The notes beneath the pieces were generated by a model that had not been told where the DNA came from, made no database searches, and saw only the letters and a program-made list of their open reading frames with translations. Source: an uncultured bacterium (lineage in GTDB: Bacteria; Verrucomicrobiota; Kiritimatiellia; RFP12; UBA1067). Taken from it: DNA of 64,000 nt. A program made the translations under genes and the position numbers. Position 1 is the first letter of the stretch. Each line of letters opens with the position of its first letter. The stretch is from positions 1 to 64,000 of the forward strand of contig CADCCQ010000027.1 in the NCBI GenBank assembly GCA_902799955.1. The letters are read 5' to 3'. Of this stretch, positions 1 through 64,000 are shown in pieces.

Positions 1-1158
1 CAGAACCATGCGGCGGGCGTGTACTGCGGCATCGAGTTCAACGTGTCCGTGCCGGGCTACGGCGACATCCTCGTGCATGGCTACTCCCTCGGCGCGAGCG
101 CGGAGGGCGACGAGAACGGGAAACAGCACACAGTCACGTGGACCGCGCCGTCGGGTCTCAAATCGACTGACTGCACGATCTCCGCTACGCTCTTCACCAC
201 GAACGTTCCGAGCGGCAACGACTACATGATCGTCAACCTCTCGTCCGGCGAAGTCTATTACGAAGGGCTGATGACCACGCAGGCGGCGTCCAACGAACGC
301 TACAACGTCGCCGAGTATAAGACCTCCAAGCTTGTCCTGCGCAAGGTGCCGAAGTGGGCGGACCATGGTGACCTTCCCAACGCCGAAGCGCTCACCGCCC
401 TCGGCGGCTACCCGACGGGCGACAACGTGAACTATTCATCGACCAACAGCAGAAAGAACTGGCAGACCACCAAGGACTACTACGTTAGCATGTTCCTGGT
501 GACGCAGAATCAATATACGAATCTTGGACTCTCGAACCCTTCGGAAATGACAGGAACAAAGACAGGCGATGTCGCTGCGCACCGTCCGGTGGATAAACTT
601 TCATGGCAAGACTTGCGTGGCAACATCAATTCACGTGAAACGATCCCTGCCGTTACTTCCAATACCGGTAACTTCTTCCAGCGGCTTAACTTCAAGACGG
701 GGCTTTACTTCGACATGCCGACAGAGGTGATGTTCGAGATCGCGCAGCGCGCGGGCGCGACAACCGCCTATTCTTGGGGTGACTCAAGTGATGATCTGCC
801 TAATTACTGTATCTGCAGCGAGAACAATGGAGGCGGTACGCAAAATGCCAAAAACGCCACTTCGGCGGTGGGGTCGAAACTTCCGAACAACTGGGGATTC
901 TACGACACGGCAGGCAACGTGTGGGAGTGGTGCCGGGACTTAAACAAAAATCTACCGCAGCTCGCAAGCGTCACAGATCCGTTTTCACCGTTGCAGTCAG
1001 GCACCAAGAACACCAAGGGCGTCTATAGTGCAAGAGGCTTTAACGCGGCAACCAGTTCGCCGTCCGATGGGTCATTCCGTGCATCATACCGATATTCTTC
1101 GACCAACGGCGCGGGCTGGAACAGAAGCTTCCGCGTGTCTCATGTCGTCGAAGATTGA
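1..1158 (+). CDS. Secreted FGE-sulfatase (SUMF1) fold protein, 5'-truncated
   Basis: The frame is open from base 1, so the true start lies upstream. The N-terminal part (about residues 1-140) is a beta-rich region. The C-terminal part is an FGE/SUMF1 fold: a DYYVSMFLVTQNQY strand, RPVDKLSW, DMPTEVMFEIAQRAG followed by YSWGD (the family's LPTEAEWEYAARGG...YPWG), GFYDTAGNVWEWCRDL, and a degenerate RGGSW block (SARGFN) ending in SFRV. True formylglycine-generating enzymes use a C-terminal cysteine pair. No cysteine lies in the corresponding segment here, so a sulfatase-activating role is unlikely. It is more probably a secreted binding or structural protein. A small secreted protein follows 21 bp downstream and may be co-transcribed. 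Confidence 0.85.
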   Translation, partial: QNHAAGVYCGIEFNVSVPGYGDILVHGYSLGASAEGDENGKQHTVTWTAPSGLKSTDCTISATLFTTNVPSGNDYMIVNLSSGEVYYEGLMTTQAASNERYNVAEYKTSKLVLRKVPKWADHGDLPNAEALTALGGYPTGDNVNYSSTNSRKNWQTTKDYYVSMFLVTQNQYTNLGLSNPSEMTGTKTGDVAAHRPVDKLSWQDLRGNINSRETIPAVTSNTGNFFQRLNFKTGLYFDMPTEVMFEIAQRAGATTAYSWGDSSDDLPNYCICSENNGGGTQNAKNATSAVGSKLPNNWGFYDTAGNVWEWCRDLNKNLPQLASVTDPFSPLQSGTKNTKGVYSARGFNAATSSPSDGSFRASYRYSSTNGAGWNRSFRVSHVVED

Positions 1159-1179
1159 TCATGCGGGAGGGCTGACGAC

Positions 1180-1896
1180 ATGAAAAACTGGTCTATTATT
1201 CTCTCGGCGACGGCGTGTGCGGTGGCGATGCCGGCGTTCGCGGACGGAGAAGATCCGGAAGAGCCCGTGGAGCCTGTGGCGATCCGCGTGACGTCGGATA
1301 CGGTTACGTTCAAACTGCGCACGGGCGACGGCACGGCTGCCATGTCGTCCGCCGACCTCGCAGCATGGCCCGTCACCTACAGGGCGGGCGAGACGGTCAC
1401 GCTCACGTCCCCGGCGGGCGCATCGACGACGCCGGTCTCGGGCGCGGTGGCGAACGGCGAGACCGCGCTCGCGGGGGCGTTCAACGCGGACGGCGTGTGG
1501 CGGCTCGTGAACTCGAACGGTGGCAACGCGCTCGTGGGCGTCGCGTGGGGGACATACGGCTCTCAGTGGAGCGACGCGAGCGCGGACGCCTCATGCAGGA
1601 TGCACACCGAGGGCGAAGGCCCCGACCGCAAGCTGAAGAAGAGCGAGACGCCGCTGGTTGCCTATTCGGGTGATGACTGGCACGGCGACCTCTCCAAGGC
1701 ATCGACGATCACGTTCACGCCGCCGGAGGGTTCGGGGCTTGAGCCGACCACGTGGAACAAGACAGGCAGGAGCGCGGAGGCATTCACGTTCAACGCGAAG
1801 GGCGTGTGGACGATTACGCTCACGTTTGCCGACAACACCACGCGCACGGCGCAGATTAACATTCAGACTGCCGGCTTCGTGCTCGTCGTCAAGTAG
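1180..1896 (+). CDS. Small secreted protein with two beta-sandwich-like repeats
   Basis: 238 residues with a clear signal peptide (MKNWSIILSATACAVAMPAFA, cut near residue 21). The mature part appears to contain two related units of about 80 residues: each has a T-[VI]-T-[LF]-T-x-P strand, and each ends in FNADGVWRL or FNAKGVWTI. This suggests a duplicated Ig-like or carbohydrate-binding fold. The start follows a GGAGGG Shine-Dalgarno sequence. I recognise no family. Its position directly behind the FGE-fold gene suggests the two are exported together, but the function is unknown. Confidence 0.75.
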   Translation: MKNWSIILSATACAVAMPAFADGEDPEEPVEPVAIRVTSDTVTFKLRTGDGTAAMSSADLAAWPVTYRAGETVTLTSPAGASTTPVSGAVANGETALAGAFNADGVWRLVNSNGGNALVGVAWGTYGSQWSDASADASCRMHTEGEGPDRKLKKSETPLVAYSGDDWHGDLSKASTITFTPPEGSGLEPTTWNKTGRSAEAFTFNAKGVWTITLTFADNTTRTAQINIQTAGFVLVVK

Positions 1897-1965
1897 CCCG
1901 CGCGCAACTACATGTTCTACACGGCTAAAAACAAAAGCGGAATCTAAAGTAACGATAGCTTCGGC

Positions 1966-2018
1966 AACGCGCTGGCAGCGCGTTGTACCAGTGAGGTGGG
2001 CGGCTCGTTGAGCCGCCC
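1966..2018 (+). terminator. Two adjacent GC hairpins after the secreted protein gene
   Basis: AACGCGC(1966-1972)/GCGCGTT(1978-1984) and GGGCGGCTC(1998-2006)/GAGCCGCCC(2010-2018) form two strong stems with short loops. Neither is followed by a real U-run, so they may be mRNA-stabilising or rho-assisted terminators. No gene is seen between 1897 and the promoter at 2089. Confidence 0.5.
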
Positions 2019-2048
2019 TTGCCATTTGCCGGCTAACCCAAAACCAAG

Positions 2049-2075
2049 GCGGCAGGCCGCGGAAAGATTTTTTTT
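2049..2075 (+). terminator. Probable rho-independent terminator
   Basis: A GCGGC stem (2049-2053) pairs with GCCGC (2056-2060). It is followed 7 nt later by eight consecutive T (2068-2075). It lies just before the next promoter and would insulate the two units. The loop is only 2 nt, so the exact stem is uncertain. Confidence 0.5.
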
Positions 2076-2088
2076 GTCCACCCGCCCA

Positions 2089-2117
2089 TTGACACGAAAA
2101 AGGGAATAGTGTAAAAT
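2089..2117 (+). promoter_or_regulatory. Sigma70-type promoter
   Basis: TTGACA (2089-2094), a 17-bp spacer and TAAAAT (2112-2117) match the housekeeping consensus closely. It serves the short ORF at 2155 and the gene at 2241. Confidence 0.8.
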
Positions 2118-2154
2118 ACATACAAATTGGGCAAAAGCATAGAAAGGAGCAGGC

Positions 2155-2244
2155 ATGGAAACAAAGATGATTCGCGCCGCGATGAAACGTCTCGCCGCCG
2201 CCATAGAGCCGAAGGTCTTCGAATACGGATTCCTCAAACGATGA
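2155..2244 (+). CDS. Short upstream ORF coupled to the next gene
   Basis: A 29-codon ORF begins METKMIRAAMKR and ends FEYGFLKR. It has the better Shine-Dalgarno sequence of the pair (AAGGAGC, 2142-2148), and its stop overlaps the next start as ATGA (ATG 2241, TGA 2242). This geometry implies translational coupling to the gene at 2241. The product is basic and matches nothing I know. It may be a leader peptide or simply a ribosome-loading ORF. Confidence 0.5.
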   Translation: METKMIRAAMKRLAAAIEPKVFEYGFLKR

Positions 2245-3095
2245 AAGTCATATTGTACATTGCGTTTCTGGCCGCTTTGCCGTTATCCACCCTTGCGGAC
2301 GAGGAGAAGGCGTTTCAATCTCTTTCTGCCTTTTCAAGATTTGACCATCATGAAGAAACTGTCGCAACATACGAAGCCGCGTTCGTGGATGTTGGGCGGG
2401 ACAAGGAGCGTATGACTCGTGTCCTAATTCGCTTGGCGCAAGAGGCAATCGCGCGTTTCAAAGGGATTGATGACAATTGGTCTTCGCAAGATTCAATCGA
2501 ATGCAATATTGATCTTTGGTGGAGCGCTGCGAAAAGTTCAATTGGCAGTCTTGGAGAATACGGTACCAAGACAGCGATTCCGTTCCTTGAATCCGTGCTG
2601 ACAAACGACGTCTGTGGCGCAAGCGACAGGGCGATGGATGCGTATGTCAAACTAGCCTGGGATGATGGGCGCGCCTTTGACTTTATCAGGCAGAACTTTG
2701 GCGAGGGGAAGAAACTCCCGCTTGAAACGGGCAGGGTAATCTACTTGACGCTAAAGCACAAGCTTGCGGACAAGGGTTTGCCGGCGGATGCGCGCAAGGG
2801 GTACATCGACTATCTGCATAAACGTGCGAAGTGCGAGACGAGCAGCGTGACGGGGTCTGTTCTTGACAGTATTCTCGTCGAACACGTTCCCGGATACCGT
2901 GACAGTGAAGAGCGCAAGGCCAACCTGAAGGTCATCAAATGGCCGAATCCCAACATCCCGCACTTCCATTTCAAGCGCAGAAAAGAGCCCCCGGGGCTTT
3001 CGTATGCCGAATCCAGAAAGTGGCAGAAGGAAGAGGACAAGCGACTTCGTGAAGAGGCAATGCGGTACGAAGAAGCTGTGAAGAAGTACAAATGA
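2241..3095 (+). CDS. Secreted protein of unknown function
   Basis: 284 residues. The start chosen begins with MKVILYIAFLAALPLSTLA, a signal peptide; the in-frame extension from 2127 (arginine-rich, no signal) is rejected. The mature protein is alpha-helical and HEAT-like in texture (AIPFLESVL..., RAMDAYVKLAWDDGRAF). It ends in a highly charged helix (WQKEEDKRLREEAMRYEEAVKKYK region). Base composition is visibly less GC-rich than its neighbours, which suggests a different history. I do not recognise a family. The gene is transcribed from the promoter at 2089 and translationally coupled to the ORF at 2155. Confidence 0.7.
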   Translation: MKVILYIAFLAALPLSTLADEEKAFQSLSAFSRFDHHEETVATYEAAFVDVGRDKERMTRVLIRLAQEAIARFKGIDDNWSSQDSIECNIDLWWSAAKSSIGSLGEYGTKTAIPFLESVLTNDVCGASDRAMDAYVKLAWDDGRAFDFIRQNFGEGKKLPLETGRVIYLTLKHKLADKGLPADARKGYIDYLHKRAKCETSSVTGSVLDSILVEHVPGYRDSEERKANLKVIKWPNPNIPHFHFKRRKEPPGLSYAESRKWQKEEDKRLREEAMRYEEAVKKYK

Positions 3096-3134
3096 CATGA
3101 ATTGTTGTTGGGCGACAAAAAAGGAGGAAGAGAT

Positions 3135-3527
3135 GTGAAGGTGACACAGGCACTTGTTTTTTCCGCCCTTGCGCTTGGCGCGTATGCGGGCGATTTCCGC
3201 GTCGCCGCCGAGGGCGGGCGCGCGGAGATTCAGCAGGCGATTGACGCCGCCGCGGCAGCTGGCGGCGGGCGCGTCGTCGTCGCGCCCGGCGTGCATCCAA
3301 TCGGCACGCTGCGCCTCAAGAGCCACGTGGAGCTGCACCTGGAGAAAGGGGCGGTTCTGCTTGGGGGCACAAAGAGGGATGACTACGACGGAATCGACTT
3401 CGATGCCGGACGGCGACCTCGTCACGCCACGCGGGGAGCGGAAGCCTTTTATCCGATCCAAAAGCAAGTCATGGGAAACGCTGAATCAGTCACCGTCGAA
3501 GTGAGATCCCGTGTGAGGCAAGCTTGA
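3135..3527 (+). pseudogene. N-terminal fragment of a GH28-like (polygalacturonase) beta-helix protein
   Basis: A GTG start at 3135 follows an excellent Shine-Dalgarno sequence (AAAGGAGGAAG) and opens with a signal peptide (VKVTQALVFSALALGAYAG). Next come hallmarks of the GH28 N-terminus: EIQQAIDAAAAAGGGRVVVAPG, then TLRLKSHVELHLEKGAVLLG and DYDGIDF. After about residue 95 the similarity ends and the ORF closes at 131 codons, where GH28 enzymes usually exceed 400. No GH28 continuation is visible in other frames before the GH92 gene at 3547. It is therefore a truncated remnant or a deletion junction. Confidence 0.65.
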
Positions 3528-3546
3528 ACCATATCTTGCTGGAAAA

Positions 3547-5493
3547 ATGAGACGGCAACTGGCAATTTTTACGGCAGCGGCTTCGCTCGCGGCGTCAGCC
3601 GCGACCTCGCCTGCCGAGTTGGTCGATTCGCGCCTTGGCACGGCGCGGGCCTTCGGGAGCAACGTGCTGGGCCCGTGCGTGCCGTACGGCTCCGCCCATC
3701 CGTCCCCCGACTCGCTCTGGCCCACGCCGCACCAGCGGGCGAAGGGATCGCATCACGGCTTCGGCGCGCCGACGAGCGGGTGGTGGCCTGGCGACAAGGT
3801 TGTGGGGTTCTCGCAGCTCCACGCGCAGGGGACGGGTGGGACGCCAAGCTACGGGATCTTCCGTTATGTTTGCGATCCGCAGGACATGGAGATACTCGAG
3901 GCGCATCCGTATCTCCTGAAAGTCAGGCTGAAGCCGTCGGGGCTGCTCGTCGACGTCTCCGCCACGCCCCACGGCGCGGTCTATCGCGTCCGCGGCGAAG
4001 ACGGCGCGCCGCGCGCGCTTCCGCTCGACCGCCGCTGCAAGCTGGCGAAGGCGGACTGCGTGAATGCCGCCGGTGAGTTCACCGGCAACTGGAACCCCGC
4101 GCCATACAGGTGCTTCGCCCATTCGGAGGTTGACGATGCGACCGGCATCCACCGCATCGCCGTGTCGTTCAAGTCCGACGAGCAGGCAAAGGCATACTTT
4201 GCCGCGGAACTCGCCGGCCGCACGCCCGACGACGTGGCGAAAGATTCGAAGCGCCTCTGGGACGAAACGCTCTCCTGCATTTCCATCGAAGGCGTCGACG
4301 ACGCCGAGCGCGCGCACTTCTACTCGATCCTCGCGCAGACGTTCATCCAGCCGCGCGACCGCACGGCGGACGGAATCGGCTGGGATGACCACTACACGCT
4401 CTGGGACACCTGGCGCACCCACTTCCCGCTCAAGGCGATCATCGACCCGCAGACGTTCGCCGGGAACGTCAACTCCTTCGCCGAGCGCTTCGCGCGCACC
4501 GGCAGATGCGACGCCTGCTACACGTCGGGCAAGGAGTACAAGGTGGGACAGGGCGGCGACGAGGCGGACTGCGTGATCGCCGAGGCTTGGGCGAAGAAAA
4601 TCCCCGGCATCGACTGGGCGCGCGTGGCGCCGCTCCTCCGAAGCCGCTGGACGGGACGCACAAAAGGCTATCGCGAGAGAGGCTATGTGCCGAGCGGCGA
4701 GCGCGAGGATTACTGCGGACGCATGAAGTCGGGATCCGCCACGATGAACTTCGCGTATCAGGACTGGTGCTGCGCGCAGGTGCTGCGCGGACTGGGCGAC
4801 GTGGAGATGGCGGAGAAATTCCTTGCGCGTTCGGGGAACTGGACGAACGTATGGGACGCCACCGCCTTCGACGCGCCGAGTGGCGTGCGCGGCTTTGCGC
4901 GGGCGCGCGGCAAGAACGGACGCTTCGCGAAGACCGATCCCCGCCGCGGATTCAACACCGACTTCTACGAGGCGAACTGCTGGGAGTATTCGTTTTTCGT
5001 CCCGCACGACATGGACGGCCTGATCCGCCGCTGCGGCGGCAGGGACGCGTTCGAGCGCCGCGTCGCGTATGCGCTGGAGAACAACCTCGTCGCCTTCGAC
5101 AACGAGCCGTCGTTCATGATTCCGTGGCTTTTCGCGTACACGGGACGCGGCGACCTCGCGACGAAGTGGGCCCCGCGTGTCGCGACGCTCTTCAAGGGGC
5201 TGGACCTTCCGGGCGACAACGACTCCGGCGCGATGTGCGCGCTCTACGTGTTCATCCAGCTCGGATTCTTCCCCGTCGCCGGACAGGACCTCTACCTGAT
5301 GCACGGAAGCACGTATCCGAAGATCGTCATCCGACCGCTTGGCGGCGGCAAGACGTTCACGATACGTTCGGTGAACTATGCCAAGGGCCGGCGCGTGAAG
5401 TCCGTGGCGCTCAACGGCAAGCCCCACGATCCGCTCTTCCTGCGCCATGCGGAAATCGCCGCCGGCGGCGAGCTCGTGTTCACGTACGAGTAG
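3547..5493 (+). CDS. GH92 family alpha-mannosidase, secreted
   Basis: 648 residues. The N-terminus has a signal peptide (AIFTAAASLAASAATS). GH92 landmarks appear in order: VDSRLGT near the start, HHGFG and FSQLHAQGTGG, DDHYTLWDTWRTHFPL, GGDEADCVIAEAW, NWTNVWD, FYEANCWEYSFFVPHDMDGLI, NEPSFMIPWLFAYTG, and the catalytic-domain end LPGDNDSGAMCALYVFIQLGFFPVAGQDLY. Family members are Ca2+-dependent exo-alpha-mannosidases acting on mannans or N-glycans in the periplasm or outside the cell. It is somewhat shorter than the usual ~740 residues, mainly in the N-terminal beta-sandwich. Glycosidase remnants flank it on both sides. Activity is likely but linkage specificity cannot be read from the sequence. 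Confidence 0.85.
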   Translation: MRRQLAIFTAAASLAASAATSPAELVDSRLGTARAFGSNVLGPCVPYGSAHPSPDSLWPTPHQRAKGSHHGFGAPTSGWWPGDKVVGFSQLHAQGTGGTPSYGIFRYVCDPQDMEILEAHPYLLKVRLKPSGLLVDVSATPHGAVYRVRGEDGAPRALPLDRRCKLAKADCVNAAGEFTGNWNPAPYRCFAHSEVDDATGIHRIAVSFKSDEQAKAYFAAELAGRTPDDVAKDSKRLWDETLSCISIEGVDDAERAHFYSILAQTFIQPRDRTADGIGWDDHYTLWDTWRTHFPLKAIIDPQTFAGNVNSFAERFARTGRCDACYTSGKEYKVGQGGDEADCVIAEAWAKKIPGIDWARVAPLLRSRWTGRTKGYRERGYVPSGEREDYCGRMKSGSATMNFAYQDWCCAQVLRGLGDVEMAEKFLARSGNWTNVWDATAFDAPSGVRGFARARGKNGRFAKTDPRRGFNTDFYEANCWEYSFFVPHDMDGLIRRCGGRDAFERRVAYALENNLVAFDNEPSFMIPWLFAYTGRGDLATKWAPRVATLFKGLDLPGDNDSGAMCALYVFIQLGFFPVAGQDLYLMHGSTYPKIVIRPLGGGKTFTIRSVNYAKGRRVKSVALNGKPHDPLFLRHAEIAAGGELVFTYE

Positions 5494-5538
5494 AAGTGGG
5501 CTCTATGACGTCACTCTGTTTGTCGCGATAACTATCGG

Positions 5539-5748
5539 ATGGTGAAGGGCATCGTGCTGCGTGTGTGGGAGCAGGCTGGCAAGGGTGGCGAGATTACGGT
5601 CACGCTGCCGCAGGGCATGAAGGCAACCGTTGCGCAGCCGGTGAACCTGCGCGGTGAAGGCGAAGGGTGTCCGATTCCCGTCAAGGACGGTAAGTTCAGC
5701 TTCGAACTCAACGCCTGGGCGCCAAGAAGCTTCACGCTCGACGGCTAG
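5539..5748 (+). pseudogene. C-terminal fragment resembling the GH38 alpha-mannosidase beta-domain
   Basis: 69 codons: GIVLRVWEQAGKGGEITVTL, then VNLRGEGEG and FELNAWAPRSFTLDG. This resembles the last beta-sandwich strands of GH38 alpha-mannosidases (LRLYE..., N-L-x-E, FELKPFEI-TLRL). A stop at 5506 blocks upstream extension, and the catalytic domains are absent. It could instead be the tail of another large glycosidase. It looks like what remains of a deleted gene next to GH92. Confidence 0.45.
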
Positions 5749-5763
5749 TCCGTCAGGATGGCA

Positions 5764-5793
5764 TTGACAAAAAACGGCGATTCGTGATACTAT
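5764..5793 (+). promoter_or_regulatory. Sigma70-type promoter of the CE15 gene
   Basis: TTGACA at 5764-5769 and TACTAT at 5788-5793 with an 18-bp spacer; GATACT at 5786-5791 would give 16. It lies about 45 bp before the CE15 start, which has the Shine-Dalgarno AGAAAGGGA. Confidence 0.7.
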
Positions 5794-5838
5794 ATCATTG
5801 CCTCAAGGGCAATGGAGAACAAATAGAAAGGGAATCGC

Positions 5839-7230
5839 ATGATAAAGACGGTGTTTGCATGTGTGCTCGCCGCGGGGCTGACTGGATACGGACTACAGAT
5901 GCCGCTGCCGGAGCCGAAGAACGTACCCGACCTGCTGACGACGTCCGCGGGCGAGAAGGTCACAACCGTCGACCAGTGGGAGAAGGTGCGCGCGCCAGAG
6001 CTGCTTGCGCTCTTTGAGCGCGAGGAGTACGGCCGCCGCCCGGCGGCCGCGAACGATCGCGGCCGCGTGTCATTCGACGTATACGACGTCAGCGAGGCGC
6101 TTGGCGGCAAGGCGGTGCGCAAGCTTGTGCGCGTGACGTACAAGGGGCCGAACGGAACCTTTTCCTTCCCGTTCACGGCGTACATCCCGAAGACGGCTGC
6201 GTTGGAGTGTCCCGTGCCGGCGTTCGTCCTTGCGGCCAACATCAAGCGCGGCACTCTCGACGAGAAGCAGGGCCTTTCGTCGGTGTTTTGGCCGGTCGAG
6301 GAAATCGTCGCGCGCGGCTACGCGACCGCGGCGTTCCGGTTCGACGTCGTGGCGGCGGACAAGAAGGGCGCGGGTTTCTCGCAGGGAGTCTTCCCGGCCG
6401 TGCAGCCGGAAAGCGCGCGCGACGATGAATCGTGGGGGACGCTCTCCGCCTGGGCCTGGGGCAATTCGCGCATCCTCGACTGGATGGAGACCGAACCGCT
6501 CATTGACGCGAAGCATGTGGGCGTGGTGGGGCACTCGCGCGGCGGCAAGACCGCGATCCTGACGGCTGTTCTCGACCGGCGCTTCGCGATGGCATGTTCC
6601 AACAACTCCGGATGCAGCGGCGCGAAGCTCAACCACATCGACCTTCCGAAGTCCGAGAGCATCAAGCTGATACTCAAGAACTTCCCGTACTGGTTCTGCA
6701 GGAACTACCGAAAGCACGCGGGGAAGGAGATGACGATGGACTTCGACCAGCACGAGCTCCTCGCGCTCATCGCGCCGCGCCTTCTCTGCGTGGCGTCCGC
6801 GACTGAGGACTACTGGGCCGGGCCGCGCGGCGAGTGGTGGGCGGCGAAGCTGGCCTCGCCCGCGTGGGAGCTGTACGGGAAGAAGGGGCTTGTGGCGGAT
6901 GCGTACCCCGCGCCGGAGAAGCCGCAGCAGGAAGGGTGTATCTCGTACCATCTCCGCAAGGGGCCGCACTTCCTCGCGCCCTACGACTGGCACCGGTACA
7001 TGGACTTCGCCGACCGCCACGGCTGGCGCGGCTGCCGGCGGACGCTCTGGCAGATCGGCGTGAAGGACGGCACGGGCAACGAGTTCGCGCTTGCACCGCG
7101 TGGATACAACGATTTCCTGCAGCACGACTTCGGCTGGGACTCCTTCCTCGTCGACGCACGCGAAGTGCTGAAGGGCGGCACGCTGGAACTCTGGATGAGC
7201 CCCGAGCCAAACAGGGAGTGGGGCCTGTAG
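5839..7230 (+). CDS. CE15-like carbohydrate esterase (glucuronoyl esterase family), secreted
   Basis: 463 residues with a signal peptide. Family landmarks: LFEREEYGRRP near residue 60; GYATAAFRFDVVAADKKG; a conserved WGTLSAWAWGNSRILDWME; then the nucleophile elbow VGHSRGGKTA, corresponding to the GCSRxGK motif of CE15. Downstream are APRLLCVASATEDYWAGPRGEW and a histidine region KGPHFLAPYDWHRYMDFAD that can supply the catalytic base. CE15 enzymes cleave glucuronate esters linking xylan to lignin; bacterial members act on plant cell-wall material outside the cell. Together with GH92 and GH28 remnants this marks a glycan-use locus. Some CE15-like proteins have other ester substrates, so specificity is open. 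Confidence 0.8.
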   Translation: MIKTVFACVLAAGLTGYGLQMPLPEPKNVPDLLTTSAGEKVTTVDQWEKVRAPELLALFEREEYGRRPAAANDRGRVSFDVYDVSEALGGKAVRKLVRVTYKGPNGTFSFPFTAYIPKTAALECPVPAFVLAANIKRGTLDEKQGLSSVFWPVEEIVARGYATAAFRFDVVAADKKGAGFSQGVFPAVQPESARDDESWGTLSAWAWGNSRILDWMETEPLIDAKHVGVVGHSRGGKTAILTAVLDRRFAMACSNNSGCSGAKLNHIDLPKSESIKLILKNFPYWFCRNYRKHAGKEMTMDFDQHELLALIAPRLLCVASATEDYWAGPRGEWWAAKLASPAWELYGKKGLVADAYPAPEKPQQEGCISYHLRKGPHFLAPYDWHRYMDFADRHGWRGCRRTLWQIGVKDGTGNEFALAPRGYNDFLQHDFGWDSFLVDAREVLKGGTLELWMSPEPNREWGL

Positions 7231-7301
7231 GGCGCCATGTCCCTTCCTTCCCTTTCCCAATTTTTTATGCGATTTTGGTTTATTTTTCCGCGTAATTATG
7301 G

Positions 7302-7307
7302 TATAAT
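7302..7307 (+). promoter_or_regulatory. Extended -10 (ATGGTATAAT) upstream of secA
   Basis: TATAAT at 7302-7307 is preceded by TGG, an extended -10. No good -35 lies 17 bp upstream, but the region is T-rich (TTTTGGTTTATTTTT). It is the only clear promoter before the secA-to-tetR run. Confidence 0.65.
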
Positions 7308-7326
7308 ATATGGAAATGCTGTGACA

Positions 7327-7382
7327 ATGGAAGACAGCGCAACGAAAAAGGGAACACGACGCCGGGATGGCGGCCAAGCACA

Positions 7383-7386
<4 letters not shown>
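7327..7386 (+). CDS. 19-codon upstream ORF overlapping secA start
   Basis: ATG 7327 opens a 19-residue basic peptide, MEDSATKKGTRRRDGGQAQ. Its TGA (7384-7386) overlaps the secA ATG (7383) as ATGA. secA has no convincing Shine-Dalgarno sequence of its own directly upstream, so ribosomes may reach it by termination-reinitiation from this ORF. secM and vemP show that leader peptides can control Sec genes elsewhere, but this peptide has no export signal. A direct parallel is not supported. Confidence 0.45.
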
Positions 7387-10426
<3,040 letters not shown>

Positions 10427-10430
<4 letters not shown>

Positions 10431-11095
10431 CTACGGCCATAATTGTCGCCGCCGGGAAGTCCCAGCGGATGGGGGCGGGGACGGACAAGGCGTTCCTGAG
10501 CCTGGTGAACAAGCCCGTTGTGGCGTGGTCGCTGCTCGCGTTCGAGCGCTGCGCCGACATCGACGCCATCGTCCTGGTCGTCCGCAAGGACCAGCTCGTC
10601 GCGTCGAAGGCGGTCGCGAGGATGTTCGGCATCTCCAAGCTGCGCGCCATCGTGCCTGGGGGCGCGAGGAGGCAGGACTCCGTCAGGGCCGGCCTCGCCG
10701 CGTGCGACCCCAACACGCGCTACGTCGTCGTGCACGACGGCGCCAGGCCGTGCGTCACGTCCGCGCTGATCTCCGATGTCGTCAAGGCCGTGTCCCGCGC
10801 GCCCGCCGTCGCGGTCGGGCGCAGGATAACGGACACGGTGAAGCGCGTCGAGAAGGGCGCCGCGGTCGCCGCCACGGAGGACCGCGAGAAGCTCTGGGTC
10901 GTGCAGACCCCGCAGGCCTTCCTGCTCAAGACGATCCGGGCCGCCTACGAGGCGCTCGGCAAGAGGGACGTCACCGACGACTGCCAGGCGGTGGAGCTGG
11001 CCGGCGAGCCGGTGAAGATACTCGAGTCCCGCGCGCCCAACTTCAAGATAACGACAGTAGAGGACCTTCAGCTGGCAGGAGCACTGCTCAAGTGA
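10427..11095 (+). CDS. ispD: 2-C-methyl-D-erythritol 4-phosphate cytidylyltransferase
   Basis: 222 residues. IspD transfers CMP to MEP in the non-mevalonate isoprenoid pathway. The nucleotide-binding loop AAGKSQRMG near residue 8 is followed by a conserved lysine (DKAF). Then come PGGARRQDSVRAGL, the VHDGARP motif near residue 105, a conserved TPQAF, and TDDCQAVELAG. The start overlaps the secA stop (ATGA), so the two are translationally coupled. Only this part of a much longer open frame is real; the upstream portion is a shadow of secA. Confidence 0.95.
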
Positions 11096-11096
11096 G

Positions 11097-14073
<2,977 letters not shown>

Positions 14074-14114
14074 ACGGCATGCCCATCACGAAAACAACGC
14101 AACCAGGTGAAAAG

Positions 14115-15383
14115 ATGAAATTCTTCGAAGAGCTGAAGGCCAGGGGCCTCGTCGAGGCGGTGACGGACCCGGAGATCGAGAAGGCGGTCGAGAGCCCCAT
14201 GACCGTGTACTGCGGATTCGACCCGTCAGCCCGGAGCCTCCAGGCCGGCAACCTCGTCTCCATAATGGTCCTGAAGCGGTTCCAGCAGGCTGGGCACCGC
14301 GTGATCGCCCTCGTCGGCGGCGCGACGGGCCTCATCGGCGACCCCAGCGGGAAGTCCGCCGAGCGCAACATGCTCACGGTCGAGCAGGTCGAGGAGAACA
14401 AGAGGGGCATCAGGGAGAACCTCTCTCGCATCCTCGACTTCGACGGGCCCAACGCCGCGGTCATGGTCGACAACTACGACTGGTACAAGGGCACGAGCGC
14501 GATAGAGTTCCTGCGCGACATAGCGATCAACTTCCGCGTACCGCAGATGCTCGCGAAGGAGTCCGTCAAGAAGCGCCTCGAGGCGAGCGAGGGCGCGCTT
14601 ACGTTCACGGAGTTCTCCTACCAGATCCTGCAGGGCAACGACTTCCTCCACCTCTACGACAACTTCGGCTGCACGATGGAGGTCGGCGGCGCGGACCAGT
14701 GGGGCAACATCACGGCCGGGACCGACCTCGTGCGCAAGATGCGCGGCAAGTCCGCCTTCGGGCTCACGTTCCCGCTCCTCCTCGATTCGTCCGGCAGGAA
14801 GTTCGGCAAGTCCGAGGGCAACGCGCTCTTCATGGACGCATCGTTGACGAGCGTCTACGACTGGTACCAGTACTTCCTCAGGTCCGCCGACGCAGACGTA
14901 ATCCGCTACCTGAAGGTCTTCTCCCTGCGTCCGCTCGACGAGATCGCGGCGCTCGAGGAGGCGACCAGGGCGCATCCCGAGGAGCGCGCCGCGCAGAAGG
15001 CGCTCGCCGAGGAGCTGACGCGGCTCGTCCACGGCGAGGCGGGCCTCGCGACCGCGCAGGGCGCGACGAAGACGCTCTTCGGCGGCGACGTCGCCGGGAA
15101 GTCCGCGGCCGAGCTCGAGGAGATATTCAGGGACGTCAAGAGCGCCGAGGTCTCGGCGGCCGAGGTCGTCGGCAGGCCGGTCTACGCCGTCGCCGCCGCG
15201 GCCGGCATGTTCAAGTCGAACGGCGAGGCGCGCCGGATGGCCGCCCAGGGCGGGCTCTACGTCAACGGCGAGAAGGCCGACGACAAGCGCGTGTTCGCCG
15301 ACTCCGACCTCATCGACGGGCGCATCGCCGTCCTCCGCCAGGGCCGCAAGGCGAACTTCCTCCTGAAGGCGTCGCGGGGATAG
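14115..15383 (+). CDS. tyrS: Tyrosyl-tRNA synthetase
   Basis: 422 residues. Start 14115 is preferred: AGGTGA lies just upstream, and MKFFEELKARGLV aligns with the normal TyrRS N-terminus. ATG 14079 would add 12 residues with no Shine-Dalgarno sequence. Conserved features: YCGFDPSARSLQAGNLVS (tyrosine and ATP site), ALVGGATGLIGDPSGKSAER, NYDWY, TEFSYQILQGNDF, GGADQWGNIT, KFGKSEGNALF (KMSKS loop) and a C-terminal S4 domain (AARMAAQGGLYVNGEKADDKR-like). The class I HIGH signature, usually HLGH or HIGH here, reads QAGN at residues 43-46. That departure is discussed separately. Confidence 0.95.
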   Translation: MKFFEELKARGLVEAVTDPEIEKAVESPMTVYCGFDPSARSLQAGNLVSIMVLKRFQQAGHRVIALVGGATGLIGDPSGKSAERNMLTVEQVEENKRGIRENLSRILDFDGPNAAVMVDNYDWYKGTSAIEFLRDIAINFRVPQMLAKESVKKRLEASEGALTFTEFSYQILQGNDFLHLYDNFGCTMEVGGADQWGNITAGTDLVRKMRGKSAFGLTFPLLLDSSGRKFGKSEGNALFMDASLTSVYDWYQYFLRSADADVIRYLKVFSLRPLDEIAALEEATRAHPEERAAQKALAEELTRLVHGEAGLATAQGATKTLFGGDVAGKSAAELEEIFRDVKSAEVSAAEVVGRPVYAVAAAAGMFKSNGEARRMAAQGGLYVNGEKADDKRVFADSDLIDGRIAVLRQGRKANFLLKASRG

Positions 15384-15422
15384 CCCCGCGGGCGCTGACA
15401 CCAACCAACCGCACACGAAGTC

Positions 15423-16514
15423 GTGAAGGCAATCGAGAGATACGTTTTCAGTTCGCTCCTGTCGAGCTTCCTGCTCGCGTTCCTCGTGCTCAGCTTCGTG
15501 CTGACGATCGGGCTGCTCGTCCAGATCGTCGGCTACATCATCGACGGCATATTCCCGGCCCTCGTCGGGCGCTTCGCGGCGGTCAGCTTCCCGGAGACGC
15601 TCCAGTGGACGATCCCGCTCGCGCTGCTCGTCTCGAGCGTCCTCGTGTTCTCCCGCCTATCCGCCGACGGCGAGATCGCCGCGATGCGCGCCTGCGGCAT
15701 CAACCTGCTCTCCGTCATGAAGTGGCCCGTCCTCTTCGCCCTCGCCTGCTCCGCCGTCGGCGCGTGGATCAACAACGAGATCGTCCCGAGGGGTCACGAG
15801 GTCAGGCGTACCCTCGCCTCCAGGCTCTCGGTCGGCGACGCCGTGGACCTGATCGAGCCGGGGCGCAAGGTGACGGACTTCCCCAACATCACGCTCTACG
15901 TCGCGCGCAAGGAGGGCCGCTGGCTCTACGACGTCACCGCGACCGACACCTCCGAGACGAACGTCGTCAGGACCATCCACGCCGAGAAGGCGCGCGCCGT
16001 CGGCACGGGGCGCGACATGGCGCTCGACCTCTACAACGTCACGGTCGACCCCGTGTACAAGGACAAGGGCGGAGTGGCCAGCGGACGCTACGTACACTAT
16101 CCGCTCAAGACCAAGGAGTCCCAGTACACCAAGAAGGGCAAGGACCTCAGGTTCTTCGAGCTGCTCGCCAAGATCCGCGAGGAGTCGGCGGACATAAAGA
16201 GCGGCGCGGACAGCCGCAAGGCGGCGAAGAAGGGGCTGTCGAAGTACAAGGTCGAGCTGTCCAAGCGCTTCGTGTTCGCCATGGCGTCCGTCTGCTTCGT
16301 CCTCGTCGGCATACCGCTTGGAATCCGCGCGCAGCGCCGCGAGTCCACGATAGGCATGGCGATCTCCCTCGCCATCGCGATCGGCTACTACCTCTTCACG
16401 ATGCTGATGATAAGCATGCAGAAGGCGTACCAGCTCCATCCGGAGTTCCTTATATGGGCCCCGGTGGCGGCGTGCCTGATGCTGTCGGTCTGGTTCGTGA
16501 GGCGGAATCTCTAG
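15423..16514 (+). CDS. LptF/LptG family LPS export permease
   Basis: 363 residues starting at GTG. Six transmembrane segments are expected, three at each end: FLLAFLVLSFVLTIGLLVQIV, LQWTIPLALLVSSVLVF, VLFALACSAVGAW; then FVFAMASVCFVLVGIPLGI, GMAISLAIAIGYYLFTMLM and ILWAPVAACLMLSVWFV. Between them is a periplasmic beta-jellyroll. Family landmarks are the RLSADGEIAAMRACGI loop and the IPLGIRAQRRE turn. The LptF/LptG pair forms the inner-membrane part of the LptB2FG transporter that extracts LPS. A single copy is seen here and I cannot tell LptF from LptG. The neighbouring lpxA fits LPS biogenesis. Confidence 0.88.
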   Translation: MKAIERYVFSSLLSSFLLAFLVLSFVLTIGLLVQIVGYIIDGIFPALVGRFAAVSFPETLQWTIPLALLVSSVLVFSRLSADGEIAAMRACGINLLSVMKWPVLFALACSAVGAWINNEIVPRGHEVRRTLASRLSVGDAVDLIEPGRKVTDFPNITLYVARKEGRWLYDVTATDTSETNVVRTIHAEKARAVGTGRDMALDLYNVTVDPVYKDKGGVASGRYVHYPLKTKESQYTKKGKDLRFFELLAKIREESADIKSGADSRKAAKKGLSKYKVELSKRFVFAMASVCFVLVGIPLGIRAQRRESTIGMAISLAIAIGYYLFTMLMISMQKAYQLHPEFLIWAPVAACLMLSVWFVRRNL

Positions 16515-16522
16515 AACAGAAT

Positions 16523-16544
16523 GGCGGCCCGCCGGCGGGCCGCC
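16523..16544. repeat. Perfect 22-bp palindrome between lptF and lpxA
   Basis: GGCGGCCCGCC followed at once by its reverse complement GGCGGGCCGCC. As RNA it gives a very stable hairpin 20 bp before the lpxA start, with no U-run. It may attenuate read-through, protect mRNA ends, or be a small REP-type element. Confidence 0.7.
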
Positions 16545-16564
16545 GCATGGAAAGGAAGAACGTC

Positions 16565-17344
16565 ATGGCAAAGATCCATCAAACGGCAATCGTCGAGGAC
16601 GGCGCGAGGCTGGGCGCGGACGTCGAGGTCGGCCCGTATGCGCACGTCGGCGCGGACGTCGTGATCGGCGACGGCGTGAAGATCGCCCAGGGCGCGATCA
16701 TCGACGGGCACACGACCATCGGCGAATCATGCCAGATATTCCCATACGCGCTGATCGGGATGAAGACGCAGGACCTCAAGTACAAGGAGGGCTCCGTCAG
16801 CTACGTCGAGATCGGCCCGCGCACCGTGATCCGCGAGTTCGCGACCGTCCACCTCGGCACCGCCGACGGCGAGAGGACCGTCATCGGCGCGGACTGCCTC
16901 TTCATGGCGTACTGCCACGCCGCGCACGGCTGCATCCTCGGCGACCACGTCATCTGCTCCAACTCCGTCCAGCTCGCGGGCGACGTCCACATCCAGGACT
17001 ACGCCATCATCGGCGGCTGCGCGGCGTCCCACCAGTTCTGCACCGTCGGGGCCCACTCGATGGTCGGCGGGATGAGCAAGATACGCCAGGACTTCCCGCC
17101 GTACATGCTCGGCGACATGGTGGAGGGCTCCCTGAAGGTCATCGGCCCCAACGTCGTCGGCCTCACTAGGCGCGGGTTCTCGCGCGAGGTCATCCACGCC
17201 CTCAAGGAGGCCCACCGGTTCATCTACCGCGACGGACTCAACCGCACGCAGGCCCTCGACCGCGTCGAGAACGACGTCGAGCAGTTCGACGAGATAAAGC
17301 GGCTCGTCGCGTTCTACAGGAACTCGCAGCGCGGCGTCGCCTGA
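16565..17344 (+). CDS. lpxA: UDP-N-acetylglucosamine O-acyltransferase
   Basis: 259 residues, the usual length. LpxA performs the first step of lipid A synthesis, moving a 3-hydroxyacyl chain from ACP to UDP-GlcNAc. The protein is a left-handed beta-helix of hexapeptide repeats (IHQTAIVEDGARLGADVEVGP onwards). The catalytic histidine block YCHAAHGCILGDHVICSN corresponds to the AHDC motif of E. coli. It is followed by IIGGCAASHQFCTVGAHSMVGG and NVVGLTRRGFS. ATG 16565 was chosen over 16547 because AAAGGAAG lies at the right distance. A hairpin palindrome separates it from lptF. Confidence 0.95.
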   Translation: MAKIHQTAIVEDGARLGADVEVGPYAHVGADVVIGDGVKIAQGAIIDGHTTIGESCQIFPYALIGMKTQDLKYKEGSVSYVEIGPRTVIREFATVHLGTADGERTVIGADCLFMAYCHAAHGCILGDHVICSNSVQLAGDVHIQDYAIIGGCAASHQFCTVGAHSMVGGMSKIRQDFPPYMLGDMVEGSLKVIGPNVVGLTRRGFSREVIHALKEAHRFIYRDGLNRTQALDRVENDVEQFDEIKRLVAFYRNSQRGVA

Positions 17345-17360
17345 CGAAGGGAGGCGGGAC

Positions 17361-17981
17361 ATGGCGCGTAAGATCGACCACGAGGAGCGCAAGAACAGGA
17401 TCGTCTCGGAGAGCCTGAGGCTCTTCGGGCAGCTGGGCTACGACGCCGTGAACTTCGGCATGATCGCCGACGCCTGCAAGATCTCCCGGACGCTGCTCTA
17501 CGCGTATTTCAAGGACAAGCGCGCCATCTTCAACGAGGCCATCGACAAGGCCACGTCGCGTATCGAGGCCAAGTACTCTGAAATCGTCCATTCGCGCCAT
17601 TCTGCGGACGCCAAGCTCCGCCAGATCTGCATAACCGTGCTCTCCATCCTCTTCGACTACCGCGACTTCGTCTGCGTCATCTCCGACTACCTCGGCCGGC
17701 TCAGACGGCTTGGCGAGACGCCCATCACGTACATAAAACGCCACACGATCGGCCTGAAGCGCATCATGCACTCGCTGATAATAGAGGCGAAGAGGCGCGG
17801 CGAGTACGATCCATCCATAAACCCTACCAGGGCGATCGCGCTTCTCTATTCGCAGTTCGAGGCGACGGCCGTGCGCATCACCACGACCGGCGGCGCGGAC
17901 CTCTCGGAGGCCGTCGACCGCACGAACGCGATCCTCGCCGTGATGCGAGCCCCGGACGCCCCGGCGCGACTCTTCAACTGA
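17361..17981 (+). CDS. TetR-family transcriptional regulator
   Basis: 206 residues with a strong Shine-Dalgarno sequence (GGGAGGCGGG). The N-terminal helix-turn-helix is typical: RIVSESLRLFGQLGYDAVNFGMIADACKISRTLLYAYFKDKRAIFNEAI (residues about 14-62). The C-terminal ligand domain is unlike families I know. It lies 16 bp after lpxA and may belong to the same transcript; its targets are unknown. The 44-bp hairpin-bearing direct repeats just downstream show no obvious operator symmetry for it. Confidence 0.88.
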   Translation: MARKIDHEERKNRIVSESLRLFGQLGYDAVNFGMIADACKISRTLLYAYFKDKRAIFNEAIDKATSRIEAKYSEIVHSRHSADAKLRQICITVLSILFDYRDFVCVISDYLGRLRRLGETPITYIKRHTIGLKRIMHSLIIEAKRRGEYDPSINPTRAIALLYSQFEATAVRITTTGGADLSEAVDRTNAILAVMRAPDAPARLFN

Positions 17982-18004
17982 CGGTTCCGCAGGGACAGTC
18001 CCCA

Positions 18005-18096
18005 CAGCCCCCGGGGGAACTTCTGCGGGGAGTGTCCCCACAAAAGTGCCCGCAGCCCCCAGGGGAACTTCTGCGGGGAGTGTCCCCACAAAAGTG
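18005..18096. repeat. Two direct 44-bp repeats with internal hairpins
   Basis: Copies at 18005-18048 and 18053-18096 differ by one base near the start. Each contains CTGCGGGGAGTGTCCCCAC, whose GGGGA and TCCCC arms form a hairpin. A third partial piece (GCAGGGACAGTCCCCACAG) precedes them. They fill the gap between tetR and the acyltransferase gene. Confidence 0.85.
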
Positions 18097-18111
18097 TAAT
18101 TGAGGCAAGGC

Positions 18112-19242
18112 ATGAAACTTATGAAAAACAGCGATACAAGCACGGAAAGAATCGTATTTCTCGACTATCTCAGGTTCATCGCCTGCTTCATGGTCATGAC
18201 GATACACGCCTGCGAGCCGTTCTACCTTGGCGGGACGGAGCCCAACGTGACAAGCATCGCGAGCGTCTGGGACATGCTCTGGATCACCATCACCGAATGC
18301 GTATGCCGAGTGTGCGTGCCGCTGTTTGTGATAGCGTCGTCCTACCTGCTCTTCCCGGTGAACAGGCCGACGGGGGAGTTCTTCAGGAGGAGGCTTGCGA
18401 GAGTCGCGGTTCCGTTCCTGGTCTGGTCCGCGCTTTACGTCGCCTTTTCGCGCCATGGCCTGGGCGCGTGGGGCCGGATGCTCTTCAACTTCCCGGACGA
18501 GGGCGGGCATCTCTGGTTCGTGCCCATGCTCCTCGGGCTCTACATCCTGATGCCGCTGCTTTCGCCGTGGGCCGAGAGGGTCGGCGAGAGGGAGCTTCGC
18601 GGATGGATCGTCCTGTGGCTCGCGACTACGCTTTTCCCGTTCCTCAGGCAGATATGGGGTGTCCTCTTCGGAGATCCGTCGTTCGGCGCGGTGCCGTATC
18701 TCTACGGCGAGTGCCCGTGGAACGGCTTCGGGGCGTTCCACTACGTCAGCGGATTCATAGGCTACATGCTGATCGGCCTCTGGTTCCGCAAGTTCGCGCC
18801 GCGCCTTGACCGGGGCGGGACGCTGAAGGTCGCCATCCCGCTGTGGATCGCTGGCGTCGCGATAATAGGAGTTCCGTTCTTCCTCCGCGTCAGGCAGTTC
18901 CCGTTTGCCGCGCCGTACTCGTTCGCCGTCGTGATGGAGACGAGCATAGAGTACTGCTCGCTCGGCGTCGCGCTGGCCACGGTCGCGGCGTTCATGGTCC
19001 TTCGCAGGCTCGAGTTCGGCGGATGGCTGTACAAGTGGGTCGTCGGGCCGGTGGCGAAGGCGTCTTTCGGGATGTACCTCATGCACATGTTCATCCTGAA
19101 CGAGGTGTTCGCCGCGTTGAGCCCCCGCCTCCCGACGCCGCTGACGATCGTCCTGACAGCGGTCGCGACGTTTTCGCTCTCCGCGGTCGCCGCGCTCGTC
19201 CTTCGCCGCGTTCCGTTCGTCGGCAGGTGGCTCTGCGGCTGA
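18112..19242 (+). CDS. Membrane acyltransferase 3 family protein
   Basis: 376 residues. The start at 18112 has GAGGCAAGG upstream; 18121 is a possible alternative. The family signature is at the N-terminus (RIVFLDYLRFIACFMVMTIHACEPFY, with the conserved histidine). About ten hydrophobic segments follow, and YLMHMFILNEVFAAL lies near the end. Acyltransferase_3 proteins O-acetylate or succinylate cell-surface polysaccharides using cytoplasmic acyl donors. It ends 1 bp from the stop of the convergent transporter gene, with no terminator between them. The substrate cannot be inferred. Confidence 0.88.
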   Translation: MKLMKNSDTSTERIVFLDYLRFIACFMVMTIHACEPFYLGGTEPNVTSIASVWDMLWITITECVCRVCVPLFVIASSYLLFPVNRPTGEFFRRRLARVAVPFLVWSALYVAFSRHGLGAWGRMLFNFPDEGGHLWFVPMLLGLYILMPLLSPWAERVGERELRGWIVLWLATTLFPFLRQIWGVLFGDPSFGAVPYLYGECPWNGFGAFHYVSGFIGYMLIGLWFRKFAPRLDRGGTLKVAIPLWIAGVAIIGVPFFLRVRQFPFAAPYSFAVVMETSIEYCSLGVALATVAAFMVLRRLEFGGWLYKWVVGPVAKASFGMYLMHMFILNEVFAALSPRLPTPLTIVLTAVATFSLSAVAALVLRRVPFVGRWLCG

Positions 19243-19243
19243 C

Positions 19244-20635
19244 TCAGATCTTCCAGCCGTAGAGGATGCGGCATACCTCGGAGACGAGGATCGCCAGCAC
19301 CAGAAGCGGCGCGATGAACTTGACCATCACCGCGTAGAACGTCTTGAACCAGACTGAGCTGCCGTCGCGGCGGCACTCCGCAAGTATGCGCTTCGGGCGC
19401 AGGACCCATCCCGCGAAGACGCAGATGAGCGCGGCGACGATCGGCGTGAGGACGTTCATCGAGTTGTCGAAGAAGTCGAGCGCCGGGAGGCCGCACGGCT
19501 TGAAGCCCGACCAGCGCCCGTATCCAAACGCGGAGAGCGAGCCGAGCGCGACGGACCACGCGCATACCGCCGCGACCGACGCGTTCCTCCTGACGTGGAG
19601 GAAGTCGCATACCGCCGCCACGCACGCCTCGGTCATCGAGATCGCGCTCGTGAGCGCGGCGAACAGCACGAGCGTGAAGAACGCAAGCCCGATCCACGCG
19701 CCCGTCGCGCCGAACTCAGCGAACACCTTCGGGAGCGTGACGAACATGAGGCCCGGCCCGGCGTCGACGGCGGCGCGGCCCGCGCCCGACTTCGCGGCGA
19801 ACATCATCACGAACGGTATGATCATGAAGCCGGAGAGCACCGCGACGAAGGTGTCCGCCGCCACTATCCTCACCGCCGCCTTTGGCACGGAGTCCCTCCT
19901 GCGCATGTAGCTGCCGTACGTTATCATTATCCCCATCGCGAGCGAGAGCGAGTAGAACATCTGCCCCATCGCGCCGAGCACCACCTTGCCGATGTTGTCG
20001 CACGACGAGAAGTCCGGCACCAGGTAGAACTTGATGCCCTCGCCCGCGCCGGGGAGGCAGGCGACGTACACCGCGAGTCCGACGGCCATCAGGAGCAGCA
20101 GCGGCATCATCACGATGTTCGACTTCTCGATCCCGTTCTTGACGCCCATCACGATCACGGCGCACGTCACGACGGTGAACACGACCATGCAGACGAACGG
20201 GTCCCACGGCGCGGTCACGAACGAGTTGAAGAACGTCTGCGGGTTTTCTATGGACGAGCCGCCGCCCGCGGCGAGCTTGAGGTAGGCGACGAAGTACTTG
20301 ACGACCCATCCGCCGATGACGTTGTAGTACGGGAGGATGAAGAGCGGGACGACCGTCGCCAGGATGCCGAGGAAGTTCCATTTCGGGTGCCCGAGTTTGT
20401 TGAACGCGGTGAGCTGGCTCTGCCGAGAGTAGCGCCCGATCGCGATCTCCGTCACCAGCAGCGTGAAGCCGAGCGTGAGGGAAAGGGCGAGGTAGACGGC
20501 GATGAACACGCCGCCGCCGTACTTCGCCGCCAGGTACGGGAACCTCCACAGGTTCCCGAGGCCGATCGCGGACGCCGCCGCCGCCAGAACAAACGCGAGC
20601 TGTCCCGACCAGCTCGCCCTGTCGCCCTTGTGCAT
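19244..20635 (-). CDS. Neurotransmitter:sodium symporter (NSS) family transporter
   Basis: 463 residues with about 11-12 transmembrane segments. The TM1 signature SAIGLGNLWRFPYLAAKYGGGVF holds the unwound Na+/substrate site of the LeuT fold. Further family features are EIAIGRYSRQ, YYNVIGGWVVKYF, MGQMFYSLSLAMGIMITYGSY in TM6, and SAISMTEACVAAVCDFL. Bacterial members import amino acids with Na+ (LeuT, TnaT, Tyt1). The Shine-Dalgarno AAGGAGAG lies inside a tiny upstream ORF. The gene is transcribed divergently from rbfA across a repeat-rich 440-bp gap. Confidence 0.92.
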   Translation of the reverse strand: MHKGDRASWSGQLAFVLAAAASAIGLGNLWRFPYLAAKYGGGVFIAVYLALSLTLGFTLLVTEIAIGRYSRQSQLTAFNKLGHPKWNFLGILATVVPLFILPYYNVIGGWVVKYFVAYLKLAAGGGSSIENPQTFFNSFVTAPWDPFVCMVVFTVVTCAVIVMGVKNGIEKSNIVMMPLLLLMAVGLAVYVACLPGAGEGIKFYLVPDFSSCDNIGKVVLGAMGQMFYSLSLAMGIMITYGSYMRRRDSVPKAAVRIVAADTFVAVLSGFMIIPFVMMFAAKSGAGRAAVDAGPGLMFVTLPKVFAEFGATGAWIGLAFFTLVLFAALTSAISMTEACVAAVCDFLHVRRNASVAAVCAWSVALGSLSAFGYGRWSGFKPCGLPALDFFDNSMNVLTPIVAALICVFAGWVLRPKRILAECRRDGSSVWFKTFYAVMVKFIAPLLVLAILVSEVCRILYGWKI

Positions 20636-20641
20636 TCCCCG

Positions 20642-20671
20642 TCACTCTCCTTTCGTTGCCTGTTCGCACAT
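20642..20671 (-). CDS. Tiny leaderless ORF before the NSS transporter
   Basis: ATG 20671 lies 8 nt after the -10 (20685-20680) and encodes MCEQATKGE. The stop is 6 nt before the transporter start. The ORF contains the transporter's Shine-Dalgarno sequence. The same frame is also open from GTG 20744, 10 nt after an upstream -10-like TAAAAT. Confidence 0.35.
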   Translation of the reverse strand: MCEQATKGE

Positions 20672-20679
20672 GACTATTG

Positions 20680-20685
20680 AGTATA
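20680..20685 (-). promoter_or_regulatory. Extended -10 of the NSS transporter gene
   Basis: On the minus strand the sequence reads TTTTGTTGTGGTATACT. It matches the promoter block seen before the genes at 33471 and 51800. A second -10-like TAAAAT lies exactly 75 bp upstream (20760-20755). Confidence 0.7.
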
Positions 20686-20874
20686 CCACAACAAAACAAC
20701 GTTGCCGCGGCCTCCGCGAATCTAGCATCTTCGTCAGAATAAACACTTGCGAATATTTTACCACATGCCCCGCCGTCGCGCAAGTCCCAATCTCCATTAT
20801 TCGGTTTTGCGGGTGCATCTCCATTTTTCACCCATGCGTTTTGAGATTGAAAACAACCAGAACAACTTTTTCTT

Positions 20875-20996
20875 CTCGTCGCGCAACTGCGCGGCGTTCT
20901 TAAGCCGGCTGGCTGTTGCCCGCCGTGAAATGAAGTTGTTTCAAATAGTTGTTTCCAATCAACAGAAGACGAGGCGGTGAATTATAGAGATGCGCC
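20875..20996 (-). repeat. Palindrome-bearing intergenic element, copy 2
   Basis: The reverse complement of this stretch matches 33265-33390. Both contain a GCATCTNTATAATTCA edge, two GAAACAACT motifs, CGGCGGGCAAC and AAGAACGCCGCG with inverted partners. This copy is more diverged. No gene is seen in 20700-21060; the remaining sequence also holds the promoter-type repeat at 20680-20765. Confidence 0.7.
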
Positions 20997-21064
20997 ATGG
21001 TTTTGCCGACCTGCACATTTGCGTTCCTATGCACGGAAATGAAGACAACAGCCTTTTGTTGTGA

Positions 21065-21070
21065 TATAAT
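21065..21070 (+). promoter_or_regulatory. Extended -10 of rbfA, leaderless geometry
   Basis: TTTTGTTGTGATATAAT ends at 21070 and the rbfA ATG begins at 21078. Only 7 nt separate them, which puts the expected transcription start at or within a base of the A of ATG. Confidence 0.75.
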
Positions 21071-21077
21071 ATTCGCC

Positions 21078-21437
21078 ATGGGAGTAGACAGACTAGAAAG
21101 AGTGAACTCGCTTCTGAAGCGCGTGATCGCGGAGGCGATGTTCTCGGTGATGCAGGGCGACTCGGTCGCCCCGGGGCTTTTCACCGTCACGGGCGTGAGG
21201 TGCGGGAAGGACCTCCGGGACGCCACGGTGTACGTCTCGGTGTTCGGCGACGACGCCCTGAAGGAGACGGGCATAAGGCATCTTGCGCACAACGCCAGGC
21301 GTTTCCAGCAGATCATAAACAGGGAGGTCCGGCTCAAGTTCACGCCGAAGCTCCTGTTCAAGCTCGACAGGTCGCTCGAGGCCGGGGATTCCGTCCTGGC
21401 CATCCTCGACAAGCTGCCGGCGCCGGCGGAGGGCTGA
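21078..21437 (+). CDS. rbfA: Ribosome-binding factor A
   Basis: 119 residues, the usual length. RbfA binds the 30S subunit late in maturation. The family pattern is clear: RLERVNSLLKRVIAEAMF, LFTVTGVRCGKDLRDATVYVSVFGD, RFQQIINREVRLKFTPKLLFKLDRSLEAGD. The in-frame extension back to 20997 runs through the promoter and is rejected. No Shine-Dalgarno sequence is needed if the mRNA is leaderless. It heads an rbfA-truB-ribF unit, an order also seen in other bacteria. Confidence 0.93.
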   Translation: MGVDRLERVNSLLKRVIAEAMFSVMQGDSVAPGLFTVTGVRCGKDLRDATVYVSVFGDDALKETGIRHLAHNARRFQQIINREVRLKFTPKLLFKLDRSLEAGDSVLAILDKLPAPAEG

Positions 21438-21440
21438 CAA

Positions 21441-22187
21441 ATGGCGAATCTTGTTCAGCTCAAGGTGCTGGAGGAGCTCGACGGCGTTCTCCTGGTGGAC
21501 AAGCCGGCGGGGATTGCGTTCACAACCGTTGTCAAGGCCGTCAAGCGCAGGTTCAATCTCGTGAAGGTGGGGCACGGAGGCTCGCTGGACGCCATGGCGT
21601 CCGGCCTCTTCGTCCTGCTCATAAACGACGCCAACCGCCAGGTGGGCGACGTGATGGGCGCGGACAGGTCGTACACCGGGACGATGAGGCTCGGCCTTGC
21701 GACGAACACCCACGACGTGCACGGCGAGCCCGTCGGTACGCCGTTCCCCGTCGCCGCCTCCGCCGTCACGCCGGAGGCGGTGTCCGCCGCGCTCGCGGAG
21801 TTCAGGGGCGACGTTTTCCAGACGGAGAGCCGCTGGTGTTCCATCCGCCGCGAAGGGGCCGCCGACTACGAAGTCGCCGACACGGGCGAGCACAAGCCGT
21901 TTCTCGCGCACGTCTACAGGTTCGACGTCGGGGAGGAGCGCGAGGCGAGGCCCGACGGCACCGTCAGGGTCCCGTTCGCGCTTTCCGCGACGAAGGGCGT
22001 CATTCCCCGGACGCTCGTCAACGACTTCGGCGCGGCGCTTCGCTGCGGCGCGGCGCTCGAGGGCCTGAGGCGCGTCAAGGTGGGGCGATTCTCAGTCGAC
22101 GACGCGGTCGCGTTCGACGCGGTGCTCGCGACGGAACCCGTCGACTTCCCGGCGCTTGTGAAGCCGCTTTCCAGGGCGTTCCTGTGA
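21441..22187 (+). CDS. truB: tRNA pseudouridine-55 synthase
   Basis: 248 residues. TruB makes the universal pseudouridine in the T-loop of tRNAs. It shows LDGVLLVDKPAGIAFTTVV and the catalytic aspartate block VGHGGSLDAMASGLF (family GHTGSLDPxATG, where the T and P are replaced here). DRSYTGTMRLGLATNTHDVHGEP and FRGDVFQ follow. It lacks the C-terminal PUA domain found in E. coli TruB. GGAGGG overlapping the rbfA end serves as Shine-Dalgarno sequence. The ribF start overlaps its stop. Confidence 0.93.
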   Translation: MANLVQLKVLEELDGVLLVDKPAGIAFTTVVKAVKRRFNLVKVGHGGSLDAMASGLFVLLINDANRQVGDVMGADRSYTGTMRLGLATNTHDVHGEPVGTPFPVAASAVTPEAVSAALAEFRGDVFQTESRWCSIRREGAADYEVADTGEHKPFLAHVYRFDVGEEREARPDGTVRVPFALSATKGVIPRTLVNDFGAALRCGAALEGLRRVKVGRFSVDDAVAFDAVLATEPVDFPALVKPLSRAFL

Positions 22188-23038
22188 TGCGGGGTGTCGT
22201 TGCCGCTGGGTTCTTCGACGGTGTCCATCTCGGCCACCGCGGGATACTCGATGGCGCGGACTGCGCCCTGACGTTCCGGAACCATCCCATCGCCGTCCTG
22301 CACCCCGACCTCGCGCCGCCGCTTCTGATGTCGTACGAGGAGCGCGAGGCCGCGATCCGCTCGTGCGGCGTGAAGGAGGTCGTCGCGCTGGATTTCACCC
22401 CGGCACTCGCCGCCACTTCAGCTGAGGAGTTCGCCCGGAAATGGCTTGCCGACGCCGCCACCGTGAGATGCGGCGGGAACTGGCGCTTCGGCGCGGGCGG
22501 ACGCGGCGACGCGAATCTTCTTCGGGCCATGGGCGTGCACGTCGAGGTCGCCCCGTATTCCATGTTCGGCGGCTCGCGCATTTCGTCCACGCGGATCCGC
22601 GAGGCGATCGCGGAAGGGGACATGCCGCTTGCCGCAGGCATGCTCGGTCGCCCCTGGACAGTCACGGGCGAGGTGTTCCCCGGCAAGGGGCTTGGGCGCG
22701 GCCTCGGCTTCCCGACGCTGAACATACGACCCGACGCGGCGCTGCAGCGTCCGCCGCGCGGTGTCTACGAAGTCGAGATGTGCTCCCGCCGCGCCGTCGC
22801 GAACTGGGGCGTCGCGCCGACGATGGGCGGCGACGCTTGGCGCGAGGGCGTCCTGGAGGTCCACTTCGACGGGGCGCCGCCGTCGGACGCCCCGGCGCCT
22901 GGCGGCCGCGCGAAGGTCGCGATTCTGCGCTTCATCAGGCCCGAGCGCCGCTTTGATTCTGTCGACGAGCTGAAGGCCGCGATGGCGGCGGACTGCGCGG
23001 CGGTGTTCGGCATTATGACGAATTGCGGAAGGCCTTGA
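22187..23038 (+). CDS. ribF: Riboflavin kinase / FAD synthetase
   Basis: 283 residues. It starts at 22187, overlapping the truB stop (TGATG). The N-terminal nucleotidyltransferase has AAGFFDGVHLGHRGIL, LTFRNHP and GGSRISSTRIREAIAEGD. The C-terminal kinase has LGRPWTVTGEVFPGKGLGRGLGFPTLNI, PPRGVYEVE and a closing VDELKAAMAADCAAV. The enzyme converts riboflavin to FMN and FAD. It is slightly short at the N-terminus compared with the usual ~310 residues but complete in motifs. Confidence 0.94.
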   Translation: MRGVVAAGFFDGVHLGHRGILDGADCALTFRNHPIAVLHPDLAPPLLMSYEEREAAIRSCGVKEVVALDFTPALAATSAEEFARKWLADAATVRCGGNWRFGAGGRGDANLLRAMGVHVEVAPYSMFGGSRISSTRIREAIAEGDMPLAAGMLGRPWTVTGEVFPGKGLGRGLGFPTLNIRPDAALQRPPRGVYEVEMCSRRAVANWGVAPTMGGDAWREGVLEVHFDGAPPSDAPAPGGRAKVAILRFIRPERRFDSVDELKAAMAADCAAVFGIMTNCGRP

Positions 23039-23053
23039 AAAAGGCAAAACCCA

Positions 23054-23083
23054 TTGACAACTGACACTGGATTATGCTATAAT
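23054..23083 (+). promoter_or_regulatory. Strong sigma70 promoter with extended -10
   Basis: TTGACA at 23054-23059 and TATAAT at 23078-23083 (18-bp spacer), preceded by TGC. It drives the LRR protein gene with a leader of about 35-40 nt. Confidence 0.85.
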
Positions 23084-23126
23084 AAACGAAATCTTCAATG
23101 AAATAGTGAAATAGAAAGGCCATGAC

Positions 23127-25451
23127 ATGACCACTATCCATTCACGGAAACTTTTTCTCATGCTCGCAGCTTCGCTGGGGTTGACCTCGGCGTACGCCCT
23201 CGAAACCGAGCAGTTCGTCTATTCGGTGGAGAACGGCGAGGCGAGAGTGACCGGTCTCACCGACGCCGGCAAGGCTGCGGAGATGCTATCCATACCCGAG
23301 AAGACGGTCGACGGCACCCCGGTGACCAGGATCTCCGGCTATGCGATGCGCGACGCGGCGTGCTACGGCATCACGATTCCGAATTCCGTGAGATATATCG
23401 CAGACTATACCTTTTATAGGTGTCCGAATCTCATTTACCTTGAGATTCCGCCGTCGGTCACGAATGACATCCCGACCGCGTTAGTTTACGACTGTCCGAA
23501 TCTCGGCGAGGTCGCCTTCTGCCTCACGAACGAAACCTCCGCCGTGAAGATCGGCAACAATTGCCTGGGTGCGGTTCCGGCGCTCACGAACGTCGTGGTG
23601 CGCGGCAACGGCGCGATGACGCTCGGCTATTCCGCATTCTACGAGCTGGCGTCTATCCAGATGGCCACGCTCCAGGGCGTTGTGGAAATCGAGGGCTCGA
23701 GCTCTTCGGGCACCGGCGCGTTCAACGGCTGCGCGAATCTCGAGCAGGTGACGCTGATCGACTCGCCGCTTCGGAATATTGGCGCTCGCGCCTTCCTGAA
23801 CTGTGCCGCGCTCGCGTCGTTCGCGATTCCCAGCACAGTCACGAACATCGGCGACTACGCCTTCAAAGGGTGCGCGGCGCTCAAATCGGCGACGCTTTCC
23901 GAGGGGTTGCTGTCGATGGGGCTTGAAAGCTTCGCCAACTGTACGTCGCTCGGCGAGGCGACGCTGCCGGATTCGCTCCGCGAGATGGCGGGAAACTACG
24001 CCTATTCCTATGGCTATTTCGCGGGCTGCACGTCTATGACGAATCTCGTGATCGGGAGCGGGATTCCCGTAGTGAAGAAGTTCTATCTGCCGTTCGCCAG
24101 CACGAACGCCTTCACCGTGACGGTGAACGGCTCGGGCGCGACCGTGATCGACTGCAACGCCTTCAAGAGCACGAAGGTGGGGAGCGTCGTCCTGAACGGC
24201 GTCGCGAGCATCGAGGGGACATCGTCCAGCAACGACGGCGCGTTCCTCGACTGCACGTCGCTCACGGAGGTCGTCTTCGGCGACGGACTCGCCGAGATCG
24301 GCGGTCAGGCCTTTAGGAGATGCAGCGCACTCAGGTCGGTCGCGCTCCCGAACACCGTCACCAACCTCGGGTCCTACGCGTTCAGCGGCTGCGCGTCGCT
24401 GAGGACGGCGACACTGAACGAGGGGCTTCGCACCATCGGTTTCTACGCCTTCAACAACTGCACGTCGCTGACGGAGATGACGCTCCCTGATTCGCTCGTC
24501 GCCACCGGCAACGAGAACGAAGGTGATGGCATTTTCGCGGGCTGCACGTCTATGACGAATCTCGTGATCGGGAGCGGAATCGCCGAAGTGACGCGGTTCT
24601 TCGTGCCGATCGCCAGCACGAACGCCTTTACCGTGACGGTGAACGGCTCGGGCGCGACCGTGATCGACTGCAACGCCTTCAAGGACACGAAGGTGGGGAG
24701 CGTCGTCCTGAACGGCGTCGCGAGCATCGAGGGGACAATATCGAGCGGCGCCGGCGCGTTCTGCGGCTGCACGTTGCTGACCAACATCGTCCTCGGCGCG
24801 GGGCTCGTCGAGGTCGGCGGCCGGGCGTTTACGGGATGCAGAGCACTCAAGTCGGTCGCGCTCCCGAACACCGTCACCGACCTCGGGTCCTACGCGTTCA
24901 GCGGCACTACGGCGCTCACGAACATCGTCTTCCAGGGCGAGACGGCGCCCGCCCTCGGCAACTGGGCTTTTAGCGGCACCTCCGCAGTCATCACCGTGCC
25001 TTTCGACGGCACGGGCTACGGCGTCGAGAACGGCGCGACCGGCAACTGGGCGACGATCGCCGCGGAGAAGGTTCAATACACAGGCGGCGCGGAGAGCGGA
25101 TATGGCGCATGGGCCGTCTCGGCCGGGATCGCCGGGAAGGGAACTGCGGCCAAGATGGGCGGATACGGGCTGGACGACAAGGTCGCGAACGCCTTCATCT
25201 ACGCCTTTGGCGACGCGGCGACAAATGCGCCGCTGATGACGATTTCCTTTGACGAGAACGGCAAGCCCGTCATCACGACGCCGTCGCTGGTCCGCACGGA
25301 AGGCATGACGGTGAAGCTGCTTTCTTCCGTCGATATCGGTGATTGGACGTCCGCCGGGGAATTCGAGATCAAGTCCGGTTCTGGTGGCAACATTGTCGCT
25401 TTCCCGTCCGAGACGTCGAGCCGCAAGTTCTACAAACTCGTGGCAGAGTAG
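23127..25451 (+). CDS. Secreted BspA-type leucine-rich repeat protein
   Basis: 774 residues with a signal peptide (FLMLAASLGLTSAYA). The body consists of LRR_5 (BspA/TpLRR) repeats of the form F-x-x-C-x-x-L-x-x-[VA]-x-[LI]-P-x-x-[VL]-x-x-[IL]-G-x-[YE]-A-F. A 172-residue block is duplicated in tandem: the GCTSMTNLVIGSG segment recurs at nt 24024 and 24540, an offset of 516 bp. The last ~115 residues form a separate domain (NAFIYAFGDAATNAP, ISFDENGKP, DWTSAGE, SRKFYKL) also found on the metalloprotease at 25806. BspA-type LRRs often bind host or matrix proteins, but the ligand here is unknown. The start overlaps a two-codon ORF (ATGACATGA). Confidence 0.88.
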   Translation: MTTIHSRKLFLMLAASLGLTSAYALETEQFVYSVENGEARVTGLTDAGKAAEMLSIPEKTVDGTPVTRISGYAMRDAACYGITIPNSVRYIADYTFYRCPNLIYLEIPPSVTNDIPTALVYDCPNLGEVAFCLTNETSAVKIGNNCLGAVPALTNVVVRGNGAMTLGYSAFYELASIQMATLQGVVEIEGSSSSGTGAFNGCANLEQVTLIDSPLRNIGARAFLNCAALASFAIPSTVTNIGDYAFKGCAALKSATLSEGLLSMGLESFANCTSLGEATLPDSLREMAGNYAYSYGYFAGCTSMTNLVIGSGIPVVKKFYLPFASTNAFTVTVNGSGATVIDCNAFKSTKVGSVVLNGVASIEGTSSSNDGAFLDCTSLTEVVFGDGLAEIGGQAFRRCSALRSVALPNTVTNLGSYAFSGCASLRTATLNEGLRTIGFYAFNNCTSLTEMTLPDSLVATGNENEGDGIFAGCTSMTNLVIGSGIAEVTRFFVPIASTNAFTVTVNGSGATVIDCNAFKDTKVGSVVLNGVASIEGTISSGAGAFCGCTLLTNIVLGAGLVEVGGRAFTGCRALKSVALPNTVTDLGSYAFSGTTALTNIVFQGETAPALGNWAFSGTSAVITVPFDGTGYGVENGATGNWATIAAEKVQYTGGAESGYGAWAVSAGIAGKGTAAKMGGYGLDDKVANAFIYAFGDAATNAPLMTISFDENGKPVITTPSLVRTEGMTVKLLSSVDIGDWTSAGEFEIKSGSGGNIVAFPSETSSRKFYKLVAE

Positions 25452-25501
25452 TCTGGCCTAATGCCGCGCAACACCACGATCATGATCCATGCCATTCCAC
25501 T

Positions 25502-25524
25502 AAATTCTTTGACGAATTTTTTTT
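25502..25524 (+). terminator. Weak hairpin plus T-tract after the LRR gene
   Basis: AAATTC (25502-25507) pairs with GAATTT (25514-25519), and the T-run continues to 25524. The stem is A/T-rich, so it is a weak candidate. Confidence 0.45.
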
Positions 25525-25544
25525 GATTTTGTTCTCTAGCCGTA

Positions 25545-25573
25545 TTGACTAACGGCGTTTTTTTTGGTATTAT
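25545..25573 (+). promoter_or_regulatory. tRNA operon promoter
   Basis: TTGACT (25545-25550), a 17-bp spacer and TATTAT (25568-25573) lie 11 bp before the first base of tRNA-Ser. Confidence 0.8.
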
Positions 25574-25584
25574 ATATGTCTGTT

Positions 25585-25676
25585 GGAGAGATGGCAGAGC
25601 CTGGTTGAATGCACATGACTCGAAATCATGCATACCCGCAAGGGTATCGGGGGTTCGAATCCCTCTCTCTCCGCCA
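25585..25676 (+). tRNA. tRNA-Ser (anticodon CGA)
   Basis: Acceptor GGAGAGA (25585-25591) pairs with TCTCTCC (25666-25672), then G and an encoded CCA. The anticodon stem-loop CATGA-CTCGAAA-TCATG gives anticodon CGA, reading UCG. A long class II variable arm (ATACCCGCAAGGGTAT) and the GGTTCGAATCC T-arm confirm serine. Confidence 0.97.
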
Positions 25677-25688
25677 AGGGTGTTATAT

Positions 25689-25762
25689 GCGGGCGTAATT
25701 CAATGGCAGAATAGGAGCTTCCCAAGCTTCTTACGTGGGTTCGATTCCCATCGCCCGCTCCA
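25689..25762 (+). tRNA. tRNA-Gly (anticodon CCC)
   Basis: Acceptor GCGGGCG (25689-25695) pairs with CGCCCGC (25752-25758), then T and an encoded CCA. The stem-loop GGAGC-TTCCCAA-GCTTC gives anticodon CCC, reading GGG. It lies 12 bp after tRNA-Ser and is presumably co-transcribed. Confidence 0.96.
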
Positions 25763-25805
25763 CTTGGCATTCCCATAAATATACGGCAAGCCGCTAGTGT
25801 ATAAG

Positions 25806-28800
25806 CTATAGGTCAGGTGGGGCAGTGAAGGAAATGCCGATGCGGTAGAAACGCCGGGCGCCGTCGCGCTGCTTGACGGCCGTTGGCCCGTCCATTGCCT
25901 CCCCGGCCGATGGCCAGTTCGATAGGTCGTCGGTCGAGTAGAGCGTGAACACCGTCTTGACCGTCGTCACGTCGGGCGCGTTCAAAAGGGCGTCGGCCAC
26001 CGACACCACCACGCGCCCTTGCTCGTCGAAGCTGATTGTCGCCCGTACCTTCGCGTTGGGGTCGTATGTGCTCATTCCCAGCAGGTAGTTGATCCAGTTC
26101 GCGTATTCGTTCTCGCCGTTCTCGGAAAGGAAGTCCTGCCACGTCGCGCCGGGGTTGTTCTCCTCGTACATCCAGAAGTTCTGCTCGTCGAGCCAGTCGT
26201 CGAGCGCGGCGTCGTGCGTGATGTATGCCTCGGTTCCGGGTACGTCGAAGCGGTCTTTGGGCTTTACGATCAGTCCATTGGCGGTCTTGCAGAGTTCCCA
26301 GTTCGCGGCAAGCGCGGCGTTTGCGAAAGCGAAGGTGCCAGCAGGGGCCGGACTTCCGTCCGGCCACAGGACGAGCGTCTTTCCGCCGGAAGGCGAGACG
26401 CCACTGCCGAACGCGACGCTCACGGTGCCGCTGGAGAAGGAGAAGTTCGTGAGGCATGTGAGCACGGCGTCCGCAGAATCAAAGCGAAGCGTCGCGCCGC
26501 CCGTCAGCTTGACGCCCATCGCACCCGCGGAATGACAGCTGAGCGTCGCGTTCGCGCCTTTGACGAGCAATGTACCGGCGATCTCCACGCCGTGGTACGC
26601 GTACCATGTCGCATTCGCGCCAATCGCCGCCACTGCGCCGGACTTCACCGTAATCGAGGCCGACTGCGTCGGTAGGTCCTGCGTCGATGCCGTCGTGCCG
26701 AACACGACGCGACGCCCTTGCGCAACATTGCCGTTGTACCATCCGTGCTGGACGTTTATGGAACCGGTGAAGTTCGTCGCCGTGTTGAAGACGTACCACT
26801 GCATCGGCTTGTCGAGGAACGTCATCGTGCCGTTGCCCTCCAGTGCGCCGAATATGGAGTAGTTGTTCGAATAGCCGTCCTTGATCGTCAGCGCCGAATC
26901 TCCGTCCAGCACAACCGTCCCCGCGAACGTCGCGTTGTTGTTCTTGAGATACGGTATCTTGCAGTTGGTGAACTGCACCTTGGACTGGGCGTTGCCGTAT
27001 TTCTCCGCCTGGAAGTCCTTCGCGACGTTCTCGTTGTTGAAGTTCCTGAACGCGACAGTTCCACTCCATGTCTCGCTGGTCAGTCCGTATCCCTTCGTCG
27101 GAAGCGTCGCGTCGCAGACCAGCGTTCCCTCGCCCGTGATCGTCTCGATGACTGAAGCGACATCCGAAAGGTTGGTGCTTGTCCCGTAGGGTATGTTGAG
27201 CACCGTCGAAACGGCATCGGCCAGGACAAGATCCTTCAGCCACACCGCGTCGTCGGCCTCCGGCGCGCCGTCCTTGTAGTCCCTTGGATTGTTCATCGCA
27301 AAGCGCTGCGAGAAGACGAACACGACCTCGTGGGTTCCATCGGGGATGTCCACGTGCGCATCCGTCCAGCTGTTCGTACACTCCGTCTGCGCAAGGACGG
27401 GCGAATCGTCCAGGAGAACGTCGAAATGCGAATAGTTGTTGCCCGCGACGCTCGCGCCGCCGAAGTACGACTTGTGCTTGAAGCGCAGCGTCTTCGGACC
27501 CGTGATTGTCGCCCTGAGCGGAGTCGTGCACTGATACGTGTAAGTGGTCTGATTGAAGCTGCGGAGAACGCCGTTGCCGTCGGCAGACCACGGGTAGCGC
27601 ACGCTCGTCTGCAACGTGGCACCATCCAGCGCCATGCCGTCAAGGGCAACGGCCGCGCCGTCCCGCCACTTGGCCACTTCGCCGCATGTCTCCCTCAAGA
27701 CTCTGGCGTTGTCGTTGGTCGCGTCGCCAAGCGTAAAGCCGAACTCACTGGACGAGGTCGAGAAATACCAGGAGGCGTCGTTGTCCCCGCCGTATGCCAT
27801 GATCGTGTGGCGCGTCACATTGCCATCCCTGAAGTAGTAGCCTCTTCCATACGGGAACGGGGAATTGATAATGCTCTGAGCCCGTGCGTGTCCGCACCCC
27901 ATGTTGTGCGCGTTCTCGTGGATCATTGTATGCTGCTTGCCGGTGTCTACCGCCCGGATGCTGCACACGCTGAACGCGCATTCATGCTGGCTGGCCACAT
28001 CGTTTGGCGAGTTGAGCGGTGAGCTGTTGCCCAGCGTGTTGCCGGACACGTCCACCAGCAGCGTCACCGTGTCCGCGCCATACAGCTCTCGCGCGGCGCG
28101 CAGGCTCACCGCCGCCCCCGCGCCCGCCGCGATCAAGGCAGGCGCCGTGTCAATGTTGTCGTACACGCCATCCACCTTGCACACGCCCGCGAGGCGGTAC
28201 GAGTAGTACCTGTCCAGCCTGTTGGTGACGAGCACGTCGTTCATCTTGCCGATCTGCGTCTGGGCAAACGCCTCGAGCGTCAGGCCCTTGTTGGACACAT
28301 ACGCCTGCGCCCCGTTGTCGAACGCGACGAGGACATCGACCGTCGGCTTCTCACCCGCGGCGACGACCTTTGCGTAGAGCGTGCCGTTTTCTTCTTCCAC
28401 GGTCCATGCAAGGCCGCTGGCGAGCGCGGGCATGCCGTCCGTTTTGACGCCCGCGACGCCGGAGAGTCCGCCGGACGACGAAAGAACCGGATAGGAAGCG
28501 CCTTCGGATAACGCGCCAGCGCCTTCCAGGACAAGGTTCACGCCGTCAAGTCCCACGGCGGCAGTGACGGCGAGCGGCGCGGTGGCCGTCGCCGGCAGCA
28601 CAAGCGTCGCGCCGCTGTCAAGCGCCAGCGTCGGGACCTTCAGCGAACAGCCGCTTTTCACCTTCAGCGTCGCGCCGTCCGCAACGATCCAGCCGAGACC
28701 GTAAACCGTCGAGCCAGACGAAAAACCAACCTCAAGCGAACCTCCCTCGATGTCGGTGACGCCGGAATGTTTCAACTCTCCGTTGGCTACAAGCGTTCCG

Positions 28801-31298
28801 CCGCCGCGTTTGATGATGCCCCAACCGGAAGTGTCGCTTCTGTTGTCCGTCTGCGTGCCTAGATTGAGTGTGAGCGTCTTCCCGGCGGATACATTCACTT
28901 CTGAATCGGAATCACGAATCAGCACATAGCCACCACCGGCGTTTTCGATTGAAGAGTCGTCGGTCACGAAGATGCCTGGGTTGCTCATCAAGTCGAATCG
29001 TTTGGCGTAGATCGTGCCGCCATTCAGGTAGAGCGTCCGCCGCAAATGCTCCATGTCGTTGAACGTCACGGTTCCACCCTGCTCCACGGTCAGCGAGGTG
29101 TTGTTCATTTCATAGCCAGTTCCGCCGCCCATGTTGAACACCAGCGCGCCGCCAGTGCCGACTTCGAGGCGGGTTCTGCCGATTACGCCCGCGCCGCCGT
29201 TGATCGCACCGGTAAAGACGACCGTGCCTTCGCCGACGCGGAACGTCGATGTGCCGGCGTACCAGCCGACGTTGTTGAGCTTTTCCAAGGTCTGCGTCTT
29301 GCCGACGCCGGGCGCGACGGTCAGCGTGCCGTAGGGGCCGATGTTGACCATGCCCGTGAATGTTCCGCCAGACGAATCGACTGACTGTCCGAACGGCGCA
29401 TTGAACGCAAGCGCGCATCCCGTCATGTTCGTGAACGCCGTCGCGGAAAGCTGCACGGGCGCATTGAACGTCACGTCGCCCGCCGGCGCGAAGTTGGCGT
29501 CGGGGATCGTGATCTTTGCCCCGTCGTCGCCGCCATCAAACGTGTACGCCGTCTCGCAGGCAGAAAACGCAACCGAACCGGGCGCAACCGCGCCCTTTAC
29601 CGTCACGGTCGCGCACGAGACGCCGGCCAGGTCGCCAAACATTACAGCGTCGCCGTTGCCGAAAAACTCGCCGCTCCACGGACGCACGGAGCTGTCGTTT
29701 TTGAGCCAAAGGCCGTTGCCATTTGCGTCGCCCGCCCAAACGAGCCCGTCGTGCAGGGTTATGGATCGAATGGATTGCGCCTTGCCATCTACAACAGCAC
29801 AAGCGGTAAGTGTTCTCGGACCGTTTACGAGGTACATGTACACGTTTGTCCAAGAGCCGCAGTGAAAGGATTCTGCCGTTGGGATGGATCCGTCAAGTGT
29901 ATAGTAGATTTCGGCCTCGGGATTCTCATTCGTCAACGTTACATTGTACGACCCGTAAAAGTACGCACCGTCCGGGATGTCCTTGCCGTTGTCGTCCACG
30001 AACCGCACGTCCCAGTCGTATGGCAGGACATGCTCGCGCAGCGAGGCGATGTCGGCATGGGTGAGCGTCAGTGTCCGCCTGTTGTCGTTGACGCCCGCCA
30101 CGCCCAAGGCGCAGCCATACTCAGCTGGCGAGATGTCCGGCGCGGAAAAGTATGGAGCGGGATTGTAGTAGTTGTTGTCGTCACCCGTGTATGTGTAGGC
30201 CATGACCGTGCCGCGCCTCACGTTGTTGGTGTCGGTGAAATGGTAGCCGCAGGAATCGGAATATCGTCCGGGGCCGGAATTGCTGCCTTGTCTGTTGCTG
30301 TGCCCGCAGCCCATGTTGTGTCCCGTTTCGTGGCTCATGGTGTAGCGGCTGTGAACCGTGTTGATGTCGCACACGTTGCAGGCGTAGTTCATGCTGTTGA
30401 AGAATTCGAGGGTCTTGCCGGCATTGCCGGAATACTCGAATCCGATGCCGGAGGTGTTGCCGCTCGTGCGGTTGACGAGGAGCGTAATCGTGTCGGCGCC
30501 GCAATTGTCCCTCAGCTGCGAGAGCTTCGCGAAGCTGCCTTCGCGGGCACGCATGCTCAGCAGCAATTCATTGTTGATCGCCGACCACGTGCCGTCTATT
30601 TCCACGACTCCGGCCAGGCGATAGCAAAACTGGTCGTCGAGCTGCGAATTGGCAAGCACCGTGTTCATCTTGCCGACGGCATAGTCGGCGAAATCATCCA
30701 TGTCGTCGAAACCAAGCTCCACGCACTTCGCCTTCGCGCCCTGGTCGAAGGCGACGAGGATGTCGACGATGCTCTTCTGCGCGGCGAGTTGGAAAGGCGT
30801 GCCAGCGGCCAAACGCAGTTTGGCCGTCGAGGCTTTTTGAGTCGTGGCGCCGATAGTTGGCGTGGGCTCGGGTAGAGGCAGACCCTCGCCGCAGGTGGCG
30901 CAGGAATCGGCGGGGGCGGAGGATGTATCGCGCACGGTGAACGACGCGTGGCCGTTCTTGATGCGGATGCCGAAGGCGCGGGCGTTGGAAAAGTCGTCGA
31001 TGGAGATGCGCATCCCGCCACCGGAGAGCGGCTTTAGGACTGCGGCGGCACCGGACGCCGCGTCGCGCGCAATGAAGGAAGGGCCTGCGATTCCGGCGGG
31101 CGGCGCGGCGGATATCAGGAGAGAAAACGCGATGCCGTCAGGCAGCGACACGGCAACGGTGTCGCCGACCTGAATGCCTGTCGGCGCGGCGACGGCGGAG
31201 CCGTTGCCCTGCGTCAGGTCGCAGGTGAAGGACGCGGCAGATGCGCGCATCGCGATGGAGAAGGCGGCGAAAGCCGAAAGCAAGGCATGTGTTTTCAT
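25806..31298 (-). CDS. Giant secreted protein with two reprolysin-like metalloprotease domains
   Basis: 1830 residues with a signal peptide (ALLSAFAAFSIAMRASA). Two metzincin modules are visible. The first has SHETGHNMGCGH near residue 320-330 with a Met-turn TVMAYTYT; the second has IHENAHNMGCGH near 1125 with TIMAYGGD. Each is preceded by a shared block (VDILVAFDQGAKA and VDVLVAFDNGAQA, then GKMN...RLAGV). After the first comes a chitobiase-C-like segment (IYYTLDGSIPTAE). Glycine-rich beta-helical, autotransporter-passenger-like repeats (GGGTLVANGELKHSGVTDIEGG) follow each module. The C-terminal ~110 residues are a domain shared with the LRR protein. It is predicted to be an extracellular Zn protease; substrate unknown. 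Start 31298 is preferred over 31304 because of the promoter spacing. Confidence 0.87.
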   Translation of the reverse strand: MKTHALLSAFAAFSIAMRASAASFTCDLTQGNGSAVAAPTGIQVGDTVAVSLPDGIAFSLLISAAPPAGIAGPSFIARDAASGAAAVLKPLSGGGMRISIDDFSNARAFGIRIKNGHASFTVRDTSSAPADSCATCGEGLPLPEPTPTIGATTQKASTAKLRLAAGTPFQLAAQKSIVDILVAFDQGAKAKCVELGFDDMDDFADYAVGKMNTVLANSQLDDQFCYRLAGVVEIDGTWSAINNELLLSMRAREGSFAKLSQLRDNCGADTITLLVNRTSGNTSGIGFEYSGNAGKTLEFFNSMNYACNVCDINTVHSRYTMSHETGHNMGCGHSNRQGSNSGPGRYSDSCGYHFTDTNNVRRGTVMAYTYTGDDNNYYNPAPYFSAPDISPAEYGCALGVAGVNDNRRTLTLTHADIASLREHVLPYDWDVRFVDDNGKDIPDGAYFYGSYNVTLTNENPEAEIYYTLDGSIPTAESFHCGSWTNVYMYLVNGPRTLTACAVVDGKAQSIRSITLHDGLVWAGDANGNGLWLKNDSSVRPWSGEFFGNGDAVMFGDLAGVSCATVTVKGAVAPGSVAFSACETAYTFDGGDDGAKITIPDANFAPAGDVTFNAPVQLSATAFTNMTGCALAFNAPFGQSVDSSGGTFTGMVNIGPYGTLTVAPGVGKTQTLEKLNNVGWYAGTSTFRVGEGTVVFTGAINGGAGVIGRTRLEVGTGGALVFNMGGGTGYEMNNTSLTVEQGGTVTFNDMEHLRRTLYLNGGTIYAKRFDLMSNPGIFVTDDSSIENAGGGYVLIRDSDSEVNVSAGKTLTLNLGTQTDNRSDTSGWGIIKRGGGTLVANGELKHSGVTDIEGGSLEVGFSSGSTVYGLGWIVADGATLKVKSGCSLKVPTLALDSGATLVLPATATAPLAVTAAVGLDGVNLVLEGAGALSEGASYPVLSSSGGLSGVAGVKTDGMPALASGLAWTVEEENGTLYAKVVAAGEKPTVDVLVAFDNGAQAYVSNKGLTLEAFAQTQIGKMNDVLVTNRLDRYYSYRLAGVCKVDGVYDNIDTAPALIAAGAGAAVSLRAARELYGADTVTLLVDVSGNTLGNSSPLNSPNDVASQHECAFSVCSIRAVDTGKQHTMIHENAHNMGCGHARAQSIINSPFPYGRGYYFRDGNVTRHTIMAYGGDNDASWYFSTSSSEFGFTLGDATNDNARVLRETCGEVAKWRDGAAVALDGMALDGATLQTSVRYPWSADGNGVLRSFNQTTYTYQCTTPLRATITGPKTLRFKHKSYFGGASVAGNNYSHFDVLLDDSPVLAQTECTNSWTDAHVDIPDGTHEVVFVFSQRFAMNNPRDYKDGAPEADDAVWLKDLVLADAVSTVLNIPYGTSTNLSDVASVIETITGEGTLVCDATLPTKGYGLTSETWSGTVAFRNFNNENVAKDFQAEKYGNAQSKVQFTNCKIPYLKNNNATFAGTVVLDGDSALTIKDGYSNNYSIFGALEGNGTMTFLDKPMQWYVFNTATNFTGSINVQHGWYNGNVAQGRRVVFGTTASTQDLPTQSASITVKSGAVAAIGANATWYAYHGVEIAGTLLVKGANATLSCHSAGAMGVKLTGGATLRFDSADAVLTCLTNFSFSSGTVSVAFGSGVSPSGGKTLVLWPDGSPAPAGTFAFANAALAANWELCKTANGLIVKPKDRFDVPGTEAYITHDAALDDWLDEQNFWMYEENNPGATWQDFLSENGENEYANWINYLLGMSTYDPNAKVRATISFDEQGRVVVSVADALLNAPDVTTVKTVFTLYSTDDLSNWPSAGEAMDGPTAVKQRDGARRFYRIGISFTAPPDL

Positions 31299-31304
31299 GT
31301 GCAT

Positions 31305-31310
31305 AGTATA
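31305..31310 (-). promoter_or_regulatory. -10 element abutting the metalloprotease start
   Basis: On the minus strand TGATATACT ends immediately before ATGCACATG, so ATG 31298 lies 6 nt after the hexamer. This predicts a leaderless transcript. Confidence 0.7.
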
Positions 31311-31337
31311 TCAAAATACGGAGGTTGAGAGAAGCCG

Positions 31338-33146
31338 TTACTGTTTGGCGTTCAGACTCCAGGTCTTGCCGGGGGAGAGGAAGAAAAAACCGGGGATGCC
31401 GGCGACGTCGAGGCTGGCGTCCTCGAAATGCCCCTTGGTGGGTTTTTGCATCGTCACCTTCCATAGGCCGGACTGCGGGTTGCCGCTTACGACGGCGCGT
31501 TCCCAGATGGAGATGTTGTCGCTGTCCCATCTGCAGATGCCCTGCGGATCTGTGAGAGTGACACGCACGCGCTCCTCGCCTGCACCAGATGCGTAAAGCG
31601 CGAACTTCTCCGTCTTCGGCGGCACAGAGAGCCATAACGAACCGACGCTGTAGATGAAGCCCTGCGCGTGCGCGGTCGCGTCGATTGCCACCGGGGCGTC
31701 CGCCTCCGCAAGCCAGAACGCGACGCGGCCAACATCTACGGACATCCGGTAGAAGCCCGGCGCGGGGGCGTTGAACGAGAACGCCGTTTCGTCAAAGCCC
31801 GGAAGAGGGATTTTCGCGATCTTCCTCCCCTGCGAGTCTGTGACGACGATTGGCTTGGCGCCGGGCTCGTAGCGCCCGACTCGCATCTGGCGGCCCTTGA
31901 AGCGGAGCGTGCGCGCTGCGTTCGCGTACACGATGTAGGTGGCGGTGTTGCGCACGTTGAGCGGCGAGAGACGGACGGGTTTTCCGGGCGCGTCGTCGAA
32001 CACCTCTGCGCCCGCTAGGTCTGGGGCGGCGACGTGCGGGATGGGCGGCGTGGCGTCCGCCGACAGCGGCAGGTGTATCTTTCGCCAGGCCGCGTCCATC
32101 GGCGTGACGACTTCCTCGCCGACGGCGTTCGTGCTGACGATGCGGCAGTTGTCGATGGAGACAAAAGTCGCGGAGTAGGGGTTTTCGCGGATGTTGATGG
32201 CGTGGCCGGATTCCGGATTGTCGAACGAGCAGTTGGAGAGGGCGAGCGTGGCGCGCACGCTGCGTCCGCGCCGGCTGTCCGTGGCGAAGAAGAACGCGCT
32301 GCGGTTGCCCAATGCAGTGCAGTTCTCGAAGCGGAGGTCGATGGGCTCGCTCGAGGCGTTGAGCTGTCCGGCCCAGGTGGCGTAGCCGGCGCCCTGGTTG
32401 CGGATGGCGCGGCAGTTGCGCATCACGCAGTTCTTCAGCACCTCGGAGGGGTGGTTGGGCTCGAAGTCGATGCCTGCCGCCGGAGGCGTTCCGAACGTCC
32501 CGCGCATGACGGTGTTCTCGATGAGCAGGTTTTCGGCGGAGATCACGCTGATGCCCTGTCGGTGGTTGCGGTCGCAGAGGACGTCGCGGATCGTCACGTT
32601 CACGTTGCGGTGCGGCGCACCGTGGCAGCCGAGGTAGATGCCGTCGCCGCCGGAGTCCGCGAGCGTGAGGCCCTCGACGAGCACGTTGCGGCAGCTGCGG
32701 ATGCAGAGGGCGTGTCGCCATTCGGACTTCTCGTAGGGCGGCTTCATGTAGTCCTCGTGCCTCATTCGCAGCGTCGCGCCGTAGCCCACGATGTGGATGT
32801 TAGTGCAGCCGGCGAAGGTGAGAAGGCACGCGCCCTTCGGACGGAACTCGCCGGGCTTCGCCTGTATCTCGACGCCGGGCTCGAGGACGAGCTCCAGGTT
32901 CGACGCGCCCTTGAGCGGGGTGACGACCCAGGGCGAGGGCATCTTGTCGACTACGAGCCGCGCGACGCCGGACGTTAGCGCGGCCTGAAGCTGCGCGGTG
33001 GAGTCGGCGGGGTCGAAGCCCCACCACGAGGCGCGCGCCTCGGTGCAAGTTCCTGCGCGGACCTGCGCCACGAGGTCGGGACGTTCACCGGCTGATGCCG
33101 CCAACGCGCCTGCGATGGCGCACAGTTGAATGACGAGTCTTTTCAT
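31338..33146 (-). CDS. Secreted right-handed parallel beta-helix protein
   Basis: 602 residues starting with a signal peptide (MKRLVIQLCAIAGALAASAG). An N-terminal WWGFDPADSTAQLQAAL motif typical of pectate-lyase-superfamily proteins is followed by beta-helix coils: LLTFAGCTNIHIVGYGATLRM, VLVEGLTLADSGGDGIYLG, NHRQGISVISAENLLIENTVM, LKNCVMRNCRA, LRFENCTALGN. The last third is a beta-sandwich (FYRMSVDVGRVAFWLAE). The family includes polysaccharide lyases and hydrolases as well as inactive binding proteins; no catalytic set can be assigned by eye. An in-frame extension to 33179 would pass through the -10 region and is rejected. Confidence 0.82.
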   Translation of the reverse strand: MKRLVIQLCAIAGALAASAGERPDLVAQVRAGTCTEARASWWGFDPADSTAQLQAALTSGVARLVVDKMPSPWVVTPLKGASNLELVLEPGVEIQAKPGEFRPKGACLLTFAGCTNIHIVGYGATLRMRHEDYMKPPYEKSEWRHALCIRSCRNVLVEGLTLADSGGDGIYLGCHGAPHRNVNVTIRDVLCDRNHRQGISVISAENLLIENTVMRGTFGTPPAAGIDFEPNHPSEVLKNCVMRNCRAIRNQGAGYATWAGQLNASSEPIDLRFENCTALGNRSAFFFATDSRRGRSVRATLALSNCSFDNPESGHAINIRENPYSATFVSIDNCRIVSTNAVGEEVVTPMDAAWRKIHLPLSADATPPIPHVAAPDLAGAEVFDDAPGKPVRLSPLNVRNTATYIVYANAARTLRFKGRQMRVGRYEPGAKPIVVTDSQGRKIAKIPLPGFDETAFSFNAPAPGFYRMSVDVGRVAFWLAEADAPVAIDATAHAQGFIYSVGSLWLSVPPKTEKFALYASGAGEERVRVTLTDPQGICRWDSDNISIWERAVVSGNPQSGLWKVTMQKPTKGHFEDASLDVAGIPGFFFLSPGKTWSLNAKQ

Positions 33147-33155
33147 GATGCATAC

Positions 33156-33161
33156 AGAATA
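33156..33161 (-). promoter_or_regulatory. Extended -10 of the beta-helix gene
   Basis: The minus strand reads TGCTATTCT, then 9 nt, then ATG 33146. The predicted 5' leader is at most a few nucleotides. Confidence 0.6.
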
Positions 33162-33222
33162 GCACATTGGATTCGACAAGGCAAGGAATTATTGCTTTTT
33201 CTTCACGCACGTCTGGGCCTAA

Positions 33223-33488
33223 TTGTGGTGCAATGCTCGCAAGTGCGCGTCCTGACGAAGGGGGGCGCATCTGTATAATTCATCACCACATCCTCTAATG
33301 ATGGGAAACAACTTGTCTGAAACAACTTCCCTTTGCGGCGGGCAACCGCCCGCCGATTCAAGAACGCCGCGTAGTTACGCGGCGGATGAAAATGCAGATG
33401 CGTCCTGACGAAGAGGGATGGTCCACGGAAGCCGTGACAACACGATTTTGTTGTGGTAAAATATTCGTAGGTGCGCGTCATGACGAAG
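33223..33488 (+). repeat. Promoter repeat unit interrupted by a palindromic element
   Basis: The left half (33223-33260) reads TTGTGGTGCAAT, then GTGCGCGTCCTGACGAAG. The right half starts again with GCGTCCTGACGAAG (33400-33413) and leads to TTTTGTTGTGGTAAAAT (33446-33462) and another GTGCGCGTCATGACGAAG. The 14-bp GCGTCCTGACGAAG flanks a 139-bp insert (about 33261-33399). The insert carries inverted repeats (GGCGGGC/GCCCGCC; CGCCGCGTA/TACGCGGCG) and matches 20875-20996 in reverse. The 33180-33470 gap contains no gene. Confidence 0.75.
33457..33462 (+). promoter_or_regulatory. Extended -10 upstream of rph
   Basis: TTTTGTTGTGGTAAAAT ends at 33462. An in-frame GTG lies 8 nt downstream (33471), and the conventional rph start with its Shine-Dalgarno sequence lies at 33555. 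Confidence 0.7.
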
Positions 33489-33554
33489 ATGCAAGATGCA
33501 TGGGAGTTGAGGCGGCAATCATTTGCGTCGCGGGAGACTGCAGGAGAAACTAAG

Positions 33555-34265
33555 ATGAGCAAACAGGCAAAACGCAAAAGCGACCAGCTGCGTCCGATTG
33601 AGTTCGTGCGCAGCTTCACGAAGCACGCGGCGGGAAGCGTGCTTGTGAAATGGGGCGACACGTGGGTCCTCTGCACGGCGAGCGTGGAGGACAAGGTGCC
33701 GCCGTTCCTGAAGGACACCGGCCGGGGCTGGGTGACGGCGGAGTATTCGATGCTTCCGTCGTCGACGGGCGGCGGACGCAAGGAGCGCGACATCAAGAAG
33801 CTGCGGCTTGACGCCCGCTCGACGGAGATCCAGCGGCTGATCGGGCGCTCGCTCCGCGCGGCGGTCGACATGTCGAAGCTCGGCGAACGCCAGATCACGG
33901 TCGACTGCGACGTTCTGCAGGCGGACGGCGGGACGCGGTGCGCGTCGATAACGGGCGGCATGGTCGCGCTCGAGGACGCGATTGCGAAGCTCGTGGCCGA
34001 CGGGACTCTCGCCGAGAGCCCGATCGTCCATCGCGTCGCGGCGGTTTCCGTCGGCGTGTGCGACGGCGTCCCGACGCTCGACCTCGACTATGCGCACGAC
34101 TCGACGGCGGAGGTCGACCTGAACGTCGTGATGACCGACGACGGACGCTACGTCGAGCTCCAGGGCACGGCGGAACACAAGCCGTTCACGGAGGAGTCGC
34201 TGGACGCCCTGCGCGCGCTTGCCCGCAAGGGCCTCAAGAGGATATTCAGGGCAATGGGGAAGTGA
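33555..34265 (+). CDS. rph: Ribonuclease PH
   Basis: 236 residues, matching the family length. RNase PH trims tRNA 3' ends phosphorolytically. Conserved: [86 protein letters not shown] and [28 protein letters not shown] precedes ATG 33555 at a good distance. A GTG at 33471, placed 8 nt after the -10, is in frame and would add 28 residues ([16 protein letters not shown]...). Either or both starts may be used. Confidence 0.95.
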
Positions 34266-34345
34266 CGTCGGAAAGGGCGGGCACGCAGGGAGGAAGGCGG
34301 ACGTCCGAGAAGTGGCCAAGCCAACAGGAGGGACGGCGAAAATGA
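34262..34345 (+). CDS. 27-codon bridging ORF between rph and the DUF5107 gene
   Basis: GTG 34262 overlaps the rph stop (GTGA), and its own TGA (34343-34345) overlaps the next start (ATGA). The peptide is basic and rich in R, G and Q (begins [17 protein letters not shown], ends QQEGRRK). It could carry ribosomes from rph to the next gene. A separate Shine-Dalgarno sequence (AGGAGGG) also serves that gene, so the bridge may be dispensable. Confidence 0.35.
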
Positions 34346-36948
34346 AGTGCATTGTGCTTTGCGGGATTGCGTGCGCGGCGATCGCGGCCGGCGCGGCGAC
34401 GGTGACGGAGACGACGCTGGAGATGCCGACGTATCCGTTTTCCGACCCGGACCCCGTGCCGGCGACGTCCGTCTCGCGCTATCCGTACTTCTTCTTCCAC
34501 GGGACGAGCGCGAAGAGCGCGCCGCGGAAATGGAAGGCCGTGGTCCTCGAGAGCGACAGGATGAAGGTGACTATACTCCCCGAGATCGGGGGGAAGATAT
34601 GGGGCGCGGTCGACAAGGTGACCGGGCGCGAGTTCATCTACTTCAACCACGCCGTCAAGTTCCGGAACATCGCGCAGCGCGGCCCGTGGTGCTCCGGGGG
34701 AATAGAGCTGAACTTCGGAATATACGGCCATTCGCCCTCGACGGCCACGCCCGTATCGTACGCCTTCTATGTGCACACCAACGGGGACGGCGCCGTCAGC
34801 TGCTTCCTCTCCGACACGGAGCTCGTCTGCCGCACGACGTGGCAGGTGGAGGTGCGCCTCGAGGACGGCAAGGACTACTTCACCACGCGCACGACGTGGT
34901 TCAACGGCTCCGGCTTCTTCACTCCGTTCTACCACTGGATGAACGCCGGATACTCCGTGCGCGGCAATCCGGAGTTCTTCTTCCCAGGCGCGTCGTACAT
35001 AGGCCACGCCGGCGACTCGCACGCCTGGCCTGTTGACGAGAAGGGGCGCAACCTCGCCAGGTACGCGGAGAACGCCTTCGGGCGCAACAAGTCGTACCAT
35101 GTCCTTGACGGCGACAGTAGTTTCTATGGGATCTGGTGGCCGGAGGCGGGCGTCGGCTCGTACCACGAAACGCCAGTCGGGCAGAAGTACGGGCGCAAGA
35201 TATGGCTGTGGGCGCTCTCCCGCGAGGGCGGCATCTGGGAGGACCTGCTCACAGACAGCGACGGGCAGTACGCCGAGCTCCAGAGCGGGCTCTTCTTCAA
35301 CCAGCCCGCCGACACGCTGAAGACGCCGTTCAAACACACCGCGTTCGCGCCCGGCGCGACGGAGACGTTCGAGGAGAAATGGGGCGTCGCGCGCAGCCGC
35401 GCCGAGCTTGAGAGCCGCATGAACCCGACGAACTTCGTCAGGCGTCCGCAGACGATGCCGGCGGATTTCGACTGGACGAGCGCGTACGGACTCTACCTGA
35501 AGGGCCGGCAGTTCATCCGCCGCCGCATGGACCGCGACGGGGAGAAGGCGCTCAAGGAGTGCCTCGCGAAGGAGCCGTACTACGTACCCGCCCTTGAAGA
35601 GCTGGCGTCCCTTTTGGTGAGGCGCGGCAAGTATGCCGAGGCGCACGACTTCGCGCAGAGGGCGCTCGCCGTAGACACCTACGCGCCGGGGGCGAACTAC
35701 GCGGACGGTCAGGCGTTCTTCGCGGAGGGGGACATGCGCTCGGCGAAGGAGCGGCTCGGGATGGCCGCGCGCTCGCCGGAGCTTCGGTCCGCCGCGCTCG
35801 TCCTCGTCGCGAAGGCGGAGCTGCGCGAGGGGAACTGGGATGCTGCTGCCGATCTCGCCGGGAGGGCGTTCGGCGCGAACGCGGGCAACCTCGACGCCAG
35901 GCTCGTCTGGGTGGTCGCCGCGCGCAAGAAGGGCGGGCGTGCAAATTCCGCCGTGTTCTCGGCGAAGTGGATACTCGACAACGTCCCCTTGTTCCACGCG
36001 GCACGCTACGAGCTGAACCTCGCGGACCCGAAGTCGGAGCCGATGGAGAAGTACGTGCGCTGCGAGTTGCCGCAGGAGGTCTACCTGGAAATCGGCACGT
36101 GGTACGAGGATGCGGGGCTGCTTGAGGATGCGGTTGCGCTCTTCCGCAGGGCGTCCGCCGCGACTCCGGTCGGCGGCATACGCCTGGCGTTCGCCCTCCA
36201 CCGCGCCGGTGACGCCGGCGCGGCGAAGGAGGCGCTTGACGCGGCGGCGGCGATGCCGGTTGCGTTCGCGATGCCGTTCCGGCGCGAGTCCCTGCCGGCC
36301 CTGCGCTGGGCGGCGCAGACGCGCCCGGAGTGGAAGTTCAAGTATCTTTACGCGGTATGCCTCGCGGCAAACGCCTGGGACGCCGAGGCGGACGCGCTTC
36401 TCGCCGCCTGCGGCGACGACCCCGACGACGTTGTCTTCTACCTCTACCGGGCGTCCAGGGAGAAGGGAACCGCGCGTCTGCGGGACCTCCGCCTCGCCGT
36501 GAAGCACGACGGAGGCGCCTCTTGGCGGCCTGGATACGCGCTGTACCGCCATTTCGCCGAGGCGGCGGACTGGGAGGGTGCGCTGAGGGAGATCGAGCCG
36601 TATGTCGCGAGGTTCCCGGACGCCAATCTCGTGAAGATTGCGTATGCGAACGCGCTTGCGAGGAGCGGACGCCACGAAAAGGCAGTCACGTACCTCAAGG
36701 GAATCACGATTCTGCCGTCGGAGAACGGGGACGACGCGCTTGCCGCGTGGGTGTACGCCTGGCGGGGCATTGCGCTTGACGCTCTGGCATGCGGGAACAA
36801 GGCGGTGGCGAAGAAGGCGGTGGAGAAGGCGCTTTCCTTCCCGGAGAACCTCGGGCGGGGCAAGCCCTACGATCCTCCCGGGCGCGGCACGCCTGAAAAG
36901 CCAGGCCTTCTCGCCGACTGGCCCGACTCTCTGATGGAGCTTTTGTGA
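34342..36948 (+). CDS. Secreted DUF5107 and TPR-repeat protein
   Basis: 868 residues. A signal peptide (CIVLCGIACAAIAAGAA) is followed by a DUF5107-type beta-sandwich: EIGGKIWGAVDKVTGREFIYFNHAVKFRN, GGIELNFGIYGHSPSTATPVSY, WNEDGSFYGIWWPEAGVGSYHE-like blocks and YGRKIWLWALSREGG. From about residue 400 there are helical TPR units (PYYVPALEELASLLVRRGKYAEAHDFAQRALAVD and others) to the end. DUF5107 resembles galactose-mutarotase-like folds and is common in glycan-degrading Bacteroidetes and Verrucomicrobia, but no activity is established to my knowledge. It sits behind rph. Confidence 0.85.
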   Translation: MKCIVLCGIACAAIAAGAATVTETTLEMPTYPFSDPDPVPATSVSRYPYFFFHGTSAKSAPRKWKAVVLESDRMKVTILPEIGGKIWGAVDKVTGREFIYFNHAVKFRNIAQRGPWCSGGIELNFGIYGHSPSTATPVSYAFYVHTNGDGAVSCFLSDTELVCRTTWQVEVRLEDGKDYFTTRTTWFNGSGFFTPFYHWMNAGYSVRGNPEFFFPGASYIGHAGDSHAWPVDEKGRNLARYAENAFGRNKSYHVLDGDSSFYGIWWPEAGVGSYHETPVGQKYGRKIWLWALSREGGIWEDLLTDSDGQYAELQSGLFFNQPADTLKTPFKHTAFAPGATETFEEKWGVARSRAELESRMNPTNFVRRPQTMPADFDWTSAYGLYLKGRQFIRRRMDRDGEKALKECLAKEPYYVPALEELASLLVRRGKYAEAHDFAQRALAVDTYAPGANYADGQAFFAEGDMRSAKERLGMAARSPELRSAALVLVAKAELREGNWDAAADLAGRAFGANAGNLDARLVWVVAARKKGGRANSAVFSAKWILDNVPLFHAARYELNLADPKSEPMEKYVRCELPQEVYLEIGTWYEDAGLLEDAVALFRRASAATPVGGIRLAFALHRAGDAGAAKEALDAAAAMPVAFAMPFRRESLPALRWAAQTRPEWKFKYLYAVCLAANAWDAEADALLAACGDDPDDVVFYLYRASREKGTARLRDLRLAVKHDGGASWRPGYALYRHFAEAADWEGALREIEPYVARFPDANLVKIAYANALARSGRHEKAVTYLKGITILPSENGDDALAAWVYAWRGIALDALACGNKAVAKKAVEKALSFPENLGRGKPYDPPGRGTPEKPGLLADWPDSLMELL

Positions 36949-36950
36949 TT

Positions 36951-37006
36951 GTGGAATTATGGAATTGTGGAATTGCGGAATTATGGAATTACGGAATTTA
37001 GGGAAT
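36951..37006. repeat. 8-bp satellite, ATTRYGGA type
   Basis: About seven consecutive octamers: ATTGTGGA, ATTATGGA, ATTGTGGA, ATTGCGGA, ATTATGGA, ATTACGGA and a last degenerate copy. It starts within a few bases of the DUF5107 gene stop. The same octamer recurs in reverse orientation at 63320-63456. Confidence 0.9.
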
Positions 37007-37032
37007 GATCAACTTTCAACTTAGCGGCAAGC

Positions 37033-37285
37033 CTAGAATTCTAGGAACCTAGTAGCCTAGAAATCTAGAATTCTAGTAATCTAGCGACTTAGTAACATAA
37101 CGATCTAGTGATCTAGAAAGCTAGAAATCTAGAATTCTAGTAGCCTAGTAACCTAGCAACCCTAGCAACTCTAGACAACCTAGCAAATCTAGCAACTCAA
37201 GTGACTCTAGCAACCCTAGCCAATCTAGTCAACCTAGAAACCTAGAAACCTAGAAGCCTAGAATTCTAGAAACCTAGAAAAGTCT
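37033..37285. repeat. CTAG octamer satellite array
   Basis: About 27 CTAG tetranucleotides in about 250 bp. The first seven start exactly every 8 bp (37033, 37041, 37049, 37057, 37065, 37073, 37081). The spacing of 8 resumes at 37105-37153 and then loosens to 8-10. The consensus is near CTAGAATT or CTAGNAAC. The array is AT-rich in a GC-rich genome, and no gene is seen between 36949 and 37378. Confidence 0.92.
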
Positions 37286-37364
37286 AAGGCCAGGAGCCAA
37301 AAGCCGAAAACACAAGATTTTGCGATTTGTCATTTTTCCACTAGCAATGCATACATATATATGG

Positions 37365-37370
37365 TATAAT
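37365..37370 (+). promoter_or_regulatory. Extended -10 of the SurA-like gene, leaderless geometry
   Basis: ATGGTATAAT ends at 37370 and ATG 37379 follows after 8 nt. No Shine-Dalgarno sequence can fit in between. Confidence 0.75.
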
Positions 37371-37378
37371 ACTCAACT

Positions 37379-38938
37379 ATGACTGAAAAGACTAGACACA
37401 TCACAAAGAGCGTATGTGTCGCCACACTGCTGGCGTCACTTGCACTGCTTTTCCCCGGATGCCCCGGATGCCGCGACAAGGACGACAACCAGACAGGGGA
37501 GGATGAGGAAGAGGTTGTCATCACCCCCAGGCGAACTCCAAAGAACGTCGACGAGCGCAATTTCTCCCCGCTTTCACCGCGGTTCAAGCCTTCTGACGCG
37601 ATTATCCGCGTCAACGGGCGCGACATAACAAAAGCTGAATACGACCTTTTCTGTAACCTCCAGGGCCAGATATACTGCCTTAAGCGTAGCTATCCCCTGA
37701 AGGGGAAGCGCAACAAGGAGCTAGACCGCTATCTCAAGAACCTCGCGACTAAGGCAATTCAGGCGCTCGTGCGGCGCGAGCAGATGCGTCAGGCGGCGGA
37801 GAAGGCGGGCGTTACGGCGTCGGAGGAGAACATCAAGCGGGTCAAAAGGGATTTCATGATGTCTATCGGGCGTCCAAAGGAAACCTTCGAGTCCGTCGTG
37901 AAGCGACTTGGTCCGAAGTTCGGCCCTGCGCTCGAGGCGTCGATTTTGTCGGACGCCCGGGACGTGACGTATCTTGAGAAGTGGTCTCCCACCAACCTGA
38001 CTGTCGTCACTCAGGAGGAGATAGACAAACAGAAGGCGTTCAACATCGAGTTCAACAAGCAGATAGCCGAGATGAACGCCGCCAGCCACCGCAAGGCCGA
38101 GGAGGCGCGCAAGGAGATCATCGAGAAGAACCGTCTCTTCAAGGACGTGGCGAAGGAGCGCGCGGAGCTGTTCCCGGAGCAGGGTGAGCACTGGGATGTC
38201 GTGGAACTTGCCGAGCTGGAGGCGTCCGATCCGTTCGCGCAGTGGCTTGTCAAGGCTGAAGTCGGCGACATTTCGCAGCCGATTGACTTCGACGACGGTC
38301 TTGCAATCGTCGGGCTCGTCTCGAAGGTGAAGTCAGACAGCAGCATCCACCCCGGGGAGGAGGCCGACATGTACGAGGTGGTACGCGTTTTGTTCAAGGC
38401 GTACGTGCCGCGCGAAATGCTGGAGACGGACGAAGAGTGGCGCGAGGCCATACTTGAATACCGCAGGAACGAGGCGCGTCGGGCGCTTGGTGCGGAGCTG
38501 AGCGCCAATGTGCAGATAGAGTTCCCCAACGGCGAATCGATTTTCAACGTGAAGCCCAAGAAAAAGCCTGGCAAGGCCAAGCCCGCTCCTAATAATAAAA
38601 AGAAAGGTCCTGCGGGCAAGAAGCCGATGAAGCCGACGTCGAAAAACGCAAAGTCTGCGCCAAATGCGGCGGCGAAACCAGCTGCGGCGCCTGCGCCAGC
38701 TCCTGCGCCTGCGCCGAAATCTGTTGCGACTCCTTCACCTTCACCTTCACCTTCACCTGCGGCGAAGCCCGTTGCGGCACCCACTCCTAAACCTTCACCT
38801 TCACCTGCTCCTGCGGCGAAGCCCGCCCCTGCTGCGGCACCTGCGCCCGCTCCTGCGCCCGCCCCAAAGCCAGAGGTAGGGAAAATTTCCGAACCCAAAC
38901 CTGTAGATTCCGCGGCGGCGCCGCGTTCTAGCAAGTAG
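37379..38938 (+). CDS. SurA/parvulin-like periplasmic chaperone with Pro-Ala tail
   Basis: 519 residues. The N-terminal export signal (VCVATLLASLALLFPGCPGC) may be a lipoprotein signal with an imperfect lipobox (FPGC). Residues about 75-290 resemble the SurA_N helical domain: IIRVNGRDITKAEYDLF, ELDRYLKNLATKAIQALVRREQMRQAAEKAGVTASEE. A weak PPIC-like stretch follows (HWDVVELAELEASDPFAQWLVKAEVGDISQPIDFDDGLAIVGLVSK). From about residue 385 to the end is a low-complexity Lys/Pro/Ala/Ser tail. SurA proteins escort outer-membrane proteins through the periplasm. Its place ahead of two giant secreted proteins suggests a helper role, but this is inference. Confidence 0.7.
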   Translation: MTEKTRHITKSVCVATLLASLALLFPGCPGCRDKDDNQTGEDEEEVVITPRRTPKNVDERNFSPLSPRFKPSDAIIRVNGRDITKAEYDLFCNLQGQIYCLKRSYPLKGKRNKELDRYLKNLATKAIQALVRREQMRQAAEKAGVTASEENIKRVKRDFMMSIGRPKETFESVVKRLGPKFGPALEASILSDARDVTYLEKWSPTNLTVVTQEEIDKQKAFNIEFNKQIAEMNAASHRKAEEARKEIIEKNRLFKDVAKERAELFPEQGEHWDVVELAELEASDPFAQWLVKAEVGDISQPIDFDDGLAIVGLVSKVKSDSSIHPGEEADMYEVVRVLFKAYVPREMLETDEEWREAILEYRRNEARRALGAELSANVQIEFPNGESIFNVKPKKKPGKAKPAPNNKKKGPAGKKPMKPTSKNAKSAPNAAAKPAAAPAPAPAPAPKSVATPSPSPSPSPAAKPVAAPTPKPSPSPAPAAKPAPAAAPAPAPAPAPKPEVGKISEPKPVDSAAAPRSSK

Positions 38939-39030
38939 GGGGTCAGAAAGTAAAAAAAAGATGTAACCTAGGCAGAAGACAAGTGTAAACAGACTGAGAC
39001 ATGTACCAACCAAGAAGGAAAACTAAGAAC

Positions 39031-42000
39031 ATGAAGAAAGTAGTATACGCACTGGTTGCCGCGCTGGCGGCATCCGTCGTCCAGGCTGGCCCCACAGCCG
39101 ACTTCCTGAAGAGTGTCCTTGGCAAGTCCGCGGCGGCGACGCCCGGACGCTGGAACTCTGACTTCAATAAGTGCAAGAAATACTGCGAAGACAACGGAGT
39201 TCCGTTCGTTGCCGTGTGGTCCAACGGCGATGCGTGCGGACACTGCACGGCGTTCGAGAAGGCATGCGAGAAGTCGTATTTCAAGACATGGCAGAAGAAG
39301 TCGGGGATCGTCTTCTGGTTTGGCTGCCCGAGTAACGGCTTCAAGATGGACGACGCGGTGGCCGCCTTCAAGTGGACGCGCGCGAACTCCGGCCGCCTGT
39401 CGTACACAAGCGGCGGACCGCAGACGGCGTTCCCGTTCGTGCGAATCTACTGGCCTAAGGGCAAGGTCGACGTCTCGACCGTCGGCGACACGATGCGCGG
39501 CGGATTCAGCAGCAACGCCGACACGAGCGCCAAGAAGATCACGCAGTTCATCGACGGCAAGCTGAAGGTCGGCAAGGCCGGCGGCTGGACGCCTGCGGGC
39601 GAGACGCCCAAGTACCTCGGCGGCGTCTTCGACCCGAAGATCGACAACGTCGAGGGCGCGCGCATGGAGATCGAGACCGGCCTCACGACGAACATCACCA
39701 TCACTCTCGTGCGTACGAACGCCAACTCGGTCGCGCATACGGCGACGAACTTCCTGCACGCCGCCGGCTCGACGCTCGCGGGCGGGCAGAAGGAGATATA
39801 CTGGGCGTCCGGCGTAGACACGATAGGAATGGTGCTTCCCATTGCGGCCAACGGCACGGGCGACCTTGTGGTTACGCTCTACGACAAGGACAACTCGACT
39901 TTGAAGGACACGTTCACCGTCAAGCGCGTGGCAAAGAAGGAGAACTCTCCCGAGAACCCGCTCTTCGTCGGCAAGGAGAGCGAGGGCCTCGGATGGGGCC
40001 AGTGGTCGATGGACCTTGACAAGGTGACGAACAAGGTCGCCTCCGCGAACGGCGGCCTGACGTCCGGCAAGCCTCGCCTCGGCGTGTCGCCTGCGTACGC
40101 GGCGGTGCTCTTCGGCGGCGCGATGTGGTGCCCCGACTGCGCGAAGAGCGACGAGTACTTCTTCAAGTCCACCGAATTCAAGAACTGGGCCGTCGACAAC
40201 AAGATCGCGCTTGGCGTCGTCGACATCCCGAACCTGCCCAACCAGACAAACTCGCCGTGCCTGCTGACGACGATCTCCGCGACGACTGGCGCCGGGAATT
40301 TCCACGGCTACAGCAAGAGAAGCGGCCTCGACTACCTGACGAGGCACATGATCTCTGCCGACGAGGCGCAGGTCGTGTACGACCGCAATGTGCAGCTCGC
40401 CTCGCACAACGTGCTGAACGGCGGATGGAATCGCCCCGAGCGCGCCAACCAGAACCGCCCCGGCGTGCCGATTCTGCTGCTCCTGCGCGGCGACGGCTCC
40501 ATCGCCGGACGCTTCACCGCCCTTGCCAGCGTGAGCCCGACCAGCACGGCCAACAACGCCGCGTACATCAAGAGGCTCAACGAGCTCCTCGAGCAGGCGA
40601 AGGACGACACCGAGGAGTCCAGCGACGGCGTGAAGACCACCACCGGCCTCGAGGCCAGCCGCCGCTCGGAGAACAACGGCTCCATCTCGTGCAACGACGA
40701 GCGCGACATATACAGGATCGGCGCGGACTCCGCCGGGCTGAGGCTCCAGATGTGCTTCACCGCGGCCGACGCCGTCAACAACGACGCCGTCGTGGACTGC
40801 AGTGTCATCAACTCGAACGGAACGATAATGACGACGGCGAAGGGCGTCATCGGAGAGGGAGTCACGCTCGACTACATCGTCCCCACGGAAGGCGAGTACT
40901 TCGTGCAGATCGCGCAGGGCTTCCACCAGGAGACCGTCAACGGCCGACCGACGTCCGTCCTCGACTCGCAGCTCTTCAACGCTACGAACCCGGCGTCGTC
41001 CGTCGTGAAGTACACGCTCGAGACCGACTTCGTGCTGGTGCCCAGGGAGAGGCGCGACGAGCGCGAGGGCGTCGGCGACAACATGGTGAAGATGTACCTC
41101 GAGGAGGGCGAGGAGTATTTCTTCGACGGCACGGTCAACGCCGCCTCGATGACCGACGTGTTCGAGGAGGCCGGCCTGAACGCGGCGTCTAAGCCGATCT
41201 ACAGGTCGAAGGTGACGGGCGTCGTCGACGTCTCGATCCCCGGGACGACTGTCGTCTACCAGAAGTGGCGCTGCGGCGCCGTCGGGTTCGGCGCGAAGGC
41301 CGCGACCGTATCCGAGTCCACCAAGCAGTTCGACATCCAAGTCGTCAGGACCGGCGGCGTCTCCGGCACGGCCGAGTACAAGGTCCAGTACGTCGGCGCG
41401 TTCAGGAACGGCAGCCCCTGCGACTTCGACAGGGACACGCTCCTGAAGGCTGAGTGGGACCTCGACGCGGGCACGGTCCTCTCGTGGGGCGACGGCGAGG
41501 GTGACGTCAAGACGGTCACGGTAACGGTTGTCGACAACCAGTTCGCCGACGGTACGGTCTCGTACCGCTTCGTCGGCACGACGGTCGGCGGTGACGCCAC
41601 CGCGGACGAGGAGATGAAGAACTTCTCGCTGAACGTGAAGGACAACGACCGCAAGGTGCCGGGCGTGCTGGCGATCGCGGACAAAACGCCGAAGTTCTCG
41701 AAGACGATGACGATCATGGCAAAAGAGAACACGTCGGTCAGCCTGTTCGTGAAGCGCGAGGGCGGCGCCGACGGCGATTTCTCGGCGAAGCTGAAGACGA
41801 GTGCGGGTCAGTTCGAGGGCGGCGTCACCGAGACGACCCACGACTGGGGCTCGCGCGACGACAGCCCGTGGGAGGTGGAGTTGACGCTTCCCAGCCGCGC
41901 CACCGCGAAGAGCGTGACGGTCGACCTCTCCCCGGCGACGTCCGCCACCAAGGTGAAGACAGCCGCCAAGAGGCTCACGATCACGGTCCTCCCCGGAACG

Positions 42001-43782
42001 GTCCCGGAGTTCGTGAACAGTGGCGCGAACGTCGACGCGTTCTGCAACGTCACGCTCTCCACGGAGGTCGCCAGGGCCAGGACCGGGACCTATTCGAACC
42101 CGGCCAACCTGAAGTACAAGAAGGTGTCCGGCGCGCTGCCCGCGGGGCTCTCCGCCGTCGCGGACGAGGGCAACCCCGGCAAGCTGTACGTCGTCGGCAC
42201 GCCCACGAAGAAGGGGACGTACACCGCCGTCTACAGGATATTCGACGGCGACGTGGGCGGCACCACGGTCTCCGTCACGGTCGCCGTCGGCGACCCGACG
42301 AAGGACACGTTCTACGCGGCGGACGCCGACCTCGACACGCCGCGCGCGGTCGTCCCGAACCCCGCGATGTCCGCCGGGAAGACGTACTACGACATCATGG
42401 TCAAGGACGGCGGGCACCTGATGGGCCTCGTCACCCTCTCCCTGCCCGCGAACGGCAAGGCGAGCGCCAAGTACCGCTCGGCGAACGGAACGGTCTCGCT
42501 CTCGGCCAAGAGCTGGTACGAGTTCGACCCGGAGACGGGCATCGCCGAGGCGTACCTCAAGGGCACGGGCGCGGCGGCCGACTACAGGCTGTATGCGAAG
42601 GTCAAGCCCGACGGGACGTTCGCCATCCTCGAGCTCACAGACCCGGAGGCCGGCAAGACCTACTCCGACCTCGAGGCCTTTGGCGGGTGGACCAAGGCCA
42701 GGCCCGCGACGGACTACAAGGGCTACTACACCGTCAGCCTCCCGGGCGTGGGCTCGGCCGGCCCGAACAACGAGACGCAGATCATAGACGGCGACCCGAT
42801 CGCGCTTGGTGACGGCTACATGACGCTGAAGATGGACACCGCCGCGGCGATGAACCAGGGCAAGTTCGCGTACGCGGGCCTGCTGCCGAACGGCAAGGCG
42901 GTCTCCGGCTCGGCGATCCTGACGCCTCTCTACAGCGGCGCCGCGACGAACGAGACGCACACGTACTGGGGCGTGGTTCCGTTCGTGAACGTCTCCGACA
43001 CCGACGTCTTCACCGGCGCGGTGAAGATCCGCCCGAGGACGGCGTTCGCGGGCGTCGAGGACGGCGCGACCAAGGACGGCGCCTACTACACCGGGTGCCG
43101 CGAAGGCGAGTACTGCGGCTACGACATCATCCGCAGGTCCGTCTACCAGTACGAGGCCGCCAAGCCGCTCTGGCAGCACTCTGAGCTGAACTACGACCCC
43201 GCGGACGAGGACAAGGTCTGCTACGACGTCGAGCTCGACGCGTTCGGCACGTACTACAACGCGAAGGAGAACTTCAAGTCGGTGTTCGACAACTCGCTGC
43301 AGGCTAACGTGTTCTTCCATGTACTTGGTGGCGGAACCTGGGGGCTCGTGGACACCAAGTACGGCGACTTCGCCGGATGGGATCCCACGAAGCTCGGGGT
43401 GAAGGTCGCGACGACCGTGGACAAGAAGGGCGTCGTGACGGCGAACGCGATCACGCTGGTGAACGCCACCAACCCGCGCGCGCTCACGTTCTCGTTCGCG
43501 TCCGCGACGGGCATCGTCACCGGCAAGTTCAAGCTCCCGATGGAGTTCGGCGACGTGACGGTGAACTACAAGGCGATAGTCCTGCCGGGCTTCGGCAACA
43601 GCGGCTGCGACTGCGGGCTCGACTTCTCCGACGCGAAGAACCGTCCGTTCATATCCGGCACGGCGTGGTTCGACGACGACGGCTCGTTCGACTACACCTA
43701 CGGCCCCAAGGCCAACAAGCAGAAGATGCTGAAGGTCAGGAGGTCGTGCCCGGTCTCCGTCGGAACGGAGGCCGGCAAGTGA
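39031..43782 (+). CDS. Giant secreted protein with two thioredoxin-like domains
   Basis: 1583 residues, start chosen at MKKVVYALVAALAASVVQA (signal peptide; AAGGA upstream) rather than ATG 39001. Residues about 25-190 look thioredoxin-like with CGHC at 69-72 (AVWSNGDACGHCTAFEKACE). A second domain at about 340-500 has CPDC at 367-370 (GGAMWCPDCAKSDEYFFKSTEFKNW). Then come prepeptidase-like and Calx-beta-like beta-domains, a putative Ig module (KVSGALPAGLSAVADEG...YVVGTPTKKGTYTAVYRI), and two C-terminal modules shared with the next gene (GYYTVSLPG...GDGYMTL and FSFASATGIVTGKF). CxxC-bearing domains on a huge repeat protein are unusual. Oxidoreductase activity in the envelope is possible but untested. 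Confidence 0.82.
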   Translation: MKKVVYALVAALAASVVQAGPTADFLKSVLGKSAAATPGRWNSDFNKCKKYCEDNGVPFVAVWSNGDACGHCTAFEKACEKSYFKTWQKKSGIVFWFGCPSNGFKMDDAVAAFKWTRANSGRLSYTSGGPQTAFPFVRIYWPKGKVDVSTVGDTMRGGFSSNADTSAKKITQFIDGKLKVGKAGGWTPAGETPKYLGGVFDPKIDNVEGARMEIETGLTTNITITLVRTNANSVAHTATNFLHAAGSTLAGGQKEIYWASGVDTIGMVLPIAANGTGDLVVTLYDKDNSTLKDTFTVKRVAKKENSPENPLFVGKESEGLGWGQWSMDLDKVTNKVASANGGLTSGKPRLGVSPAYAAVLFGGAMWCPDCAKSDEYFFKSTEFKNWAVDNKIALGVVDIPNLPNQTNSPCLLTTISATTGAGNFHGYSKRSGLDYLTRHMISADEAQVVYDRNVQLASHNVLNGGWNRPERANQNRPGVPILLLLRGDGSIAGRFTALASVSPTSTANNAAYIKRLNELLEQAKDDTEESSDGVKTTTGLEASRRSENNGSISCNDERDIYRIGADSAGLRLQMCFTAADAVNNDAVVDCSVINSNGTIMTTAKGVIGEGVTLDYIVPTEGEYFVQIAQGFHQETVNGRPTSVLDSQLFNATNPASSVVKYTLETDFVLVPRERRDEREGVGDNMVKMYLEEGEEYFFDGTVNAASMTDVFEEAGLNAASKPIYRSKVTGVVDVSIPGTTVVYQKWRCGAVGFGAKAATVSESTKQFDIQVVRTGGVSGTAEYKVQYVGAFRNGSPCDFDRDTLLKAEWDLDAGTVLSWGDGEGDVKTVTVTVVDNQFADGTVSYRFVGTTVGGDATADEEMKNFSLNVKDNDRKVPGVLAIADKTPKFSKTMTIMAKENTSVSLFVKREGGADGDFSAKLKTSAGQFEGGVTETTHDWGSRDDSPWEVELTLPSRATAKSVTVDLSPATSATKVKTAAKRLTITVLPGTVPEFVNSGANVDAFCNVTLSTEVARARTGTYSNPANLKYKKVSGALPAGLSAVADEGNPGKLYVVGTPTKKGTYTAVYRIFDGDVGGTTVSVTVAVGDPTKDTFYAADADLDTPRAVVPNPAMSAGKTYYDIMVKDGGHLMGLVTLSLPANGKASAKYRSANGTVSLSAKSWYEFDPETGIAEAYLKGTGAAADYRLYAKVKPDGTFAILELTDPEAGKTYSDLEAFGGWTKARPATDYKGYYTVSLPGVGSAGPNNETQIIDGDPIALGDGYMTLKMDTAAAMNQGKFAYAGLLPNGKAVSGSAILTPLYSGAATNETHTYWGVVPFVNVSDTDVFTGAVKIRPRTAFAGVEDGATKDGAYYTGCREGEYCGYDIIRRSVYQYEAAKPLWQHSELNYDPADEDKVCYDVELDAFGTYYNAKENFKSVFDNSLQANVFFHVLGGGTWGLVDTKYGDFAGWDPTKLGVKVATTVDKKGVVTANAITLVNATNPRALTFSFASATGIVTGKFKLPMEFGDVTVNYKAIVLPGFGNSGCDCGLDFSDAKNRPFISGTAWFDDDGSFDYTYGPKANKQKMLKVRRSCPVSVGTEAGK

Positions 43783-43828
43783 CCGGCGGCAGAGGATTGA
43801 CAGAAGGAGCGATCTAACAGAAAGGCAC

Positions 43829-46800
43829 ATGAAGATGATGAAAAAGACGATAGTGACGTTTCTCGCGGCGATAACCGCTTTCAGCGTGTGGGCCGCCAAG
43901 ACGGGAAGCCGCATGGAGGACGCCAAGAAGATCAAGGTCGGCGGATCCGCTACGGTGAAGCTGGTCGCGGAGTACGACGAGTTCGACAAGTCGTACGACT
44001 CCGACAGCGGCGTTTACTGGCTCAAGGTCCAGCTGAACAGGGGCTCTTCCTACACGGTCTGGATCCAGGGCGGGTCCGCCGGGACGGTCGGCATGGACAT
44101 CGACACGGCGGACACCGAGGACGACGACGACGTTCCCGGCGCTTCGTTCGACGACGTCGTGAGCGCCACCTACAACGGCGCGCCGATCCAGTACGCCCAC
44201 ATGGCGGCCGACGCCTGGGACTCGGAGGACCCCTCCAAGTTCTACTACGCGATCTGCATCACCGGCGACGTCGGCAACCAGACGACGGTGTACGTGCAGT
44301 CCGGCATCCGTAACTTCTCCCAGAAGGGCGACGAGAACAGCCCCGAGGCGGTGTCCTTCACGACCGGCTGGAAGTCGGTGACGAGGAAGCTCATCGACGG
44401 CAACTACTACCTCAAGGCGACGCTCAGCGCTGGGTGCAAGTACCGCGTCCGCACCCTGAAGGGCACCGTCGCGAAGCCACTCGACCTCGCGGTCGACACG
44501 GCCAGCGACGAGCTGACATACGACGACTGGTCGGACCCGCTCTATGTGAAGGACTCCAACTACACCAAGACGCAGAATGTCGCGACGGTCATTGTCCCGG
44601 ACTCGAAGGGCACGTTCCTCTTCGAGGTCTCCGACGCCACCAAGGCGGGCTCCAACCTCAACGGGCAGTTCACCTTCTCGTTCAAGAGGGTCCCGGCGCT
44701 TGCGATCGGCTCGCACAAGGCCGTCACCCTCAGCCCGGAGAACGGCTGGTCGCACCAGTTCGTCCCCGGCAGGATCTCCGCCGACGAGAACTACTACGAC
44801 AGCATCATCGACGAGAACCTCTGCGTGATCTCGCTCGCCAAGGGCGACCGCGTGGTCTTCGACACCGACGACGCGTTCGACGCGACGTACGAGATGATCG
44901 TGTACAACCCGTCCGGCAAGATCATCGGCAGGAACACCACCGTCGGCAACGGCAGCTACGACATGCGCGTGGCGATCCAGGCCGACGTGGCGGGCAAGTA
45001 CTACGTCGGCGTGTACGACACGACGCTCGACGTGGGCGACAGGCCGCCCGCCGAGGCGACGCCCCTGACCCTCACCGCGTACTTCGCGGACGACAAGTTC
45101 GGCCCGGCCGACGCGGCCGACCCCGTGGACGACGTGTTCTCGGGCGCTACCGAGCTCGTCCCCGCGCCGCTATCCTACGGACAGGACGTCCTTGTCGGCG
45201 GCTCCCAGAGCGAGGTACACGCGTTCAACGGCGGCGACTGGCGCGACTGGTACAAGGTCGCCTGCCGCGCCGGGCAGACCTACCAGTTCAAGGCGGAGTA
45301 CGCCAGCGACGAGACGACGGACATCGTCCTCGGCTACGAGATATGCACGCTCAACTCCAAGGGCGTCCCCGCAAGGGTCACGTACGCGTCCGGCACGAAG
45401 ACGTACGTCGAGGGCGATACGCTCGAGGACGGCGTGACGCTCAACGCGACGAAGAACGCGATGTACTACATCAGGGTGTTCCCCGCGCTCACCGACGGTA
45501 CGAACGTCATCGAGACGGCGGGCCTGGACTACCCGGACTACAGGGTCCGCTCGGGCGTCACGAAGGTCAAGGCGTTCAACGCCGCGACCGACGTGGTCAC
45601 CGACCCGGTTACGGGCGAGAAGGTCACCAACGTGGTCGACATCGCGCTCGGCAAGCTCGTCGTGAAGTCGACCGGCGTGGCAGGCACATATTCGCTGGGC
45701 ACCGAGACGACGACGTACCCGACAGGCACCTCCCTTGAGCTCGCCGCCAACAGCTACACGGTCAAGTACACCCCGCCGACCGGATTCAAGGCCACCCTCG
45801 CCTCCGAGGTCGCCGCGATCGAGGCCTGGGACACGAACTCCTCGACGAGGGTCGTCGCCGACCAGCCCGTGACCACGCTGACCGCGCGCTTCTACGACAT
45901 CTACGACCAGAAGTACGTGATGTCCACGACGAAGAAGACCACGACGAAGACGGTGAACGGCAAGAAGACGACCGTCACGACGACAGTGAACAACTACTCG
46001 CCAGAGACGGGCGACAACACGATGGAGGGCGCGTTCGCGCTGCCTGCGCCGACCAACACGACGAAGACCGTCCGCCGCTCGCTCTACGTGGAGGACACCA
46101 CGGACTTCTTCAAGTTCACGGCCGTGGCAGGCCGCGCATACACGCTCTCGCTCGCCGACTACGTAGACGGCGGCGCGACGGGCGCGGTGATGACGCTCAT
46201 CCACGCGAGCAACGGCGTGCTGCCGCAGTTCTCGAAGGTGAAGACCGTCGACAAGGCGCTGCTCCCCGCCGGCGTGATCTACGTCCAGGTCGAGCACGCC
46301 GAGGGCTGCGAGGACAAGGACTCCTCCTATGCGCTCTCCTACCAGGCGATGAACGTCGGCACCGTCGGCTTCACCGCGGCGAACTTCAACGCCGCGGAGT
46401 CCGGCGAGTACGCCACGCTCACGCTGAAGCGCACGGCGAAGCAGGGCGCCGTCTCGGTCAACTACACGACCGTGGCCGGCACGGCGCAGCCGGGCAGCGA
46501 GTACTACCCCGCGAGCGGCGTCGTCAAGTGGGCGTCCGGCGACATGGCCAACAAGACGATCAAGATAAGGCTCATCCCCGACCTTGAGCCGACCTGGGAG
46601 TCGAACAAGGTGTTCACCGTCAGGCTGTGGGAGGCCGAGAGGGCCGACTTCGCCGCCGGCGACTACCCGGTGGGATTCATCGCCGGGCGCGACTCCGCCA
46701 CTGTGACGATCACCGAGGCGACCGCGGTTAAGGCGGGCACGGTCTCCATCACCGGCTACGGCCCGAGCGAGTCCGAGATCACGCCCGTCGCCAACCTCAA

Positions 46801-49750
46801 GGCGCCGGTGGTCTCCGGCCAGGTCGGCGCGCCGCTCGTCCTCAGGCTGTCGCGCACTGGCGGCACCAACGGCATCGTCGGCGTGAAGTTCGCGTTCCCC
46901 GGCAAGAACGGCAAGGTGGTCGACACCGCCGTGAAGGCGAAGGACTACGTGGCGCGTGCCGAGACTGACGACGTCGTCAACACCGTCGTCTGGGAGAACT
47001 TCGACGCGACCGACAAGTACGTCACGATCAACACCCTCATGACGACGAACTACACGCTCTCCAAGCAGTTCACGTTCACCCTCGCGGCGCTCACGACGAA
47101 GGGTTACGCAAAGCCCGCGCTCTCCGCCGCGACCGGGACCGCGAAGCTCATCAACAACACCGTCGGCACCACCGCCGCGTCGTTCGCGAACACCGTCAAG
47201 GCGGTGGGCGGCATCACGCAGGCCGTGACCGGCACGTGGTACGTCGACAGGAACGACGGCGAGTTCAAGAGTTCGCCGGCGAACGCCACGCTCACCTACA
47301 CGCTCACGGGCCCTGGCTTCTTCGCCATCAAGCCGCGCCTCAACGACGGCGGCGACGCCGAGACGCCGTCCACCGCGACGCTCAAGCTCCAGATCGGCAC
47401 GCTCAACGCGAAGAAGGCCTTCGTCGCGTCCGAGACGATCGACTGCCTGGCGGAGGGCGCGCCCGAGAGGATCGAGAGGCTGATCGCCGGCTCGAAGGTC
47501 GTCAAGCTCACGTTCGCCGGCGGCAACAAGAAGGAGTTCGTCGAGCTCGAGAACGACGCCGACACCGGCCTGCCGTTCAAGTGGGTGAGGTTCGCCACCG
47601 TGGCGGCCGACAGGCCCATGGCCAAGTCCGTCGTCACGACGAACGGCCTCGAGTCGCTCAGGTGGAAGGTTCCCGCGGCGCTGCAGGACGAGAACATAAA
47701 GGTCGTCGCGAGGTTCGGCACGGTCGCCAAGCTCGCCGCCGCCCACGACCTCGTCACCAACGATGTGGACGTGGCCAGCGCCCCGATCGCGGAGGGGACG
47801 CTCCTGCCCGCCAAGACATACTACTGGACGCTTGCGTTCGGCCTCGGCGACGAGCCGGAGACCTGGATCGCCCATCCGACGACGTGGAGCTTCTCTGTCA
47901 TCAAGGACGGCTTCCCGGAGACATCCTTTGGCGGCCTTGACCCGTGGGGCGACAACATTTCCCTGAAGATCGCGAAGGAGGAGCCGATCACGCTGATCCA
48001 GACGCTCAAGGCGCCGCTCACGCTCACCGGCACGGCGTCCGCGAACCGCTTCAGGCTTGCCGGCGGCAAGCTGCCCCCGGGGCTCGCCATCAACGCGACG
48101 ACCGGCAAGCTCACCGGCGCGCCGTCGACGCCCGGCGAATACGATGCGCTGCTCCAGGCCTACTACTACAAGCAGACGACCAAGACCGTGAACAGGAAGA
48201 AGGTCACGACCACGACGACGAACTACGGCACGACCCAGCAGGTCAAGTTCATCGTCGAACCGGCGGGCCTTGCGATCGGCACGTTCAGGGGCGCCCTCGT
48301 TGAGACCGGCGCGCAGGTGTCGAAGAACTCCGCCAAGACCGGCCTCGTGACCGTCTCCACGACGTCCGCCGGCAAGATCACCGCGACCGTCAAGGTCTCC
48401 GGCAACTCCTACACGTTCACCGGCACGGGCTATGACGAGCTGACCGACGAGAAGGACGACGGCGGGCTCGGCCGCGAGTTCTCGGTGAAGCTCAGGAACA
48501 TCACCTCGCTCGTGAAGACGACGACGAAGACCGTGAACGGCAAGAAGACGACCGTCAAGACGTCGACGCCGTACACCAACGAGCTCGAGCTCGTCGTCTG
48601 GGACGGCTCCGTCACCAACGCCACCGCCATCGGCGAGTCGATCGGCTCGGCGAGGCTCGTGATGAACGTGCCCAACACGCTTGTCGCGAAGGCGACGACG
48701 ATGGAAGGCGGCATCGAGTACAACGCGGAGCTCTTCCGCGCCTGCGGCGGCACGGACGTCGGCAAGGCGGCCCTCGCGCCGTTCGCCGGGTACTATACGA
48801 TCGCCCTTGCGCCAAGCGGAGTCTCCGCGGCCGACGGCGTCCCGCTCGGCAACGGCTACCTCACGATGACGCTCTCGGAGACGGGCGGCGCGACGTTCGC
48901 CGGAATGCTCGCGGACGGCGCGGCGGTCTCCGTCTCCTCCGCGGCGTCGGTGCAGGGCGCGGACGTCCTCGACCCCGACCAGTGCGTGGTTTGCATACCG
49001 TTCCACTTCTCCGCCGACATCCGCTCGGTCACCGGCGTCATGAAGCTCGTCTACGCGACCGACGGCGACGGCAACGCCGCGCCGGTCGTGGACTCGACGT
49101 CCATGTTCCTCTGGAGCCGCGACAAGGCGGCGGCCGCTTCGCTCGACGGCCTCGGCTACGCCATCGACGTCGCGCCGACGGGCGGCTGGTACAACAAGAC
49201 GTGGAACGTCCAGCGCTACTACCTCGACAGCGACCTCGCCATACAGGCCGCCGGCGCGGAGGAGCTCGCCGCCGTCGCCGACGCGACCGGCACCCTCGGC
49301 ACGGGCTACGAGTTCAAGCCGTACTGCACGCCGACCGACCTCTCGGTCAAGCTGACGAACAACGGCGTGTCGGTCGACAAGCGCGCTCTCGTGAAGGAGT
49401 CGTCGACGCTCCTCTACGACCTCGCCAAGAGCGTCAACCCGTGGGCGGCCACGTACTCCTACGCCAGGGCGACCGGCCTTGTCTCCGGCACGTTCTCCGC
49501 CTGGAAGGAGACCCCGGCGACGACGAAGCAGGGCGAGATCAAGAGCATCGCCCACAAGGGCGTGATGATCTTCTTCCGCGACGACGCTTCGCCGCTGGAC
49601 GAGAACGCCTGGTCCGCCGGTTACTACCTGATCCAGGCCACCAAGAACTGGAAGGCGTCGCTGCCGTTCAACGTGATCGCCACGCCGATCAGCGGCGGGC
49701 GCGACTGGAACGAGACGCCCGTCCCCGGCGAGGAACCTGACGGGGACTGA
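43829..49750 (+). CDS. Giant secreted Calx-beta / Ig-like repeat protein
   Basis: 1973 residues with a signal peptide (TIVTFLAAITAFSVWA). The N-terminal third contains repeated prepeptidase (PPC)-like beta-domains (YWLKVQLNRGSSYTVWI; DWYKVACRAGQTYQFKAEY). A clear Calx-beta domain lies near residues 845-960 (GEYATLTLKRTAKQGAVSVNYTTVAG...GSEYYPASGVVKWASGD). A putative-Ig module follows (RLAGGKLPPGLAINATTGKLTGAP). Threonine/lysine motifs of the form TTKTVNGKKTT occur near residues 700, 1450 and 1562. The last two modules match those of the preceding gene. It is likely a cell-surface or adhesive protein. The gene is 46 bp after the previous one and 5 bp before the ligase-like gene. Confidence 0.82.
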   Translation: MKMMKKTIVTFLAAITAFSVWAAKTGSRMEDAKKIKVGGSATVKLVAEYDEFDKSYDSDSGVYWLKVQLNRGSSYTVWIQGGSAGTVGMDIDTADTEDDDDVPGASFDDVVSATYNGAPIQYAHMAADAWDSEDPSKFYYAICITGDVGNQTTVYVQSGIRNFSQKGDENSPEAVSFTTGWKSVTRKLIDGNYYLKATLSAGCKYRVRTLKGTVAKPLDLAVDTASDELTYDDWSDPLYVKDSNYTKTQNVATVIVPDSKGTFLFEVSDATKAGSNLNGQFTFSFKRVPALAIGSHKAVTLSPENGWSHQFVPGRISADENYYDSIIDENLCVISLAKGDRVVFDTDDAFDATYEMIVYNPSGKIIGRNTTVGNGSYDMRVAIQADVAGKYYVGVYDTTLDVGDRPPAEATPLTLTAYFADDKFGPADAADPVDDVFSGATELVPAPLSYGQDVLVGGSQSEVHAFNGGDWRDWYKVACRAGQTYQFKAEYASDETTDIVLGYEICTLNSKGVPARVTYASGTKTYVEGDTLEDGVTLNATKNAMYYIRVFPALTDGTNVIETAGLDYPDYRVRSGVTKVKAFNAATDVVTDPVTGEKVTNVVDIALGKLVVKSTGVAGTYSLGTETTTYPTGTSLELAANSYTVKYTPPTGFKATLASEVAAIEAWDTNSSTRVVADQPVTTLTARFYDIYDQKYVMSTTKKTTTKTVNGKKTTVTTTVNNYSPETGDNTMEGAFALPAPTNTTKTVRRSLYVEDTTDFFKFTAVAGRAYTLSLADYVDGGATGAVMTLIHASNGVLPQFSKVKTVDKALLPAGVIYVQVEHAEGCEDKDSSYALSYQAMNVGTVGFTAANFNAAESGEYATLTLKRTAKQGAVSVNYTTVAGTAQPGSEYYPASGVVKWASGDMANKTIKIRLIPDLEPTWESNKVFTVRLWEAERADFAAGDYPVGFIAGRDSATVTITEATAVKAGTVSITGYGPSESEITPVANLKAPVVSGQVGAPLVLRLSRTGGTNGIVGVKFAFPGKNGKVVDTAVKAKDYVARAETDDVVNTVVWENFDATDKYVTINTLMTTNYTLSKQFTFTLAALTTKGYAKPALSAATGTAKLINNTVGTTAASFANTVKAVGGITQAVTGTWYVDRNDGEFKSSPANATLTYTLTGPGFFAIKPRLNDGGDAETPSTATLKLQIGTLNAKKAFVASETIDCLAEGAPERIERLIAGSKVVKLTFAGGNKKEFVELENDADTGLPFKWVRFATVAADRPMAKSVVTTNGLESLRWKVPAALQDENIKVVARFGTVAKLAAAHDLVTNDVDVASAPIAEGTLLPAKTYYWTLAFGLGDEPETWIAHPTTWSFSVIKDGFPETSFGGLDPWGDNISLKIAKEEPITLIQTLKAPLTLTGTASANRFRLAGGKLPPGLAINATTGKLTGAPSTPGEYDALLQAYYYKQTTKTVNRKKVTTTTTNYGTTQQVKFIVEPAGLAIGTFRGALVETGAQVSKNSAKTGLVTVSTTSAGKITATVKVSGNSYTFTGTGYDELTDEKDDGGLGREFSVKLRNITSLVKTTTKTVNGKKTTVKTSTPYTNELELVVWDGSVTNATAIGESIGSARLVMNVPNTLVAKATTMEGGIEYNAELFRACGGTDVGKAALAPFAGYYTIALAPSGVSAADGVPLGNGYLTMTLSETGGATFAGMLADGAAVSVSSAASVQGADVLDPDQCVVCIPFHFSADIRSVTGVMKLVYATDGDGNAAPVVDSTSMFLWSRDKAAAASLDGLGYAIDVAPTGGWYNKTWNVQRYYLDSDLAIQAAGAEELAAVADATGTLGTGYEFKPYCTPTDLSVKLTNNGVSVDKRALVKESSTLLYDLAKSVNPWAATYSYARATGLVSGTFSAWKETPATTKQGEIKSIAHKGVMIFFRDDASPLDENAWSAGYYLIQATKNWKASLPFNVIATPISGGRDWNETPVPGEEPDGD

Positions 49751-49755
49751 GCGAG

Positions 49756-51684
49756 ATGAAGCCATACCGCCTTGCCCTTGTGGCAGCGCTCCTCGGAGGG
49801 TCGCTTCTTGCGGCCCCCGGGGAGTTCCCGCTTTCATCGGCGTACATCGCGCCGGCAAACCAGATCTTCTACCGCCTCAGGCACGAGAACGGACTCTACC
49901 GCGAGTTCCAGCGCGACATTGAGACGCCGCAGCTGATGCTTGGCGCTGGCGGATGGAAGGGCTTTTTCGAAGGCGGGCACATCGTCATCCAGGCGCCCGG
50001 CAAGGCGAATGGCGAGGTCCCCCCGACGTGGGTATTCCTCAACGGACGCGTCACGCGGTTCATCGCGCCCGGCGTCACGAACGACATTCCGTACAACGCC
50101 GCGCGCAAGGCCCCCGAGGGCGTCGCGCCGCCGTACTTCTTCGGCACCAGGCAGGAGGCGGCAGCCGTCGGCGCGAAGAAGGCGAAGAAGGACGCGAAGA
50201 ACATAACGAAGAACCTCTTCAAGAACAAGTGGGACGGCAAGGAGCGCCTGACATGGCCTTTCGCGAACCCCAACGAGAACGGCTTCCTCTTCGCCGGGTT
50301 CGCGATTCTCGCGTTCGCCCTCCTGCTCAACGGCGAAAGGCCGATAAAGGCGCTGATTCGCCCCGGCACCGACGCGCTCGTCGTCGTGGTCGTGGTTAAG
50401 GTCGTGGGCGCGGTGCTTTTCGCCGGTTTCAGCGGACTTATGTTCCTGACGTTCTCCAGGGGCGCGTTCCTCGCCGCCTTTGTCGGCTGCATTGCAGTCG
50501 CAGGCTTCGGGTTCAGGAGCTTCAAGTGCAAGGCCACCCTGATCGCCGTCGCCGTCATCGCCGGGGTGATGCTCGCCGGCGCGGCCGGCGTCGTGTGCCA
50601 TCGCGGCGTGGACAATATGAAGAAGGTCCTCTTCCGGGGCTTCAACGGCAAGTCCTCCTGGTCCAACCAGGTTCGCTACGACATGTGGAAGGCCGCGCCC
50701 AGGATGATGCTCGACGCCCCGTATGGATGGGAGGGCGTGAACGTCGGGCGGGCCTATCTCGACTGGTACGAGCAGGTCGACATCCTCACCGCGCCGGGGT
50801 CCCTCATGAACGACCACCTGACGCGCATGACGCGCTACGGGTGGAGGGGACGCTCCGTCTATGCGTTTTCGTGGCTCGCCCTGCTTGCCGCGCTTGCGAT
50901 GTGGGGCGCGAGGAAGGGCAACGGCGCGCCGTTCGGGGCGGTCCTGGCATTCGGCGTCGCCGCATGGTTCAACCCCGTGATGCCGAATCCATACCTGTGG
51001 GCCGTTCCGGTGCTGTCGCTTCTTGTCGTCGCCGCCGACGCCTGGCGCTGGCGCGGAAAGGCGACGGTGTACTGCCTGTCGGCGGCGTCCCTCTTCGGAG
51101 CAGCCGCGACAGGCGTGGTCGCATGGTCCATATACCTCAAAGGCGAGGGCGCCAGGGCGGAGGCCCGCAAGGCAAGGCCGGACGTCTCGGTCAGGGTCGA
51201 GCGGACCGGTGCCGTGCTGGTGAAGAACCTGAAGAACCCGTCGATCTGGGTCCTCGACGACGGGAACACGCTTGGCGGGATCTTCACCTGCAAAGAGATA
51301 CGAAGCACGTACATGCGCGGGAAGTCCATCCCCGGAATCGCCTACGCGAGGCGCGTCGACCAGCTTCCGGAGAAGGGCGTGAAGAGGCTCGTGCTGGGCG
51401 GCGAGGTCGGCGACGAATGGCTCAAGAAGGTCGCGAAGGACGAGAACGCCCGCAAGAACCTGCCGCCGGAGGTCGTGTTCATCTCCCCGCCGTTCCCGCC
51501 GTCGGCCATCCCGACCGCGCTTCTGGACGAATGCAACGTGAAATACGTCACAGGCGAGTTCAACGCGCGCCACTACCCCGAGATCACCGGCCCGGAGGCC
51601 AGCCCTCCGCCGTGGGTGGAGGTAGAGAGGGGTATGGAGCTCTACATCATGGGCTGGATGCGCTACGCCATCGGGCGGTGGTAA
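49756..51684 (+). CDS. O-antigen ligase / Wzy-like membrane protein with large soluble ends
   Basis: 642 residues. A signal-like first helix is followed by about 150 soluble residues. A membrane part then runs from about residue 175 to 470 (GFLFAGFAILAFALLL; ALVVVVVVKVVGAVLFAGFSGLMFL; then TFSRGAFLAAFVG, the S-R-G motif of Wzy_C proteins). The periplasmic loop (DAPYGWEGVNVGRAYLDWYE, then LMNDHLTRMTRYGWRGR) resembles the catalytic loop of WaaL/PglL ligases. A ~150-residue C-terminal soluble domain (VLGGEVGDEWLKK, VFISPPFPPSAIPTALLDECN) looks alpha/beta-hydrolase-like. Such proteins join glycan chains to lipid A, lipids or proteins. Being 5 bp behind two secreted giants, it may glycosylate or anchor them; this is inference. 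Confidence 0.65.
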   Translation: MKPYRLALVAALLGGSLLAAPGEFPLSSAYIAPANQIFYRLRHENGLYREFQRDIETPQLMLGAGGWKGFFEGGHIVIQAPGKANGEVPPTWVFLNGRVTRFIAPGVTNDIPYNAARKAPEGVAPPYFFGTRQEAAAVGAKKAKKDAKNITKNLFKNKWDGKERLTWPFANPNENGFLFAGFAILAFALLLNGERPIKALIRPGTDALVVVVVVKVVGAVLFAGFSGLMFLTFSRGAFLAAFVGCIAVAGFGFRSFKCKATLIAVAVIAGVMLAGAAGVVCHRGVDNMKKVLFRGFNGKSSWSNQVRYDMWKAAPRMMLDAPYGWEGVNVGRAYLDWYEQVDILTAPGSLMNDHLTRMTRYGWRGRSVYAFSWLALLAALAMWGARKGNGAPFGAVLAFGVAAWFNPVMPNPYLWAVPVLSLLVVAADAWRWRGKATVYCLSAASLFGAAATGVVAWSIYLKGEGARAEARKARPDVSVRVERTGAVLVKNLKNPSIWVLDDGNTLGGIFTCKEIRSTYMRGKSIPGIAYARRVDQLPEKGVKRLVLGGEVGDEWLKKVAKDENARKNLPPEVVFISPPFPPSAIPTALLDECNVKYVTGEFNARHYPEITGPEASPPPWVEVERGMELYIMGWMRYAIGRW

Positions 51685-51705
51685 ATTTCTGCAGAGTTGC
51701 CCGAT

Positions 51706-51792
51706 TTGTGGCATTATACCTGTATGCGGGCGTTCTGACGAAGAGGAATGATTCACGGCGGCATTGAAAACCTTGTTTTGTTGTGGTATAAT
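51706..51792 (+). promoter_or_regulatory. Double-promoter repeat unit before the first HzsA-like gene
   Basis: TTGTGGCATTAT (51706-51717) is followed by GCGTTCTGACGAAGAGG, and then by TTTTGTTGTGGTATAAT (51776-51792). The two -10 positions are 75 bp apart, as at 20680-20760. ATG 51800 is 7 nt after the second -10. This is the whole 51685-51799 intergenic region. Confidence 0.75.
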
Positions 51793-51799
51793 TTCCTCC

Positions 51800-54700
51800 A
51801 TGAGGAAAATGACATTCACTGCAGTTCGCGCGCGACTGGCCTTCCTGGCCGTGGTCGCAGCCACGGCTACGATTAGTGCTGAGCCGACGGCGTTGAAGGA
51901 CGCCGCGTTCAGGCTAGACGCGGCGAACGCCGCGACGCTCACTGTCGACGAGGGCGGGCGCGTCCTGGAATGGCGTTCCTGCGCGGGCGGCGGCGCGGCG
52001 ACTCCGCGCGCCAAGTTCGGCAAGCCCGTCCTGAAGAAGGACGCCGCGGGGCGCCCGTTCGTCGATTTCGGCGCGCAGGGCAGCTGCATCGACCTGGCGT
52101 TCCCCAGGGTCGAGGGGATACGCACCGTGTTCGCGGTCGGGAAGTTCGCAGAGTCGAACTACTGCCACGTCCTCTGCGACGGCGTGGAGTACAACTTCCA
52201 CCGCGGCGACGACGGCGCGTATGCGTCCGCTGATTGGTCTAAGATCGCGAAGGCGTGGGACGGCACGAACGAGGTGGTGTGCATCCACTCCGAAATCATG
52301 CCGTCCGACGGCGTCAGGGTCTTCTGCCTGGAGATGCGCGAGCCGAGTTTCGCCGACAGGCTCACGGGCGACAGGGACTTCGCCGATCGCAACGGCGGGC
52401 GCGAGCTTCGCGAGGTCGTCGTCTTCCGCCGCGTACTCTCCGACGCCGAGCGCCTCGAGGTGACGCGGCACCTCTCCGGCAAGTGGCATGCCCTCGACAC
52501 GCCGCCCGCCAGGCGCTCGTTGAACACTGACTGGCGGCTCATCAGGCGCGACATCGACAACTGGCACCGACTGCCCACAAACACCCTGGACACTTCCGCC
52601 AACGCCGCCGCCTGCATCCTCCCCTGCGACGCCGACCCGCTCGTGGTGGCGCTGCGCCGCACGCGCGCGCTCATCGACGACCTCGCGCCGTCGGTCGACC
52701 TCGCCGCCGAGCGCGCGGAGTTCGCCGGCCTTGCGGCGGACGCCTTTGCCGCCATCGACGAGACGTCCCGATGGGAGCTCTTCGCGCGCGTAATGGCGCT
52801 CAACCGCCGCGTCGCCCTGAAGAACCCGCTACTCAAGGGAATTGACCGACTGCTCTTCGTCACGCACGAGCCGTGCGGTTTCAACGAGTGGCGCGACGGT
52901 TCGCACATGTGCGACCAGTACTACGGCTTCCACGGCACGCAGAACGGCATCTCGCGTGGCGACGGACTCTACATCCTGGAAAACCCGTTCTCCGAGAAGC
53001 CGGTCGCGCGCAACATCCTCGCCGGCAAGGTAATCGAGTCGGGCGCGTGGAAGGGGCAGACCCTCGACGGCTGCGCGATTATTTCGCCGGACATCGACTG
53101 GGACGGCAGGCGCATCGCGTTCGCCGCCGTGAAGAACAACAGCAAGCTCGACAAGTGGGAGGACGGCACATGCTACCACGTGTTCACGTGCAACCTCGAC
53201 GGCTCGAACCTGCGCCAGCTCACCAGCGGGCCGTGGAACGAGTTTGATCCGTGCTGGCTGCCGAACGGGCGAATCGCGTTCATCTCCGAGCGGCGTGGCG
53301 GCTACGTGCGCTGCTCGGGAAATCGTCCCGTACCGTCCTTCACGCTCCACACGATGTTCGACGACGGCACGGACATCGTGCGCCTCTCGCACCACGAGAC
53401 GAACGAGTGGCATCCGAGCGTGAACAACGACGGCATGATCGTCTACACGCGCTGGGACTACGTCGATCGCGGTTCCGGCCAGGCGCACCACGCATGGACG
53501 TGTTTCCCCGATGGACGCGACCCGCGCGAGCTGAACGGCAACACGCGCATCAACTCGAAAACCACGCCCCGGATGGAGATGAACATCCGCCAGATTCCGG
53601 GTTCGCGCAAGTACGTCTCCACCGCCACGCCACACCATGGCTGGGCGGCTGGTTCGCTCATCGTGATTGATCCCTCGGTGCCAGACGACGGCGAGATGAG
53701 CGCCATCCGCCGCATCACGCCGGAACAGCCGTTTCCCGAGGCGGAGCAGAACACTTTCCGCAACCGCAACAGCGGCTCGTATGCGACGGCGTGGCCGCTC
53801 AGCGAGAAGTACTTCATCTGCGCCTACGACGGCGACGCGAACGGAATGTACAAGGTGCCGATGCGCGGGCGCCGCTATGCGATCACTCTCGTCGACGTCT
53901 TCGGCAACAAGACGCGGCTCTACACGCACCCCGGGACGTCGTGCCTCGACCCGATGCCGCTGATGGCGAGAAAACGGCCGCCGGTGATCCCCCACAAGAC
54001 GCTCGAAGGCGCGCCCAGGGGATGGGTTTATCCGGAAAATCCGGTGAAGACGGGCGAGATCGGCCTCATCAACGTCTACGACACGCGCATCCCGTTCCCG
54101 ACGAACGAGACAATCACCGCCCTGCGCGTGTGGCAGCTCTTCCCGAAGGTGAAGCCGCTGCAGCAGAAACCGTGGCTCGGTGCAGAAGTCCACCAGACCG
54201 GACGCCAGTGCCTCGGCACGGTGCCGGTGGAGGCGGACGGCAGCGCGTATTTCACCGCGCCCGTGGGCGTGCCCATTTTCTTCCAGGCGCTCCGTGCTGA
54301 CGGTTGCGCCGTGCAGAGCATGCGCAGCGACACGTACCTGCACCCCGGCGAACGGCTTTTGTGCGCAGGGTGCCACGAGCCCAAGGAGAACACGCGCCGC
54401 ACGGCGTTTTCATCCCTCCCGCTTGCGATGCGCCGCGTGCCAAGCGCGATCAAGCCAGGGCCCGACGGCTCAGCGCCGTTCAACTACGCGCGTCTCGTGC
54501 AGCCCGTCCTCGACAGGAAGTGCGTTTCCTGCCACGGGGAGAAGCGCAAGCCGAAGGCGCCCGATCTCCGCGCGGGCGACTGGCGCAAGGACAAGTGGGG
54601 CTTCTCGACGAGCTGGAGCAATCTCGTACATCGCACCAACTACTTTGCCTGGGAAATGGTCGAGAGGAAGCGAACGGATTGGGCGTTCTTCACGCCCGCC

Positions 54701-54901
54701 TATACGGAGCCTGGCCGCTATCTTGCGATGAACGCCCCGCTCAGGAAGATGCTCGACGCGGGCCACCACGGCGTGAAGCTCACGCCCGAGGAGCGCGAGC
54801 GTCTGATCCTCTGGATGGACTCCAACGGACAGTACATCGCGCACGACCACGATCCCGATGCCCAGCGCGACGGGAAGATCGTAAAGCCTTCGCTGGAGTG
54901 A
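51800..54901 (+). CDS. HzsA-like dihaem beta-propeller protein 1, with N-terminal LamG-like domain
   Basis: 1033 residues, start at 51800 (MRKMTFTAVRARLAFLAVVAATATISA signal). Residues about 30-235 form a concanavalin/LamG-like domain. From about 245 the protein resembles hydrazine-synthase alpha-type proteins: HMCDQYYGFH, then a TolB/PD40-like propeller (VFTCNLDGSNLRQLTSGPWNEFDPCWLPNGRIAFISER; DGTDIVRLSHHETNEWHPS; YTRWDYVDRG; ATPHHGWAAGSL). Two c-type haem sites follow, CAGCH at 855-859 and CVSCH at 908-912. The end is GHHGVKLTPEERERLILWMDSN. It should be a periplasmic or surface cytochrome. Hydrazine chemistry is not implied because no beta or gamma subunit genes are present. Confidence 0.82.
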   Translation: MRKMTFTAVRARLAFLAVVAATATISAEPTALKDAAFRLDAANAATLTVDEGGRVLEWRSCAGGGAATPRAKFGKPVLKKDAAGRPFVDFGAQGSCIDLAFPRVEGIRTVFAVGKFAESNYCHVLCDGVEYNFHRGDDGAYASADWSKIAKAWDGTNEVVCIHSEIMPSDGVRVFCLEMREPSFADRLTGDRDFADRNGGRELREVVVFRRVLSDAERLEVTRHLSGKWHALDTPPARRSLNTDWRLIRRDIDNWHRLPTNTLDTSANAAACILPCDADPLVVALRRTRALIDDLAPSVDLAAERAEFAGLAADAFAAIDETSRWELFARVMALNRRVALKNPLLKGIDRLLFVTHEPCGFNEWRDGSHMCDQYYGFHGTQNGISRGDGLYILENPFSEKPVARNILAGKVIESGAWKGQTLDGCAIISPDIDWDGRRIAFAAVKNNSKLDKWEDGTCYHVFTCNLDGSNLRQLTSGPWNEFDPCWLPNGRIAFISERRGGYVRCSGNRPVPSFTLHTMFDDGTDIVRLSHHETNEWHPSVNNDGMIVYTRWDYVDRGSGQAHHAWTCFPDGRDPRELNGNTRINSKTTPRMEMNIRQIPGSRKYVSTATPHHGWAAGSLIVIDPSVPDDGEMSAIRRITPEQPFPEAEQNTFRNRNSGSYATAWPLSEKYFICAYDGDANGMYKVPMRGRRYAITLVDVFGNKTRLYTHPGTSCLDPMPLMARKRPPVIPHKTLEGAPRGWVYPENPVKTGEIGLINVYDTRIPFPTNETITALRVWQLFPKVKPLQQKPWLGAEVHQTGRQCLGTVPVEADGSAYFTAPVGVPIFFQALRADGCAVQSMRSDTYLHPGERLLCAGCHEPKENTRRTAFSSLPLAMRRVPSAIKPGPDGSAPFNYARLVQPVLDRKCVSCHGEKRKPKAPDLRAGDWRKDKWGFSTSWSNLVHRTNYFAWEMVERKRTDWAFFTPAYTEPGRYLAMNAPLRKMLDAGHHGVKLTPEERERLILWMDSNGQYIAHDHDPDAQRDGKIVKPSLE

Positions 54902-54907
54902 CGGACC

Positions 54908-57361
54908 ATGAGGAAAGCCGCCTTGCTGCTCCTGAACGGAATCCTCCTCGCGTCGTTCGCGCTCGCGCGCGAATGGCCCGACGCGGGCGGCGAGCACGAG
55001 TACGCCGTCCTGGACTGGAATCTCATCGAGCGCGACATAAAGGGCTGGGGGCGGCTGCCGCGGCTGTCGACGACGCAGAGCGTGAACACCGCCGCGTGCA
55101 TCCTGCCCGGCGACAAAGACCCGACAGGCGTCGTCATCCGCCGCACGCGCGCTCTCATCGCAGACCTCGCGGCGGAGGGCGTCGACCTCTCCGAGGAGAA
55201 GAGGGAGCTCGACGAGCTTGCGGCGCATTACGCCAAGCTGAACAACAGCACCGCCGAGACTCGCTTCGCGGCGTTTGCGGCTGTTCACGCCCTCAACCGC
55301 AGAGTGTCCCTGCGGAATCCGCTGCTGAAGGGCATTCGGCGACTCGTCTTCGTCGGGCACGAGGCTACGCCGGTTGGCCCCCATGGCGACGGCTGGCACA
55401 TGTGCGACCAGTACTTCGGCTTCAACGCCACGTGCTACGGATCCACCATCGGCGACGGGCTGTACATACTGGAAAACCCGTTCTCCGACCATCCCGTCGC
55501 GCGCGACATAACGTCCCTGGGCCCTGGCGGATACCTCTCGCCGGACGTTTCCTGGGACGGCTCGACCATCGCCTTCGCCTACACCCGCTGCGAACGCGGC
55601 GGCAAGAGGAAAAGGTGGGAGGAGGGGACGTGCTACCACATCTTCACGTGCGCGACGGACGGCTCGAATCTCCGCAAGCTCACGAGCGGGCCGTGGAACG
55701 ACTTCGACCCATGCTGGCTCCCGAACGGACGCATAGCCTTCATTTCCGAGCGGCGCGGCGGATACGGGCGCTGTCACGGGCGCCCCGTGCCGACGTATAC
55801 CCTGCATTCGATGTTCGACGACGGCACTGACATCGTGCGGCTCTCGCACCACGAGACCAACGAATGGCATCCGAGCGTCGACGCCAACGGAATGATCGTC
55901 TACACGCGCTGGGACTACGTCGACCGCGGCGCCGGGCAGGCGCACCACGCCTGGACGACGTATCCCGACGGACGCGACCCGCGCGAGGTGAACGGCAACA
56001 CGCGCCTCCACGCCTACACCACCCCGAAGATGGAGATGAACGTGCGGCAGATCCCCGGCTCGCGCAAGTACGTCGCCGTGGCGACGCCGCACCACGGCTG
56101 GGCCGCGGGCTCCCTGATCATGATTGACCCGTCCGTTCCGGACGATGGCGAGATGAGCGCCGTGAGGCGCATAACGCCCGAGCATCCGTTCGCCGAGAGC
56201 GAGACGGGGACCGTCGGGGGGTACGCTACGCCGTGGCCGCTCAGCGAGAAGTACTTCATCTGCGTCTACGACGGCAACGCCAACAGCAAGTACGGCGAGT
56301 CGGCGATCCGCCACTACGTCATCACGCTCGTGGACGTATTCGGCAACAAGACGCGCCTCTACTCTCACCCGACAATCTCGTGCCTCGACCCGATGCCGCT
56401 CCAGGCGCGGGAGAGGCCGCCGGTTCTGGCGCACCAGACGCTGGAGGGCAGGCCGGAAAAAACGGGAAGTCCGGCGGGTGCGGACCGCGATTCGCAGTTG
56501 CCCAAGACGGGCGAGATCGGCCTCGTCAACGTCTACGACACGCGCATTCCGTTCCCGACGAACGAGACGATAACCGCGCTCAGGGTGTGGCAGCTGTTTC
56601 CGAAGACTCAGCCGCTGCAGCAGCATCCGTGGCTAGGGCCCGACCAGCGGCAGATCGGCCGCCAGTGCCTCGGGACCGTCCCCGTCGAGAAGGACGGCAG
56701 CGCGTACTTCACCGCGCCGGTCGGCGTTCCGCTCTTCTTCCAGGCGCTCCGCGCCGACGGCTGCGCCGTGCAGAACATGAGAAGCGACACGTACCTGCAC
56801 CCGGGCGAGAGGCTGATGTGCGCCGGGTGCCACGAGCCGAAGGAGAACACGCGCCGCACGGCGTCCTCGGCCCTCCCCGCCGCGATGCGCCGCGAGCCAA
56901 GCGCGATCAAGCCCGGGCCTGACGGCTCCGCGCCGTTCAACTACGCCCGCCTCGTCCAGCCCGTCCTCGACGCGAAGTGCGTCTCATGCCACGGCGAGAG
57001 GCGCAGCCCCAAGGCGCCGGACCTGCGCGCCGGCGACTGGCGCAAGGACGAGTGGGGCTTTTCGACGAGCTGGAAGAGCCTTTTGCCGTACTCGAACTAC
57101 TTCGTGAAGGGGATAATCGACAGCGGGAAAAGGCTTGACTGGGAGTTCTTCGAGCCAGCGTACACAATGCCCGGCAGGCATCTCGCGATCGGTGCGCCTC
57201 TCAGGAAGATGCTCGACGCCGGGCACCACGGCGTGAAGCTCACCCACGAGGAGCGCGAGAGGCTGGTCCTGTGGATGGACTCCAACGCCCAGTACATCGC
57301 GCACGACACAGACCCCGAGGCTCAGCGCGACGGCAAGACCGTAAAACCCGAATTGGAGTGA
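54908..57361 (+). CDS. HzsA-like dihaem beta-propeller protein 2
   Basis: 817 residues, six bases after paralogue 1, with its own signal peptide (LLLLNGILLASFALA). It lacks the LamG-like domain and starts at the WPDAGGEHEYAVLDWNLIERDIKGW block. The propeller is closely similar to paralogue 1 (TCATDGSNLRKLTSGPWNDFDPCWLPNGRIAFISERRGGYGRC). Haem motifs are CAGCH at 638-642 and CVSCH at 691-695, both intact. The two genes are surely co-transcribed. The family is annotated as HzsA-related in many planctomycete and verrucomicrobial genomes, with no established function that I know of. Confidence 0.82.
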   Translation: MRKAALLLLNGILLASFALAREWPDAGGEHEYAVLDWNLIERDIKGWGRLPRLSTTQSVNTAACILPGDKDPTGVVIRRTRALIADLAAEGVDLSEEKRELDELAAHYAKLNNSTAETRFAAFAAVHALNRRVSLRNPLLKGIRRLVFVGHEATPVGPHGDGWHMCDQYFGFNATCYGSTIGDGLYILENPFSDHPVARDITSLGPGGYLSPDVSWDGSTIAFAYTRCERGGKRKRWEEGTCYHIFTCATDGSNLRKLTSGPWNDFDPCWLPNGRIAFISERRGGYGRCHGRPVPTYTLHSMFDDGTDIVRLSHHETNEWHPSVDANGMIVYTRWDYVDRGAGQAHHAWTTYPDGRDPREVNGNTRLHAYTTPKMEMNVRQIPGSRKYVAVATPHHGWAAGSLIMIDPSVPDDGEMSAVRRITPEHPFAESETGTVGGYATPWPLSEKYFICVYDGNANSKYGESAIRHYVITLVDVFGNKTRLYSHPTISCLDPMPLQARERPPVLAHQTLEGRPEKTGSPAGADRDSQLPKTGEIGLVNVYDTRIPFPTNETITALRVWQLFPKTQPLQQHPWLGPDQRQIGRQCLGTVPVEKDGSAYFTAPVGVPLFFQALRADGCAVQNMRSDTYLHPGERLMCAGCHEPKENTRRTASSALPAAMRREPSAIKPGPDGSAPFNYARLVQPVLDAKCVSCHGERRSPKAPDLRAGDWRKDEWGFSTSWKSLLPYSNYFVKGIIDSGKRLDWEFFEPAYTMPGRHLAIGAPLRKMLDAGHHGVKLTHEERERLVLWMDSNAQYIAHDTDPEAQRDGKTVKPELE

Positions 57362-57417
57362 CCCGCAATGAAGAGCACGACAGCCTTGCCCCCATTGCGG
57401 CGGGGAAAGAAAAATGG

Positions 57418-57423
57418 TATAAT
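57418..57423 (+). promoter_or_regulatory. Extended -10 before the third HzsA-like gene
   Basis: AAATGGTATAAT ends at 57423. ATG 57429 of a 13-codon ORF is 5 nt downstream, and the main gene starts at 57467. Paralogue 3 thus has its own promoter in addition to read-through. Confidence 0.65.
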
Positions 57424-57428
57424 TCTCA

Positions 57429-57470
57429 ATGGCGGGCCGGGGAAGGACTTCTCGGCAATGTGAACTATGA
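57429..57470 (+). CDS. 13-codon upstream ORF overlapping paralogue 3
   Basis: The peptide MAGRGRTSRQCEL ends at TGA 57468-57470, overlapping ATG 57467 (ATGA). A second short ORF in another frame (57368-57463, beginning MKSTTALPPLRRGKK) ends 3 nt before the same start. Confidence 0.35.
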   Translation: MAGRGRTSRQCEL

Positions 57471-60013
57471 AAGCATCTACTTGTAACCTCGTAATGAGCA
57501 CGGCTACCTCCATAAGTCTCTGCGCCGCCGCAGCTGCGTTCCTCGCGTTGCCTGCCGCGGCAGGTGAATGGCCGGACGCCGGCGGCGCGCACGAGTACGC
57601 GCGTCTCGACTGGGAACTCATCGAACGCGACATCAAGAACTGGGGCGGCCTGCCGGCGCTCACCGCGTCGCAGAGCGTGGACACCGCCGCCTGCATCCTT
57701 CCGGGGGACAAGGACCCCCTCGACGTGCTGATCCGCCGCACGCGCGCGCTCATCGCCGACCTCTCCGCCGCCGGGGTCGACCTTTCCGCCGAGACGCGCG
57801 AACTTGACGGGATCGCCGCGCGCGCGGTGGCGTCCCGCCGCGACTGGCGCGAGACGCGCTTCCCAGCATTCTCCGCCGTGCACGCCCTCAACCGCCGCGT
57901 CGCGCTCAAGAATCCGCTCCTGAAGGGGATCGACCGCCTCGTGTTCGTCGGGCACGAGGCCCTGCCCCTTGACGAGTTCAACGGCGGCTGGCACATGTGC
58001 GACCAGTACTTCGGCTTCCACGCCACGATGCACGGCGCGACGGTGGGCGACGGGCTCTACGTGCTGGAGAATCCGTTCTCCGACCACCCCGTCGCGCGCG
58101 ACATCCTCGACGGGCGCGTTGTGGAGGACGGCGACTGGAAAGGGCAGACCCTCGGCCCTGGCGGATACCTCTCGCCCGACGTCTCGTGGGACGGGAAGTC
58201 CATCGCCTTCGCCTACACGCGCGGCAAGCCGGAGATACGCAAGTGGAACGACAACACCGTCTACCACGTCTTCACCTGCGCCGCGGACGGCTCGTCGCTC
58301 CGCCAGCTCACGACGGGCTGCGTCAACGACTTCGACCCTTGCTGGCTGCCCAACGGGCGCCTCGCATTCATCTCCGAGCGGCGCGGCGGGTTCGGGCGCT
58401 GCCACGGGCGCCCCGTGCCGACGTTCACGCTGCACACCATGTTCCCCGACGGGACTGACATCGTGCAGCTGAGCCCCCACGAGACGAACGAGTGGCATCC
58501 CAGCGTAGACCACGACGGCATGATCCTCTACACTCGCTGGGACTACGTCGACCGCGGCTTCAGCCAGGCGCACCACCTCTGGCGGACGACGCCCGACGGA
58601 CGCGACCCGCGCGCGGTGAACGGCAACACGCGCGAGAAGCATTCCGGGTCCAGCCCCCTGATGGAGATGAGCGGGCGCGCCGTGCCGGGTTCTCGCCTCT
58701 ACTCCGCCGTCGCCGCGCCGCACCACGGCTGCGCCTACGGCTCGATCATCCTGGTCGACCCCGCGAAGCGCGACGACGACAGGATGTCGCAGGTGCGCCG
58801 CGTCACGCCTGAGCAGCCGCTCCCAGAAAGCGAGACGCGCGGCGGCGGGCAGACCAGCGGCGCGTACGCGACGCCGTGGCCGCTGAGCGAAAAATACTTC
58901 ATCTGCGTCTATGACGGCTTCGCCAACGGGAAGTACAACGTGCGCTCCGTCAGGCGGTATGCGATAACGCTCGTGGACGTATTCGGCAACAAGACGCGGC
59001 TCTACACCCATCCCACCATCTCGTGCCTCGACCCGATGCCGCTCATGGCGCGCACAAGGCCGCCGATCCTCGCTCACCAGACGCTCGTCGGGAGGCCGGC
59101 CAACCCCGACGGCACGCGCCCCGCGGTCATCCCGCCGGACGCGCTTCCCAGGACGGCGCAGATTGGCCTCGTTAATGTCTACGACAGCAAGATCCCGTTC
59201 CCGTCCGATGCAAAGGTCTCGGCGCTGCGCATCTGGCAGGTGCTGCCGAAGTTCAGCCCGCTCAACAGCCGTCCGCGCCTCGGCGCGGAGACGCAGCAGG
59301 TGGCGCGCCAGTGCCTGGGGACGGTCCCCGTCGAGGCGGACGGCAGCGCGTTCTTCGAGGCTCCGGTAGACGTCCCGCTCTATTTCCAGGCGCTCGACGC
59401 GGAGGGGTGCACCGTGCAGAACATGCGAAGCGACACATACGTCCACCCAGGCGAGAAGCTGATGTGCAACGGCTGCCACGAGGAGCGCACGACCGCCGCC
59501 CGCAAGCCAGGCGCCGACCTCCCGGCCGCGATGCGCCGCGCGCCGAGCCGCATCAAGCCCGCTCCCGAGGGGGCGAAGCCGTACAGCTTCGCGCGCCTCG
59601 TGCAGCCCGTCCTGGACGCCAGGTGCGTCTCGTGCCACGGCGAGAGGCGCGCCCCGAAGGCGCCGGACCTGCGCGCCGGCGACTGGCGCAAGGACCCGAA
59701 CGGCTTTTCGACGTCGTTCAACTCGCTGATGCCGTACGTCCACTTCTTCGCGTACGACTACGTGGTTACGCACAAGCGCCGCGGACACTACCAGTCGTTC
59801 TTCGAGCCGGCCTACACCGCCCCGCGCACGACGGGCGCGTACGCCTCGCCGCTCTACGCGATGCTGAAGAAGGGGCACCACGGCGTGAAGCTCACGCCGG
59901 AGGAATGGGAGCGACTCCTCGTGTTCATGGGCTCGAACGCCCAGTACGTCGGCCACGACCACAAGGTGGAGGAACAACGCGACGGCAAGATCGTCCCCCC
60001 GCCTTTCGAGTGA
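57467..60013 (+). CDS. HzsA-like dihaem beta-propeller protein 3
   Basis: 848 residues; signal peptide MSTATSISLCAAAAAFLALPAAA begins at residue 10, so 57494 is an alternative start. Order and motifs follow paralogue 2: WPDAGGAHEYARLDWELIERDIKNW, HMCDQYFGFHAT, TCAADGSSLRQLTTGCVNDFDPCWLPNG, YTRWDYVDRG. Haem sites are CNGCH at 667-671 and CVSCH at 720-724. It diverges from the others in the propeller (APHHGCAYGS in place of TPHHGWAAGS) and has an extra insert before the C-terminus (YVVTHKRRGHYQSFFEPAYTAP). This suggests a specialised role within the set. Confidence 0.82.
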   Translation: MKASTCNLVMSTATSISLCAAAAAFLALPAAAGEWPDAGGAHEYARLDWELIERDIKNWGGLPALTASQSVDTAACILPGDKDPLDVLIRRTRALIADLSAAGVDLSAETRELDGIAARAVASRRDWRETRFPAFSAVHALNRRVALKNPLLKGIDRLVFVGHEALPLDEFNGGWHMCDQYFGFHATMHGATVGDGLYVLENPFSDHPVARDILDGRVVEDGDWKGQTLGPGGYLSPDVSWDGKSIAFAYTRGKPEIRKWNDNTVYHVFTCAADGSSLRQLTTGCVNDFDPCWLPNGRLAFISERRGGFGRCHGRPVPTFTLHTMFPDGTDIVQLSPHETNEWHPSVDHDGMILYTRWDYVDRGFSQAHHLWRTTPDGRDPRAVNGNTREKHSGSSPLMEMSGRAVPGSRLYSAVAAPHHGCAYGSIILVDPAKRDDDRMSQVRRVTPEQPLPESETRGGGQTSGAYATPWPLSEKYFICVYDGFANGKYNVRSVRRYAITLVDVFGNKTRLYTHPTISCLDPMPLMARTRPPILAHQTLVGRPANPDGTRPAVIPPDALPRTAQIGLVNVYDSKIPFPSDAKVSALRIWQVLPKFSPLNSRPRLGAETQQVARQCLGTVPVEADGSAFFEAPVDVPLYFQALDAEGCTVQNMRSDTYVHPGEKLMCNGCHEERTTAARKPGADLPAAMRRAPSRIKPAPEGAKPYSFARLVQPVLDARCVSCHGERRAPKAPDLRAGDWRKDPNGFSTSFNSLMPYVHFFAYDYVVTHKRRGHYQSFFEPAYTAPRTTGAYASPLYAMLKKGHHGVKLTPEEWERLLVFMGSNAQYVGHDHKVEEQRDGKIVPPPFE

Positions 60014-60036
60014 AGTAAAATTCCCAAAATTCCCTC

Positions 60037-60066
60037 TTGCGCATTTCGGGTAAAATATAGTATAAT
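60037..60066 (+). promoter_or_regulatory. fusA promoter
   Basis: TTGCGC (60037-60042), an 18-bp spacer and TATAAT (60061-60066), with a second TAAAAT just upstream. A ~40-nt leader holds the GGAG Shine-Dalgarno sequence, so this gene is not leaderless. Confidence 0.7.
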
Positions 60067-60111
60067 ATATCCTCAAACCCAAAAGAAAGAAAAATTGGAG
60101 ATAAGTCAAAA

Positions 60112-62110
60112 ATGGCAAAGCGCGACATACCCCTCGAAAGAGTGAGGAACTTCGGCATCATGGCCCACATCGACGGCGGCAAGACGACGACGTCCGAGCG
60201 TATACTTTACTATTCCGGCAAGAACTACAAGATCGGCGAGGTGCATGACGGCGCCGCGACGATGGACTTCATGGTTCAGGAGCAGGAGCGTGGCATCACG
60301 ATCCAGTCCGCCGCGACGTGCGTCCAGTGGGGCGACTACCGCCTCTCGCTGATCGACACCCCCGGACACGTGGACTTCACGGCCGAGGTGGAGCGCTCGC
60401 TGCGTGTCCTCGACGGCGCGGTGGCGCTCTACTGCGCTGTCGGCGGCGTCCAGCCGCAGTCCGAGCAGGTCTGGCGCCAGAGCGAGAAGTACAAGGTGCC
60501 CAAGATCGCGTTCGTCAACAAGATGGACCGCGTCGGCGCGAATTTCTACGGCGTCATGGAGCAGATGAAGAGCCAGCTCGGCGCGAACCCCGTCCCGATG
60601 GTCATCCCGATCGGCGCGGCGGAGACGTTCGACGGCGTCATCGACCTCGTCAAGATGAAGGCCCTCTACTTCGACATGAAGAGCCTCGGCAAGACGGTCA
60701 TCGAGAAGGACATCCCCGAGGAGTACGTCGAGAAGGCGAAGGAGTGGCGCCAGAAGATGGTCGAGAGCGCCGCCGAGCAGGACGACGCGCTCATGGAGAA
60801 GTTCTTCGCGGGCGAGGAGCTGACGGTCGACGAGATCAAGAAGGCGATCCGCAAGGGCTGCCTCGCGAGGACCATCACCCCGGCGTTCTGCGGCACGGCG
60901 TTCAAGGACAAGGGCATCCAGCCTCTCCTCGACGCGGTCTGCGACTACCTTCCGTCCCCGCTCGACACCGGCGCGGCGGTTTCCGCCGACGACCCCACGC
61001 AGAAGCGCGAGCCGAGCGACAACGAGCCGTTCTGCGGCCTCGCGTTCAAGATCATGAACGACCCGAAGTCCGGCGGCAAGATCACGTTCGTGCGCGTCTA
61101 CTCGGGCACGCTCAAGCTCGGCGCGGAGCTTCTCGACTCCACGATCTCCAAGGAGCAGCGCATCTCCCGCCTCTTCCGCATGCACGCCGCGAAGCAGGAG
61201 CCTCTCGACGAGGCCCACGCTGGCGACATCGTCGCGTGCGTCGGCCTCACCGACACGCGCACGGGCGACACGCTCTGCGACCCCGACCATCCGATCACGC
61301 TCGAGTCCATCGACTTCCCGGCGCCGGTCATCTCGGTCGCCGTCAAGCCGAAGAGCCGCGGCGACAACGAGAAGCTCGGCGCGGCGCTCCACGCGCTAGC
61401 GATGGAGGACCCGACGTTCGTCGTCACCTTCGACCAGGAGACGAGCGAGACGATCATCGCCGGCATGGGCGAGCTCTACCTCGAGGTCATCGTCGACCGC
61501 CTGAAGCGCGAGTTCAACGTCCCGGCGGCCGCGGCCAGTACGCCCACGTCTGCCTCCGCCTCGAGCCGCAGGAGCCCGGCAAGGGCTTCGAGTTCGTCAA
61601 CGAGGTCAAGGGCGGCGTCATCCCGACGGAGTACATCCCGGCGGTCGAGAAGGGCGTGCGCAAGGCGCTCGAGTCCGGCCCGCTCGCGGGCTTCCCGGTC
61701 GTGGACGTCAAGGCGACGGTGTACTTCGGCTCGTACCACGAGGTCGACTCGAACGAATTCGCGTTCATCACCTGCGCGATGCAGTGCAGGCGAAGCCGCA
61801 GCTCCTCGAGCCGATGATGGACGTCGAGGTCGTCGTCCCCGAGCAGTACATGGGCGCCGCCAACGGCTCCATCAACCAGCGGCGCGGACGCGTCGAGGGC
61901 ATGGACGACCGCGCGGGAGTCAAGCTCATCAAGGCGACGGTCCCGCTCGGCGAGATGTTCGGCTACTCGAACGCGATCCGCACCGTGACGCAGGGCCGCG
62001 GCTCGTTCACGATGATCTTCAAGCAGTACGAGGCCGTTCCCAAGAACATCGCCCAGGAGGTCATCGAGAAGCGCATCAAGGAAGGCAAGGTCCGTCCTTC
62101 CGCAGAGTGA
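60112..62110 (+). pseudogene. fusA: Elongation factor G gene with two out-of-frame internal deletions
   Basis: EF-G sequence is plain: [21 protein letters not shown] (Walker A), [73 protein letters not shown]. At about 61525 the frame shifts: EFNVPA is followed, in another frame, by GGRGQYAHV, and the ~27 family residues between (GKPQVAYRETI region) are missing. At about 61788 a second shift joins FAFITCAMQ to AKPQLLEP, losing about 8 residues. The last part (to SAE, stop 62110) is normal. Each deletion must be 1 mod 3. If real, no full EF-G is made from this copy; an assembly error or a second fusA elsewhere would explain viability. Confidence 0.85.
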
Positions 62111-62117
62111 TCTGTAA

Positions 62118-63239
62118 ATGACAACCAGGTCATTCAGGCCGTCCGCGCTGGCCGCGCCGCTATTCGCGGCGCTCGCCGTCACGCGGGCGGCCTTCGCTTT
62201 GAATCTGCCGTCCGCGCCGTCGCCGCGCGTCAACATCGCCGGCATCGCCCACCTGCAGTTCGACGCCGCCGCGTTCGTCGAGGGCGTCCCGCTCGCGGTG
62301 AAGGGGCTTGCCATAATGCGCAATGCCGCCGCCAGGGAGGCGAAGCACAACGCCGAGCTCGCGGCGAAGGGGATCGCGGAGGTCCCGATGTCCCGCGCCG
62401 CCGTGAAGTACGACCTCGACACCCACGGCCTCGGGGACCTGCTCTTCGACGACTGGGGCGAGCTGTACATAGACCGCCGCTTCGTCACCGACGAGGAGAT
62501 GAAGACGATACAGGAGATCGAGGCGTTCGTCTGGAACCACATCCTCGGCCCGATGCAGCAGGCGGGGGTCCTCCCCTCGCAGCCGAAGGGGGCGAAGGGC
62601 AGGCCCGGCGCCGCGCCTGCGGTGCGCGCAGGCGTCCGCAAGCCGCGCGCCAGCGCGGGCGGCAAGGGGCTCCCCGTGTTCCGGGGCTTCGAGGACGCCC
62701 GCTACCAGCGGCACGACGCTCTCATAGCCAAGATGACCGCCGAGTTCAACGCCGACAAGGCGAAGTGGTGCGGCGGCACGACGAACCAGATTGCGAAGAT
62801 CGCCGACCTCACGCCCGCGCAGGTGAAGTCCCACATGATCGAGGAGTCCGGCGGCAACGGCCCGCGCTCCAAGGCCGCGTGGGCGGTGGACCCGCTCCAG
62901 GTGAACGTCCCGGGCGACTGGGGGCGCGAGAAGGAGCTCGTCGGGCTGGTCAAGCCAACGAAGCGCAACGAGGGCACGGCGGAGCAGAACGTCCGCGCCG
63001 CCATCATGTACCTTTCCCGCAAGGGGTTCGGCGCTTCCGGACGCCCCGCCTCCGAACGCCCGAAGGGCTTCTTCGACGGATGGCAGAAGGCCCTCCAGCG
63101 CTACAACGGACGCCGCGACCGCACGGACACCGACCGCTGGTACAGCGACGAATACGCGGACAAGATCATCCGCCGCGCAAACAACCCAGACCTGTTCGTC
63201 CCCATCGAGATCAAGCTCGCGGCGAAGAAGGCGAATTGA
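62118..63239 (+). CDS. Secreted protein, possible lysozyme-fold (lytic transglycosylase-like)
   Basis: 373 residues with a signal peptide ([18 protein letters not shown]). Residues about 85-140 ([39 protein letters not shown]) are helical. A Pro/Gly/Ala/Arg linker follows at about 155-185. The C-terminal ~190 residues contain [27 protein letters not shown] and ALQRYNG. These recall the catalytic E-S-G and the A-x-x-x-Y-N of transglycosylase SLT domains. The match is partial and made by eye. The gene starts 7 bp after the fusA stop and ends 2 bp before the TPK start, so all three may be one transcript. Confidence 0.5.
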
Positions 63240-63241
63240 AG

Positions 63242-64000
63242 ATGTGTCCGTCTGCTCGCAAGCCGCAAACGGGAATTGTCGCCGCAAGAGACATTGAGAC
63301 GCCCCAGCCAATGAATAATTCCGCTATTCCACAATTCCATAATTCCACAATTCCACAATCTCAAACGGGAATTGTCGCCGCAAGAGCCATCGAGACGCCC
63401 CAGCCAATGAATAATTCCGCTATTCCACAATTCCATAATTCCACAATTCCACAATCTCAAACGGTGATCCTCGCCGCGGGTTCGTTTCCCCGCAAGGGCG
63501 GCGTGCCCTGGCGCATCCTCGCGTCCGCCGGGCGCGTCGTCTGCTGCGACGGTGCCGCGGACGCTTACAGCCGCCGGTTCGGCAGGGAGCCCGATGTTGT
63601 CGTCGGCGACTGCGACTCCCTCCGTGGACGCTTCCGCAACGTGGTGAAGGTCGCCGAGCAGGAGACGAACGACCTCTGCAAGGCGTATCGCCACTGCGTC
63701 TCAAATGGCTGGTCCGACCCAGTCGTCCTCGGCGCGACCGGCAGGCGCGAAGACCACACCCTCGCCAACGTCTTCCTCGCGCTCGACCTGGGACTGACCG
63801 TTGTCACGGACTATGGGCGCTTCGTCCCAGTCGAAGGCGACGCCGCGTTCCATGTCGGCGTCGGCACCCCGATCTCCGTCTTCGCCCCAGACCCCGCGAC
63901 GCGCATGACCTCCAGGGGCCTTGAATGGCCGCTTGACGGACACGTCTTCGCGAACCTCTATTCCGCCGCCCTCAACCGCGCTTCGGCGGAGATTGTGGAG
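63242..64000 (+). CDS. Thiamine pyrophosphokinase, 3'-truncated by the window, with repeat-expanded N-terminus
   Basis: The frame is open from ATG 63242 to the window end. The enzyme part begins at TVILAAGSFPRKGG (63461) and shows VVCCDGAADAY, the metal site VVVGDCDSLRG, ETNDLCKAYRHC (the D-x-x-K block) and LGATGRREDHTLANVFLAL. TPK makes thiamine diphosphate from thiamine and ATP. Between MCPSARKPQT and VILAAGS lie two 32-codon repeats in frame, ending IPQFHNSTIPQSQT. Shine-Dalgarno AAGAAGG supports 63242. Starts at 63311 or 63407, inside the repeats, are possible. Confidence 0.82.
   Translation, partial: MCPSARKPQTGIVAARDIETPQPMNNSAIPQFHNSTIPQSQTGIVAARAIETPQPMNNSAIPQFHNSTIPQSQTVILAAGSFPRKGGVPWRILASAGRVVCCDGAADAYSRRFGREPDVVVGDCDSLRGRFRNVVKVAEQETNDLCKAYRHCVSNGWSDPVVLGATGRREDHTLANVFLALDLGLTVVTDYGRFVPVEGDAAFHVGVGTPISVFAPDPATRMTSRGLEWPLDGHVFANLYSAALNRASAEIVE
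63272..63463 (+). repeat. Two tandem 96-bp repeats containing octamer satellite, in the TPK frame
   Basis: Unit 1 is 63272-63367 and unit 2 is 63368-63463. They differ at only two positions (GACATTGAG against GCCATCGAG). The second half of each is ATTCCRYA-type octamers, the reverse complement of the array at 36951. Since 96 is a multiple of 3, the TPK frame is preserved. Confidence 0.93.

Follow-up and report, generated by a model that had tools for sequence, protein, structure and literature searches.

Three consecutive genes for HzsA-like proteins

The window, a 64-kb stretch of DNA from a gut or rumen bacterium, contains three consecutive intact open reading frames (P1, P2 and P3), all on the + strand. 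The assembly is 3.8 Mb in length and 92% complete; among named organisms, Kiritimatiellae of the rumen and gut are its closest relatives. The features of the locus, in window positions, are as follows.

51784..51792, + strand: TGGTATAAT, extended -10-like promoter element 5' of P1, with TTGAAA 17 bp upstream
51800..54901, + strand: P1, HzsA-like dihaem propeller protein with an extra N-terminal domain (1033 aa; PF18582 E 8.7e-18)
51872..52444, + strand: P1-only N-terminal beta-sandwich domain by structure model (tentatively lectin-like), kept in P1 orthologues
54362..54376, + strand: P1 haem alphaI motif CAGCH; the next residues are EPKE (YGSY in Kuenenia)
54521..54535, + strand: P1 haem alphaII motif CVSCH
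54761..54784, + strand: P1 GHHGVKLT, second His at the HzsA His772 position by profile alignment
54908..57361, + strand: P2, HzsA-like dihaem propeller protein (817 aa; PF18582 E 1.4e-17)
56819..56833, + strand: P2 haem alphaI motif CAGCH
56978..56992, + strand: P2 haem alphaII motif CVSCH
57221..57244, + strand: P2 GHHGVKLT with the His772 equivalent by profile alignment
57415..57423, + strand: TGGTATAAT, promoter-like element 5' of P3, one of 4 in the window against 0.02 expected
57467..60013, + strand: P3, HzsA-like dihaem propeller protein (848 aa; PF18582 E 1.1e-19)
59465..59479, + strand: P3 haem alphaI motif CNGCH; the next residues are EERT
59624..59638, + strand: P3 haem alphaII motif CVSCH
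59873..59896, + strand: P3 GHHGVKLT with the His772 equivalent by profile alignment

P1 most likely starts at the ATG at 51800, which we prefer over a TTG at 51764. Over their common ~800 residues, P1 and P2 are 71% identical, P1 and P3 61%, and P2 and P3 67%. Each protein has a signal-like N-terminus, the blocks HMCDQY and HETNEWHPS, and two CxxCH motifs, with the CAGCH/CVSCH, CAGCH/CVSCH and CNGCH/CVSCH pairs exactly as a first-pass annotation of this DNA had described them. Judged by sequence, this confirms P1–P3 as exported dihaem proteins, with covalent haem attachment predicted. The ~200-residue N-terminal extension is found in P1 and not in P2 or P3. The same annotation had called it LamG-like; the extra domain is there, but no Pfam family matches it at E 0.01 or better. 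Structure modelling (pLDDT 89.5) gives it a beta-sandwich fold, for which the best matches are weak and include lectin-type and CBM6 domains; we regard "LamG-like" as plausible, not proven.

The four copies of TGGTATAAT (positions 7299, 37362, 51784 and 57415) all lie on the + strand directly 5' of genes. P2 follows P1 after a gap of 6 bp, and the copy at 57415 supports the earlier proposal that P3 has its own promoter; a sigma-70 scan, which requires a -35 box, missed this copy when used alone. P1 and P2 would form one transcript and P3 a separate one. At 37362 and 51784 a start codon lies 8-9 nt downstream of TGGTATAAT, which suggests that these transcripts may be leaderless.

Upstream of the triplet, the region 39031-49750 encodes exported-looking proteins of 1583 and 1973 aa, the larger with Calx-beta and Ig-like domains and the smaller with no Pfam hit and a CGHC near its N-terminus. 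Right after P3, fusA (EF-G; 60112-62121) is broken relative to intact 700-aa copies from the same genus, matching them in three frames with ~25 residues unmatched between, through either an assembly error or real damage. A comparison of empty sites at fusA found that the upstream gene varies among same-genus genomes. Contamination of the contig was considered and rejected: the gyrB gene in the window is 83-93% identical to those of same-genus genomes, and the GC3 of P1–P3 lies within the range spanned by the genes of the window.

Relationship to hydrazine synthase

Hydrazine synthase (HZS) acts on NO, hydroxylamine and ammonium and, to our knowledge, is known only from anammox bacteria. P1–P3 score 64.5-71.2 bits against PF18582 (HZS_alpha), above its curated cut-off of 26.6 bits; Pfam also detects PD40 and weak generic cytochrome c matches. 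HzsA itself (PDB 5c2v_A) was matched by P3 alone (E 6e-9), by a 61-sequence profile (E 4e-20) and by a broader 45-sequence profile (E 2.6e-49; best stretch chain 217-766). We compared an AlphaFold model of P3 (pLDDT 87.4, pTM 0.89) with the PDB using Foldseek. The best match was Kuenenia HzsA (E 2.7e-27, 825 columns, TM 0.55-0.60); the second-best were TolB beta-propellers, which share the propeller fold but have no haem domains and an unrelated role. The homology of P1–P3 to the HzsA family is far beyond chance. The first-pass description of HzsA-like dihaem propeller proteins thus holds: PF18582 and the Kuenenia structure both match, the fold does so over the full length, and the profile match exceeds generic PD40 repeats plus CxxCH motifs. 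Against the NCBIfam equivalog for HzsA (NF052339), P1–P3 reach only 40.5-52.9 bits and fail the cut-off of 800. At the family level, P1–P3 are firmly HZS-like and not HZS.

We mapped ligand residues by profile alignment to 5c2v, where chain number plus 27 gives the published number as counted on the printed sequence (chain Cys276, His560, Tyr564 and His745 are published Cys303, His587, Tyr591 and His772). The roles of Tyr591, Cys303 and His772 are described in PMC12607021 and PMC12758564. The haem alphaI CxxCH is kept in all three proteins, whereas Tyr591, the iron ligand of that haem, is replaced at H+4 by Glu in P1 and P2 and by Thr in P3. The zinc ligand Cys303, which is not universal even in anammox (PMC12758564), is replaced in a local alignment by a Thr after GN in P1–P3. 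Haem alphaII has His772 (chain His745) as its distal ligand; P1–P3 keep the alphaII CxxCH, and in the alignment the second His of their GHHGVKLT falls on the His772 position, where it is a predicted ligand. Since Tyr591 and Cys303 are replaced while fold and motifs are kept, P1–P3 fall outside HzsA yet retain its fold and haem sites. A true hydrazine synthase was ruled out by the NF052339 scores together with the missing alphaI ligand and zinc residues.

P1–P3 share with Kuenenia HzsABC (PDB 5C2V) the alpha-subunit layout of a six-bladed propeller, a middle domain with haem alphaI and a C-terminal cytochrome with alphaII, matched along their full length by profile and fold. HZS-like alpha and beta-gamma families outside anammox have already been published from PVC bacteria (PMC12758564, clades I-IV; PMC10732223), and the present proteins resemble them in being distantly homologous to HzsA, in lacking Tyr591 and Cys303, and in being accompanied by a fused beta-gamma; PMC12758564 reports the loss of both residues in other homologues, and P1–P3 agree. 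Compared by reported residues, P1–P3 differ from clade I of PMC12758564 in keeping the His772 position, which is missing there. They also differ from the published families in that the copies here are many and partly in tandem, and in that CcsBA tracks the genes. Neither PMC12758564, in which the word Kiritimatiellae does not occur, nor PMC10732223 deals with gut Kiritimatiellae, and the P1–P3 system is a new variant alongside these published families. On function, PMC10732223 proposes that the enzymes form a wide family acting on other substrates, and PMC12758564 reports that none of the relatives among its top structural hits has a function confirmed by experiment.

Partners, maturation and relatives

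The earlier annotation noted that nothing in the window supplies an electron partner or cytochrome c maturation. Within the 64-kb window this is correct, and we found no beta/gamma or maturation gene there; elsewhere in the genome, it is not. A beta-gamma homologue, fused into one protein of 615 aa (NF052342 E 1e-43), is encoded on contig C76; it consists of a YncE-type propeller plus a MauG-type dihaem part, and its consecutive halves match 5c2v_B and 5c2v_C. The hzsB/hzsC homologue is thus present, but not at equivalog level: it scores 150 bits against the cut-off of 1250 for the fusion equivalog NF052342, and the beta and gamma subunits fall short of the equivalogs NF052340, NF052341 and NF052342. 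In an alignment built from fragments, gamma Cys165 (the third haem bond) and His144 are absent from this protein, with Gly and Val in their places. The alpha genes P1–P3 lie on C27 and are not adjacent to beta-gamma. For maturation, there is one 363-aa ResB-CcsA fusion (system II) on C48, ~6 kb from another alpha gene, so the refuting condition named in the earlier annotation, absence of any maturation system from the genome, does not apply.

The genome encodes nine PF18582 proteins, P1–P3 and at least six elsewhere, and all seven of its PF00034 matches (the one cytochrome family surveyed) are in HZS-type proteins. In addition to the nine, a dihaem stretch on contig C5 looks by inspection like a fragment of such a protein that lacks the propeller. 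On C5 (L164:6906-9839), a cellulase-like frame runs through an apparent frameshift into this propeller-less protein, which is small and resembles the C-terminal half of HzsA. In our tree the nine fall into seven subfamilies, and the six proteins other than P1–P3 belong to separate old subfamilies common to PVC phyla; we therefore rejected a lineage-specific burst of nine copies.

The suggestion that the set was "specialised by duplication" survives in part. P1–P3 are indeed paralogues, but P1 and P3 have lone-gene orthologues in other rumen and gut genomes (L010-L012 and L017 for P1, L025-L028 for P3), and the other six proteins are separate old subfamilies. No orthologue of P2 was found, and none of the 57 same-genus genomes has a close relative of it. 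The tandem triplet does not seem to be conserved: tandem alpha pairs, mostly of different subfamilies, occur in ~9-10 of 119 other loci, and L073 has three in a row, but among the loci examined we found no second triplet of the P1–P3 clade. Among same-genus genomes, 3 of 55 others carry a PF18582 gene, one each. Together with the lack of P2 relatives, this makes the source species unusual in its genus for HzsA-like genes.

Across 92 relatives, PF18582 was found in 19 and CcsA in 18: both in 17, alpha alone in 2, CcsA alone in 1 and neither in 72 (p 2e-15, inflated by kinship). Within the genus the counts were 3 with both, 1 and 1 with either alone and 51 with neither (p 6e-4, kinship again overstating independence), and elsewhere in the order nearly all positives belong to a single family (f3). 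The exceptions are incomplete assemblies (82 and 81% for the alpha-only genomes, 72% for the CcsA-only genome). The HzsA-like proteins are likely dependent on CcsBA.

We found no conserved operon partner of P1–P3; the families of the adjoining genes change between loci. An alpha gene lies beside a beta-gamma gene in L057 (in the order alpha, beta-gamma, alpha, alpha), in L063 and in L086/L130; L086 and L130 probably come from the same organism. Another genome of the same genus (G013) has a short version of the beta-gamma gene, which encodes one haem motif and shares 4 bp with CcsBA. A beta-helix/CBM_6 gene lies at most 13 bp upstream of the P1 orthologues in L010-L012, and its counterpart adjoins beta-gamma in the present genome. 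Two HzsA-like genes on other contigs of the genome have redox-type neighbours. On C99 (L091:2321-6285), the HzsA-like gene shares 4 bp with the gene of a secreted oxidoreductase of the FAD-dependent type (PF12831), which is a candidate redox partner. On C74 (L092:3002-5916), the genes directly 5' of the HzsA-like gene encode an aldo/keto-reductase-like protein that contains clusters of cysteines and a 4Fe-4S membrane protein that has a DUF1893 domain.

Carbohydrate links and a proposed role

Among 45 diverse alpha-like proteins, we counted NPCBM domains in 5, F5/8 in 5, Laminin_G_3 in 2, CBM_6 in 2 and an FGE-like domain in 10, with overlapping matches left in. In two HzsA-like proteins (L092:6111-9200 on C74 and L093:8908-12606 on C1), the last part of the C-terminal FGE-sulfatase-like domain contains no cysteines, and formylglycine-generating activity therefore seems unlikely. 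Many glycan enzyme genes lie near alpha loci, but enrichment is not established, because control genes further away are likewise glycan-rich; the near and far Pfam tallies list 25 families each, and no enrichment test was drawn from them. A literature search on 3-keto-glycoside pathways returned nothing relevant. Precedent exists in the superphylum: PSCyt proteins combine c-type haem domains with carbohydrate-binding modules, are encoded near sulfatase genes and have a proposed role in carbohydrate metabolism (PMC5615132). Their domain families differ from those here, and P1–P3 have no PSCyt Pfam match at E up to 1. We treat a sugar role for the HzsA-like proteins as a lead.

Our preferred reading, to which we assign a probability of roughly 0.4, is that P1–P3 are extracytoplasmic dihaem alpha subunits of an HZS-like cytochrome system that does not make hydrazine and has a redox role in glycan use. 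CcsBA would attach the haems. The single beta-gamma protein would work with any of several alpha subunits, some of which carry sugar-binding domains; we consider this partnership plausible. The His-ligated haem alphaI beside the propeller would face the substrate and haem alphaII would relay electrons, the net reaction being a redox step on glycan-derived sugars or, alternatively, on some small molecule dealt with while glycans are broken down outside the cell. The HzsA fold, the pattern of kept and lost ligand residues, the beta-gamma homologue, the tracking of CcsBA, the alpha/beta-gamma linkage in relatives, the beta-helix/CBM_6 gene that adjoins beta-gamma here and P1 orthologues in L010-L012, and the sugar-binding fusions argue for this reading. 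Against it, beta-gamma is unlinked to P1–P3, lacks gamma Cys165 and His144, and would have to serve nine or more alphas; the co-occurrence counts depend on kinship, glycan enrichment is not established, and no terminal electron acceptor was identified in the genome, with cytochrome bd absent. A wider version, which we hold doubtful, is that in rumen and gut Kiritimatiellae the HZS-like alphas and beta-gamma are the main or only c-type cytochrome system, modular and glycan-targeted, with swappable sugar-binding alphas.

The alphas might instead be stand-alone acceptors that take electrons from a nearby secreted sugar oxidoreductase, either FAD-dependent PF12831 or Tat-exported Gfo/Idh type, making beta-gamma unnecessary. 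The overlapping C99 gene pair fits this model, as do a similar neighbour in L031/L032 and a Gfo/Idh-like gene with an exported-type N-terminus preceding the P3 orthologue in L027. We nevertheless think it rather unlikely: no such oxidoreductase gene lies beside P1–P3, the pairing occurs in few loci, and Gfo/Idh genes are equally common among control genes. Some further nitrogen-oxide chemistry in place of hydrazine synthesis, in which haem alphaI or gammaI would act on substrates such as NO, nitrite or hydroxylamine, would suit homology to an enzyme of nitrogen chemistry and the presence of a beta-gamma homologue, but the losses of alpha Tyr591 and Cys303 and of gamma Cys165 and His144 make it improbable, and the carbohydrate-binding fusions point elsewhere. 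We give similarly little credence to a mainly binding or sensing role, with the propeller as a glycan-binding scaffold and the haems only structural or redox-sensing. The TolB-like propeller and the sugar-binding fusions agree with such a role, whereas the haem motifs and alphaII distal His are strictly kept in P1–P3 and maturation tracks the genes. That the host is an unrecognised anammox organism with a true hydrazine synthase is barely conceivable despite the PF18582 match and the beta-gamma homologue, given alpha scores of 40-53 bits against 800, a beta-gamma score of 150 against 1250 and the missing alphaI ligands.

Set beside Kuenenia HzsABC, the present proteins lack counterparts of Tyr591, Cys303, gamma Cys165 and His144, score far below the equivalog cut-offs, and combine multi-copy alphas unlinked to beta-gamma with extra sugar-binding or FGE-like domains. 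A host with alpha copies that vary, a single beta-gamma and a maturation gene that tracks them offers a way to test what the non-anammox relatives do. Should the sugar link hold, herbivore guts would contain a haem-based redox step of glycan use that has gone unrecognised. If the modular glycan-redox reading is true, the HZS superfamily would gain an activity, and with it a guide to the function of its ancestors.
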